Under the pieces are notes generated by a model, which made no database searches, was not told where the DNA came from, and worked only from the letters and a program-made list of their open reading frames with translations. 64,000 nucleotides of DNA, taken from the NCBI GenBank assembly GCA_039654915.1, contig CM077596.1:5084001-5148000 (forward strand), given 5' to 3'. Positions 1-64,000 of the stretch are shown piece by piece (position 1 is the stretch's first letter; the number at the start of each line of letters is the position of its first letter). Position numbers and translations under genes: made by a program. This DNA comes from Aquilaria yunnanensis. Lineage: Eukaryota; Streptophyta; Magnoliopsida; Malvales; Thymelaeaceae.

Positions 1-1815
1 TGCATAGAATGTATTATTATGAGTGGGAATGAAGTAGAAATAAGAACCATGTAAATTGGACTTGGGATGGGAAAGTTTGGGCAAGTTTCATGCAAGTTCG
101 CACGCTGTCGCGCAATGCTGTAATGCATTGGCGACACCATTTGGCGACGTGTCGCCGATGCTGATGCGAACTGGAGATGCATCGCCGTTAGACGTTAGGA
201 TTCTAGAGCGTTGATGCCTTTGGCGACACATCACCGACAGTGCCGCCAAGGCATTAGTCCCTTAAGCTCCGGGCATCCTACGAATGTCTCAAACTCTCGG
301 TTATCATCCCTAGGCTAATTTAAGATATTCCATAGCCTCGGTTAGGTCTAGAACTCATTCCTAAGTTGGTAATTATGTATTATTTAGGTGGTAGCTAAGT
401 AGTGTGGTTAATGTAGGGTAAGGAATGGCGGCTAAGGAAGTTAAAGTGCTTAAGTTGCTAAGGTAGCACTAAGGGGATTAAAGTAGGTTCCAGATTCTTT
501 GTTGGCCGAGTGGAAGGTCATAGACCTTTAGGCAATAAAAAGGAAACCTAAGAGGATCCCAACCAAATTTTATGGTTTGGTAAGTAAGCCACTAAGGAGC
601 CCTGAGCTAAGCTTGAAGAGCTTGGTAAGTTGAACCACATAATGCAGCTACCCTGCACAATAAGTTAAGGGAAGAGACGAGTAAGGAGGGAGTAAGCAGT
701 GACTTACTCTAAGTAGCCCGTCAAGGCGGGCAAGGTTTGAGTAAGTGATGACTTACTCTAAGGTGCCCGTAAAAGGACTTCATGGGGTTAGTTAAGTGCT
801 AGCATAGGATATGAGGGCCAGTATCCAAGTACCCCAGCCGTAAGAGCTCACGGCAAGTCTAGCACCTACGAGTGTAAAGAAGTTCGAGGTGCATGTGCAT
901 GCGCATATTTCATCCATCAATCCATCCATCCATTCATCCATCATTTGCATTATTTGTTGTTTTTTTCTTGTTTCTGATTATGCCGGTTGCTTGCTTGTTT
1001 TGTTTGCATATTATATATATGCATATATTTGCATGCTTGCATTGTTTTTCCCTGCAAGTACTAAATCCCTTACTAAGTACTTTAGAGTACTCACCCCTTA
1101 AGTGTTGTGCAAGTTAAGCGGGCTAGTCGGGCTTAACAATTGGTAAGAGGCAGCTGTTATAGCTTAGTTTTATTGGTTTAAAGGTATTCTCTAAGTAGGA
1201 AACTCCAAGCTTCTAAGTTACTTATGGCATAAGCTAGTACTTACCAAAGTGTTTGCCTTACAGTTTGAGGCTAAGTGAGTGCAAGGAAAGTGTGGCTCAT
1301 CACTTGAAGCTAGCTTGCTTGGGTGAAGAGCTAAGGATTGATCTTAGTAGACATGAGCTGCTTCTTTTAATATGTATGGTAATTTCATACCTAGAACACC
1401 TCTACTAGTGTCCATTGGTGTGTATTAACACTAGGGTTACCTTTGGGTGCATATAAGTCTAAGATGTATGCACATAGTTGTTACTTGTAGTTAAAGCAAC
1501 TAAAGTTTTTATATCTTAGCTTATTTGAATTATGTTTTGTTAATTGCCGCGGCACTGTTTTCAATGATATTTTAATTTAATTGTTATTGCATAGCTATGA
1601 AAATGCATGCATATTTCCTGTGCAGGGTAGGCTAAGTAACTAGTTGCACTTAATGATTTAAGATACTTCACGAGTAATAACTAGCCAATTGTAACCTAAG
1701 TGGGATCATAGTTTCCAAAGAGCCTACCAGTGTTAGCAATTTAGGGCACTGTGGCCCTGTTCCGCCATAACCCTAATTTGTCTAAATAGCCCTTATTTTC
1801 TTATTTAGAAGGCGC
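1..1815. repeat. LTR-like degenerate repeat
   Basis: No coding potential is convincing here. The first 250 bases contain repeated GGCGACAC/GTCGCC words. The rest is rich in short words such as CTAAG and AAGTAAG and ends around 1740-1815 in a segment that does not match the copia element next to it. The general texture (a motif like GAGTACTCACCCC near 1085, a TCCATCCATC run near 920) resembles the long LTRs of plant Ty3/gypsy chromoviruses. It may be related to the similar-looking stretch at 51.5-53.35 kb. No second copy, primer site or target duplication was found inside the window, so this is inference only. Confidence 0.3.
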
Positions 1816-1823
1816 TCAACATG

Positions 1824-2800
1824 CTACTGAAATTTTAGAAAAGTAGTGTAAACCTCGGACTTGCAAACCATAGGATATAGGCATACAAATTTATTATAGT
1901 CATCAATGAAACTAACATAGTAACAATAGCCATTAACAGACTTAGGAGCAGGTCCCCAAACATAAGAAAATACCAAATCCAATGGACTATTTGAAATAAT
2001 GTTTGAAGAAGAAAATGATGATTGATGACTTTTTGCTTGTGACAAGCATCACACATTGTCAACTCTTTATTCATGACATAATAAAGGTTTTGTCAACTAA
2101 GGACTTGCCAAACCACATTTTGAGATGGGTGCCCAAGCCTGGAATGCCATTGTTGAAAGCTAACTCATTCCCCAATAAGAGCACTAGCTGAATGAGAAAC
2201 ACCATGAGGATGTGAAGGAATTTGGTAGAGTCCATTCTTACATGTTCCTTGGAAGAGCTTTTTTTTCAAGACTCGATCTTTAACAAGAAAATAATCAAGA
2301 TGAAATTCAAGAAACACGATTATCACGAGTGAGTTTGCTAACTGAAATAAGATTTTTTGTGATACTAGGTATGTGAAGAACATTCTTTAATCGTAAGGGA
2401 AAAGTAGCTGTAGGAATATTGGATGAGCCAATATTATGAATGGACAAACCTACCCAATTACCGACTTGAACTTGATCATAACCACTGTAGCGTTCACTCA
2501 TGGAAAGATTGTTAAGACTTGAAGTGATATGATCATTGGCTTCTAAATCTGTGTACCAATTTGGATCAACTTGGTACGAGGGTGTATCAACTAATCCAAC
2601 AAAGTGGTTTTGCTCCTCTTGGTAAGAGTGATCAAAGTGATGATAGCACTGAAGTGTTGAGTGTCCCGGCTTCTTGCATACTTGGCATATGACCCATGGA
2701 TTATTTCTATTTCCTCTTGTTTTTTTATTTGAAGAGCCAAATCACCCACAACCACGGCCCCGTCCATGATAATTGGGACTTCTACCTCCACAATTAGAAT
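1824..2800 (-). pseudogene. copia protease / GAG-pre-integrase / integrase start, broken
   Basis: Successive fragments on the minus strand match copia polyprotein order. A zinc-knuckle-like piece ends near 2640 (CKKPGHSTLQC). A protease region follows with WYTDLEANDHIT, where the usual D-[ST]-G-A active-site motif is changed. The run VLHIPSITKNLISVSKL (about 2310-2400) is a strong copia signature. GAG-pre-integrase sequence and the beginning of the integrase core, DLVFSYVWGPAPKSVNGYCYYVSFIDDY, split between 1830 and 2030, come next. Frames shift between pieces. Nothing beyond the integrase core start is present. Confidence 0.8.
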
Positions 2801-2870
2801 TATTCCTTGTTACCACATTGGCCAAAGATAGCTCTGCTAGAGGTTGGATTGCAGCATGGTGTTGCTCAAG

Positions 2871-3575
2871 TCACAGCTCATAACTAAACAAATGCCTATG
2901 AAGATCATGAAGAGGCATAGGACCAATCCTTGTCGTGATTGACGTGACAAGTGGATCATACTTTGAGTTGAGTCCTATAAGGATATACGATACAATCTCA
3001 TATGCCTTGAAAGGCTGTCCAATAGCAGCCAAGGTGTCAGCAAGACCCTTGATGCGCTGAAAATAGTCAGCAACTTTGAGATATTTTTTCTTCATGGTTG
3101 ATAATTGGTATCATATCTGCATAACACGTGAAGTAGATTGTAAGGCAAACAATTTTTCTAGAGCAGTCCATACCTCATATGATATTGTCATATTAATGAC
3201 ATAGGCAAGAATCTCTTTAGAAATAGATGAAATTATGGCACTCAAGATCATTTGATCTTGTTGGTACAAATTATGGTATGCTAGATTAGGGACAGAACTT
3301 TGTGCTGAGCTAGGAGTCTGATCTCCACTACCAGAGGCTGGAGGCCAGATAGTTGGTGGTAGTGTTGCAAGCGTGCCGTCAACAAAACCCATTAGACATT
3401 GTCCACGCAAATAGGGCAGAAACTGAGCTTTCCATATGAGGTAATTGTTACGGGTTAACTTAATGTTGATAAGGTGTCTAAGGTTTAAAAATGGAGTGGG
3501 CAAAAGAACAGGCAAGTTGTTGCCTGAGAAAAATGTGTTCAAGAAGAGAGGAGAGGAGGAATTTTCAGAGGCCAT
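2871..3575 (-). pseudogene. copia gag (UBN2 / gag_2 type), broken
   Basis: The reading frame starts at the ATG at 3573-3575 (MASENSS...). It contains the typical copia gag core: the LTRNNYLIWKAQ motif, then a region ending TSRVMQI. A TGA stop at 3111-3113 interrupts the frame, and the same frame then continues with MKKKYLKVADYFQRIKGLAD to about 2871. In related proteins the residue at the stop is usually arginine, so a CGA-to-TGA change at a CpG is the simplest explanation. The protein would coat the retrotransposon RNA in cytoplasmic particles. It is not functional here. Confidence 0.85.
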
Positions 3576-3604
3576 TGTTTTTTCAAAGATGTAAGTCTTT
3601 GATA

Positions 3605-3616
3605 GCTCTGATACCA
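3605..3616 (-). other. Primer-binding site (initiator Met tRNA type)
   Basis: The minus strand reads TGGTATCAGAGC, the classic copia primer-binding sequence complementary to the 3' end of initiator methionine tRNA. It abuts the inner end of the LTR and lies about 30 bases before the gag start at 3575. Confidence 0.85.
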
Positions 3617-3764
3617 TGAAAGACTTAATATTGCCGCACAAACACAGGCTGTACTTTATGTATATTTATACAAGATTTGTTGGTTTATAGTAGGATACAA
3701 ATACACGTAGAAATTGATGATAAGATAAGATAACTTTTATGCTAAGGTACTATTATCGCTAACA
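3617..3764 (-). repeat. 5' LTR of truncated copia element
   Basis: This 148-bp segment lies directly upstream (minus strand) of the primer-binding site. On the minus strand it begins TGTTAGCG and ends CTTTCA, the expected TG...CA ends. The outer end could be 3 bases further out (3767) because of an ACAACA repeat. The partner LTR is absent. Confidence 0.6.
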
Positions 3765-3767
3765 ACA

Positions 3768-4480
3768 TAATACCTTCATAAGGCTATGTTGAACATGCCA
3801 ACTGTCAAATTGAATGCACAAATGAAAAGTAAATCAACTCTTAATCATTATTAACATCCATAAACAATAGATAATATTCTATAATTGAAATTAACAATTA
3901 ATAAACCAACAGAAAAGGATATAATCTTGGGTGTTTGATTATTCCACTCTAGCGGAATGATGACAATCCCACGGCTTTCACCAGCATATGGAATAAAACA
4001 AGAAGCAACATAGAAAGAAAGCAGAATAGGGAATAAGAAATAACAGGAGACTCCTACTTTGTTGACACATTCATAGGCCCAAACGATATTAGCTCTAGCC
4101 CAGTTCATTTATCTTTAAATCAAACGGATTAATGTGTTTTTATCACATAAGCCCAACCCATGTCATAGACTGATAACCTTTGCCCCAAAGTTAAATAGAC
4201 ATTACAGTCCGCCCTCCATCCTTCGTATCTTGAGAAGCCTGAAGCTCATTCCGGTAAGATTCTAATTGGGTTTGTTTCAGTTGAAGTGCTTGATCTTTCT
4301 TCCAGAAATGCAATTGTTAATCTCTTCTTCAATAATCTAATGGGAACAAAGCAAATTAAAGTCATAATTCTTGTAATGATCATCCTATACATCTATCAAC
4401 AAAAAGAAACAGAGATGCCACAATAAAAATCAAGCAAAACACAGATCTAGAACACGACCACTAGTTCCAACAATGAAAGG
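3768..4480. other. Unassigned intergenic sequence
   Basis: A short minus-strand open frame (3851-4108) has hydrophobic stretches but no recognised motif and is probably chance. No repeat ends, RNA gene or conserved domain were recognised. Confidence 0.5.
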
Positions 4481-4745
4481 AGAGAAAGAAAAATGGAGCA
4501 AGTGGCAAGCCTGAGCTCAATGATTGGAAGTAAAAGGGCATGAGCTTGTGATGGTGGACAGGGAAACGAAGCTAGATCTAGAGACACTGCTGAAGGTAGT
4601 GGCTTGTTTGCTGGGCACGAGCGATGGGAGCATAGCGTACAAGGCGGTGGTGGGGGACGAAACTACATTTTCACTGTGGAGAATCGACAGGGAGACCTTC
4701 TCTGTGGGGAGGAAGAAGGATTTCAAGCTAAACAAGGAAAAGAGA
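4475..4745 (+). pseudogene. LRR receptor-like kinase fragment (kinase N-lobe)
   Basis: The plus-strand frame from about 4527 reads VKGHELVMVDRETKLDLETL, then LLKVVACLLGTSDGSIAYKA and VVGDETTFSLWRI. This follows the start of the kinase domain of plant LRR receptor-like kinases with the pattern ELETLLKASAYILG...SIMYKAVLEDGT..AVRRI. The invariant lysine region (AVRR/AVKR) is altered to SLWR, and similarity fades after about 4740. Upstream, a different frame (about 4484-4530) may be juxtamembrane sequence, implying a frameshift at about 4530. LRRs, transmembrane segment and the rest of the kinase are missing. Family assignment is from remembered family patterns, not a search. Confidence 0.65.
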
Positions 4746-5048
4746 TTTCAAACAGGATTTGGTAAGGATTGGGGGCTTTGCTGGAGATATGAGAGATGAT
4801 GAGAAGCTTGAAGGAAATAGTGCCTCTGGAAACGAGAACGGGCTACTATAATTTCGGATTAGGTGAAAGAAGGGGAGGTACAGACGAGCGTGAAAGGGGC
4901 AGATTAGGGATTAAAATTGAACCCACATCTGGTTAATGGGTCCATCACATAACACACATTAATTTGATTGAACCGAACAGAAAATGCCACAGAGATGTAA
5001 TGGTGAACCGTAGTCAACTGAGGAGATAGGAAGCTTGGCTTATTTGTT

Positions 5049-5280
5049 GGCTTGTTTGGATTCTATCAATAAAGGAAAGAGGGAGGGAAGGGAAGAGAAA
5101 GAAAGAGATAAGTTATTTTCCTCCAATTTGGAGGAGTGAAACAAATGTGCTAAGTGGGGAAGTGGGAGGATAATGCCTTTCCCTCCAACTCTATTTCTGT
5201 TTATCTAAACAAGAAAGTTAGATTATGTATAATCCTCCCAACAACCCACCCCCCCCCCCCCCCCTTAGTCCAAACAAACC
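5049..5280. mobile_element. MITE-like element with terminal inverted repeats
   Basis: The left end reads GGCTTGTTTGGATTC and the right end, reverse complemented, GGTTTGTTTGGACTAAG, giving an imperfect terminal inverted repeat of about 15 bases around a 232-bp unit. The interior is purine-rich on one side and pyrimidine-rich on the other, with a run of 16 C at 5249-5264. No clear target-site duplication was found, so the superfamily is left open. Confidence 0.55.
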
Positions 5281-6300
5281 ATAAGAGATAATGAAAACAA
5301 GCAGTAATTGTGGCAGCCATGGCTAAGTTAGGGTGATGAAGAAACGAAATATGCTGTTCTTTAAAAGTATATTCTGCCTGTTAAAGAAGGTGGTTTCCTA
5401 TTTTCTCTCAATAAAAATATTGAGGAAACTTTACAATAACTGCCTCAGATTTGACTTAACCTACATTTTGTGTCTTTTATTTTTTAAGACCTATATTTTG
5501 CTCTCTACTTCTACTAGATTGTTAGACAACAATTTCTGAAACTCTAATTTAAGTTGTACGATATTCACGTTTTTGTAATTTCAATCTCTCCAATATATTG
5601 TTATAGTTAATAAATATTTTAAATTATCAATTTTTTTCTGTAAATGCATTTTCTTCTTTGTAAGTGCAAATTAATATTTTTTTAAACATCGTTTAACTAT
5701 GAAAAAATATCAAAGAATTTAAAATTACTAGAACGTAGTTATCAACGAGTTTAAATTCAGAAATTGTCCTAAAAAAATATTTTAGAAAAGTAGGGGTAAA
5801 AAAATAAAGGAAGCAAAATGTAGATTAGTCCAAACTTTGAGGGGTTATGATTTTCCCAAATATTGATAGTAAAATTGCACTTCATTTAGAAGCCAACGAC
5901 AAAATTTAGAATTTAGGTAGCTTAAAACAATGATGGAAGATGTGTACATTAGGGGTAAAGAAATAAACAAACAGGCTCAAGCTTATCTCGATTTAAAGCT
6001 CGTTCATAACTCATTTGAATAATTATCAAGCCAAGTCTGAACAAAATTTAAAACTCAATGTACAATTCAAACAAAGCTCAAATTGCTTACTACTCGGCTC
6101 AACTCGGTCTAATTTTATATTTTTTCTTTAATTTAAGGAAACAGCTCGAGCTCATTTAGATAAAAGTTTGGTCAAAGCCTATTTGTATTATTTTTTATTC
6201 AAACACGAATAAAATATCAAACTCAATAATTAATTAAAACCGAACATAATCATCCTACTACTGATCTTGTTTTCACATTGTTAAGTTTTGGGTGGTATAT
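5281..6300. other. AT-rich intergenic region upstream of CHCH gene
   Basis: Low-complexity AT-rich sequence with no credible ORF. Around 5960-6200 there are repeated AGCTC/GAGCTC words, which occur in some plant non-autonomous DNA transposons, but no pair of ends could be defined. The last 100-200 bases presumably hold the promoter of the CHCH gene. No unambiguous TATA box was identified. Confidence 0.4.
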
Positions 6301-6410
6301 TTGCTATTTTAGCCTGAAATGAGCTCTTGTTCGCCGGTCGCCGGCTCGACACATATCTATAGGGCGAGGAAGCTCCTGCAGAAGCGAAATTCATCACTAA
6401 GGTTTGGTAG

Positions 6411-7585
6411 GTGCAATTCTCGTCTTCAATTAGAGTTTTAAAACGCTTGCTGTTGTTTGTGATCTCGCTTGATGGCCCATTAATTTTTTGAAATCTGAAG
6501 GAATAGATTTGTGTCTCGGTTATTTATAGGGTTTGCGATTTGCTTACTCCTTTGCCGCTTCACAGCTTTATTCTATGCAAAGAGTTTAGAAGCTATTTGG
6601 TGCGATAAGAATCCATCGTATACCCATCTCGTTTCTGGGTTTTGTTTTCTCGATTCAAGATCTTAAGTGAATTGGTCTTCTTTGTGTTTGAATCGTTCAC
6701 GGCAATTACAAAGTTCATCACTGGTGGGCGTATCTCCTTTTTCTTTTTTTTTTTTTTTTGGTCTCTGTGTGTGTGTGTTCGTATGTATCCTATTCTGGCT
6801 TCTTCAATTCTGGTCCGGTTCATGCCATGGGTTTGTTTTCTTTAGGAGGTTTCGAGGATGGTTATTCCTTTGCTAAGATTTGAAGGCCACACTTCGTTTA
6901 TCTAGTTTCTTTAGACCAAATTTTCCGCCTTTGATTTGAACTTTTGGTAGTGACTGAGCATTTATTCTGTGACTGGAAGTCTGGGGATGATGAGCTATTG
7001 AACATGGTTCGATGAATGAATTCGGTTGTGATCAATGTGATGCAAACATGATAGTCGTGTTACTCACTTATTCACTCTGAGTTTGGGATAATGGCATGAT
7101 GAATTTTTAAAGGAATGGTTTCTTTTGTGTCTTATAAGCTTATCTCATGAGAAAATCTGTTATAGGCTGAAGCCTCACTTAGTGACTGTGAAATTTGTTT
7201 TTTTTGTTTTTTTCCCTTCTCAATACCTGACTATGCATTCAACAAGTTGCAGATTGTACACCTACATTTGTCATCTGCTGCCCATAGTCATTGTTGGATT
7301 ACAACTACAGTTTTCTGTGTTTGATGCCCTGTGATTCTGCATCTGGCCTGGTTTGGGCAGTTCTGTGTTGATTACTTGAGTTAGAATCTGGATATCTTTT
7401 ACCCATTAATACCATGTTCTCTAGCAACTATGTGCATTCAGGTTTGGCTTTCTGGATGCAGTAACAAAGAAACTAGATAAAGAAGTGTTGCTAGAGAACA
7501 TGCATTTCTGGAGAGTCATGCATTTTCTTGGGTGAAGAAGTCATTGCTGAAGATTCATGTTTGTTGCTTTTGGTTCTTCCCCTAG
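6411..7585 (+). other. Predicted 5' UTR intron of the CHCH gene
   Basis: A pyrimidine-rich tract ending CTTCCCCTAG at 7585 is a strong acceptor 12 bases before the ATG at 7598. A donor is likely at 6411 (TAG/GTGCAA) or 6402 (AAG/GTTTGG), after a purine-rich leader from about 6340. The enclosed sequence is T-rich, with a run near 6750, as plant introns are. The exact donor and the transcription start are inferred, and more than one 5' UTR intron is possible. Confidence 0.55.
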
Positions 7586-7597
7586 GTTGGTTGAGCT

Positions 7598-8137
7598 ATG
7601 GGAGACTTCTCCATTCAGATTAGCAGCAATCTCATCAACCGTCTCACCGAAGATGAAGAGAAGTCAAAGAGAAAAACAAAGAAAACTAAAACAAAGGTAT
7701 CACAAGAAAATAAAAGGTCACAGATCAAGAAAGATCAGAAACCGATTTCTGGAGAGTACCAGATAGGGGAGAATGTTGCTCCTAGATGGCCTGTTCAGCC
7801 ACCCGTTTTTCTGCCGGTAACTCCACCAACACACTCTATACAGGCAGAGATAGATGCAATTCAATCCACTCTTCGAGAAAGTGAAAAGATTGTGGACAAG
7901 TTGCAGAAACATGAGGAGACTATGGTGCAGGAAGTGACACGAAAAGCAAAAGGTCTGCATGATAAGGAGTTCAAGATACCTGATCCAAGGCCCATGCCTT
8001 GTTTGGCTGAGAGTGATGCTTGGAAGACATGCTACAAGGAGAACCAAAATGATGTCATGAGATGTGCTCCTTTGGCCAAAAATTTTGCTGATTGTGCTCG
8101 CAGAGTGAGGCAGCTTGTCAGTTCAGCTGATAAGTAG
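7598..8137 (+). CDS. Twin CX9C (CHCH) domain protein, MIC19/CHCHD3-like
   Basis: The 179-residue protein starts MGDFSIQISS, and the whole coding region is one exon. Residues about 20-55 are lysine-rich and disordered. Residues about 70-78 hold the proline-rich PPVFLPVTPP. A predicted helix (about 85-125, EIDAIQSTLRESEKIVDKLQ...) follows. The C-terminus (about 135-173) has two CX9C pairs, CLAESDAWKTC and CAPLAKNFADC, the hallmark of the coiled-coil-helix-coiled-coil-helix fold oxidised by the Mia40 pathway in the mitochondrial intermembrane space. The helix-plus-CHCH layout resembles MICOS subunit MIC19/CHCHD3, a role in cristae junctions, but this is inferred. The start is chosen because it follows directly after a good 3' splice site (CCCTAG at 7580-7585), so the 5' UTR is probably interrupted by an intron. 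A poly(A)-like AATAAA occurs near 8187. The gene looks intact. Confidence 0.9.
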   Translation: MGDFSIQISSNLINRLTEDEEKSKRKTKKTKTKVSQENKRSQIKKDQKPISGEYQIGENVAPRWPVQPPVFLPVTPPTHSIQAEIDAIQSTLRESEKIVDKLQKHEETMVQEVTRKAKGLHDKEFKIPDPRPMPCLAESDAWKTCYKENQNDVMRCAPLAKNFADCARRVRQLVSSADK

Positions 8138-8439
8138 ACCTCCGGGTTGAACTGTGAGTAATGAGCTTAATTTTGATTGGGTGGAAATAAATCGTACAGG
8201 ACTAACTGGGTGAGCATTGTTTGGTCGGACTTTCTACCCTTGTGGGGGTCTTAAAATGATTCTGATGATCTTCTATTTTTCACTTTCTGTTTCTGGTCTA
8301 AATTCGAATGTCTTCGAAACGTAACCGACATTCCCAGAAGAGGCAAGGTTACATCTCGTCGTGCTGAGTCTGATGGACACCTATATAGCATTAACACATC
8401 CTGAAATCTTGGTGGTTTTGTTTGTGATGTTATTTGCTA

Positions 8440-10200
8440 CCTCAGTGTTTTCTTTTGTTATTCCTTCAGATTAGGTGATTTGGCCATCTTGTTAAGGAGT
8501 TGCGAATCGCTATTCGTTCATGTGGGAGGCTTGTCTCCACTTTTGAACTTGATGGCCATCCTAGTGTTTCATTTTTTTTAATAATTTCATGGGGTGCGTG
8601 GCCATCTGAATTTTCTGTCGAAGCTAAAGGCTTAGAAAAATCGAAGTCAAGGCTTTGGCAGTCAGCTGGGGGCCACCGTTGATGCTGCATGTAGGATTGG
8701 AAAAATGTTGAGCCCCTATCAAATAGTTTGAGCTTGAAATTAATGTTTTTGTTATTAAATCAAGCCTAATGAGTCTCAATTCCAAATTTGATTTGCATTT
8801 TATATTCGAAACGTTAATGAATCAAACTCTTTTCTGGTGGATTTTGCATATATATACATATATGGCAAAAGGAGATGGCGGGCTAGCCCATCGGACAGTC
8901 ATCCTGGTTTACAGCCATTGCCAGCATCAATAATACCATTGGAGCTAGGCAGCCCAAGATATTCTGAGTGGAGGACTTTACTATCAAATTACTGAAACTT
9001 TACAAAGCTAGGGACTGAATTGTTAAAACAAGGAAGTCTCAGGTTAATGGTTGCTAAGAGGGTTGCTTTGTGAAGGAATGAAACATTGAGAGCTGTAACA
9101 GCAACCCTGCACAGACTTGAAATTAATAAGCTTAGTGAACTAAAACAGACTTGAACCACATATACCTAGACTATTTTGCACAGAAACAAAACCTGCCACA
9201 CACGCAAGCAACTAATTATGTTCTACCTCTGCAGACACATAAATAGATAAGCAATAAGTTCAAAGAACTTAGAAAAAGATTACACTAAGACCAAACAGGC
9301 ACCAATAACATTCCAGATTAATTACACATTACAAGTCCAGCAAGCCACACACAAATAATACAACAAATACAAATGAGCTCATTCAAGAAGTTTCCTATGT
9401 AATTTGGCCAAACAACGAGGTCTAGAAGCCCCATACTTCCTAATCACTTGCTAAACACAATGAAGATCCTATTGTGCCCTCTAGCAGCACTTGCCTATCT
9501 CAATCTAGAGCCTGGAATATAAATTATTCCTATAATTCCAATGATATAAGCTAAATTAAAGCTTAAAACACAGGACAACACACAAATGCAGGGCATTATG
9601 TGCATCCTTTCCTCACAAGCCCTGAGAATCTGTGAACTAAGCCTTGAACCCCAAAGTCGCCCTAGCAAGCTTCTTGCTCAAGCAACTTCAATATCCTAGC
9701 TAGAATTTGAATTCCCCAACTTGATGCGAACCCTTGATTGCTAGACCCAGAAATGTGCCTAGAATGATTTCAAACTCTAAGTTTCACCTCCAAAAGATTG
9801 ATAATAACCCCCACCCTTAGTCAGCCTATGATTAGAAATAAGAAAAGTAGAGATTTTGAACAGTACTAAGAGATTCTCCCTTAATCTTGCTCAGAAAATA
9901 AGTTCCTAAGAACTCATAGTTTTGTGGACAAAGTCTAATAAGAAATATCATTGAATAATAGTCTATTATCCACACCATTATATAAGGGCAGACCAAACAA
10001 AAGAATAAACACTAATCTAGTTTAGGTAGGAACCCTGGCTAATTTTGAGTCTTAGACAAAATAGGAAAATTTAGATAACTAGAGATCTAATAGATAAAGA
10101 AATCTTTAAAAAGCTAGGAAATAATTAATGTTCTTCTTGTAAGAATAGTGTCCTAGTTGGACTAGGAAAATTTGAATCTTTATGGACTACTTCTCACCTT
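8440..10200. other. Intergenic region, no gene recognised
   Basis: The first part is probably the 3' flank of the CHCH gene. The rest (about 9100-10200) is A-rich on the plus strand with many short stop-bounded frames. It has the look of decayed repeat DNA, but no ends, primer sites or domain remnants were recognised. Confidence 0.4.
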
Positions 10201-10219
10201 AACAACCCCACATCTATAT

Positions 10220-10770
10220 GGAGAAGCCATCTTCATGGTAGTGGCCCACTGTCTCCTCATCTTCATTGGTTGGTAAATAATAGGGATTCTATTAACATAT
10301 GGAAATACCATTGGATCTCAACTTATCCTCAAGAGTTGGTTAGACAATTCAACAATATACCAAATATCCAAAACAAGTCATGAAAAATTTGCTGATTTCA
10401 ACCCCAATAGGTTTGAGATGGAATGAATTGAGATGGAATGACTCTTTTATTCAAACTTATTTTTCACATGAGATTGGAGCTACAATTCTTTAAATTTCTA
10501 TCCTGGAGAGTGATTGAGGAGTTGATTAGCCAAATTGGGTTGAAGCCCCAATAGGTTCTTTTGATTCTAAACACAATTATACTATTGCACTTTAGTATAA
10601 ATGCTCTATTGCCAATCCTAACCCAAGCTTAATAATGTTGCACAAATGTTTTCAGAAGCTCTAGATCTCAGACTTACCTCATAAGTTTAAAGTGTTTTTA
10701 TGGAAGTGTATGCATGATACACTACAAACAACTAATTTGGCAAAGAAAGGTGGTTTATCTATTCCTGAAT
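10220..10770 (+). pseudogene. LINE-type retroelement fragment (C-terminal zf-RVT region)
   Basis: Decayed plus-strand coding sequence. Around 10268-10315 a frame reads like the GDGxSINIWxxxWI motif found after the reverse transcriptase of plant L1 elements. Around 10640-10750 another frame reads LKCFYGSVCMIHYKQLIWQR, matching in a shifted frame the zf-RVT pattern FKVFLWKCxHDxLxTNxxLxK. Several stops and frameshifts separate the pieces. Endonuclease and reverse transcriptase are absent, as is a recognisable poly(A) tail. Confidence 0.6.
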
Positions 10771-10944
10771 AATTTGAGATGCTACTTGATCTATTCCTAA
10801 TAGATCAATCACATCTTTTCCTTTCCTACCCCGGTTCCCAAGTAATTTGAGATGCTACTTTATCTATTCCTCATCTAAACTATGATGACAATCTTGTGGA
10901 TTAGCTAGTGAGTATTCTATGAAAGGAGCTATTGATGACATAAT

Positions 10945-11420
10945 GATAATGTTGAGCAAAATTTCGGCTATATCCAAAATAACCAAATAATTGAAAAAAA
11001 AATTCCAATTTTTGGTTATCACTTTTAAGTAAAATTTCAGTTTTTGGTTAAATTCGATTCGGTTTTTGGTTTCCTTCTATTGAAATTCGGTTAACAGAAA
11101 TAACCGAATTTTTATTCCACTCATATTTATATTTGAGATTTTAAAAAGATTATATATATGATAGATGTTTGTTAAATGATTGTAATATGTGTTTAGATTA
11201 GGATATGTGATGAATATTTAAGGTTTGAAATGTATATACATAAAATTCAGTTATTTCGGTTAAAAACCAAATAACTGAAATCTTTTTTATTTTCAGTCAT
11301 TTCGGTTTTCTCTTATATTTGGGTACATTCAGTTATTAGTATATAAGACCAAAAACCGAATAAATTTGATTATTCAGTTTTGGTTAAAATCAAAATAACT
11401 GGTTGAGCACCCCTACAAAC
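10945..11420. mobile_element. hAT-like MITE with TTCGGTT subterminal repeats
   Basis: A 476-bp AT-rich unit is flanked by the 9-base direct repeat TGACATAAT at 10936-10944 and 11421-11429. The right end, reverse complemented, contains AGGGGTGCTCAACC; the left contains a weaker match around ATGTTGAGCA. Many copies of TTCGGTT/AACCGAA and GGTTTTTGGTT lie near both ends. An 8-9 bp target duplication, a TAGGGGTG-type end and clustered subterminal motifs fit the hAT superfamily. No transposase is encoded. The exact left end is uncertain by a few bases. Confidence 0.6.
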
Positions 11421-11429
11421 TGACATAAT

Positions 11430-12209
11430 AGACATGTTAGCTATTACTTTGTGGTGTAATTAAATTTCTTGCAATTAGGTGATTTATAAGGTATTTTTTC
11501 CTTCAACCATTAAAGCGCCTGTATCAAAGGTAAGATCCTCTTCATCAAACCAACTTGCAGCTACTGCATGCAAGCTTCTTCTCATCTGTAACACCGGGTA
11601 CTCCTAGGTTGTCCTTGACAGCAGTGTGTTTTTTTTGGATGGCGCATAGAGGGCATATCTAAATACGGTTTGGCTGTGATGGACCTCAAGCTAGTTACAA
11701 TTGATCCATTAATCCTTCTATGCCATCTTTGCAAAGCTGAGCTTAGTGCAATTAGTATGTCACTCCATTGGGCACCTGATAGACTGCCCTTCAAACTCTT
11801 CCCACTTTGCCGGATAGAGTACCAAACGTGGAGAAGCGTCATTGGTGAATCAATTTCTCTCCACCTTGTTTCAAGGCGTATTACAGTGCTTACGCTGCCA
11901 CCTGATCGTGTTGCTCAGCCACACTTATCTTATCCTTCATTCTGAGTACATACAAAAATAAAACACAACAGAGACACGTCTGAGCCTACATTGATGTGAG
12001 CACCTATTCAATCTTCTCAACTAGAAAAAGCAGACTTTTAACCAACTACTTTCGGTGTTTAAGGCCGTTAAACGTCATTTCAGATGTACACTTTCAGAGC
12101 ATTAAACAGCACCAAGTGTTCCAAAGTTCTTTTACTTTTTATTGCTTAAGCTCAAAAGGAACTCCAGTGGCGCCTGACGAAGCTACTGGTTTTTATGGCA
12201 TAGCGATAT
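11430..12209. other. 3' flank and probable 3' UTR of the aminopeptidase gene
   Basis: The part closest to 12209 should be the 3' UTR of the minus-strand aminopeptidase gene; TTTATT near 12137 is AATAAA on the minus strand, a possible poly(A) signal. Between 11580 and 11945 both strands have open frames of about 260-275 bases with no recognised domain. They could be a fragment of a forgotten element or chance. Confidence 0.4.
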
Positions 12210-15200
12210 TCAAGCAGCTAAGCTTTTCGAGGCAATCTCGAAAACATTCTCCGACAATCCATTAGTAGACATTATCATCTCCAGTTCGGCCTGCAAATTG
12301 TTCCATAGCTCCATATTTAATACAGTAACAGTAACAATCATCCAGAGGTGAGAGAAATCCAAACATTCGTGCATGACAAGCACATGATAATTTACCTTTG
12401 CAATGTTTTGCCTGCTCTCATCAAAGCGTCTCCACCTCGAAAAAGCTGACACCATACGGGAGGCTACCTGTGACCAATAAATGAATGAAGTTAGAAGATC
12501 CAACTGACGTGATCTCACAAATGACCATAATCTGTATGCCTCAACAAACCTGAGGATTTATTTTGTCAAGTTTTACCACAATTTCTCCCAAGAACTTGTA
12601 CCCTGACCCGTCTTTGGCATGGAAATTCACAGGAGATCCACAGAATCCTCCGATAAGTGAATATACCTATTTCAACAGCATAAACCACAGCCAAGGGAAA
12701 ATCAAGACAGAACTCAGCCAAACGCAATGGCATTTCTTCCAGAACAGATTAGTTGGAGAGAGAACTCTGGGGTTGATGCTAGGGTAAAAAAGAGAACCAC
12801 TTGCCTTATTTGGACTATAAAGGTCAAATGCAGGGTGATTCAGAAGCCTCCTGACATTCTCCACATTTCCAGGAATGTTGGACATTGCTTGCAATGCAAA
12901 CCATTTGTTCACAACCTAGGAAACAAGGGGAGAGAAAAGAGGGAAAGGAGGGGGGGGAGGGGAGGAAGCAAAAGTAAAGACAAAGGTAGGCATGTAGAAG
13001 GCTATTTATCAAGAAATGATGCTAACAGCCAGCTTTGCAGCAAGCAGCACTTCTTATTCAGTACGGGAGCTCACCAGGAAGTCATGCTGCCACTTGCTGT
13101 AGAAATCAGCCAGGATTTCATCACGAGTCTGCCCAGGGTTTTGGTCAATGGCAGCCAAAGCTGCAAACTGTTCAGTCATATTTGTAGCAGATTTATATTC
13201 GTGCAGGGCAAGCTCCACAACGTCTGGTTCCCCAAGTGATGCAAGATATGCTATAAAAGAAGCCCACGCAAAATCATTTACAGAAACTTGAGATCAACCT
13301 TTCAACGGATATAACAAAGCAACACAAACCAAGTGCAATATTCTTGAGAGAACGCCTGGCCATATTAGAATGGTCAAACACATAATCTTCTGAGCTCCTA
13401 TTGTTTAGCACCTATCATTTACAAAAGGGGTGAGCTCACCGGTCAAAGAAGCTATTTGAGTATGCCAAAGAATACCAAACTGATTAGCTCATCACATATA
13501 TAGTAATCAAACTAAGGAAGACTTACGGTGCTCATCAATTCTGCTTTCAATTGAGAAGCAAGCTCCTTCCTAATAAATGTCCGGACAGCATGAACTGCAT
13601 CAGGATCCGCAACCACCATCATGTCCATTATCTCTCCCTCACCAGGAAGAGTTATAGCCTTCGCGACAAATTCCTGAATATATCACATAAAGATAATTAA
13701 TACAATCAACTTCATTTAACCTTCAAATTTCTACACAAATGCTACTGAGTGGACAAGGTACAGAACCCCTATCATACTTTATCCAATGTTGTATCACACA
13801 GTATGCTTCTGAGGCCAGCCACAAAGCTTCTATTCAGAGACAATGGTTTGTTTTGTTGGAAATCAGAAACTAAGCTGAGCATCAGTTTTCTTGCCAACAC
13901 CTGGCCAGCCTCCCAACTGAAACACACACATGAGAAAAATAGAATCTCAATAATTAGCAACATTTTACCAGCCAGGTTAATAGTATTGGTCATTTGAGAC
14001 AAACATACCGATTGAACTCATCAGAATCATGTGCCAGGAGGAAAAACAAATCGCTGTCAGAAAGGTCAGTTTCAAGGCGGACAGGAGCACTATAACCTCG
14101 CAAAAGAGATGGAATTGGCTGCTCAGGAACATCAGCAAACACAAACTCTTGTTCTTTCTGCACAATACCAACACAACTGGATAATGTCTATACTGATTGT
14201 TTCAGCATAAACATGTAACATTAAGCACTTAATATCACTAGAACTTTATCTAAACTTTGTCACATCACAATACCAACACAACTGGATAATGTCTATACAG
14301 ATACGTTTCAGCATAAACATGTAACATTAAGCACATAACTTTATCTAAACTTTGTTGCATCTTCAAAAATTATCATTTTTTTTGTTTCTGTCAGCATTTG
14401 TTTGTGTTGAACATTCCTTTTTTATGGCCACACAATTGAAATTTCTTACTGATTGCCATTTTGTGGGAGTTTTAAATCTTTCTATTCTGTAATCATATTT
14501 CCAGCTATCAAGATTAAAACAACAATTAAGGCTAAGATTTTACACAGTTTAACACTATTAAAAATGATTTATTCTGCATTTCAAACTAGTTTCATAGTCA
14601 ATCTCTACCCATCAAGACATAAAAAAGAAAAGAATATAATGACAAAAAATGAAACAAAATATCACTTCCCATACCGCATATGAAAGAGTGCCTTTCTCAA
14701 AATTTTTCGTTGAAAACCTCAGCTATTTGTTGGAAGCAACCATCAATGAACTATAACTTAAGTTAGATCTCAACTATATCACACAGTTATTGTATAAAAT
14801 ATTAATATTATTATTTTTTCTTGTGAAATAATTTTATTGTATAAGACAATGGGCAGGGGCATGAATATTTGAAAGTGCGTCAGCCAGCAAATTTTGAGTT
14901 ACAACTATGAGGAGATTACTGATATAGAGGTAATTGAATTGAGTGATGAGGAAATTGGGGAAGGATGTAGTGAGTGGAGATTAAAGCTCGTCGGAACGGT
15001 GATCAGGACTGAAGTTTCAACTTATAATATGAGAAAATTTGTTCAATCACAGTGGAAACATGTATTAGTGCTGGCAGTGACAAAAATCCAGTCAGGTTGG
15101 TTCCTCTTTCGTTTTCATTCCAATGATGATATGATGAAGATACTAGAGGGACAAACGAATTTTGTTTTTGGTAAACCATTGTTGCTTAGGAAGTGGGAAA

Positions 15201-18200
15201 TGGAATGGATATGAAGCTGGAAAAAGAACTTTTTGATGTTACTCCAGTATGGGTTTGGTTGCCAGATCTGAAGCTTCAATACTGGAACCTAAAATCATGA
15301 GTAGGATTGTGAGCAAGATAGGGAAGCCTATACTTGCGGATTCTGCTACTGTGCATAAAACTAGGCCCTCTTATGCTAGAATTCTGGTGGATGTAGCACA
15401 AACAGATACTGTTAAGGATCAGGTCCTTTTGAAGAACCCAAGTGATGATCATGAAATACAACACGTCATATATGAGTGGTGGCCAAACCAGTGTGGTAAA
15501 TGCAAGATATGGAGGCGTCATGAGGAGGAATGTAATCCAGGTATGAGGAGACAAAGGGTGACAGAAGGAAAAGGAATACAGGAGGAGCAAGTTAAGGAGA
15601 TAATGCCTGCTTCCTTGGCGGGTATGGAGATTGCAAAACAGACAAATGTCCCCAGCACCAGTGGCACAAACGGTGATGAATTCCAAATGGTGCAGTCAAA
15701 GAAGGCCAAGTCTGAAGCTGGGTTCAGAAGACGCCAGGCTTTGGGGCAGAAGTGGCAGGACACAGCTGCAGAGAATAGGTGAAACAGAAGGGGCTAATAT
15801 TGGTTAATGCTTTGAGAAGCTCCAGGTGGATATGCAGAATGACTACATAGACAGGTATGAGGATGAAACTCTTTTCATTCTAACTTGATGATGTGGTGCT
15901 GCTGGAATGCTGATGTTCTGGAGGTTATATCTTTGCAATAAATGGGACGATTTGGCTGATTTGGGATGCTGATGTTCTGGAGGTTAAATATCTAGAAGCT
16001 TCAGATCAAGTGTTGCACAGTGAAGTGTGTCATAGAGTTGAGGATTGGACCTGCAAGCGATCTATTGCGTATGCTTCAAATGATGCCAAGGAAAGAAGAA
16101 TTTTAGGACAAAATTTGGAGAAATATGCATTGAATGGAGTAGGGCCTTGGATAGTTTCTGGATATTTTAATGAAATTATGTGCTCAGAGGAGAAATATGC
16201 TGCTTCTGGGTGATGGGTTGGCAGGCCTCTGGTCTTGTTGATTGCTGTAATATGGTTGGTTTCACTGATATTTGAAGTATTGGGGCATTTTTCACTTGAA
16301 GTAACAATCAGTAATTTGAGGACAGAGTGTGTTGTAAACTAGACCATGTGTTAAGTTTCCAAATGTGAAGATCGAGTTTAAACCAAAATGGTGCTCAGAC
16401 CTGTCTTTTATAGAAATTACAGAATGTGTTATTAGATGGTGTCATATCAACTATCTTCAAATGCGGCAGAGGCATCCATCCTACAATCAAATAGTGAGTG
16501 AAGTTTGGCAAGCAAATGCGGCTAGTGATAGCTGTGATATCTGGTGAAAGGTTTTGGGGAAGCTTAAAAGATTGAAGGAGTTGAAGAAGCTAAATTTTGG
16601 CTGTTAATCTCATATTTCTGGCAGACTTAAACTTAAGGAGCAGGAGCTAGAGCATATCCACCTTCAGTTGAGCAAAAACCTGGGGGAACAATCTTTACTT
16701 GTGACATGGCAGCAGACTCGAGCGTTGAGATGAAAGGCTGAGGAAGAGTTATATGAACAGAAGGCTGCTAGTGATTGGTTGAAACTTGGAGATGATAATA
16801 CTAAGTTTTTCCACTCCAAAACGAAGGAGAAAAATTCAAAAGCAAGCATCACATGTCTTTATGCCAGGTCAGGAAAAGGATTATCTCTTCAAGATGAAAT
16901 TAAAGAAGAGTTCCTTGATTTCTTTTATAATATCCTTGGTACTTCCAACCAAAAAATTATTGAGATTAATATCAACATTGTTTTGAATGGACCCAGGATC
17001 TCTGATGATCAGAGGAGATTGCCAGAGAGGGATTTTAAAGAAGAGGAGATAGTGAAGGCCGTTAAAGGGATAAATGCTAACAAAGCACCTTGTCCTGATG
17101 GATATACTGCTGGTATTTCCAGCATAATTTGGGAGCTAATAGGGTCAAATATATAAATTCTTTGAAACTGGTGATTTACCTTCTGCCCCTACTGCTACTG
17201 CTATTCATTTGCTGCCAAAGTATGCTCATGCGTCTTCTGCGAATGATTTCAGACCAATATCCTGCTGTTCTGTTTTTTATAAATTTATTTCCAAAATTCT
17301 TGCAAGTAGTAGGCATCAGGAGATTCTTCCTACTGTTGTGCATGAGAGTCAAGGGGCATTTATTAAACAGAGATATATTGCTGATAATATCTTGATTTGT
17401 CATGAGCTTGTGAGGGGTTACAATAGGGGAAAAATCAAGCCTAGGATGTGTTTGAAAATTGATTTGAGAAAAGCTTATGATATGTTGGAGTGAAGTTTTC
17501 TGGAGAATTTCCTGAATATGCTTGGTTTTCCTGACAACTGGGTGAACTAGCTAATGTGTGTTAGATCCCCGTATTTTTCTATTGTCCTTAATGGGACTCT
17601 CTGTGGTTACTTTAAAGGAAGAAGGGGGTGACATAGGGAGATACCCTCTCTCCCCTTTTTTTTTGGTGTTGGCCATGGATTACTTATCTAGGGCCCTGGG
17701 AGAGTTATTCGATGAGAAATATAGAGTATACCATCCAAAGTGTAAAAATGTTCAGCTCTCTCACCTCTGTTTAGGGATGATAAAATGATCTTTGCAAAGG
17801 GGGATGTTCAATCTGCAAGATCAATTAGGCATTGTCTGGATGTTTTCTCCAGAACAACAAGCCTTATAATTCCTTATGATTAATTATGATAAGAATCAAG
17901 TTTTTCTCAGGGGGTTGATGATGATGTAGAAAAGGAGATTATGTTGACTCTAAATATGATTAAGGGTATGCTGCCAATTAAGACTTTAGGGGTGCCTTTA
18001 GATGACCAGAGGCTGCAAATTAAACACTATAAACCCCTGGTAGAAAAGATTTTGCGAAATTTGAATGGCTGGTCCACAAAATATTTGACTTATGCTAGAA
18101 GAGTTCAGCTGATTAAAACAGTTATATTTAGTGTTCAAACTTATTGGTCAGCTATTTTTCCTATTCCAAAAACTGTTTTGGACCACATTGAGCAATGTTG

Positions 18201-20347
18201 CAGGGCATTTGTCTGGACGGATTCAATTACAAGAAGGAAACACCAAATTGCTTGGAGAAGGGTATGTGTGCCAAAGCATCAGGGAGTTCTTGGGATATTT
18301 AGCCTTTGTGAGTGGAAGACTACATCAAATGGAAAAAAGATGTGGAGATTAATGGTGGATAAGGAAAGCTTGTGGGTGAAACGGGTACATGCATATTATA
18401 TTAAGAGCACTGATATATGGCAGGTAAGTACAGCTAGTGATTCATCAGTGGTTTGGAAGCATATCCTTAAAGTGAGGGCTATTTTTGCTGATTGTATGCA
18501 TGATCAGGCGTGGGAATGTGTGAAAAATGGGAAGTTTCTTATGAAATTAGCATATCTTCATGCAGTGGAAAATTTTGAGACGGCTACATGGTACAGATTG
18601 GTGTGGAATTCGGGGCCTAAATTTTCCTTGGTTTACTGGTTTTCTATGTTGAATAAATTGCCTACTTTTGATAGATTGAAGCAGTATATTGAATTGTCTT
18701 CAGTGCTCAGTCTTCTATGTTTGGTGAAAAATGAACCTAGGGATCAATTTTTTTTTAAATGTGCCTATTCTCTGCTGGTTTGGAGAGACATTGTGTAAAA
18801 TTAAATTAAGGGATGCCCATAAGAGTGGACTCAGTTATAGGGGTGGATAAATAAGGTGGTGAAAGGAAAGAGTGTTAAATAAAGCTAGAGTGAGAAAAGC
18901 TTGTTTTGCTTGTATGGTATACTATATCTAGCAGGAGAGGGATGGAAAAATCCATCACCGTGGCAGAAGGCGTCTGGATGCGATCAGAGGTCTGATTGTT
19001 GATGCTATTCAACTTAGAATATGTATAAATATAAATGAGGTGTTTGGTTAGATTGTACTGCACTTGATTTTGCTGTGCAGCACAGGTGTTAGGCTTGCAC
19101 ATTTTCAGTTTATTTTGGTTTTTCCATTTCTCTTATTCAGGCCCCTGATCCTTTTGAGTGTAAGTGCAACTGACCCTTTTTATGAAATGAAATCTGCCCC
19201 CATCATGGTGTTTCCCCAAAAAAAAAAAAAAAATAGTAACCACACCCAACCCTAGAGTCTATAGCTTCCTAATTGTAACATTTCTTTCAAGCACATTACT
19301 TTAGAACTTTATATGAAACATTATCCTTTATAATACGGACTATAGAAATTCTATGCTGACCTTTGTTACTCTAAGAACAGTAGTGTAGACTGGCTGATCA
19401 TTTGCAACAGACTGCAGCTTGCCATCACAAAACACAGAGGACAGTGGAATGTCCTTCCCCTTGGAATCCAGCAGGCCAACTGCTACAGGAATGAACATGG
19501 GCTCTTTAATTGGCTGTCCTGGGGTTGGGGGGACCTCCTGGCTGTAAAATGTAAGATCATTTCACAATTTTATGGCCAGATTTCAGGCACAAAGAATCAC
19601 TTTCACAACAAATTTCTGAGAGATGCAAACCTGAACTTCAATGAAAACGTATGGGCTTCAGCATTGTAAGCTGAAGAAACTTTTACAAGGGGAGTACCAG
19701 CTTGGGAGTACCTGAAAGCTCCAAAAACTAAGCATCAAAGAAACCAGATAGAAGTGAACTGAAGAAGCAACAAATGCATACCAAAGCAAGAAATTAGCAA
19801 AATCTGCATCATTTGCATCACGCATGGCAGCAAAAAAGTCTTCACAGGTGACAGCCTGCCCATCATGCCTCCTAAAATAAAGATCCATCCCCTGGAAAAC
19901 ATCAAGTATATAGAATTGATCCAAATTCCAAAGCATCAATTTCACATAGAAGTTTCATTTCCTACAGCTATCAGGGCACAGTTTAAGGGCAGGAGAGGTT
20001 CTAAATCTTACTTTCCGGAAACCTTGACTCCCTAAGAGTGTTTTGTACATTCTGACAACCTCAGCTCCCTGAGATGGTGAACCATTGTGTCAGCAAATTA
20101 ACATGATTCCAACCATATAGAAGCAAGGAGCAAGGTTTTTCTTTTCTTCTTGCTCCTCTTGACAGAGAAGAACTAGAGGAGAGGGAACAAAGCAAGGGGT
20201 TGAGTGGAGTTATTTTTTACAGCAAAGCGAATAAGTCAAACCTTCTCATAAACCTGCAACATGAAAAGAAACAAAATGTGACATCAGGATTCTAACAGAC
20301 AATTCAACAATTGGTCAATTGAACTAACCCATCATAATAACACTAGC

Positions 20348-20378
<31 letters not shown>

Positions 20379-23300
20379 TCATACCGTGACTGCAGTTTGC
20401 CAGCAGATCCATGTCAGAGTGACAGAATCACATGAAATATTTTCAAGGAAACACAACACAGTAAAATTGAAAGGTTAGAAAATGAAAGAAGTTAAAATAA
20501 GATTTCACCAAATGATAAACAGTAAAAAAAAAAAAAGAGGGTACAGCACTTGCCTGTGTAGAAGTTGTCCATCTGCCAAAGTAACAAAGAAGAAAACAGA
20601 ACTTATCAAAACATGAATTTAAACATTTGCAGCAAAAGAAAAAGGGAAAAGGAGAAGAAGCACTCCTTACCTTGATATAAGAATGAGGTCGAACAGGATG
20701 AGCCATTGGACCAGCATCCTGAAATTGTTGGATAAAGTTAGAAATATAGAAGTATATTCCATTAAGTGCAGCAGTAGGTACATCCATGCCTGAACTCTGA
20801 ATGATTCAGCACAGCATCAGAAAATCAACCACAGGAAAACAAAAAAGAACTACTAAGAAAACCTGTGGGAACTGATAATTTCGCAGCTTTGAAACATCTC
20901 CAATCCGCTTTACAGTGCGGCTTCCCATATCAGAAGAAAACTCCTGTTATCAAGAGAAGACAGGTTCATTTCATAAAGTCCAGGCTATGTGAACAGAACT
21001 GAAGAGTTATACCTGATCACGGAAGACAGTAAGGCCTTCCTTTAGGCTCAGCTGGAACCAATCACGGCAGGTGACCCTGAAATTGTTCAACTAAATTAAA
21101 ACTTATAACCAAACTTGGGGATTCTAGAATGAATGGTTTCAGGTGTCGTAATCAAAGCAATAAAATTTATTTCATCAATATGCTGAATAACCCATCTGCA
21201 TAAACATAACTCTAAAATTGAAAATTCAGAAGAAATAAATATTCTGTGGTGCCCAACAAAGTTGTTTGCATGAATCAAGGTTATTAAAAGCGCGCTTTAG
21301 CGCGCTAAAAGCGCAAAGCGCTGAGCGTTGGGACTCTGGCGCTTTTCGCCATGAAAACGAAGCCCCTTTTAAAAAGCGCGCTTTAAGGGCCCAAAGCGCG
21401 CGCTTTCTCCATAGCGCAAAGCGCGCTTTAGTTAAGTTGTAATTTTTTTTTTAAATAAAATAAAATAAATTTATCTAACTTACACTTACAGTTGATCTTT
21501 GAGTATTCTGAGACTTTGGATTTAGAGTATTTGGTTTTACTATTTGTCTATAAATTGTTATTACTACTTTGGTACATTATATGGATGTGTTTGTGTCTTT
21601 TTATAGATATTAAACATATTCAGTAGCTTATTTTGGTATTTTTATGTATCTAATTAGCTAGTTACATATCCTAGAATTTATCTCTAAAAGAGCGCCTTAC
21701 TTCATTAAAGCCCTCGCTTTCGCTTTGCGCTTTGGAACCCTTATCGCTATAGTGCGCTTTTCGCTTTTCAAAACCTTGGCATGAATGCAGTTTTACAAGA
21801 AAACTATGAGCAATTTGGGGACAAATGCGAACCTGTTGCCAGTCCAGTTGTGGAAATACTGCAAAGTAGAGAAAAAATTCAATGTCAGAGAGACTAATCA
21901 TAACGACCAAGCAGAACATGAACCTATTTTACAGAGGCTCAACATACCTCATGGCCAATTACGCCTAAAATTGCAGCATAGTCTCCATCTGAGGCAGTTT
22001 CTGGTGACGCCAAGACAAGCTTAGAATTGAAGATCTGTGAGGAATAAGCAAGACATGTTGAGGACATTTAGAGGAAAAAAACTGCTCAACTTCCATGATC
22101 AAAAAGGCCAATTTGCGTACATTCAAACTCTTATTCTCCATTGCTCCCCTGAAAATAAATCAAAACAAGATAACATTGATAAATCTGGTAGTATATACCT
22201 CTAGAATGATCTGAGGATAATCAGGAAAGATAGCATATGTCCAGCATCCACCACTTAGTTAAAAATCAAAACAAAAAGGCATAAATTACTACTTACATGT
22301 TGAAATCAGGAACAGCAACAATATTGAAGAGGTCCAGGTCATACTCTAAACCAAAAACCTGCAAGTTTTATGTAGTATTTTAGAACTTAAACTTGCAAAA
22401 ACATTGAAATAAAAACCAGAAAATGATAATAAAAAAAAAGAAGGCCGTCACGTACATCTTCATCCCACTTCATGGCAGCTTTAAGTGAGTACATAGCATG
22501 TGCAGTCTTTGGTACATCTTCAGGTGGTGTCCAGATCCTCAGAGATACTTTACGACCAGAGCGAGTAATAAATACATCATCTCTGCTCTGCAATTTTCCA
22601 GCAACTAAAGCAAACAAGTAGCAAGGTTTCTTGAATGGATCTTCCCACAGTGCATAATGCCTGCCACCCTGAAATGCAGTTAAGATAATATTAAGTGACA
22701 GCATTATTGAGGATAATCAAAATGTAGCAAGGTTATTGATGTTAACCTCGAGATCTCCCTGCTCGATGAGGTTTCCATTCGACAGCAAGACAGGGTACAT
22801 TGACTTGTCAGCTTCAATTCGGCATGTGTATTTTGCCATGATATCAGGACGATCCTATTAACATGTTAAACAAATCAAGCAGAATTCAGATTGATGTGTA
22901 GCAACAAGAAAAGAGATATTGTGTTTCCGTTTCACTTTATCTACCTGATAAAATGTGATCTTCCGGAAACCCTCTGCTTCACATTGTGTACAGAAATTCC
23001 TAGATGACTTGTAAAGCCCCTATAGAAGAGGTTTTATATCAACAATGTCTTGAAAAACAAGCCAGAAAAAAAAATGATACATGCAAGCAAAAGTAATTAT
23101 TCCAAAAAATAGAAAACTTTGGACCTCCAATGATGTGTTCTTCTGAGGGTATATTTCATTGTCAATTTCCAAGGTAAATGTACCACTTGGCAGTGATGGA
23201 ATAGTCAAATGGCGTGTGCCTAGATGATACCCTCCATCCTAACACACAATTCATTCAAGAGCAAATTAGATGTACAAGCTTCAAACTCCCCTATTAGAAA

Positions 23301-24357
23301 ATTCCTTCTGGTGCCCAGTTCAACATAACACAATTTGATGTCTATTTAAGAAATTGTGATCCCGTCACATACCTTCAGCTGCTTACCATTGATCTTTATC
23401 GTAAGTAACTTCATATCTCTCCCATCCAAGACCAACGGAGAAGAAGAATCTGGTTGCAAAGTTAAAGAGTGTGGTTACAAAAAGAGAACATCTGATAAGT
23501 CCAACTGTAATGATGGCAAGCCACAACCTAATTATCATGGTAACATCCACCAATACCAAAGGACAAAATGTATGCTACCTCCAACTCTTGGGAACACAGT
23601 AATCTTTGAGCTAACAATAGTTCTTTCTTCACCTAATGAAAATTTCAAATCCACCTGAAGAGGAAGTTACACTACATTAGTACATGAAACCAAAGCATGT
23701 GCCAATGTATATATATTCAGAATCCAGGAGGGATTGCATGCACACCGTATCAAAGTAATAATCTGGTTTCTGGTAATCCTTCAGGAAAATCTCTTTCGGG
23801 GCATCCATTTTGGATTCTTCCACTTCCTTGGGTAAAGTTTCTGTTGCAACTGAACAAAGCAGCCTCCTAGTACCTAAGTTACTGATTTTCCGAGCTCTCT
23901 GAAACAATGTGGATCCATCAACAGTACAATAAAACATGACAAACTGGAAATAATTGTCACCTTATAAAGATACTTACATGCAAGGAGGGATATGGAAACC
24001 GGTAACTCCTTTGGCAGGAAACCTTGGTTGTAGTATCAAAAAAATATATACGAAAAGCGTAAATACCCAATTGATTTCATTCTATTACAAAGAAGCAAGA
24101 AAAATGCAGACCTGAGAGGCAGTATAACAGCTGAACCGTGATAAAGTTTTCGCTCGACTCTGACAAAGAAACGTCGGAAGAGAAGAGTTATACACTAGGA
24201 CACTGGTAAACAAGTACGGCTATCACAAATAGATTCATCTCAAAATAAGAACAAAAGAGAAATGGGATCAGATAATCACAGGAGCAGAGGAGACCAAACC
24301 CAAAAGACTTGTTCTTGCTAAACACGAGCTTTTGCAAGGAAGAATGAAGCGAGCCAT
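12210..24357 (-). CDS. PepN-type M1 zinc aminopeptidase, 33 coding exons, complete
   Basis: Removes N-terminal residues from peptides with one zinc ion; the N-terminus looks like an organelle transit peptide. Exons: 24280-24357, 24112-24159, 23978-24022, 23746-23898, 23579-23654, 23373-23449, 23125-23238, 22945-23019, 22747-22854, 22456-22668, 22297-22358, 22121-22148, 21948-22034, 21833-21858, 21013-21076, 20863-20943, 20671-20718, 20554-20572, 20385-20389, 20242-20253, 20012-20068, 19782-19891, 19631-19711, 19361-19541, 14009-14157, 13778-13916, 13527-13673, 13330-13411, 13075-13250, 12805-12915, 12550-12666, 12396-12467, 12210-12290. Total 2922 nt, 973 residues, all phases agree. Motifs: GAMEN 351-355; HEYFH 387-391; zinc ligand Glu410; catalytic Tyr471 in TVYEKG. 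Spacings equal those of E. coli PepN. The start is the ATG opening [11 protein letters not shown], the only frame that splices in phase. Donors after exons 18 and 30 are GC instead of GT. Not the APM1-type plant M1 enzyme. Confidence 0.96.
14161..14361. repeat. Tandem duplication next to a splice acceptor
   Basis: Two copies of about 100 bases, starting at 14161 and 14266 (period 105), differ by a few substitutions and one short indel in the second. The duplicated block starts three bases from the end of exon 25's acceptor CAG (14158-14160), so it doubles the branch-point region. Confidence 0.9.
14894..15782 (+). pseudogene. LINE ORF1 (DUF4283 + CCHC-type knuckle), broken
   Basis: The frame from about 14894 contains the DUF4283 core ending in [20 protein letters not shown] and LLLRKW. 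The next segment (about 15207-15290) lies in another frame with [16 protein letters not shown], and a third frame continues with [20 protein letters not shown]. The zinc knuckle near 15490 reads [14 protein letters not shown]: both outer cysteine pairs remain but the histidine is displaced by one residue from the usual CxxCxxxGHxxxxC spacing. ORF1 proteins bind the LINE RNA. The true start codon was not recognised. Confidence 0.85.
15890..18798 (+). pseudogene. LINE ORF2 (endonuclease, reverse transcriptase, zf-RVT), broken
   Basis: Pieces in order: an endonuclease segment (about 15940-16215) whose GDFN motif is changed to GYFN; a linker to about 16860; reverse transcriptase with NKAPCPDGY (normally KAPGPDG) near 17085, [19 protein letters not shown] near 17250, [13 protein letters not shown] near 17450; an altered catalytic box reading LFRDDKMIF (normally FADD) near 17770; and a long open frame from 17941 to 18798 with the thumb and zf-RVT region. 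Several stops and frame changes break the chain, and catalytic residues in both endonuclease and polymerase are altered. Confidence 0.9.
20242..20253 (-). other. 12-nt microexon (VYEK) carrying the catalytic tyrosine
   Basis: Minus strand CTGCAG / GTTTATGAGAAG / GTTTGA. It encodes Val470-Tyr471-Glu472-Lys473. Tyr471 lies 61 residues after zinc ligand Glu410, the same spacing as Glu320 to Tyr381 in E. coli PepN. Its length is a multiple of three, so skipping it would remove the catalytic residue without changing frame. Confidence 0.9.
20353..20378. repeat. (AG)13 microsatellite
   Basis: Thirteen uninterrupted AG units; on the gene's strand this is (CT)13. It begins 6 bases after the donor of the 5-nt microexon and lies wholly inside the intron before the VYEK microexon. 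Confidence 0.97.
20385..20389 (-). other. 5-nt microexon (TCACG)
   Basis: Minus strand CTGCAG / TCACG / GTATGA. It supplies the last two bases of Val468 and all of Thr469, and is needed to join exon 18 (ending ACA G) to the VYEK exon in frame and give the conserved FYTVTVYEKG run. Skipping it alone shifts the frame. It is too short for ordinary exon-finding programs. Confidence 0.85.
20554..20572 (-). other. 19-nt exon (MDNFYT) with GC donor
   Basis: Minus strand GGCAG / ATGGACAACTTCTACACAG / GCAAGT. It encodes MDNFYT plus the first base of Val468. The donor is GCAAGT, the usual form of a rare GC-AG intron. Confidence 0.9.
21276..21778. mobile_element. hAT-type MITE with AAGCGC repeats in an aminopeptidase intron
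   Basis: A 503-bp unit bounded by a perfect 8-bp direct repeat, GCATGAAT, at 21268-21275 and 21779-21786. The left end is CAAGGTTATTAAAAGCGC; the right end, reverse complemented, CAAGGTTTTGAAAAGCG. Both ends are packed with AAGCGC/GCGCTT words that can fold back on each other, while the centre is AT-rich. An 8-bp target duplication fits hAT. It lies in the intron between exons 14 and 15. No coding capacity. Confidence 0.85.
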
Positions 24358-24944
24358 TGGTACTAACAAACGCAAAGGATTTAAACGACAATAAAACTCA
24401 AAGCTTTCTTGTTTGATAAATGGATAAAAACCCAGATGCCGAAACTCGAAAAGAAACTCAGAACCCAGATTCAGAAAATTATAGAAGAGAACACCAAAGC
24501 TCTGAAACAGAGCGGTAACAGAGCTTTATAAACGATATACAAACGGATAATTCAGAATAAAGGGCAAGGAAAATCCAGCATCAATCAATTTGTTATGAAA
24601 AAATAGATATACTTAAAGCCGAGCCATCATTCCTCGGAGAAGATTCATATCGACCCAAGAACCTAAGAATCGAATAGAGTAGCAGGATATCGATCACTGT
24701 GTTATACCGGACCTTAGATCAGATGAAGAGAAATCAGATGATTTCACTCTCAAGTTCGCACGCCACTGGATAGTAGATAGACAGAACAAAATAAGTTAGC
24801 CCCGACAGGGGAGATATTTATTTTCAATATATGGCCCCATAACTAGAGGCGAAATAAAACTGCCCCTCAAATAGTACAAATTTTAACGATTAAACCCCTA
24901 AAGTTTCAACCAATGCAATATTGCCTGGACCACATCACCCCGTC
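24358..24944 (-). promoter_or_regulatory. 5' UTR and promoter region of the aminopeptidase gene
   Basis: Between the start codon and the hAT element there is less than 600 bases. The minus strand has a TA-rich stretch (around 24820-24830, CCATATATTG) that could be a TATA region, giving a leader of roughly 400 bases. No upstream ORF of note was seen. The transcription start is inferred only. Confidence 0.35.
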
Positions 24945-26495
24945 TAGGGATGGCAAAATCGGACCCGACCTGATAACTTAGACCAACCCACCCGAACCCA
25001 AGCCCGACCTGACCCGATTTGACTAAAAAAATCAACGACCTGAACTTAACTGTGCCCAACCCGACTTGAACCCGAACCCGATTAAAGGGAAACCCGAGAA
25101 AACCCGAACCCAAATGACCCAAACCCGAAATACCCGAACCCGAAATGACCCAAGCCTAAATTGACCCGAACCTGAAATGAACCAAACCTGAGACTGACCT
25201 GACCTGAACCCGAGATGACCCGATAACTAAACCCGATAATACCCGATTTTAACATTCACCCTAAACCTTAACTTTCCTCTTTCATTATTTTCTATATTAA
25301 ATCAGTCATAAATATGGAGGTTTCCATGTTTAGTAACTTCCAGTTTTTGAGACTTTCATATTCAGTATGTCTTATATTTAGGAATGGTGACTTCCGTTAT
25401 TAGTAACTTCCATTTTTTGGTACTTTCATATTTAGTAAGTCTCATATTTGGAGATGAGACTTTCATATTTAGTAGTTTCATTTCTTTTTCTAAGATATTC
25501 ATGTTTAATAATTTTCATCTTTTGAGAAAGGATTTCCAAATTTAATAACTTCTATTTTTTTAGAACTTCTATATATTATAAGTATCTTATTTGGGGAAAA
25601 AACATACATATTTAGTGAATCCCAAATTTGGATTTTTCCAACGGAAGTAATTTTTATATTTAGTAAATTTAATGATTTTAATAGGTAATTATTAAAATTA
25701 AAAAATTTAGCCCTAAACTTTTAAGTATAGTGCAATAAGGTACCTAAATTTTAAAAAAATTTATTTTAGTCACCCATAATAATTACAACATGGATCCTAA
25801 AATTTTTGAAATCTTTGCACTTTCATCCAAATTTTTTAAATTTTACAATTTAGTCACTGATAATGAACTTGATTTGCATTTCGTTGTAATTTCAAAGAAA
25901 ATTCATTTAAACATAAGCATAACAAAATTGTCGTTGTATATGTCTGAGTGATAGCTGGGTGAAGATCTGAATAATCTGTACAATAATAGTAAAAATGTAT
26001 GGGTTTAGAAAAATAATCAAATATTACTATCAATGTTAAATTACTTAAATATGTACTAAACTATAATGAAGAAGATTTTTATGAATATTTTAATTAAATA
26101 TACTAAAAAATGAAATTTAAATTTAAATTAAATCACACAAAAAAATTGAATTATTTGATTTAAATTTTTAAAAAAATTGAATAGATTCAATCGTTTTGAC
26201 TTCACACCAGTAACCTACATGAATACAAAGATTGACCCGAATTTGACCCGAAAGCTGGCCTGAAGTTACCTGAGACTAAAATTACCCGACTTGAAGTTAA
26301 CCTAAACCCAAATAAACCCGGCCCAACCTAACCCGAATCCAAAATCAACTCAACTTGAAATCAACCCGAACCCAAATGACCTGACCTGAACCCGACCTGG
26401 ACCCGAATTCATGCTAACCCGAGTAGACCCGAACCTGAATGACCTGACCCAAACCTGACCTGACCCACCCAATTGTCATCCCTAACCCATCCCTA
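24945..26495. mobile_element. hAT-type non-autonomous element with ACCCGAA subterminal arrays
   Basis: A 1551-bp unit starting TAGGGATG and ending CATCCCTA (perfect 8-base inverted ends), flanked by a perfect 8-bp direct repeat ACCCCGTC at 24937-24944 and 26496-26503. About 300 bases at each end are filled with ACCCGA/ACCTGA words in the same orientation on the plus strand. The middle is AT-rich with several imperfect repeats of a TTTCATATTTAGTAA-like unit (about 25310-25600). No transposase is encoded. The 8-bp target duplication and subterminal motif arrays fit the hAT superfamily. Confidence 0.9.
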
Positions 26496-26503
26496 ACCCC
26501 GTC

Positions 26504-27016
26504 AAGTGAACTGAATTACAGAAACTTTTGAGCCGCTAATTTCTGAACGTGAAACCTGAAATGTGAGCATGTTTCATTATGTGTGCTGTTTATGATGCTA
26601 AAGTTGCATATTTGATATAGTACTTGTATATTCAATGATATTATCCGCACCAACTTATACTACACTTGATACTCAAAATAGTTGAGTAGGATGTCTGAGA
26701 CCCCTAGGGACAAGCTAGCCTTCAAGCAAAGACAATGTTAGAGGAATCCGAGGAAAAACCCTATAATACTTAAGTCAATAGTGGCTTGAGAGTGAAGAGA
26801 GTATAGACAAAGCTATAAGCGTAATGTAATGCGTACCTCTCGGTCTCAAGGCTTTATATAAGGATATCCTCTTGGTGTTCATGAGGGAAAGTTTTCCTTT
26901 ATAAGGGAAATTTTTTCCCTCATTCAGTGATCATCCCCGTGGTTTCAAGGATCCTTCCTTATCTTAGTCCCTAGCTTCCAACAGTCAACTTGTAAGATAA
27001 CTAATCAGTAAGCATT
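26504..27016. other. Unassigned sequence, LTR-like texture
   Basis: Contains TGTCTGAGACCCCTAGGG near 26690 and a TTTATATAAGGATATCC block near 26861 that look like LTR promoter sequence, but no matching second copy was found in the window. Confidence 0.35.
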
Positions 27017-27309
27017 TGGTCCTAAGCCAAATGGGCTGTTAGGCCATTAAGGGGTACAATCCACTCAAGATGAACTAAAGAGGCCTTGCTAGATCCAGAT
27101 AAAGACTAAGCCTGAGGCCAATGGCTAGACAGCCTACATGAGGCATGCTTCGTGAAAAGAAAGGTTAATGGATCGATCATAAACTAGAGAGGAACTTTAT
27201 GGAAGATCTCCATGATCACATAGTTGATCACACCCCCTCCACGACCGTGACATCATAGGGCCTATATAAGGCAGCCTTATGAAAGACACCAAGTACGTCT
27301 AACACCTTG
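27017..27309 (+). repeat. 5' LTR of Tat element, first part
   Basis: Aligns with 46377-46680 through shared blocks such as GGCTAGACAGC, ATGCTTC and CTTATATAAGGCA-like promoter sequence. It is cut at 27309 by the Tekay insertion and resumes at 37756. Confidence 0.7.
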
Positions 27310-29937
27310 TGTCGTGCCCCAAACTACCCCTGGCCCATTTGGGCCCGATTACTTAAAACATGCAACGGAAGTTTTCATTACACAGAAGGGGCTTTTAAAA
27401 CTCATTAAGACTTATGGGCACAAACCCCATGATACTTACCGACACTAGTTTGTTAAGTTCTTTAATTAAGGTTAAGTTGAAGTGCTCTTAGAAACAAGCT
27501 GGCACCTATGTGGATTTCATGTGTTCATTTTCATGGTCTTTACCAAACTTAGCCAAGAATATGCATGACAACCAAAACACCAACTTAAGTTTGAAAACTC
27601 ATTTTCATGCATATGCTTTGCATGCTTATGTGTTTTGGTGTTCACTAGTGCACATAATCACTTAATGCCTTTAGATGCAACTAATGCTTAGGCATGCATT
27701 AATTCACATACGTGCACTTAAATTCCTTATTAGCCAAACTTTACACAAGCATCCAATTTCATGCTTTTTCTAAGTTTACTTGCATGTTCTTTACTAAGTG
27801 CGCATACATAGCCAAACATAGCATGCTTTCAACATAGACATGGGCTTATGGGCCTTTTAGTACTTAACATACATATGGCCCAAAATTAACCAAGAACATA
27901 TTCAAATTTTCCAAGTTCTTATTTAAGCCCAAAACATACATTTAAGCCCAATTTCAACATGCTTGAAGTTTCATGAAAACATAACCCATAAATTCATGCA
28001 TAGGCCTTGGTAAGTCCACCAAGCAATAAAAACACCAAAAAATGTCCAAGTCCATAATACAAGCCCAAAGCCAAGTTTGACCGAATTTTAGCTAAGTCCA
28101 TAATTTAGTCACTAAACTTAGACCAACAAAATACATGCTTAAAAGCAAGCCATAAATCATAGTGCCATGGAACACTAATTATCCACCTTAAGACATTGTT
28201 CTCACAAATTCTAGACTCGTAGTCTTGCACATAAAGTCCACACTTATTAGTTTGATTTTCAAGCAACTTAAAATACTTAGAATATTTAGTATAATTGAGC
28301 AATATCATACACATACCAAACCTTTATACCACAAAAAGAGTACTCAAGACTTTTAGCTCAATCTTTCGAGCACACTTTTACCTATAAAAGTAGAGTAGGG
28401 CGGGTGAGTTATAAAACTTAATAAGGATTCCGTATGGCTTCCAAATCCTAACATATGGCCTTTAAGGCCCAACATATGCCAAGAATGTAATGGCAATAAT
28501 TATTCCAAAATTCCTGGAAAGAAAACATAAAGACAAAGAAAACACAAAGATACATGCATATACAATTATAATCAAAATCGGGGGTTAGCATGCACAACAA
28601 TTTCATAAAAGCACGCAAACACACGCCACTTAACACTTTGTTTACGGAAGGGCAGCAAGCATCCCTAAAGTTTTATTTCATTAATTTCACATACTTTTCA
28701 TTTTCGAAGATCTCACTTAGTATAGGAATTTAACCTGGCCTACTTAAATCCTAGCCCTTAATGCTTGCTTAACTTAGCTCATGAGTGAAACGGAATTATC
28801 GAAGCAATAATTTAACTTAAGCCCTCTTAGCACACCTAGGATCACATGGTTCTTTGACCATCACCTAGGTGCCTCAATACTCAAAATAGTATAAAAATCC
28901 TTACCCAATACCGAAAGCTCTTTAGAAGCTTGTTCTCCTTCGATTTCCTTGCTTGTTGACTCTATAAATGATTTTCTAGCACAAGGACCAAAATGGCCGA
29001 ATCTTATTAGTAACCATAAAATACCAAGAACACTTGGTGCATACTCATGGAACCTCAACTAGGAGGTGAGACTGAATTTATGTGCTTGATGTTCTTTAAG
29101 TTTCTTCTTGATTTTCTTCCTCCCAATGAGCTTAGAAGCTCATGTATACAAAGAGCTCCTTGAGAAGAGCTCAAACCCACCAAGAATGAAGATGGCCGAA
29201 AGTTTCTTTCTTGGATTTCTTTGAATCCTTCACTTGATTCTTGGCAGAATGTTTAGAGAAAGAAAAGAGTTGGAAAAGCTTATGGAATGGTAAGAACTTG
29301 TATGGCCAAAAATGAAAGAGAATGAGAGAAGAGTTGAAAGTGTTTGAGTTGTTTGGAGGTGAAAGAGTGTAAAAATGAGTGGGAGAATGAAATGAATTGT
29401 TTTAGGAGTGTTTTGAGCATGTGATGGCCAGCCATATGGAGGGGGAGTGAGAGAAAATCATGTGATTCACATGGAGACAAAGTGGGAGGCAAATTGGAGA
29501 CAAATTGGAAGAGTTGAGTGAATTTATCAAAAGTATGGGACAAGTAGATGTAGAAAAGAATCCTATGTGATGACTTGGATGGAGATGGATTAAAATAATG
29601 GGGAAATAGAGGGAGGTGGCAGCCATGGCATCCAATGCCTTTAAAATTGGCTAATCCCCCCTTAGTCCTTCAATTGTTCGCATTTGAGTAATTGACCCCA
29701 ACCACCAAAAGTCCCCTTTGTTCAATTGAGTCACTCACTTTAAATTTTCACCACTAATTCTCTTGGTCTAAGCCAAGCTTATTTTCAAGAGTGTTCATCA
29801 CTCATTTATGCCCATGCCATACTTAATTCAATGTCTCCTCAAATTAATTGAGCTGAATTCCCAAATTAAGAAAAAATTTTGGCTCCCAAATTTGGATTGT
29901 CCGGGACCTAATCAATTTGGATTGCCTAGGCATTACA
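27310..29937 (-). repeat. 3' LTR of Tekay element
   Basis: 2628 bases, on the plus strand beginning TGTCGTGCCCC and ending GGCATTACA. Matches 35086-37750 along its whole length with scattered substitutions; the partner has a roughly 40-base extra segment near 36810-36850 built from a local repeat of AAGAACACTTGGT. Confidence 0.95.
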
Positions 29938-29952
29938 ACACTACCCTCTTTA
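29938..29952 (-). other. Tekay polypurine tract region
   Basis: The minus strand reads AAAGAGGGTAGTGT directly before the 3' LTR, the place and composition expected for the plus-strand DNA primer. Confidence 0.65.
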
Positions 29953-31276
29953 AGAATTTTGGTCCTCCAAATTTCCTAGGAGCTTTGGGAAGGCATCCGG
30001 ATAATTCTTACGCATTTCATCTTCAACCTCCCATGTTGCCTCCTCCTCAGAATGGTTAGTCCATTGGACTTTCACCATCGATATCCACTTACTCCTGAGC
30101 TTCCTAGTGTCCCTCGCCAATACCCAAATTGGTTCTTCCTTATATGTAAGATCTTGGGTAATGGGTACACTAGTGACATGTATTACTTGTTTAGGGTTGA
30201 AGACACACTTCTTTAACAAACTCACATGAAATTTGTCATGCACATGTCCTAGCTCAGGCGGTAGCTCTAACTTGTAAGCTACATTTCTTACTCTTACGAG
30301 TATTAGGTATGGTCCTACATACCTCGGGGCTAATTTTCCCTGCTTACCAAACCTCATTACTCCCTTCATAAGAGATACTTTCAACCATACTCGATCTCCT
30401 ACCTGGAACTCCAGGTCTCTTCTTTTCTTAAGGTTGACATATGATTCTTGCCTATTATTAGCAGCCTTAATCCTTTCCTGGATTAGCTTAATTTTCCCAG
30501 TAGTCTCTCTTATGAGTTCTGGGCCAATTTCCAACTTATCACCTGGCTCATGCTAGCAGTGTGGAGTTATGCACCTTCTTCCATAGAGGGCCTCATAAGG
30601 TGCCATGCCAATCATTGAGTGATGGCTATTATTGTACGAAAACTCCACTAAAGGCAAGTGTTTATCCCATTCTCCTTGGAAGTCAATAATACAACACCTC
30701 AACATATCTTCCAAGGTTTGAATGGTTCTTTTAGTCTATCCGTCCTTTTGAGGATGGTATGCAGAACTGAATTTTAACTTAATGCCCAAGGCATGGTGCA
30801 AGGACTTCCAGAATCTGGAAACAAATCTTGGGTCTCAATCCGAGACAATGTCGTCTGGTACACCATGTAGCCTTACTATCTCCTTAACATATTGTTGGGC
30901 TAACTTCTCCAGGGAATCTGTAAGGTTTATAGGCAAAAAATGGGCTACCTTAGTCAATCTGTCCACTATGACCCAGATTGTATTACTCTTTCTTCGGGTC
31001 AGTGGAAAACCCACTACAAAGTCCATGGATATGGATCCCCATTTTCTTTCTGGTATAGGTAAGCTCTATAATTTTCCTCCAGGTCTGGTGTTCCACTTTA
31101 ACTTGCTGACAGGTCATACACTTAGCCACAGAAGCACCAATCTCCTGCTTCATAGATGGCCACCAGAAATGGGATCTCAAATCCTTATACATTTTCTGAG
31201 CTCCAGGATGCATACTCATCAAGCTGGAGTAGGCTTCTTCTAGGATTTGTCGCCTGATTCCATCCTTATTTGGCAC
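29950..31276 (-). pseudogene. Tekay integrase and chromodomain-like tail, broken
   Basis: The zinc-binding part is at about 31150-31200 (FWWPSMKQEIGASVAKCMTC). The core starts near 31030 ([20 protein letters not shown], first catalytic Asp present) with a second Asp region [12 protein letters not shown] near 30840. A frame break follows. The 30534-29950 frame has the C-terminal domain (FQVGDRVWLKVSLMKGVMRF) and a chromodomain-like segment VQWTNHSEEEATWEVEDEM. Chromodomains of this lineage are thought to steer integration to particular chromatin. Confidence 0.92.
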
Positions 31277-31447
31277 ATAAATCCTATTCTAGAAATATAA
31301 TATTCCAGCCTTAAAGGAAAATCCTTGATACAATTTCTCTCATTTCTACCTAGAGATCCTAGGAATCTCCTCATCTTGAAGCTGAGCTTCCTGAATTAGG
31401 TCTTTCCATTCAGACCTAATAGTTAGGACCTGTACTTGGTCCATCTC

Positions 31448-33593
31448 CTAGTGTTTCCATTCCTGGGCCAATTCAGATAAATTGAGTACCTCTACCTCAG
31501 CAGGCTCTCCAGTGGCTTTAAGTATTCCCGTGTACTTCCTACTGAGAGCATCAGCTACCACATTGGCTTTCCCGGCCGTATACTCGATGACGCACTCAAA
31601 ATCTTTCAGGTACTCGAGCCATCTTCTTTGCCTCATGTTCAGGTCCTTTTGTGTAAATAGGTACCTTAGACTCTTGTGGTCTGTGAAGACTTGGAATCTG
31701 CCTCTCCAAGTAGGTAGTGCCTCCACTGCTTCAGAGCAAAGATCACTGCCACTAACTCCAGATCATGAACTAGATAATTCTTCTTATGAGGCCTTAGTTG
31801 CCTTGATCCATAGGCTATTGCTTGCTTCCCTTGCATTAAGACACAACCCAACCCTACTCTCGAAGCATCAGTATAAACTATATATTCCTTAGTAGGGTAT
31901 GGTAAAACCAGTATTGGGGTTGTAGTCAACTTTTCCTTAAGTTCTTGGAAGCTAGCCTCACATTGCTTACCCCACTCAAACTTTTGGTCCTTCCTTGTCA
32001 ATTGAGTGAGCGGAGTTGCTAGTATAGAGAATTTGGGCACAAATCTCCTGTAGTAGCCAGCAAGTCCTAGGAAGCTTCTTATGTCCCTCACAGTCTGAGG
32101 TTGCTTCCATTCCAAGACAGCTTTGATTTTCTCGAGATCAACAGCTAATCCATGCTCATTGATCACATGTCCGAGAAATCCAACTTCTTTAGCCCAGAAT
32201 TGGCACTTACTTAGTTTGCCATATAACTCGTGTTTCTTTAGCAGGCTTAGCACTACTCTTAGGTGCTCCTTATGGGCTTCTTCATCCTTTGAGTACACCA
32301 ATATGTCATCAATAAATACCACAACAAAGTAGTCCGGATAAGCCTTGAATACTCTTTGCATGAGGTCCATGAAAAAGGCTGCTGCATTAATGAGCCCAAA
32401 TGGTATCACTGTTTACTCAAAGTGACCATATCTGGTCTTAAAAGCTGTCTTTGAGACATCTTTTTTCCTGACTCTTAGCTGGAAGTATCTAGATCTGAGG
32501 TCTGTTTTGGAAAAGACCCTAGCTCCCTTTAACTGATCAAATAGATCCTCAATCCATGGGAGGGGTACTTATTCTTAATGGTCAGTGCATTGAGCTTCCT
32601 ATAGTCAACACACAACCTAAGGGTTCCATCTTTCTTCTTCACAAATAGTACAAGTGCTCCCAAGGGAGATGTACTTGGTCTTATGAAACCCTTCTCAAGC
32701 AACTCATCCAGTTGCTTTCTTAGCTCCGCCATTTCAGGAATAGCCATCCTGTAAGGAGCAATAGATGCTGGTGCAGCTCCTGGCACCAATTTGATCTCAA
32801 ACTCAACCTCTCTTGCAAAAGGGAGTCCTGGGAGATCAATGGGGAATACTTCAGGGAATTCTCTTATTATGGGTATTTTACCCAGCTCTATTTCCACTTC
32901 TATTCCATTTAACCCTAGGTATTCACCTTTTATTATTAGGGGTTTATGTTCCACCACTTTCAAAAGATTTTCTGGGACTACCCCAAATGATTTATCTAAA
33001 GATTGGGGTTTGTGTCTAGGCAGATAGAGTGGCCTGGCATGGTAGTCTATTACTACCCGGTTGGCACTAAGCCAGTTCATACCCAGTATGATATCATATC
33101 CATTAGTATCCAAGAATATCAGGTCGGCTCTAAGCTCTAGTTCACCTAGCCTAAGCATGCAATCTTTTACCATATGGTATGTTATCAAGACCTCATTCCT
33201 GGCAGTTTTAACCAGGTACATTTTATCCGTATTGCATATTTCTAGGTTCATATCTTTAACCAGCTTAAATGATACTATATATAAAGATGCACCAGTATTA
33301 AATAAAACTGATACTTCATAACCATTAATAATAATGGTACTTGTAAGAGTCTTCCTGACCAGCCCGGTCTGGTCCATTTCTTCCTCATCATCCCCAGCTC
33401 TGTTAACCGTTCGGTCCTCTCGTGCTTTCCCCGAAGTCTCAATCTGGAATACTCTTCCAGTAGCCTGAGCTTGTTTATTCCTACGCTGGGGCAGGCTAAG
33501 GCCCTGCTCCCTCCTTGGTGGTGGAGGTATATTGGGCCTCCTTATGGGCAATGGTCTCTGTGCCCATCTATTATTGAACCCTCCAGGGGTCAT
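31448..33593 (-). pseudogene. Tekay protease, reverse transcriptase and RNase H, broken
   Basis: The 33593-32529 frame holds the protease, whose active-site box reads LFNTGAS with Asn (AAT, complement of 33297-33299) where catalytic Asp is expected, then the start of reverse transcriptase with [21 protein letters not shown] frame break near 32410-32560 follows. The 32409-31666 frame carries the polymerase box [18 protein letters not shown] (both Asp kept) and the RNase H start ([14 protein letters not shown]). The 31726-31448 frame carries the RNase H end ([20 protein letters not shown]). Confidence 0.93.
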
Positions 33594-34983
33594 CTGATCC
33601 TCTCCCCTGACAGGGCAGTCTTTTACCCAGTGATCCTGGGCGCCGCATTTAAGGCATCTGAAAGTGAGCCTGTAGCATGCCTTTTGGCCATGGAATTTAC
33701 CACATGTTTCACATTATGGCCCGTAGGGGGATGTGGTCTTCATTCTTTTATCCTTTCTTGGCTCATATGCCAAGTTGTCTCTGCCTCTCTTTTTAGAAGG
33801 CTTTTGTAGTCTACTGGTACTCCTAGGGCCAATCATGGCTTGCCCCCTGAACTCTTGCTCTAAGTCCATAGCCTTCTGTACAATGTCATGGTATTTGTCG
33901 ACTCCTACTGCTCTAAGTATTTGCCTCAGCTCTGGCCTAAGTCCCCGAAGGAACCTCTTGGCCTTTAGGTCCTCTCGATCATCGTACTGCGGTGCATATC
34001 ATATGAGGTTACTGAACCTCTGTTTGTATTCCAGTACTGTGAGCCCTTTCTGCTCAAGCAGGTCAAATTCAACCTACTTCTGGTCTTTTAGTGCTTCACT
34101 GAAGTACTGTTGATGAAACACTTGTTGGAATTCGGCCCATCTCATTGCTCTTCTCCTTTGAGTGGGCCGCCTAGCATTTTTGCTAGCATATGTCCTGTGC
34201 ATTGCTCTCCACCAAAACTCAGCATTTCCTTCTAGTTTGAAGGTTGCCAATAAGACCTTCTGATAAGAGGAAACATCCATCCTCTCAAAGATCTTTTCAA
34301 TATGATTTACCCAGAATTTTGCTTCATCTGGGTTACAGCTTCCTTTAAATGTTGGGGGTCTTAGGGCAAGGAACCCCTCCAGTTGGCCTTCTCTTAGGCC
34401 TCTAGCATTATCCATATTGGGCCTCCCTCTTTGGGCCCTCACTGCTCCAGTGGTAACAGTGAGTTGGGCAGGCCCATAAATATCTTCTATGTCCAGCTGC
34501 ATCTGGACTTTTTTCTTCTTCTTCCTTCAGTTCTTGCTTAATCTCAGATCTTATTCTTCTGGCTCTAGGGTTTCTCCTTTCCTCGTCCTCATCATCGCCA
34601 TTTTCACTGGCTTGATCATTGAGTATAGGTTCTTTTCCTGGCCTCCTTCTCATTGGTGGCTCTCTTTGTTGCCCAGCAGGTTCTAGGACTTGGGTTGGAC
34701 CCCTTACCAGGATTTGCATGCTAGTTGCTAATTGGGCCATAGTGGCCTGCATAGCTTCCATCATTGCTTCCATTCTTGCTTCTTTTTTTTCCCGGGCATC
34801 AATGCTAAGCCCAGTAACAGTAGCCCTTATGGGCTCAAAAGGCTTGACTTGGGCCTCTAGCACAAAGCCAGCATTTTCATTCCCCTGATGGCAAGTTTCA
34901 TTTCCATTTCGGCCTTGGTTCGTATTTCTGGTTCTCATCCTGTAATTAACAACAAGCAAGGCACACAATTGCTCAATATTCAT
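33594..34983 (-). pseudogene. Tekay gag with CCHC zinc knuckle, frameshifted
   Basis: The frame opens at 34983 (MNIEQLCALL...). A retrotransposon gag domain follows in another frame from 34502 to 34074 (FLALRPPTFKGSCNPDEAKF). A zinc knuckle [14 protein letters not shown] (CX2CX4HX4C) lies at about 33620-33665. The two gag frames overlap at 34408-34502, so a frameshift separates the acidic N-terminal part from the capsid-like part. Gag assembles the particle and binds element RNA. Confidence 0.9.
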
Positions 34984-35070
34984 AAATATTCATTAGTGGA
35001 CTTAACCTATGTGGGAACAAGTCTATACTAATAATCATAGACCAAAACTTTGGTCCTTAAGAGCAACTGT

Positions 35071-35082
35071 GCTCTGATACCA
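35071..35082 (-). other. Tekay primer-binding site
   Basis: The minus strand reads TGGTATCAGAGC, complementary to the 3' end of initiator methionine tRNA, three bases inside the 5' LTR. Confidence 0.9.
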
Positions 35083-35085
35083 AGC

Positions 35086-37750
35086 TGTTGTGCCCTAAAC
35101 TGCCCTTGGCCCATTTGGGCCCGATTACTTAAAACATGCAGCGGAAGTTTTCATTACACAGAAGGGGCTTTTAAAACTCATTAAGACTTATGGGCACAAA
35201 CCCCATGATACTTACCGACACTAGTTCGTTAAGTTCTTTAATTAAGGTTAAGTTGAAGTGCTCTTAGAAACAAGCTGGCACCTATGTGAATTTCATGTGT
35301 TCATTTTCATGGTCTTTACCAAGCTTAGCCAAGAATATGCATGGCAAGCAAAACACCAACTTAAGTTTGAAAACTCATTTTCATGCATATGCTTTGCATG
35401 CTTATGTGTTTTGGTGTTCACTAGTGCACATAATCACTTAATGCCTTTAGATGCAACTAATGCTTAGGCATGCATTAATTCACATACGTGCACTTAAATT
35501 CCTTATTAGCCAAACTTTACACAAGCATCCAATTTCATGCTTTTTCTAAGTTTACTTGCATGTTCTTTACTAAGTGCGCATACATAGCCAAACATAGCAT
35601 GCTTTCAACATAGACATGGGCTTATGGGCCTTTTAGTACTTAACATGCATATGGCCCAAAATTAACCAAGAACATATTCAAATTTTCCAAGTTCTTATTT
35701 AAGCCCAAAACATACATTTAAGCCCAATTTCAACATGCTTGAAGTTTCATGAAAACATAACCTATAAATTCATGCATGGGCCTTGGTAAGTCCACAAAGC
35801 AATAAAAACACCAAAAAATGTCCAAGTCCATAATACAAGCCCAAAGCCAAGTTTGGCCAAATTTTAGATAAGTCCATAATTTGGTCACTAAACTTAGACC
35901 AACAAAATACATGCTTAAAAGCAAGCCATAAATCATAGTGCCATGGAACACTAATTATCCACCTTAAGACGTTGTTCCCACAAATTCTAGACTCATAGTC
36001 CTTTACACAAAGTCCACACTTATTAGCTTGATTTTCAAGCAACTTAAAATACTTAGAATACTTAGTATAATTGAGCAATATCATACACATACCAAACCTT
36101 TATACCACAAAAAGAGTACTCAAGACTCTTAGCTCAATCTTTCGAGCACACTTTTACCTACAAAAGTATAGTAGGGCAGGTGAGTTATAAAACTCAATAA
36201 GGATTCCATATGGCTTCCAAATCCTAACATATGGCCTTTAAGGCCCAACATATGCCAAGAATGTAATGGCAATAATTATTCCAAAATTCCAGGAAAGAAA
36301 ACATAAAGACAAAGAAAACACAAAGATACATGCATATACAATTGTAATCAAAATTGGGGCTTAGCATGCACAACAATTTCATAGAAGCATGTAAACACAT
36401 GCCACTTAACACTTTGTTTACGGAAGGGCAGCAAGCATCCCTAAAGTTTTATTTCATTAATTTCACATACTTTTCATTTTCGGAGATCTCACTTAGCATA
36501 GGAATTTAAGGTAGCCTGCGTAAATCCTAGCCTTTAATGCTTGCCTAACTTAGGTCAGGAGCAAAACGGAATTACCGAAGCAATAATTTAACTCAAGCCC
36601 TCTTAGCACACCTAGGATCACATGATTTTTTGACCATCATCTAGGGGCCCGAATACTCAAAAGAGTATAGGAATCCTTACCCAATACCGAAAGCTCTTTA
36701 GGAGCTTATTCTCCTTCGATTTCCTTGCTTGTTGACTCTAGAAATGATTTTCCAGCACAAGAACCAAAATGGCTGAATCTTATTAGTAACCATAAAATAC
36801 CAAGAACACTTGGTAATTAATTCAAAGAATGTAAAATACAAAGAACACTTGGTGCATACTTATGGAACCTTAACTAAGAGGTGAGACCGAATTTATGTGC
36901 TTGATGTTCTTCAAGTTTCTTCTTGATTTTCTTCCTCCCAATGAGCTTAGAAGTTCATGTATACAAAGAGCTCCTTGAGAAGAGCTCAAACCCACCAAGA
37001 ATGAATATGGCCGAAGGTTTCCATGTTGGATTTCTTTGAATCCGTCACTTGATTCTTGGCAGAATGTTTAGAGGAAGAAGAGAGTTGGAAAAGCTTATGG
37101 AATGGTAAGAACTTGTGTGGCCAAAAATGAGAGAGAATGAGAGAAGAGTTAAAAGTGTTTGAGTTGTTTGGAGGTGAAAGAGTGTAAAATGAATGGGAGA
37201 ATAAAATGAATTGTTTTAGGAGTGTTTTGGGCATGTGATGGCCGACCATATGGAGTGGTAGTGAGAAAAATTCATGTGATTCACATGGAGACAAAGTGGG
37301 AGACAAATTGGAGATAAATTGGAAGAGTTGGGTAAATTTGTCAAAAGTGGATGACAAGTAGGTGTAGAAAAGAATCCTAAGTGATGACTTGGATGTAGGT
37401 GGATTAAAATATTGGGGAAATGGAGGGAGGTGGCAGCCATGGCATCTAATGCCTTTAAAATTGACTAATCCCCCCTTAGTCCCTCAATTCTTCCCATTTG
37501 GGCAATTGAGCCCAACCACCAAAACTCCCCTTTGTTCAATTGAGTCCCTCACTTTAAATTTTCACCACTAATTCTCGTGGCCTAAGCCAAGCTTATTTTC
37601 AAGAGTGTTCATCACTCATTTATGCCCACGCCATACTTAATTCAATGTCTCCTCAAATTAATTGAGCTAAATTCCCAAATTAGGAAAATTCTTTGGCTCC
37701 CAATCCACTTACCTCGGGACCTAATCAGTTTGGATTGTCTGGGCATTACA
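35086..37750 (-). repeat. 5' LTR of Tekay element
   Basis: 2665 bases, TGTTGTGCCC... to ...GGGCATTACA on the plus strand. It lies next to the primer-binding site and so is the 5' LTR in the element's own direction. Confidence 0.95.
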
Positions 37751-37755
37751 CCTTA

Positions 37756-37926
37756 CCCCCCCTAAAGCTTCTTTCCTTTGATGTCCCTTTATTAACTTAA
37801 GCATTGGATGGACTTCTCTGGGAAAACACCTTTTGGGGCCTCTAACCTTTTCTTTGGTTGCAAAAAATTAGACACAAAGCTTATCTCTAAGTGCCTTATG
37901 CATCCCACTCGATCATTCAGATATTA
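37756..37926 (+). repeat. 5' LTR of Tat element, second part
   Basis: Continues the LTR cut at 27309, matching about 46670-46836 (shared CTTTTCTTTGGTTG and ACACAAAGCTT words), and ends just before the TTGGCGTC junction. Confidence 0.75.
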
Positions 37927-38469
37927 ACTTGGCGTCATTTATGGAAACACCAAAGAATAGTGGAGACTAGAAGATTTCGCTTACTTAGTAAAACTGGCCA
38001 AAAGGATGACGGGGCAGAGGTCCCTATGAAAGACCCTCCAGGTGATCCTCTGAGAGGCATACCAAGGGATTGAAATGCCCAAGCAGGACAAGGGACAGAG
38101 CTGCTCCCTCTACCACATGACCCAACATGGGGAAGGCCTCGACCACTTTGCTAAATGACCAATTCAACGCCTTAAAGTACTCTTTACTGGAGGAGATGCA
38201 TGAGTAATTGCAATAGTAGATTCACAAGGGTTTCCCTAGGGCACTAGAGGAAAAAGTGGAAAGCCAATAGGGGCAAGCAGGAAGGCAACCTCCTCTACCT
38301 AAAGATGTAGTGGACCCACCAGAAGAGTAGTGAGAAGGGAAAGCACACAAAGAGCTAGAAGTCCAACAACATCAATATGGTCCTTAGGAGGCTAGATGAG
38401 ATAGAAGAACGGCTAAAGCATGAGTGCTCGAGGGAAGGACAACTAGAGCTAAAGGAACTTCTTGGATAT

Positions 38470-40690
38470 CAGCTACATGTGCCTCCAGCTATTTACATAT
38501 GAAATTTTTAATGCACCAATCCTTAGTGGGTTCTAAATGCGAAAATTGAACTCATACAATGGGCTAACTGACCTTGTAAATCACTTCTAGAGGTATTACA
38601 CTACCATGAATTTAAAAAGGCATACTAATGCTATTATGTCCAAGGCATTAAACTTTACACACTCCAGGGTAGCCTCATTTGACGAGCTACCCTAGGAGTC
38701 TTTATGGAAATTTATGGAAAGCCAACCCTTAATGAAGATAGTAAACTAGCTCTTAGATGTCAAATAAAAGAAGGAACAAGCTCTTGCAAGACTACCTACA
38801 GAGATTTAGCTTAGAGGCCCTACAAATTTATGAACTCACCCTAGACATAAAGCTGTTGGCACTAACTGATGGCATTTTCCCAAATTCACACTTCTCCTTG
38901 CCCATCCAAAATAATCTTACTCAAAACTTGGAAAAGTTTTATAATTGGGCTTATCGGTATATCTAAGTAGAGGATACCAACAACCATGTGCAAGCGGTAA
39001 GTATAGGTATCACCCCAAAAGAAAGTTGTTGAATCCAAGTGAACACCAATTACTCATTCAAACACTTAACTAAGCTAATTAAAGGATTTAGTGCAAGGAA
39101 TTAATAAGAGATGATTCAGAACAAGATTAAGAACCAAGGAACATGAGGTATGAAAAGTAACAATGCAAGTATGACTAACTATGACTAGCTAAGATTAGAA
39201 TAAACTTGTATAAATGAGTTATCTCCCTAGGATTACCAAGCTTTGCTTACCTATGGACAAACAATGGCATCTCTCAATCTCATTCTATAATCTAAGGTGG
39301 ATTAAAACCTAACCCCTATTGTTCACCTAATGTGTTGAGTGAATACTCTCATTTCTCTCTAACCCACTGTTCTTCACTCCCTATTTATACCTTTACTCCC
39401 TCTATCTCGAGCTTAAATTATAAATTGTGTGATGTGAGAAGGTGATCAATCAACACACAAGAATTAAGCACAAGAATGGGCAACACAAAAGATGAAACAT
39501 CCATGAAATACCTCAAGTTAACATAAAAACAACAAGAGTCAAAAGCTACATCCTAGAAAGATAAAGGCATCTACTCAATATTCAAACTAGAAACAAATAT
39601 CATGCTAGAATCCATAAATACATAACCAAATACAAAGAAAAAGGAAAAAAAGAACCAAGAAATTCCTTTGAAGCTTTAGTCTCCTAGCCCTCAAAGATGC
39701 CCCCAAGCTCCAAGCTTTTTTTTTTAAGTTCCCTCCAATCATGGCTAAAAAAAAATGATAGAAGATGAGACACCTAGAACTAGAGAAAATGACAGTTGTT
39801 TCTTTTCCATCCCCAAAACCCTTTTCTAAGAAGTTGTTCATTGCCATTTTCTCCAAGGTTTCTATCTCTTAAGCATTCACCAATGAAGTAGGAGTTAGGT
39901 GGACGTTGGCCTCACTTGAAGATAAGCTCAAACTTTTGCTCCAAATCCCACCAAATGGTCCTTCCCTTTCTTGCCTAGGTAGTGTGAATGTATAGCTAGA
40001 TTGGCGCATTCACATCACAAGTTTTTTGTCAATGCTGGAATTGGTGCAAATGGACAACCTATATGGCGTATTCGCATCGTAGGCTACTCTGTTCCTCTTT
40101 GTTGTGATATGAATGCACAAAAGGGGTTGGTGAGTTTGCATCACACCTGGCCTTTGGTGTGCATTTTCCATTTCTTTTGCTCATGCCCTTCAATGTTTTC
40201 CCCTTTGCTAATTAAGTCTTTCAACTTTCATTTTCATCTTTTTTGGCCCCTCAAATGCATGGAATTCCTACAAAATGTAAATGCATATACTAAGAACTAG
40301 CAAAATGAGATTAACCTAAGCACAAATGAGAGTGAAAATTTAGATAAATCAAACACTTAAAACCATAATGAGGAGAAAAATGTACAGAAAAGGCAAGTGA
40401 GCAAGTAATCAAGGGCTAACAATAAAAAAAGGGCATTTAGCCCTATGTATACACCCCTATAGGACACCCAGGCAAACATCCTCTATGCACTAAAGTAGAG
40501 GAATAAGGTGATCAAGTGGCCCCGCCCTATCAACACATGATTCCCGAAGGACAAAAAAAAGAATTGCAGATATCACAAAGATTACAGACATGATAACGAA
40601 GCTTGTAGGTAACTTAAGTCATTCCTGGAGGAGTTAGTCATGGATTGTAAACTAAGTGTGTTTGTCCGAGTCCCATCCCATAGCAGGCGG
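38470..40690 (+). pseudogene. Tat-type gag remnants, split by an insertion
   Basis: About 38757-38963 reads LLQDYLQRFSLEALQIYEL and ends NLEKFYNWAYRYI, the gag core of Tat-lineage elements. Decayed upstream gag sequence reaches back to about 38470 with stops. At about 40563-40610 another piece reads NCRYHKDYRHDNEACR and continues FLEELVMDCKLS, the gag C-terminal cysteine-histidine segment. About 1.4 kb of unrelated sequence (38990-40440) lies between the two. No intact frame remains. Confidence 0.7.
38990..40440. mobile_element. Unassigned insertion inside Tat gag
   Basis: About 1.45 kb without coding capacity interrupts an otherwise continuous gag order. It begins near GTGCAAGCGGTAAGTATAGG and ends before GGGCATTTAGCCC. 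Exact ends, target duplication and class could not be fixed by eye. Confidence 0.45.
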
Positions 40691-41059
40691 GGGGCCTAGG
40701 AACCCCAACGAGAGAATTAGGTCAAGGACCAAAAGAGAAAAGGCCACAAAGACAATCCCCAGAAGCACGAGACTGGAAACATGAAGGACCCGTTGACGTT
40801 ATCAAAATAATGGACCACCAGCATGTCACAAATAGGATGGGAAAAGTCAGGGTGTCCTGACAGCAGATGCGATATCGACCCTTAAAGGTCTTCCCACAAA
40901 GGTATGTAAGCTTTTAAGATGATTGCATTTGCCCATATGTATGCTTTCTATACCCCCCTAGTAGGAAACCTAGAAAAAAAAGCAGATTAATGGACTCTTA
41001 AAATGGGCAAAAAACCTATTAACCTTTATTGTAACTGAAAGGAGGGTGGGTATTCCTAG

Positions 41060-42549
41060 TGGTATACAACACTAAATTGAAAGGCACAATTAAGGTGATA
41101 TCAAGTTGTGAACAAGGGATGCTGCTCTTTGACAAGAGTCATCTGTAAGGTTTCGGGAGCCAAACAAGCACAGTGGAATATAACCGAAACCCTCCAGGAT
41201 CCAAGTGAAATAGGGTAACCCAGGTGTTTGAAATTTTTTATACTTAATTTGGTTGATATCTTTCACCAAATTGTTGAGTCGAATCACAAAAACCTGAACA
41301 GTTGACGTGTTCAAGCTCTCTACGGTATCCACATAAGCCTCTCGGGATCACTACGCCTCCACCATGTCCTGGTAGATGTGTTTCTCTCGCACCTGCAGTG
41401 CTAGCTTGCGTCCTCCAATGATTGACAAGAATAGTGCGGCTGGAACTTTTGGGAGGCTAGGGCAAAAACTACGAATTTCTCACTATATGATGCATTTATA
41501 GTGAGACTCAACTTCCAAGCCTAATGGGTTTCAAAACCTTAATCCAATTAAGTTTAATTTTGGGCTTAATAATGCCTCAACTTTTTGGCCAATTATTAAT
41601 ACAAAATTATCATAAAACCATAACCCAAATAAATTAGCTCATATACTCAAATGATCCAAATAGGCTTTATGTGTGCAACCTAATAGGCTCTTACCACGTT
41701 GGCAATGATCATAAATCACATTTATGATCATAAGCCATAAGCGGTGTCTAGCAACAAATCATTGCTACCCAAGTGACAAGATTACCGGTGATTCAACAAA
41801 ACCTTTATGATCATTATCCATATATGCCATTGTCCCTTTGTCCAAGATATCAAGACTAAGCACGAGACATGGAATGTATCACTCTCGTATAGCCCAATCT
41901 TTGGTTTTTTGATTACCGAGTAGACTAACTTAAACTAATGACATTGATATCGTATATCAATTCATCTGAGTATAGTCATGCATTTTCTTAGTCTTACTCT
42001 ATCAATGGGCTAAAAGATATCACTCTCATTACATAGGAGGGACAAATCTCATCTTGATCATACAAAACACTCCGCATGATATGTGACATACCCAATGACC
42101 TCCTTCAAGTTCACTCAGTTACGAGTAACAAAGGGAAGTATCAAAGTATGTAACTCATATGTAGGGAACCTTGATGACCTTAAGTCAAAGGATTACATAT
42201 AACATGATTACTATAAGAATCACTTATGACACTCATATAACAGTCCATGTAGTGTTCTCATGGTGGGTCGGTCTAATATACAGGTTCTTCAACTTGTATT
42301 CATATGTAGACTACATATCTCATATTAGTCTCCATATATGTTAATCATTATGTATTATTGTAACTCACTCCACAATAATACTAAACCAGGGACATTTAAG
42401 AATATCATTATTCTAGGGTTAAAATTATGTTTGTTATGTTACGTAGAAACAAAACAACAAACATAATTATTGGATTAATGCTTTAATAAAATATTATGAC
42501 TCAATGTGCAAAAATACATTCATCTCATGATTGGCTTTTGGGCACAACA
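41060..42549 (-). mobile_element. Probable copia-type solo LTR
   Basis: A 1490-base block beginning TGGTATACAAC and ending GGGCACAACA on the plus strand (TG...CA ends), flanked on both sides by CTAG (41056-41059 and 42550-42553). On the minus strand it starts TGTTGTGCCCAAAAGCC, a typical copia LTR start. It contains no coding sequence and no partner LTR, so it is read as a solo LTR left by recombination. The direct repeat is only 4 bases, so the left end is not certain. Confidence 0.55.
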
Positions 42550-42559
42550 CTAGCATCAT

Positions 42560-43690
42560 CTATATCACTCTATCCTTCAAACTACCACTAGTAGACAAAT
42601 GGGAAGTTATCTTCATGACCTCGCCCTTCAAGTTATTATTAGTAAGCTTGTTTATAACCCAATACTCTTTGATGAGGAATGAATGGAGAAATACTTGCAT
42701 GCCCCAATGATTTAATCACCTTCACCAAATGGCACTGTTGGCTGTGGGAACCCATGGAGAGTGACCTCTGAAGGCTAACCAGCAGTAAAAAGGGAGACAC
42801 AAGGCCAAGAAAATGAGGTAACACCCCTTACATAAAATAGAATTAATCTATGATTAACCAGATTCTTGATCCTTGATAAATGAAGTTTTGACTCTTGATT
42901 TAGATTAATAGTTAAAATGTTGCACTGATTCACAAGTCCAGGCCCAGAGGGTAGAGGAAGAACCCTCACCTAAGAGTGATACAAACATGCTTGGAAGACT
43001 AGTGAATGCCTTACACGATGGCCTCCTACAGTCCAGAGATAGTTTGGAGATGGGCTAAATAACATCCACCTAAGGACCTAGAAAGTAGGATCAAAGTGCC
43101 AGGGAGGATAAACTTGGCAGTTGCGAAAATAAGATTTGAAATGAAGTGCCCCTAGTTAGTTAGGAAGGATCCTACATAGTTCTTAGAAAGATGGGTAAAT
43201 GTTAGTCCTTCCATGAAGCACCAAGTTGTAAATGTATTTAAATGAGGGAAAATGCACATTTGTATTTAACTCCCAACAAATAATGTGACATTGAAAAGTT
43301 TTACCCTCTAAATTTTTTGCTAGCTTAAGTATCAAAATACCTGGTTAGTAGCCTTAGCCTTACGTTTCGGTTTAATGGGCCCCAATTATGTCGTCCTGGG
43401 AAGTTAGGGCTTTATAAGAATCTCATCACGATGGATTTAGGCCATGGATATTGTGGAGCCATCTCCTTCCTAGATGAATGAAAGAACTCATATAACCCCA
43501 CATTCACTGTAAAAATAAGGGTAGAAGGTACAACCTTATAAAAAAAGACATAGTTCAATAAATTACATGCTAAATTTTTTAGGAAGCTTGTGTTTGCCTT
43601 AATAAAGAAGGATCTTACTACAAGATCTATGAATAAAATTTATAGGTTACAAAACTAGGCAACATAGCATCCTATAGAGGATGAGGCAAG
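42560..43690. other. Decayed Tat interior, no domain recognised
   Basis: This is where pol would be expected between gag and the antisense ORF, but I recognise no reverse transcriptase, RNase H or integrase motif on either strand. Either pol is deleted or decayed beyond reading. Confidence 0.4.
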
Positions 43691-45989
43691 GCCTCTAGAG
43701 AGAAAGCATTGGGACCACCATATCTGATGCATTCCTAGGCTAGTGAACCAAGTCTCCCCTCATGGTACCAAGACCCAATTGGCAGGAGTTTCACAACAAG
43801 CATTTAGGCTAAATAGTTCTAACCCTATTTTGGCTTTCTCCACTTGGTAATGGCATTAAGCGAAGTCGTTAAAGAATTCCTAGATCAACTTCCTCTTGGC
43901 CTCCTTCTTAGCCCATCCTACCTCTACCCGAAGTTGCCTATTCTTAGCTTCCAGCTCTTTAACCCTTTTTTGAAGCTCTTTTAAGGTAGGAGTAGAGGTA
44001 GGAAATGACTTTTCTATGGCCTAAAGCTTTCTTTCTAGCACCTTCTTCTCTTTCTCTTGGGTGTCCACATTTATGCCCAACCTCTCATTCTAGCCTAGGA
44101 CCCATTTCCGCTCCTTAGCCAATGTATAGGTAGTCTTTTCCAAGGCCTCCACTCTAGTAGCCATCCCTTTCAACATGATGGCAGCCTGACCAAAGAATCT
44201 AGGTTAGTAGAGCATTATAGGAGATAGATGAGGAAGATAAAAACAAACAGTGGTTACTTATAAAAGAGTTGAACCCCACGTCTCAAGCTCAGAAAAGGAG
44301 AAATTCAGTGCTTTTCAAGTAAAGAATGGTCCCATGAGAGGGTGAACCCCCCAACATCCTCTATAGTGTGGAGTTAATGTCAAGAGCAGACTTATATTTT
44401 GCTCACCAAGAAATAAAGGTTATATGGCAGATCCACATGCATCTAAAAGAAAGCATCATGTAACCCTTAGTGTTTCACCTTAAAGACCTTCAACTATAAG
44501 CAATTTGGGAAGTCAGGGATCCTTCAAGAACACTTTGACTAAGCCTCAGATTCTTCAAGTTGAGGGTAGTTCCCATATGCCTTGAGTCCCAACCATACGG
44601 GAGGTCCCTAGAGTAGTATTGGACACCTATGGCATAGAGGGGGTAGCCTCAATACCCCTAGTAAAACTTGAAAAGGGCAAACAATGGGCAACCAAGAAAC
44701 ATAAACCTACATGAAAAGGCCTCAGGTCTTAGGTCTAAATAAAGATTGGATAGATTAATTGAAGGGACCTTAGAAGGGGAAATGGACTGAATAGGGACTG
44801 TTGTTAAAGCACGCCAATGCTTGGCATGGGGAGGCTCCTTTATCTCTTCAACCACCATCACCAAGAAAAAGGCCCAAATTGCCTCTGGCATTTACCTTGG
44901 GAGAATTACGCTTCTTCTTTTGTAGCAGTGGGCTTCAGGGGAACTTGACCAACCTCCAAGGCATTAAGAATGCTCCTAGCCACTAGAAAGCCTCTACCAT
45001 AGTGTCACAATTCTTTATGGCTTTGTAGGTGTAGCAAAAAAAACCCTAAATGGAAACAAGTGATCACGTTAGCATAAAGGATTACCAAGGTGGACAAAAA
45101 AACATTTCTTACATGAGATAAAACTTATTATTCTAAATTTTTCTAATAAACAGATAATGTAAAAACTCCCCCTTTATGCCAGAAGCCCAGGAAGCTGGAT
45201 TGAGCTTCCTCATATATGGTTAGTTAATCTTATAGACCTTCAGAGTGATCTTGTTCAGACACTACTAGGGGAATGAAAATAACCTTCCTATCCTTCACCA
45301 CTTCTAGAAGGTACAAAATGATCTTTAAGGTGGCTGTAAAGGCTTCAGACATAGCCTCTAAGCAACGAAACTTGATCACATTGTGGATAGGATTATCAAC
45401 CCACACACATGAAAAGTCCCAATTCTTTTCCACTAACACATAGAAGAACCTCTTCTTCCTCCTTCTAAATCTTCATGGTAGTGGTAAAAATGAAGGAAAA
45501 ACTGTGACCAAATATGTTGGATCGCATATTAAAAAAGCAATAGAAGGCCTCTATCAAAGTTAAAGAATAAAAGAAAAAGAGAGACTCTGGGAAGTACTCA
45601 GCTTTTGTAGTATACACATGCCACAAAGAATGCATTGATATGTAGGAAGCAGTTGGGGGATAGTTAGGATAAAGGAGTCTGAAAATGGTTGCACAATTAA
45701 GACAAAATGGGGTAGATGGGAAAAATGAAAGACCATTTTAGCCTGATCAGCATATATGGTCATTCACCATTTTCCCCGGTAGATGAGCCCTCTTATTCTT
45801 TTCTAGGATGGAGACTTCCAAAGAAAAAGGAAGGCAATGTTTATTTTGAAGCCTCAACATGGAACTTAGAGACTTCCCCATAATAGAGGGGGCATAACCC
45901 AACAGGACTATCCCTTGGAGCAGTGGCAGAGAATTTTCTCTTAACACCAAAAATCTGTGAAGACCAAAACAAAGTGTAGAAAGTATCAA
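43690..45989 (-). pseudogene. Antisense ORF of Tat element ('gypsy-type transposase' domain), broken
   Basis: Minus-strand pieces, opposite to the element's own genes, resemble the plant domain named 'putative gypsy-type transposase'. About 45560-45763 has the pattern PF...FIL.IPQLLPTYQCILCG seen in its core (LHPF...Y.L.P.QL.PN.W). The 45439-45230 frame follows. Around 43850-44200 is a charged coiled-coil region (QKRVKELEAKNRQLRVEVGW) ending in an FFNDF...YQV motif near 43850. Several stops break it. Tat-lineage elements are known to carry such antisense ORFs between pol and the 3' LTR; their function is unknown. Confidence 0.6.
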
Positions 45990-46376
45990 AAGTGATGCAG
46001 GTGTCTAGATAAATAACAATGGACGAACCATTGAGAAAAAGTAATGCATAGCAGAAAAAAAAGAAATGACTTATTAACCTCTAACGTACCTTGAACAAGA
46101 AAATAGAATATGATACTAAGAAATGTGCAAAGTCTAAAGATAGTTTCAGTAGATAAAGAAGCAGAGAGATGAAAAAATCTTGAAGCCTCATAAGTAGGAA
46201 AGTAGATTTTAAACTAGAAGGTTGCACAAAAAATGTAACTAGTATCCTTCTAAATGAAAAGTATCTTAGGAAAATATATTCCCCTCCAATGCAACATTAC
46301 CATGTGGCTACCGCTATCAAATTAACACAAAACTCATGGAACCCTTTTCCTTCCATTTTTGCTTCAGGGGGCCTAT

Positions 46377-46836
46377 TGATACCTAAATAGGCTACTTGGA
46401 CATTAGGGTGTATGGCCCACTGGAGACAAAATAAATAGGCCTCATCAGATCTTGGTAAAGATAGAGCTTGAGGCTAGTGGCTAGACAGCTCATGTAAAGC
46501 ATGCTTCACAAGAAAAAAAAAAGGGTTTATGGGTTGACTATTAACTAGAGAGACATTTTATAAAAGATCAACATCATCATATAGTCAATCACATCATGGG
46601 AGAAATCCCCTCCATGATCATGACATTATAAGGCTTATATAAGGCAACTTTTTAGGAGAGTCCAGGTACGCATAACACCATGTCCTTTCACTACCTAAAG
46701 CCTCTTTCCTTACATGGCCCTTTTTCCCTAGGAATACACCTTCAAGGACCTCAAACCTTTTCTTTGGTTGTAAAAATTCAGGCACAAAGCTTGTTTCTAA
46801 GGGCCTCAGGTATCACACTTGATCATTTGGATATTG
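46377..46836 (+). repeat. 3' LTR of Tat element
   Basis: Follows a polypurine-like GGGGGCC at about 46367 and begins TGATACC. Aligns in order with both halves of the split 5' LTR and ends where the 5' copy meets its primer-site junction. Confidence 0.7.
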
Positions 46837-47255
46837 AATAGCCCCCTTAATGTGAAAATGGAGGGAATAGGTACCCTATATTTTCAAATAGGTGGATTTG
46901 AAGAGAAAATTTTGATTATTCATCCACGTGTTAATTTAGGAGAGGTATAGGGCACAGTTCTCCTTAATGACGATAGGTTAAAGGCTTGAACTTGCCTTTT
47001 TTCCTTTTTCAAACTATCCTCCTTCTTAGGCAGAAAGGAAAAATCCTTGAATCCTTCTTGCATTCTTCTGCTCCATCACTTTATATTCATTTCCAATAAG
47101 CTAATAGTTCACCTACTTAAGGTAAGAGTCTCCCCCCTTTCTACATTTTGATTTTTGTCCTTTTTCTTGTCCTTTTGAGTTGGGTCAAAGGAGGTTGGTA
47201 CTGATGTTGGGTTCACCTTCCCCAGCTAACCCTTTGTGCATATTGTCATCCAGAT

Positions 47256-49700
47256 ATGGCATCTATTGGAGAGAAGGCCACTGCCAAAACTTTTCTAGAG
47301 GGTGTAGCTTTAAAATCCTTAGACTTTTCGGATGCTCGTTGCTTCAAGAGAATCATTACTCACAAATCCTTAAACCTTCTGCATAAGGAGGCCTTCTTTC
47401 CTATTTCTATAGACCCAATGATTCTTGGTTCCAAGGATGTAGCCTGTCTCCCAAATAACCAAGTTATAGTATTTTCTAACCAATTCTATGTTAGGTTCAA
47501 GTTCCTATTGCATCTTCTAGTGAACTAATTATGCAATCATTTTAAATTTCCTCCTTCTTAGCTAGCCCCCAATGTTTTCCTTCACCAGTCAGGGTTTTTG
47601 GTATCAGGTTGCCTTGTAGGAATTAGGTATTTCCTAGATAACCTTTTTTTCTTTTACTCTTTGAACCTAACATAGCCAACTTCTTATTTTTTCAACCTAG
47701 AGCCCAACTCCTTTGGCTACAACCTTTCTTTCCCCTTTGGCCTAATCCCTATGTATTAGAACTAGAATTTTTTCTATATTCCTCCTAGGGAAGATTGAGA
47801 CTTTCATCTTGAGTGAATGGATAATAATATTCTAAAGTTAATGGATCCCTTAGAATGAGTTATCAGTTTTGAAGCCTTCGCTGCCATGAAAGGGTTGGTG
47901 AACTATATCCTGGGTTTGATACAAGATGACTAGAGCTAGAAGTTATTCCTCTTTGCTAAAGATGACTTGGATGAGATCACCCTCTAGGTTTACAACATCA
48001 ACCGCTTATGCCTTGGCAAATCTAAGCCTTTTAAATGGGCTTTTAGGATACAGGGCCAACTGGCAGATTCCCTAGTTGATGGGGTGCTATTAGAAGGTGA
48101 TCATGGCCTTCTAATTATTGTTTGTGTGTTGATATGTGATGTTGACTTGTGCTTTTCTCTTGCAGACATCAAGCCAACAAGCATGAATCTTATGAAGAGA
48201 AGGTAAACAATTATGGGGTATCTTCAAGAAGCTAAAAGATCCTTGAAAGATGAAGTCCACCAAATAATCCCTACCAAATAATCCCACCACCCTTCAGCAA
48301 TGAAAAAAGCACCACTCGTTCAGTGTCGCTGCACTGGGCTAAAAGATCTTTGAAAGATGAAGCCCACCAAATAATCCCTACCAAATAATCCCACCACCCT
48401 TCAGCAATGACAAAAGCACCACCCGTTCAGTGTCGCTGCATTGGGGAAAAAGGTAGAAAACCTCAGGCCTTTCTAATCAGGGTGTGGTAGAGGTGTCTGA
48501 GGAACTTCCCTTTTTAAAATCACAAGGAGTAAAGCCAAAGGCCATTATCCCTTTGGTGATGCCAATTAGCTTTTACCCCTCCCTGAGGAAACTTTCAAGG
48601 CATCCTCAAATGACCTTCCTATCCTTCAGACTTATATGTCCTATATTTTTTTTTAGTTTAACCCATTCTATTTAAACTACCTAGTCTAATCTTCTTATTG
48701 TTTTGAAGTCAAGGTTGCACTTACTGCCATCCCCCATCTAGTTAAAGGGTATTTGAGGGGCTTCAATTACTTTTTTCATAGGCAATCCTCCAAAGGTTTC
48801 ATCATTTTTAGGAGTTTGGGGACCCCCCAAGGTTAAGCTATTTCCAAGGCCCCTCAAAATCCCCACCTAATCCCTAAGGTGCACTCCATTTTTCAATCTC
48901 ATGTGCTGCAAAAGGAAGGCATTGAAAAGATGAAAGCCTAATTTCCCAAGGGCAGCTTTCCTTGGGAATTCTGATTTTACATTGCCTAAGGGAAGTCCAT
49001 CTTGGAAGATCGGGATTATACCTACAAGATCCTAAAGAGGCTCTTTCTTCTCCGGGACTTTACAAAAATGGCGATAGTGCAAAAAGACCTCACATAGGAA
49101 GCAAAGTTTGTGGCCAAATGGCATTTATAGGTGATGTCTTATGAATTCTTCCTTTGCCATTATATACGTTCTATATTTTAACTTACTTAGTTGTTCTTTT
49201 TCTAGTTTGCTCTTATTCTGAACAACATGTTTAATTGGGTTGAGAGAGCTTTAATGACTCCTTGATAAGGCTAAAAAATTACTGGATAGGTAACTAATGA
49301 AGCTATACCTTATTAAAGATAGGGTTGCATACCTAGAAGAGGAACAAGGCTAGTTGAAAGTAAGATTTTAGTACTAAAAAAGCCTCTAGAAGGCATTCTC
49401 AAGGTGTCCATGGATGAGATAGAAAAAGACATCCAGAAGTGTCAATCTCTTTTAGAGAAGAAGGTTGAGCAAAAGGTAGGGAGAGGGCAAAGCTAAAGGG
49501 ATAGAGAAGGAGTTGGTGTCTCACGATGAGGAGATAGCTTGCCACTGTGAGGACATGACGAGGGCCCTTAACAAAGCTAAACAGTAACTCATCCAAGATT
49601 TTTTCAATGGTATTGCCTAATGTCGTTACCAGGTGAAACAGGCCCATCCCTTGCTAGACCTTAGGTCATTTGATGTTCTGATGAGCCCTTAGCTGACTAA
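47256..49700 (+). pseudogene. 'Gypsy-type transposase' ORF of the second Tat element, broken
   Basis: From the ATG at 47256 the frame reads MASIGEKATAKTFLEGVALK and runs to 47528. Later pieces include VFSNQFYVRFKFLLHLLVN and a shifted LAPNV segment, matching the FPLHPF...L.PNAW core. A probable intron ends CTCTTGCAG at about 48165. Around 49400-49460 there is a charged coiled-coil segment and near 49600-49680 FFNGY...YQVKQAHPLLDL in mixed frames, the usual C-terminal motif. The ORF is clearly related to 43690-45989 on the other strand. Dead. Confidence 0.6.
48231..48446. repeat. Tandem duplication, 107-base period
   Basis: Two copies, 48231-48337 and 48338-48444, both start GCTAAAAGAT and share nearly every base. 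They lie just after the predicted intron of the antisense-type ORF. Confidence 0.95.
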
Positions 49701-49709
49701 AGCCTTTGG

Positions 49710-50470
49710 TATTAAGAACTTTAATCCTAAGCATGTCCATTTAGCAAAAAAATAAAAAAAATGGTTTGAAGGCTATTCCTTTTGGAGACCAAAATAAAGC
49801 CCTTCCTCCGATCTCCTAGCTGGAGGTTTCCCAAGTAGAAAAGTGGCTTCAGCTATCTTTCATGGAGAGCTAGCTTCTAACCCATTCTACAAAGAGATCA
49901 ACCTTAGGTTTTAAGAGATATGCCCCAAGCTTATGAATATCAGTCTCTTCAATGATGTTTCTTTCTATAATTTTGAACTTTAAAGAACAATGTAAACCAT
50001 TTTAAATATGATTTACCTTTCCTCTATGTATTTTTGCTAATCTACTTTGTCTTTACTTGATTTCATTGTTTAATCAAGACTTTAAAATTCTAACCCCCTT
50101 GGCAAAGGGGTTTGTTTTTCTATCTAAGTTAATGTCTTGGGGCAATCCCTGACTTTCCAATCTCTAAGAGGTCTTAGTTCTTATTTTCTTATCCAATTAA
50201 GACTCAGGGGTCTATGCTCCATGACGGAAGGCTTCAAGCTTTATTCGAGAGATCCATCTCAATGTAGTTTTTCCACCCCCCTTCTAGTTCCTAAGGTCTT
50301 AGAAGTAACCCGCTAATTGCCATAGGTCTAATAGGAAGAGTTTTAGGGTTCTCATTAATCGTTATAACTGGGAAACAAATAAATAGGTGACATTCCAATC
50401 TAACTCAAGGTATACAATCAATAGCTTATCATGCTAGGAGTAATAAGGTCAAAGTTCATCAGAGTGATAG
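49710..50470. other. Decayed interior of the second Tat element
   Basis: No intact domain recognised. The position between the antisense-type ORF and gag is where pol would be expected. Confidence 0.35.
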
Positions 50471-50479
50471 GCCATGGGG

Positions 50480-51430
50480 ATTTTTTTTACAAAGCCATCT
50501 TTGAGCTCGAATACTTTCATCCAAGGCTCCTTGGTGATTATGTATGACCCCTCATAGTTTGTTTTGAGGGCTTCACACCCCAGGTCACGTCTAGAATGTT
50601 TTGCCTTCATTAGAGCTAGCCCCTAACTCATATTTCCTTAGGCCTAACCCTTTTATCGTGGGCCCCTACTCGGAGAAGTTAAATGTAAGGGCAAAATTCT
50701 TCCTCAATTCCTTAATCATCACAGTAATTTTGCATCTAAATGTAGGTCATGCATGTGAAGAGCCTCATTGTTGAATCTTTAGATATATTCCTAAATGATT
50801 TCGTTCTTGCCCTACTGCATATTGTAGAACTACAAGTATCCTCTAGAAAGAAGCTCTCACCATGGAATGTTAAATGAAAGCCCTTTTGAGGTCCTAAACA
50901 AGATAGTTCCCTTATAGGGAGATTTTCAAACCAAACAAAAGCTAGTCTAATTAGGGTTAGCTAAAAAATCTTATAGATGGTAGAGTCATCTGTACCTCTA
51001 AGTGTCATGACACTTATAAGTGTGCATATGGGGGATCTTGAAGTCGTGGCTTGGGTGCATCTTGGATTTGCTAAGTAAATGGTTGGTGCTCACTTTCTAG
51101 CTGGCTAGTCAGGTGTGACCACATCGACCCTTGAGCAATTTGGTCCTCTATCCAGTCAATCCTTTCCAAGATGTAGCTTATCTCACTCTCTAGTTACTGG
51201 TTAAAGGTCCCTTTAGTGTTGATACTTGTTGTGCAAGGCCTCTAACATTTTCATGTTATACCTATGCCACCTAAGGGCTTTGTGGAGCATGTCCTCCTAC
51301 TAGTCCCTCATCTAGCTTTTGGGAAATTTCTTCCATTTTACTGGAGGTCTTTTAGATAGCCTAGTGAGGACATTGGGCTTATTATTTACAGTATCCATGT
51401 TAGCTTAGGGACCTTTTTGATGTGTATCGA
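50480..51430 (-). pseudogene. Tat-type gag remnant, heavily decayed
   Basis: On the minus strand near 50740-50800 a frame reads RFNNEALHMHDLHLDAKLL, closely matching QRFSLEALQIYELTLDIKLL of the gag at 38.8 kb. Upstream, in several frames, lie pieces such as AFVWFENLPIRELS and a possible start MVDTHQKG near 51430. Stops and frameshifts are frequent. Confidence 0.5.
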
Positions 51431-51489
51431 CCATGGTGGTTTTCACCATTCTCGCAAATGGCGCTACGTGCCGCTAAACCTCAGTTGAA

Positions 51490-53350
51490 GGTATGCAAGT
51501 TATCATACCTAAAAAGATGGTTGAAGTCCCCTTTACATAGCACTCCTCAAAAGGATCCTAAGCATCAATTGTTTTGGTCATGTGTTCCCCATTGTGGTAA
51601 GCACGCTTAAATAATGGCCTAGCCTAGAGTTGGCAAGTTTTCCCTAACTAACTGTATAGTCATACGGATGAGTGAGATGGAGCTTAGGGAATGTCAAGCA
51701 TTGTTCTCTTGAGGAAAGATATTTCCTTTGGAAAAAAGGATAGTCAAGAGGTGGTGGAGTTCAACTCATGTGCCAGCCGAGGTATACTCCATCCAAGGTC
51801 CTGATAAGCTCACTTGGGGTTCACTCAGCTAGTCTAAAATGTACCATCATAGGGGTTTGTCTTAATGCTTAAAGGTTAAATGTGTAACTATGGCGTGCAC
51901 ATTTTGTAAAGGCCCTCCTAATACATACCTAGCTTAGATGAACAATGTAAGTAAAATCCTAGGTAGGTACCTTAATTTATGTTTTATTTTACAAGTCAAG
52001 CATGTAAGTGGTGTTTTAAAAACTTCCTAAGTCACTAGTTGCACTTAAGGGTCATCGGGGGTATTTTGGTAATTTTACCCAAGGACAATAACATGTTCAC
52101 AATTTTAATAAATTTAGGGTCATAAATGTGAAAATGATCTAAGGAGTTAAGACTATAAGTTTTATAGTCCATAAGAACCGAAGGTGTTAGTTAAAGGACC
52201 TGAGTGTCAAAATTGGTGATTTTGAGCTAAGTGTGGTAAATGAATACCTTAGGGCCAAAATTAGCTTGACCTAAGTGCAGGGGCTAGGTGGACTTTTGTG
52301 GGACTTAATAGGACAACCATGGAAAGTCTAAGAATGGCCAAACATAAGTGTAACAAAGCTTGGGAGCAAGTAAACAAATGAACAAAGAAAAGAGAGTATG
52401 AAAGGGTAAGTGAGTTAAAAAGGGGATTTGGAGATAAGAGGGCTTACTATTCACTCTCTTCCACATCCAATTTGTGGCCCACACTTGACCTCCATGAATG
52501 GAGCTTCCAAGCTTTAATTTTCATCATTTTTTTTATGGAAATTGAAGCTCCCAAGGGTGATCAACAATGCTCAAGCTAGGATTTTGGAGATTAAAATGTT
52601 TTGTGCATGTTTTAAAGGGTTTGAAGCTCAAAACCAAACGTATGGTCCAATCCAGTAGCTCAGTTTCAGCTCTTGGCTGAAGGGTAGGATGAGTTGGTCT
52701 TGCCCAATCTAAATTAAATGCCCATTGTGAAGGAATTAACTTGGAATCTCAACAATACCTTAAAGAGTAATGCATCTTGCATTTCAAGGCTTTGAGGTAA
52801 AGGGGTTTATGTTTTTTTTCTAACCATTTACAATGCATTTAAGTAGCATTTGAACTTAGGAGTAAGATTAGGATGATCTGGAAAAAGATTTTTTAGGGGG
52901 ATTAAGCTTAGGGTGTAAGGGGAGAGCAAAGGTGAAGCGTTTTAGGTGCCCCTCGTTGAAGCACCAAGCGGCGCACCTTTCTAGCAAGAAAAATGTGCTA
53001 CGGTGCAATAGCACCGAACCCTCAAGCTACAGTGTCGAGGCATGTGAGGCATGTTTTAGCTCAAGATGGAAAGCCTCCTAATGCCAAGGCCTCCAAAGGG
53101 TGCCCTGAAATCCCTGGAATGTCCCTAAGTCCTTGGTAACACCGAAAAAGGTATTATACGCCACTCCTAGGTAAGGAAATTCATGGCAAGCAGGAAAATA
53201 AGGTTGTGTGGCTAAGGTAACAAGCACCTTAAGGGCTAAGGAGGAGTATGGTAGGTAAGCGAGGGTCAGAGCATCAAGTGATCTAAGGGTGAAGTCTCGA
53301 ACCTGAAGCACTAGTGAGGGATTAAGGAATGAAAACTAAGGAAATTAGGC
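51490..53350. repeat. LTR-like sequence, unassigned
   Basis: Non-coding. The first part may be the 5' LTR of the second Tat element. From about 51840 the texture changes to one like the start of the window (CTAAGG words, and a GC-rich block at 52930-53050 with GCACC/GGTGC words), suggesting part of a long gypsy LTR. No second copy to confirm. Confidence 0.35.
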
Positions 53351-54958
53351 CACATAAGGTAGCAAAAAGAACAATGGAACTAGGTTGTTGTTCATTTAAG
53401 TGTCCTTTATTTACTCTTGATTGATTGTTGGATGGAACTGTTGAAATTTCTTTTAACTTTTTTTATTAGTAAACTCAATGCAAAGTTAGCTAAAAGAACA
53501 ATTTTGACTATAGAACAATAATTTGAATTAAATGCAGGAATCTTGAAGAAAACAATAAGCCCTACAAAAGGAAATTATGGCCTATTTATATTAGTGCCAA
53601 TGATTAGTGTTAGCATTTAAAAAAACTATCTAAGAATAGCTTTTAGCCTCTAGTTTCAGCATTTTGATTTCAACTATTGAATAAATTAGTCAAAACTCTT
53701 ATACTAATCGCAAAAGTTGTTCTTGAATTGGACCTATAAAATTATATAATGTAGTTGTAAATGTGTAGAAAATTGCAATGATAAGCAAAATTATGCACAA
53801 AAAATTGGGCCAAAAAAAGGTACCCAGACTAGAATTACTGATTAACACGCATGTAGGTTACAGAACGAAGGATTTACCGACAGGCATCAATTAGAGCCAA
53901 AAGAAACTTCAATGCTATTCTTTTGTGCTCCTTGAACCAATCCTTCGGTGAAGACATGAATTTACAATAAATCATTAGTTCTCTCAATCACAATAGACAT
54001 GCAATGGAAGAAACAGAATTGAACCAATTGATTTAGGGGTTGGCATTAAAGCCATTTAAACGGGTTTGATTATTCTTTCTGTCATCTTAGGGTCAAAGAA
54101 AGGCTACAAAAATGGGCTGATAATGCGGCAAATTAACATGTTGTGCCACTCTAATAATTTAAAACAAAAAAAAAAGCTTATCGCCTCACTCAACAGACCC
54201 CCAGCCCACGCTCTACTCACAGCTCCTCCATCATGCATCGCGACCCATCAAGTAGCCCCATTTGAGGAGATAAAATTGAGATATCTGCAAAGTGGCTGCT
54301 AATTGCCGCTTAAGCAAAGCCCGATTAACTGTGAATAAGATGCCACCCAAACCGAAAATGGACTCATCTCACGGAGGAGTTGGACAATAGAGTTGTGGGG
54401 GAGGCAGATGCAATGTAGACAGTGGTCAGTAGAGGGATTGGGGCAGAGCGTTGGTGCTTTGTGGAGGTGAGAGAGGGAGGATAGCTTGGTGGATGAATGT
54501 GTGAAAAGGAGAGCCTGAGGTGAGATAAACGTACAGCCCAATAGCCAAAAAAAGTTAAGAGTGGCATGAAGGTGTAATATATACCAAGTCTATGCCTACT
54601 CTCATTTTCCATGCACTGAGCGCCCTTTGACCACCAAAATATTTGACTCATTAATGGGATATTAGCGAAATGAACTGCCTCTTAAGCTTACACACATGTT
54701 CCAATGAAGGATGTGGCCATGATAGGCGGTGAAAAGTTAGACAGAAAAACTATCGAAAGCAGAGAAAAAACAAATGCGTCCTATTGGGAGATCTGGGTAG
54801 GTTTTTGAATCCAAAGACTTAGAAAGTCATTATTGTTTCTATAATCGTAAGCATCTTTACAAGTATATAAGCGCATCAGTAAGTATTTATGAATGATACA
54901 AAGTAAGTTATTTGTTTCTCGGTTAAGCCACATTGAGAATTTGTATTTATTTTTCCTA
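53351..54958. other. Unassigned sequence left of the CACTA element
   Basis: Short open frames only, none with a recognised domain. Composition changes near 54170 to a more GC-rich block without recognisable genes. Confidence 0.4.
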
Positions 54959-55357
54959 GGTCACTACTAGAAAAACCGCATTTAGCGACGGCTGGCCGCC
55001 ACTAATCATGATATAGCGACGGCAGACCGTCGCTAAAATACCCGTTGCTAATTCACTCGCCGCTAATTAGCAACAGCTAAACGTCGCAAAACAGGCCGTC
55101 ACAAATTTTCCGGTAACGGTGCCTGTCGGCGCGTAGCCGTCGTTACTTAGTGATGCGTAACCGTCGCTAGTTAGTGCTAGTTAGTGACGAATAGCCGTCG
55201 CTAGTTAGTGACGCGTAACCATCGCTAGTTAGTGCTAGTTAGTGATGTGTAGCCGTCACTAGTTAGTGACACATAGACGTTGCTAGTTAGTGACGCGTAG
55301 CCGTCGCTAGTTAGTGACGCATAACCGTCGCTAGTTAGTGCCAATTAGTGACGCGTA

Positions 55358-56659
55358 TGAAGATTTCAGGATATTATGATAACATACTTTTATGTTATCT
55401 ACTCATGTATATGCCACATGCATATTTGTTCATTTGAATTCAACATGGATATAGGCATGCATAACATGTTATATAACATATCAAGATCACATACATGTTG
55501 TGTTAAATAAATCCTAGCATGCTACTAAGAACATACATAAGAAATGAAACCTGACATGCTACTAAACCAAGAAAAGATGTGCACCTTTCTTCATGGTTAT
55601 CTTTGGCGAAAACTTGAGGGAGAACTTGATCTTAGAGAAGCACCATGAAGCTTGAAATAGAGCTCTATGTAAATCCACCCACAATGCTCTCAAAAAGTGT
55701 TTAATATTTCGGCCTCTAAAGGAAATAGGAGGAGAATAATTTTCTCTCAAGAAACTGGAGCAAATGGACTGCCAAATTCGTGCTTCAAATGGCCAGCCAC
55801 TAAAGGCTATTTATAGATGACCAAAAGGCACACCTTTACACCAAGAAAGGTGTCTTTTAAGCCAAAGAACACTTCCTTTGGCTAAGGGTCATGTATGGTG
55901 GCGAAAATACATGTCTTTTAGCCAAGGAACACTTCCTTTGGCCTATAACCACCCCATAACTACCTTATGGGCGAAAATACATGTCTCTTGATGTCAAAAG
56001 ACATCATTCTTGGTGCAATAACCACCCCAACCACCTCATGGCCGAATATACATGTCTATTCACTCAAGGAACACTTCCTTTGGATGAAAGGACATATTCT
56101 TTTAGTCAATAGTCAACTCTTTTGATGAAGAGACATACCTTTACACAAAAGATGTGTCTCTTGGTGGTTTTGAGCTAAAAGCAAGGTGAGCTGGCACAAA
56201 GCTAGCTCACTATACTACTTATGCACCATTGAGCTCCTTTGAGCTCCAACCAAGCACCATGAACTGAGGTCCAGCTCCTAGAGTTGACCTGGAGCTGGAG
56301 TTAGCTGTTCTCAGCTGAAGTGAACTGAAGTCCAGCTACACTCAGCTACCAAAAGCTGAAGTGAGCTGACTTGAGCTAACTTGAGCTGACTTGAGCTAAC
56401 TTGAGCTGAAGTCCTACTACTTTGAGCTACTTATAGCTGAAGTAAGCTGACTTGAGCTGAAGTCTAGCTACATTCAGCTACCAGAAGCTGAAGTGAGCTG
56501 ACTTGAGCTGACTTGAGCTAACTTGAGCTGAAGTCCAGCTACTTTGAGCTACTTATAGGAGCTACTTCTAGCTGCCTTAAATAGCTATTCAAGCTAGAGT
56601 TAGCTCAATGAGCTCAAATCCTATCTTAAAAGGATCTTGGTGCACCAAGAATTCCAACA
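55358..56659 (-). mobile_element. Solo LTR inserted in the CACTA left array
   Basis: A 1302-base block with TG...CA ends: on the minus strand it starts TGTTGGAATTCTTGG and ends AAATCTTCA, typical of copia LTRs. The repeat array stops at its left edge and resumes at its right edge. A short GTA direct repeat flanks it. No partner LTR or genes. Confidence 0.7.
56170..56600. repeat. AGCT-based minisatellite in the solo LTR
   Basis: Repeated TTGAGCTGAC/TTGAGCTAAC and AGCTGAAGTGAGCTGAC units in irregular higher-order blocks. AGCT is self-complementary, so the block is dense in small palindromes. Confidence 0.85.
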
Positions 56660-58062
56660 GTATAGCCGTCGCTAGTCAGTGATGCTTAACCGTCGCTAGT
56701 TAGTTCTAGTTAGTGACGCGTGGCCTTTGCTAGTTAGTGACGCGTAGCCGTTGCTAATAACTAGTAAAAATTTCAAAATTTTAGTACTAATTAACGACAG
56801 CTAAACGTCGCAAACTAGACCGTCATAACTTTTCCGGTAACGGCATCGGCCGGCACGTTAGTGACGCTTACACGTCGCTATCTAGTGACGCTTAGGCATC
56901 GCTAGTTAGTGACGCATAACCGTCGCTAGTTAGTGGCTCATAATTGTCGCTAGTTAGTGTAGTTAATGACTCGTAGCCGTTGCTAGTTAGTGACACATAA
57001 CTGTCACTAGTTAGTGACTCGTAGCCGTTGCTAGTTAGTGTAGTTAGTGACGCGTAGACGTCGCTAGTTAGTGACGCATAGCCGTTACTAGTTAGTGAGT
57101 TAGTGACGCATAGCCTTCGCTAGTTAGTATAGCAATTTTTGACTTAAATTGAGGTGATTACGGAATGGAGTTCAAGTTCTAAGTTTGTCGCTTTGGATTC
57201 GAATAACTTGTTTTTGCAATATTGTCATCGATTTCACACAAATGCAACAACTAGGGTATTGAAGTATTTTTCATTAATACAAAATATGATTAACATAATG
57301 TCATGTCATGTCATTCGACAATTAAAATACATAAGGTTACAATTTCCTTTACAAGATAAAAACTGAGCTCAAATTCATCGTACCGCAGGATCGAGCACAA
57401 GATTCTTCAGGCAAGATCATGAAAACAACAATGAACCTCCCCTTCCCTCAATCTACAAGAAGATAAATATTTTAATCAGCCAAAGGAACATAAATTTATT
57501 AAATAAAAAAAAAGGTAAATACAACTCTAAGTTAAGATTTTAGGGAAGAAAAATTAATGAGCAAATAGACTCAAATAAACAGCCATAGAGGGAGGTGGGG
57601 AACTGTTCAATCTGTTCAATATCGGCACAAAAGGCATGCATAAAATCAATAGTTAGACAAGTATATTTGAAAAAGTTAGCTGAGATCCATAGTGTATTCT
57701 GTGACAATTGATGACTGCTTGCTCTAAATTTTGGTGCAAAAACCCTTAGAGATTCAGCTACTAATAGTTTAACGATTTGGTCATGTACAAAACTAAATCA
57801 AACCAAGCAGGCTAAAGAAACCCTTGAATGTAAACAACACCACACTAGGCAAAAAAACATAGTAGATGCTCAACACTAATCTTCTTGGGTTGTTGCACAA
57901 CATTAAGGAAGGCCTAGAATTTGCCAATATTTCCAACAAGACAATTCAAGAAACTTCTAAATGGGTTCAAAGAACTCCTCAACCATAACAAGCCATAAAC
58001 TTCTGCAATAGGCAAACAGTCAAATTTAATAGTAACAAGCACTATAAGATAGAGCAAACAAC

Positions 58063-60515
58063 CTTCCATTCTGAAACAAACATTGGGCCTCGAAGTAGAA
58101 ACAGTTGCAAAGCGTCGGAAGCTATATGCTGCTCTAACTTCCTGCAGAAGTCCCAAAGAGTCCATTGGTAATTCAAAATTACTAATTCTTACTGTAAAAT
58201 AAAAAAATAAAAAAAAAACTCTAAAAAACATGCAGCAACTCTGAATTAAAAAAAAAGTACTTTTATCTCAGACCATACAAAGTGACAAGGACAGAAAGCG
58301 ACTCAAACCAAAGAAAGTTTGTCATGTGCTCATATTCCACAAACGTACCCAATTTATTGAAGATAAAACCACCCCTATGCTTTACCTTTTTTTCAATAAA
58401 GCAACATAAAATTAGGTACTGTGATAATGAAATTTCCTCTTCTATCTACATCACACCAAATGATGAACAACAACAAAACTAAAGAAATATACAAATGTAT
58501 TTGCTTGCAAACTAGGGTATATAAATATTTTGATACTCAAATGGTTAAGTTCAAGCATTGTATACCATTTGAAGCACGATGCTCACAGCAACCCCCCCTA
58601 AAAGGATCAACAGGAAAACACCAATCTCTGATATCAACTATAAAAAGACACAAAAAAGAGCATCTTATCAAAAAAGGTAAAAATGATTTCATGCACACAT
58701 CCAAATGTTCAAGCTAAAAATGATATTTTAAATTTCTGAAAATAGCACACTAGTAATTTTCACTTTAATATCCCAACAATTCAATAACACGAACTAAAAG
58801 ATCATGATACAATCACCACACTGTAACACCCCTGCAGATTTGATGAGTACTTAGACACAGTTGTTAATTATCGAGGAATGCATGACCAAACTTCTTATGA
58901 AGATTATGAAGCCCCAAACATGCTCATGTTAGTTTACAAGAAGTTTGTTGACTGAAAAAAAAAAAGCTAAATAATGTAGAGTAAAAGGAGTGACCACCTC
59001 GCCATTCCCAGTCATGAATGAGCCTGAACCTTCAAGTGTTGGTAACAGTAGTGATAGTACATCCATTGGTGCTCTGTCAATATCCTAAAAAACAACCCAT
59101 AATCCATCCAGAACAGCCTGTAACATAACATAATTTGTAATTCACAGAGTAAATGTATTAAAATGTAGAATAAACTTATCTCTTTCAAGAACAAGCTATT
59201 ACCTAGGTTAGAAATCCTGGCTGCCATCTAAATTCACCGGGTTGCTCAGCACAAACATAGCTTCCAACCAAAGTTTTCCCATCAATTTGATCATCCACGT
59301 GAATAGAAAGAACTGCAGGGATGAGCAAAGCAAAGACTGAGAATACAGCAAAGCATGGAAGCATGAATGAGAAAAGGAAAGCTAGAAATATAGATAATCT
59401 ACTGAAACATCGGATGTTACTTCACATGGAAATACTATGATATGATGAACAAACATCACTCAAGCTCCCCAGCATGGAGATATCATAAAAATTTCCATCA
59501 AAATGGACACAATACAACAATTTAGAAGACATGAAAGTTTGGATACATAAAAACAAACATACAAACAAGGCTTGACCATAGCTCAAGTGTTTCAAGCCAT
59601 ATTTCTCCTTTCCTTTACAGTTCACCATGCCAAAGATATAAAGAGATGGTCAACAATGAGTTGCTTTTTATTCAATTTGAGGCAAACATAAGACATAGAA
59701 TATACACATAAGAATCACAGTGTAATTAAACGTGCTACATAGGCATTCCACAATAGAAGCTGAAACACCATATGTGAAAACCAAGTACATAAGTTGATAG
59801 GAAGCAACTATTAGACTCCCCATTACTCACATCTTGAATCACTCAATGAATTCACAATTCTCATCTTCAGAGTGGAGCCATGCAGTACTAGGCATGAGCT
59901 ACATCAATGTGACAATAGGGGTACACACCAGGAACAGGCCTTGCAAGTGCCATAAAAGATTTTCACAGTATGTAGCCACAATAGCATAATTAAAACTATT
60001 ATTACAATTTACAAAGTTATCTGCAGCAAATGATTCTATCCCAAACCAAACTGTCTAGTCATGCCACACAAAAGATAGAAAAGACAGATATGTATACTAG
60101 TCATAAAATACCTTGATTTCCACTCTCTTGAGCCATTTTGCTGATCAAAGCAGATAGCTTTCCATTTTCAAACTTCATTTCACCTTGATCCGATGACCCA
60201 AGATATGCACCAGCTCTTTCTGCTGTAGTGTCCTGACAGAAATCATCCCAGCTAAAAATGACGAATTAAAAAAATTAAATTAAATTAAATAGGGAATGCA
60301 AACAGTTCATTCCTCTGAAAATAATAGGCATGGAAGCAACACCAACCGCAAAAAACACGAATGTGCTTCTTCTGCGCCAATACCAAAATTTTCAACTGAG
60401 TTGTCACCAAAATCCAAGATTACAGTCATTATTTGGACAACACACCACCTTACATCCACCATATCTTTTACCTCAACATCACTGCTTGGATCAAAATATA
60501 CAAACTTGTTTACAA
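58063..60515 (-). pseudogene. MDN1: Captured midasin (MDN1) gene fragment, five exons
   Basis: Midasin is the giant AAA-type ATPase that removes assembly factors from pre-60S ribosomes in the nucleus. Exons on the minus strand: about 60515-60347 (DVRWCVVQIMTVIL...), 60251-60112 (WDDFCQD... to ...MAQESGNQ), 59312-59203 (DDQIDGKTLVGSYVC, EQPGEFRWQP), 59117-58998 (DIDRAPMDVLSLLLPTLEG), 58141-58063 (FRRFATVSTSRP). Introns with GT/AG ends remain and phases join correctly, so the copy came from genomic DNA. The second exon appears internally deleted: about 90 residues normally found here, including the first Walker A glycine loop, are missing. TAG stops end exon 3 (where Gln is expected) and interrupt exon 4 (WVVF-stop-DID, where Glu is expected). 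Only a small part of the first AAA region is present. Confidence 0.85.
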
Positions 60516-61034
60516 AGTTGAACAAACAAGACCAATCCTAGAGTTTGGAGAAGGCTTCTGGTTCCACCATGAGAAGGCGGTAAGATACCCAGAGAGAATG
60601 CAAGTGTCTGGCAATGACCTTCCAAGAAAAAGAACAAGCAGTGGGAAAAAGGAACAAAGTTGTCATCCCCAATACAAATATCAAGTTCAATCAGCTTTAA
60701 CTCAATTAGCTGTTTCTGTCACCAATGGATAAACATATTATACCACTAGGACTTCTTGGAAACTGCCCTACCTTCACTCCGAAATAAAACAAAAAATGCC
60801 TCCAAAGAATCTAAAATTAACAATAAAAATAATAAACCCAAGAAACAAAGCAAGAAAATTGAATAGCTGGTTCAACTTGAGACAGGAGGCCGCTTGGGTT
60901 CCATGTCCAAATCGCCATCTATGGTTCCTTTCTTACTGCTGTTGCTGCTGCTGCAATCTGCAAGGAAAAAAACCAAGAATCGCCGCCCATGACAAAATCA
61001 AAGAAACAAACAAGTTTATGCTCGAGAAATATAC

Positions 61035-61184
61035 CTGGAAGACCGCAAGCACAACAAAATGCTCCAACTTCTGAGCTAGTTGATGCCATAGCTTTCTCTA
61101 GTACAGATCTGCGAGGTTATTGTACCACTCAGCTAGCTGGGGATGTTGGTTACGGCGAGAATCGAGATACTGAAGAGCCGCCAT
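61035..61184 (-). pseudogene. RPN9: Captured RPN9 (26S proteasome lid subunit) first exon
   Basis: RPN9 (PSMD13) is a lid subunit of the 26S proteasome. The minus-strand exon opens with the ATG at 61182-61184 and encodes 50 codons: MAALQYLDSRRNQHPQLAEW, then YNNLADLY, a TAG stop where Gln is expected, then RKLWHQLAQKLEHFVVLAVF and Q, ending at a GTATAT donor. Apart from the stop it matches the N-terminus of plant RPN9. Sequence to about 61270 is probably its 5' leader. No further RPN9 exon was found; the next coding pieces downstream are midasin exons in the same direction. Confidence 0.85.
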
Positions 61185-61299
61185 GGTCGAATAAAAAACT
61201 GGGCAGATCAAGAGGAAACAGAAGCCATCAGTGCGAAGGTGGGAGCAGTCGCGCAGACGTCTAAAACAGGACATCACTTCTGCGTTAAAAGATAATGAA

Positions 61300-62765
61300 A
61301 CATAATGTAAGTGACGGCTTACTGTCGCTTAAAACTAGCGACTTCTGGCCGTCACAAACATATTACACCTCCTAATCCACTATTACTATTTTTGGGATTT
61401 TGTTAAGTTTAATGACGATAACCGTCACTAAATAATTAATATAATTTTCATTAAATAGATTATTTGTTAATTACTCAAAAAATATTTAGAGATTTGTATG
61501 CTTAATTAATCAGATTAAAAATTATAATTATACAATTATAATGTTAGCGACGCATAACCGTCACTAAATTAACGACTTTAAGCCGTCACTAAATTAGCGA
61601 CGGTAAGCCGTCACTAATGTTAGCGATGCATAATCGTCACTAAATTAGCGACTTTAAGCCGTTACTAAAATTTAGTGACGCATAACCCTCACTAAATTAG
61701 CGACGGTAAGCCGTCACTAATGTTAGCGACGAATAACCGTCACTAAATTAGCGACTTTAAGCCGTCACTAAAATTTAGTTATGCATAACCGTCACTAAAT
61801 TAGCGACGGTAAGCCGTCACTAACGTTAGTGACGCATAACCGTCACTAAATTAGGGACTTTAAGCCGTTAGTAACTTTAGTGACGCATAATCGTCACTTA
61901 TTTAGCGAAGATAACCAACCACAAACTTTAGCGACGTTTAACATTCACTAAATTTGCAACGGTAAATTGTCACATAGAGCCCGATGAAACTTTAGCGACG
62001 GATATCAGTTCCTACATAGCAGCAACAAACTAATTGGGTTGAAAAGTCTGCAGAAGTTAAACTACGTGTCATGATATTTTACGCATGCGCATGCATTCGT
62101 TGTGTATTAATATTTTTTTTTATTATTCTGTTCCTTTAAACAAAGTTGTTTGTTATAATGGTAAAGATACAGAAACTTGTTGGATAGAAGGGTCTCAATA
62201 ACGTAAATAAAATTCGTATAATCTTAAAATTGTTTCGTGAGGAAAAAAATATCTACAATCTAAATACATTTGTATTATATCAACTGAAATAATTTATGTT
62301 GTGTGAGAATTTGAGACGTCACACAATTTTCAGCTATAATATTTATATTTTTCTAGTAGTGTATTCAAAAGCAATTATTTATGTTCAATGAGATAACAAT
62401 TTATTATAAAAAATGACAGCCACATGAGAACCCAAATTTTTTTTTATTTATTTTTTTTAGTTTAGCGACGGTCAACCGTCACTAAATTAGCGATGATACG
62501 CAGTCGCTAATTTTAGCGACGGCCAACCGTCACTAAATTAGTGACGGTACGCCGTCACTAATTTTAGTGACGGCCAACCATCACTAAGTTAGCAACGGTA
62601 CGCCGTTGCTAACTTTAGCGATGCGTAACCGTAACTAATTTAGCGATGGTAAACCATTACTAAAATTTAGCGACTAACAGCCGTCACTAAAGTCTCACCG
62701 GAATATTATCGACTATTAACCGTCGCTAATTAGCGACGATTTCTTGCCGTCGCTAATTAGACTGT
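61300..62765. repeat. Right subterminal repeat array of the CACTA element
   Basis: Arrays at about 61310-61990 and 62460-62765 of units like TTAGCGACGGTAAGCCGTCACTAA, separated by AT-rich sequence (62000-62455). The unit dialect differs from the left array (GTCACTAAATTAGCGAC rather than GTCGCTAGTTAGTGACG). Inside the AT-rich spacer, at 62348-62361, lies a second CACTA-type end TTTTTCTAGTAGTG. Confidence 0.9.
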
Positions 62766-62794
62766 CGCTAAATTTGAATTTTCTTGTGGTGGGT

Positions 62795-63340
62795 GGCACA
62801 ATTGTAATATTGTGGGTGATTCGAATCATTGAACTTGATACATAACTCGTCCAGCATCCAAATGTTTGGCACATTGTTCAACTTCCGAAGATGAATGGAT
62901 CAAAAGAAATAATTTTCCAGTGTTGTTTAAAATTACTAGAATCCATCTAGCTATTCAATGTCGGTGCCATTGTTGTTTTGCTTTGGGCCAACGAGAGATC
63001 CACAGCCAAATAGCCTTTTCAATAGCAATGCAACATGTATTCAGGAAAAGCTGCCATCGATGTAGGATTAGAACTTAAAATATGCAGCTTTACACAAAAC
63101 AGAGAGGTCCAATAAAGCTTGCGAAACCTGTAATGTTGGTTAGTTCATCTATGGTTTTTCCCATTGAAACCGTTCACTTAGATTTGCCACACCACAAGCC
63201 ATCAAAATTGCATCTTTCATGCACCTGCTTATCCTAGTGCATCAAAACAGTCAGAGCTCAAACTGACACCGTGTGGAGGAAGATAAAAGGCAAAGGTGTT
63301 TCAACCCTTGGAAGGCAACCTGCAGTAAATCCAGGTCACG
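62795..63340 (-). other. 3' flank / 3' UTR of the ARID/ELM2 gene
   Basis: No separate gene recognised. As the stop codon of the next gene is at 63341, part of this is presumably its 3' UTR, possibly with an intron. The CACTA element ends only about 550 bases from that stop codon. Confidence 0.4.
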
Positions 63341-64000
63341 CTACTCCAATTCAATGCACTGCTTATTCTGAGAGCAAATCAACACATTAGAGCCGGGAAC
63401 CTTCAGAGATTCATGCCCAAAACTGCCACTTACGCATCCAAACTCTTCTTCATCATCATCACTGTCGATCTCCCAAGGAGTAACACGGTTCTGATAACTT
63501 CGGCGCTTGATAAGAAACACATTGAAGTAATAGCTCACGAGGTCTTGTTTCTTCTTCTCGGGAAAACACTTCAAAGAATCAGCCCGGAAGAGTTTATTTA
63601 AAGATTCGGAGTTTAATCTTATCATGTTCTTAAACCTCTTTTCCTCCTCGAACGTCCACCGCAGTGACACTTCCTCTCCCATTTGGCTAAATCTCCAATG
63701 ATAGAATACTGGACCTAGTTCAAGCTTCAATTTCATCCTTTTTTCAGCAATGTGAAATCGAACACATTCGACAGAACCTGGAACCCTACAGCCACATGAA
63801 GCAGGTCTTCCCCTACCAATCAGGTCTATTTGAGTTGATGGATCATTCTCTCCAAAGTCTAGGTGCCAGTCACATGTGCCTAGCCACTTTGAATCAGAAT
63901 GTGAACTCATCCCAGTCCATTCAGGGACATTGGCTTGAAAGAGTCGTCCAACACAAGGCTGCCTTCTAGGGAAACGGTCTCCAGACTGCTTTCCCTTCCT
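63341..64000 (-). CDS. ELM2/SANT C-terminal part of an ARID-type nuclear protein (partial)
   Basis: The frame is open from the window edge to a stop at 63341, giving the last 219 residues. The first 30 visible residues include VGRLFQANVPEWTG, the ELM2-type motif. Then come SDSKWLGT, GRGRPASCGCRVPGSVECVR and FHIAEKRMKLKLELG, a conserved block of plant ARID1/ARID2-like proteins. A SANT/Myb-like segment follows (VSLRWTFEEEKRFKNMIRLN ... DLVSYYFNVFLIKRRSYQNR), then an acidic DSDDDEEEFG. Such proteins are nuclear and bind chromatin or DNA; the ARID domain itself would be upstream, outside the window. An ATG at 63908-63910 lies inside the conserved region and is not the start. Looks intact; residues after PGSN are less familiar. 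Confidence 0.88.
   Translation of the reverse strand, partial: RKGKQSGDRFPRRQPCVGRLFQANVPEWTGMSSHSDSKWLGTCDWHLDFGENDPSTQIDLIGRGRPASCGCRVPGSVECVRFHIAEKRMKLKLELGPVFYHWRFSQMGEEVSLRWTFEEEKRFKNMIRLNSESLNKLFRADSLKCFPEKKKQDLVSYYFNVFLIKRRSYQNRVTPWEIDSDDDEEEFGCVSGSFGHESLKVPGSNVLICSQNKQCIELE

Follow-up and report, generated by a model that had tools for sequence, protein, structure and literature searches.

The window, the whole stretch of 64,000 nucleotides that we analysed (C4:5084001-5148000), contains a transposable element carrying pieces of two host genes, MDN1 (midasin) and RPN9. Its features are listed in Table 1. Genome searches covered the 842-Mb assembly. For one open reading frame of the window the best named matches come from Malvaceae, at 61-67% identity, which makes a relative within Malvales likely.

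Structure of the element

The element belongs to the CACTA (En/Spm) superfamily, as seen from its ends, its 3-bp duplication, its subterminal arrays and the dispersed genomic copies sharing these ends and arms that the genome search returned. At the left end CACTACTAGAAAAA is present without mismatch. The right end, CACCACAAGAAAAT, is a CACCA variant instead of CACTA, which speaks against the assignment; 22 of the 28 terminal bases are identical between the two ends. The exact CACTACTAGAAAAA (first 14 bases) occurs at 603 sites in the genome (315 + 288), and its reversed control at 13 (9 + 4). Array periods are about 24 bp on the left side and about 51 bp on the right. Duplications of 3 bp were also found around two relatives with both ends (TTT in L041, CTA in L040). 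The ends, GGT duplication and arrays described in the initial annotation were thus all seen, and its observation as a whole is confirmed.

As for coding capacity, the longest stop-to-stop frame within the element has 127 aa. Six element frames were scanned, including its four frames of at least 110 aa, and none had a Pfam match at E 0.01.

The left array is broken by a nested repeat of 1302 bp. There is no exact duplication in its flanks, and it was not found in the other related loci compared. Full-length copies at 85-95% were present among the best 40 of 2130 candidates in a genome search. This left spacer is ruled out as a captured gene, being a dispersed LTR-like repeat.

Table 1. Features of the element, in positions of the window.
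Feature	Position	Strand	Basis or remark
CACTA element	54962..62791	.	flanking GGT duplications
Target site duplication GGT, left copy	54959..54961	.	sequence
Target site duplication GGT, right copy	62792..62794	.	sequence
Left terminal inverted repeat, CACTACTAGAAAAACCGCATTTAGCGAC	54962..54989	+	end comparison
Right terminal inverted repeat, CACCACAAGAAAATTCAAATTTAGCGAC	62764..62791	-	end comparison
Left subterminal array, ~24-bp units such as TTAGTGACGCGTAGCCGTCGCTAG	55123..57132	.	broken by nested repeat 55358-56659
Nested 1302-bp dispersed repeat TG...CA, read as solo LTR in left array	55358..56659	-	flanks GCGTA/GTATA
Family left core (core5)	57140..57581	.	common to many related elements; left border = query edge
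MDN1 (midasin N-terminal part) genomic fragment with introns	57577..60808	-	L039 800-3400 (96.0%), 3816-4472 (97.1%)
MDN1 exon F	58063..58141	-	alignment to native MDN1
MDN1 exon E, TAG for Glu	58998..59117	-	alignment to native MDN1
MDN1 exon D, last codon TAG for Gln	59203..59312	-	alignment to native MDN1
MDN1 exons B+C, fused by 420-bp deletion, Walker A lost, frame kept	60112..60251	-	alignment to native MDN1
MDN1 exon A, TAG for Trp	60347..60618	-	alignment to native MDN1
Piece X	60805..60958	-	also at L049 (89%), L050 (85%)
RPN9 genomic fragment: ~25 bp leader, exon 1, start of intron 1	60952..61209	-	93% to native L048
RPN9 exon 1, ATG to VFQ, GTATAT donor, TAG at Gln29	61035..61184	-	structure-chain match, alignment to L048
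Family right core (core3)	61196..61300	.	genome search with 60805-61300
Right subterminal array, units like TTAGCGACGG..CCGTCACTAA	61308..62790	.	spacer ~62030-62457
Internal perfect CACTA end	62348..62361	-	also in L051/L052, one mismatch

Captured pieces of MDN1 and RPN9

The exons between 60618 and 58063 have Midasin (6or5_A) as best match, with E=1.1e-15, and are 64% identical to a partial plant midasin. Five midasin exons had been described initially. Their assignment to midasin is confirmed, but one of these “exons” consists of two native exons fused with the loss of 420 bp. The native MDN1 gene (L039, on C8) has the Walker A exon intact and more exons on either side, and contains no stretch that matches the element arrays.

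For RPN9 exon 1, the best match among solved structures is 8amz_O (residues 1-50, E=2.3e-18), labelled “PCI domain-containing protein”, which we take to be spinach RPN9. Matches to chains named PSMD13/RPN9 are weak (E 0.006-0.008), and the Pfam PSD13_N score is 26.9 for a cut-off of 27. The identity is firm because exon 2 of the native gene matches both 8amz_O (6e-87) and the named PSMD13/RPN9 chains (about 1e-17). This native gene, with exons 1 and 2 present, is L048 on C3.

The claim of an RPN9 exon with its ATG holds for exon 1 itself and not for the block around it, which is composite. When 60805-61300 was searched against the genome and all 14 candidates were scored, the block proved to be a mosaic of piece X, RPN9 and the family right core, so it is rejected as a single piece. 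X lies between the MDN1 and RPN9 pieces and stands for a third source of cargo; it extends 417 bp further in L040. X and RPN9 occur together at four other loci (L040, L026, L042 and L043). These full-length matches are not native genes, as every one continues into CACTA arrays; the search with native MDN1 gave no MDN1 match closer than 9 kb to these four loci.

Both pieces lie on the minus strand and keep their introns, which bears out the proposed DNA-level capture of MDN1 and RPN9 in one direction. The cargo was copied as DNA, introns included. The absence of separate full-length MDN1 and RPN9 loci had been named as one finding that would overturn this view; separate native genes were found for both, on C8 and C3 respectively, and the element thus has the host-gene cargo with separate parental loci that marks a Pack-CACTA for both genes. 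The search for further copies, also proposed there, gave 24 other loci with MDN1 pieces in addition to the four with X and RPN9.

Our main reading, to which we assign a probability of roughly 0.85, is that of a non-autonomous Pack-CACTA element with passenger cargo. This figure applies to the type of element and to its cargo being a passenger, and not to the history of the MDN1/X join. The element would have been moved by a transposase supplied in trans.

Relatives and capture history

A first genome search, with 57140-61300 as query, scored the best 40 of 171 candidates, and its counts are lower bounds. A second search took 6 kb of native MDN1 as its query and scored all 28 candidates; it returned the native gene, 25 loci including the window element, and one 35-bp match that is left out of the 25. 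No second locus with both MDN1 and RPN9 pieces was found among the best 40 of 171 or in the complete set of 28.

The MDN1 pieces of all 25 loci fall inside L039 350-4472, and only the window element carries 2817-4472. The stretches on either side, L039 1-349 and 4473-6000, have no match elsewhere in the genome. In 22 of the 25 loci the left core is found no more than about 2 kb away from the MDN1 piece, and in a 23rd (L023) it is reached only across a 12-kb insertion; two 160-bp loci, C1:30692628 and C2:29493462, are left out of this proximity count.

Seven copies of the stretch L039 800-2262 have 17 common differences from the native gene (15 by a stricter count), and each has 11-18 private changes. 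Six of them have 5 further common differences, which are not present in the window element. The pattern suggests a burst from a single source, the window element probably being the first to branch off.

Other MDN1 types have some of the 17 common differences. A single capture of MDN1 is favoured, on shared differences that are unpolarised. The alternative is that the native genes were captured repeatedly. In the RPN9 tree the native gene is placed among the elements, with weak support, as repeated captures would have it. Furthermore, the 15 shared stem differences include 5 G>A and no C>T, so that deamination bias is not clear and some of them may be changes of the native gene, a point against single capture. 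An earlier capture of RPN9 than of MDN1, suspected from the 93% identity, was discarded, since L026 is only about 2.8% from the native gene by tree path.

Under the favoured single capture, MDN1 and X-RPN9 would each have entered this CACTA family once and then spread, and internal deletions at short microhomologies would have cut back the family members. The overlaps at the joins, read by eye from printed stretches, are 5 bp at core5/MDN1, 4 at MDN1/X, 4 at X/RPN9, 15 at RPN9/core3 and 2 at the internal deletion.

Block order and the MDN1/X join

Block order was surveyed at 19 loci chosen for their match to the window element, most of them with 1.5-kb flanks. L052 has a single block, and L024 and L037 are one and the same element. 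A 12.1-kb insertion (flanks CAGAT/CAAAT) very likely divides a single element into L023 and L028, judging by Z pieces that continue one another across it. The order core5, Z', Z, G, MDN1, X, RPN9, core3, with its orientation, fits 17 of 17 multi-block elements, namely 16 relatives and the window element. Many of the surveyed elements hold neighbouring blocks only. MDN1 meets X in the window element alone, so the relatives do not put the MDN1-X join to the test.

Two provisional names were rejected. Block G, which we took to be a TFIIIC subunit, had no support from the PDB search and no Pfam match for two of its frames; a frame of L049, presumed to be COQ6, had no support from the PDB search.

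One possible history is a single large ancestor, core5-Z'-Z-G-MDN1-X-RPN9-core3, that would have been cut down by internal deletions and later exchanged arms with other elements. The right arm is in keeping with the last step: its stretch 61640-62587 is 92% identical to L051, a better match than to the X-RPN9 elements, so exchange between elements took place as well. The odds that the MDN1/X join derives from this large ancestor rather than from a fusion are about even.

A fusion of two neighbouring CACTA elements, one of the MDN1 type and one of the X-RPN9 type, is the competing history, and we hold it to be a serious possibility that falls a little short of an even chance. MDN1-only and X-RPN9-only relatives both occur, with no other locus found to carry both, and the 4-bp overlap at the MDN1/X junction would also suit a fusion, for which a model has been published in Arabidopsis Pack-CACTA elements (in passages of PMC8903248). 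On C7 an element of the X-RPN9 type (31785550 minus) and one of the MDN1 type (31795184 plus) are indeed close neighbours, some 9 kb from each other, but in opposite orientations. Similarly, the internal CACTA end at 62361, which is read as a relic of an older nesting or joining event, could be left from a joined element, but it sits in the right arm, away from the junction. (The element does not terminate at this internal TAGTG, as the flanks, GGT and TAT, disagree.) The 16 distinct multi-block relatives and the window element are all collinear, as predicted by the one-ancestor model; because this collinearity leaves the MDN1/X join itself aside, we raised the odds of fusion from doubtful to their present level.

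Coding state of the captured exons

Spliced together, RPN9 exon 1 and MDN1 exons A-F give a single frame of 290 codons with four TAG stops, spread across both genes, and the initial argument from stops against a protein stands. The RPN9-MDN1 join could have been open at birth; as it reads today, it is not coding.

Compared with native MDN1, 24 of 721 exon positions and 64 of 2504 non-exon positions are substituted. The exon changes are 19 nonsynonymous, of which 3 are stops, and 5 synonymous. The RPN9 and MDN1 exons are best read as neutrally decaying passengers. A young chimeric RPN9-midasin gene under selection would agree with the single frame, stops aside, and with the fusion of exons B and C that preserves it. 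However, any new join stays in frame by chance 1 time in 3, and with the stops, a 19:5 ratio of nonsynonymous to synonymous changes, exons diverging no less than introns and Walker A gone, we give this idea almost no credence.

Changes of the type C>T/G>A make up 63 of the 114 private changes of the seven copies, and 39 of all 89 differences between the window element and native MDN1. From this excess we read the copies as having probably been methylated.

Transcription and small RNAs

A transcript starting at the RPN9 leader and spliced into the midasin exons had been proposed at the outset. This proposal is weakened. The alignment with the native gene reaches just about 25 bp beyond the ATG on its upstream side, and most of these bases are common to core3, so no RPN9 promoter was captured. 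A transcript driven by RPN9 is therefore unlikely. Any RNA would instead originate in the right arm or in read-through of a host gene on the same strand (-), whose coding region ends at 63341, at a distance of 550 bp. The GT donors and AG acceptors that remain from the six native MDN1 exons are all intact; such RNA could be spliced at these sites, and early stops would follow.

The proposal also held that element RNA could give siRNAs acting in trans on native MDN1 and RPN9. Perfect 24-mers are common to the element and native MDN1 in 1594 of 3650 windows (244 of 817 exonic), and to RPN9 exon 1 in 17 of 127. The retained splice sites and the nearby host coding region on the same strand would help as well. 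Against this, so little of the RPN9 leader was captured, and 24 other loci bear MDN1 pieces, so the window copy is not special for MDN1. MDN1 and RPN9 are moreover essential, and strong silencing would be selected against. On balance we consider such a trans effect very unlikely. Less likely still is a broader version, in which a large ancestor with fragments of at least three sources (block G, MDN1 and X-RPN9) in one direction, and with its RPN9 and MDN1 exons in matching splice phase, would have spread in a burst, its surviving copies still feeding 24-nt siRNAs by which MDN1 and RPN9 are adjusted in trans.

Comparison with known systems

The steps of Pack-CACTA capture are seldom legible in order. 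Here, 25 MDN1 loci with exact breakpoints and microhomologies, together with the native gene, allow capture, trimming and spread to be ordered, and the two models of cargo joining to be set against each other. Annotators should be warned that exon models resembling MDN1 or RPN9 can, in this genome, be cargo of a transposon.

Pack-MULEs resemble the window element in carrying gene fragments captured at the DNA level. They belong to a different superfamily, with MULE ends and 9-bp duplications, whereas the window element has CACTA-type ends and 3-bp duplications.

Another parallel is Tgm-Express1 of soybean (wp allele), described in passages of PMC1947982 as holding five gene fragments and giving a chimeric spliced RNA. 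Likewise a CACTA element, it carries pieces of several unrelated host genes with introns included, and its exons can be spliced. The difference lies in its position within an intron and in its RNAs, which were shown and start from the F3H promoter, while the window element sits 550 bp past a host coding region.

In the Tpn1 elements of Ipomoea nil, according to passages of PMC5105172, the interior is replaced by host genes and some of the cargo is transcribed. They also form a large CACTA family, mostly non-autonomous, with captured host DNA inside conserved ends. The family and the genes are others, and here a series of MDN1 sub-fragments can be compared with the native gene.

Finally, the window element resembles the Pack-CACTA and Pack-TYPE elements of Arabidopsis, rice and maize, which are non-autonomous, keep their ends and take cargo from more than one locus. 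In maize, coding DNA from more than one locus is frequent, most of all in Pack-CACTA (parts of PMC8903248). The published model there is fusion of neighbouring insertions, whereas for the window element internal deletion of a larger ancestor is equally good. Gene capture by Pack-CACTA elements was already known; what the window element mainly adds is a fairly legible record of assembly and trimming.

Relatives of the element

A 12.1-kb insertion on C6, between position 2327 of locus L028 and position 856 of L023, seems to split one Pack-CACTA relative. This insert begins with TGTTAG, ends with CCCATCA and is flanked by CAGAT and CAAAT, and is like an LTR element. Block G, a segment recurring among the relatives and with a candidate likeness to a TFIIIC subunit, lies about 70 bp from the MDN1 piece in L022, L023, L024 and L029; in L040, a relative bearing X (the third cargo piece) and RPN9, X directly adjoins it. 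Past the MDN1 breakpoint at 2262 of the native locus L039, six sister elements continue into a further block that reaches 1.5 kb at most (L041 3411-4911 and L011-L016).

Other repeats and host genes

The repeat nested in the element gave 2130 first-look candidates genome-wide, and its start, TGTTGGAATT, points to a copia-type repeat. Among the Ty3-type pieces, Pfam matched gag, protease, RT and RNase H in window 31666-34526. A zf-RVT match (17893-18798, plus strand) falls within the LINE-like pieces. Between the copia-type gag and Pol_BBD, a match to snoRNA family snoZ247 was observed at 2876-3014 (41.4 bits, against a gathering threshold of 38).

The partial host gene points into the element, its end lying 550 bp away; it resembles a plant ARID/ELM2 protein and had no Pfam match. 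The CHCH/MICOS-like gene shares 61-67% identity with its best named relatives, all from Malvaceae.

Features of the window and of a related element
Feature	Location	Strand	Remark
Copia-type gag and Pol_BBD pieces	window 2307-3665	minus	
CHCH/MICOS-like host gene	window 7595-8137	plus	single exon
LINE-like pieces	window 14873-18798	plus	
Ty3-type retrotransposon	window 29950-34989	minus	broken pieces
TG..CA repeat, 1302 bp	window 55358-56659		solo-LTR-like; nested inside left array
Host gene	window 63341-64000	minus	open C-terminal coding region
Block G	L040 2513-2970		also in L022, L023, L024, L029, L051
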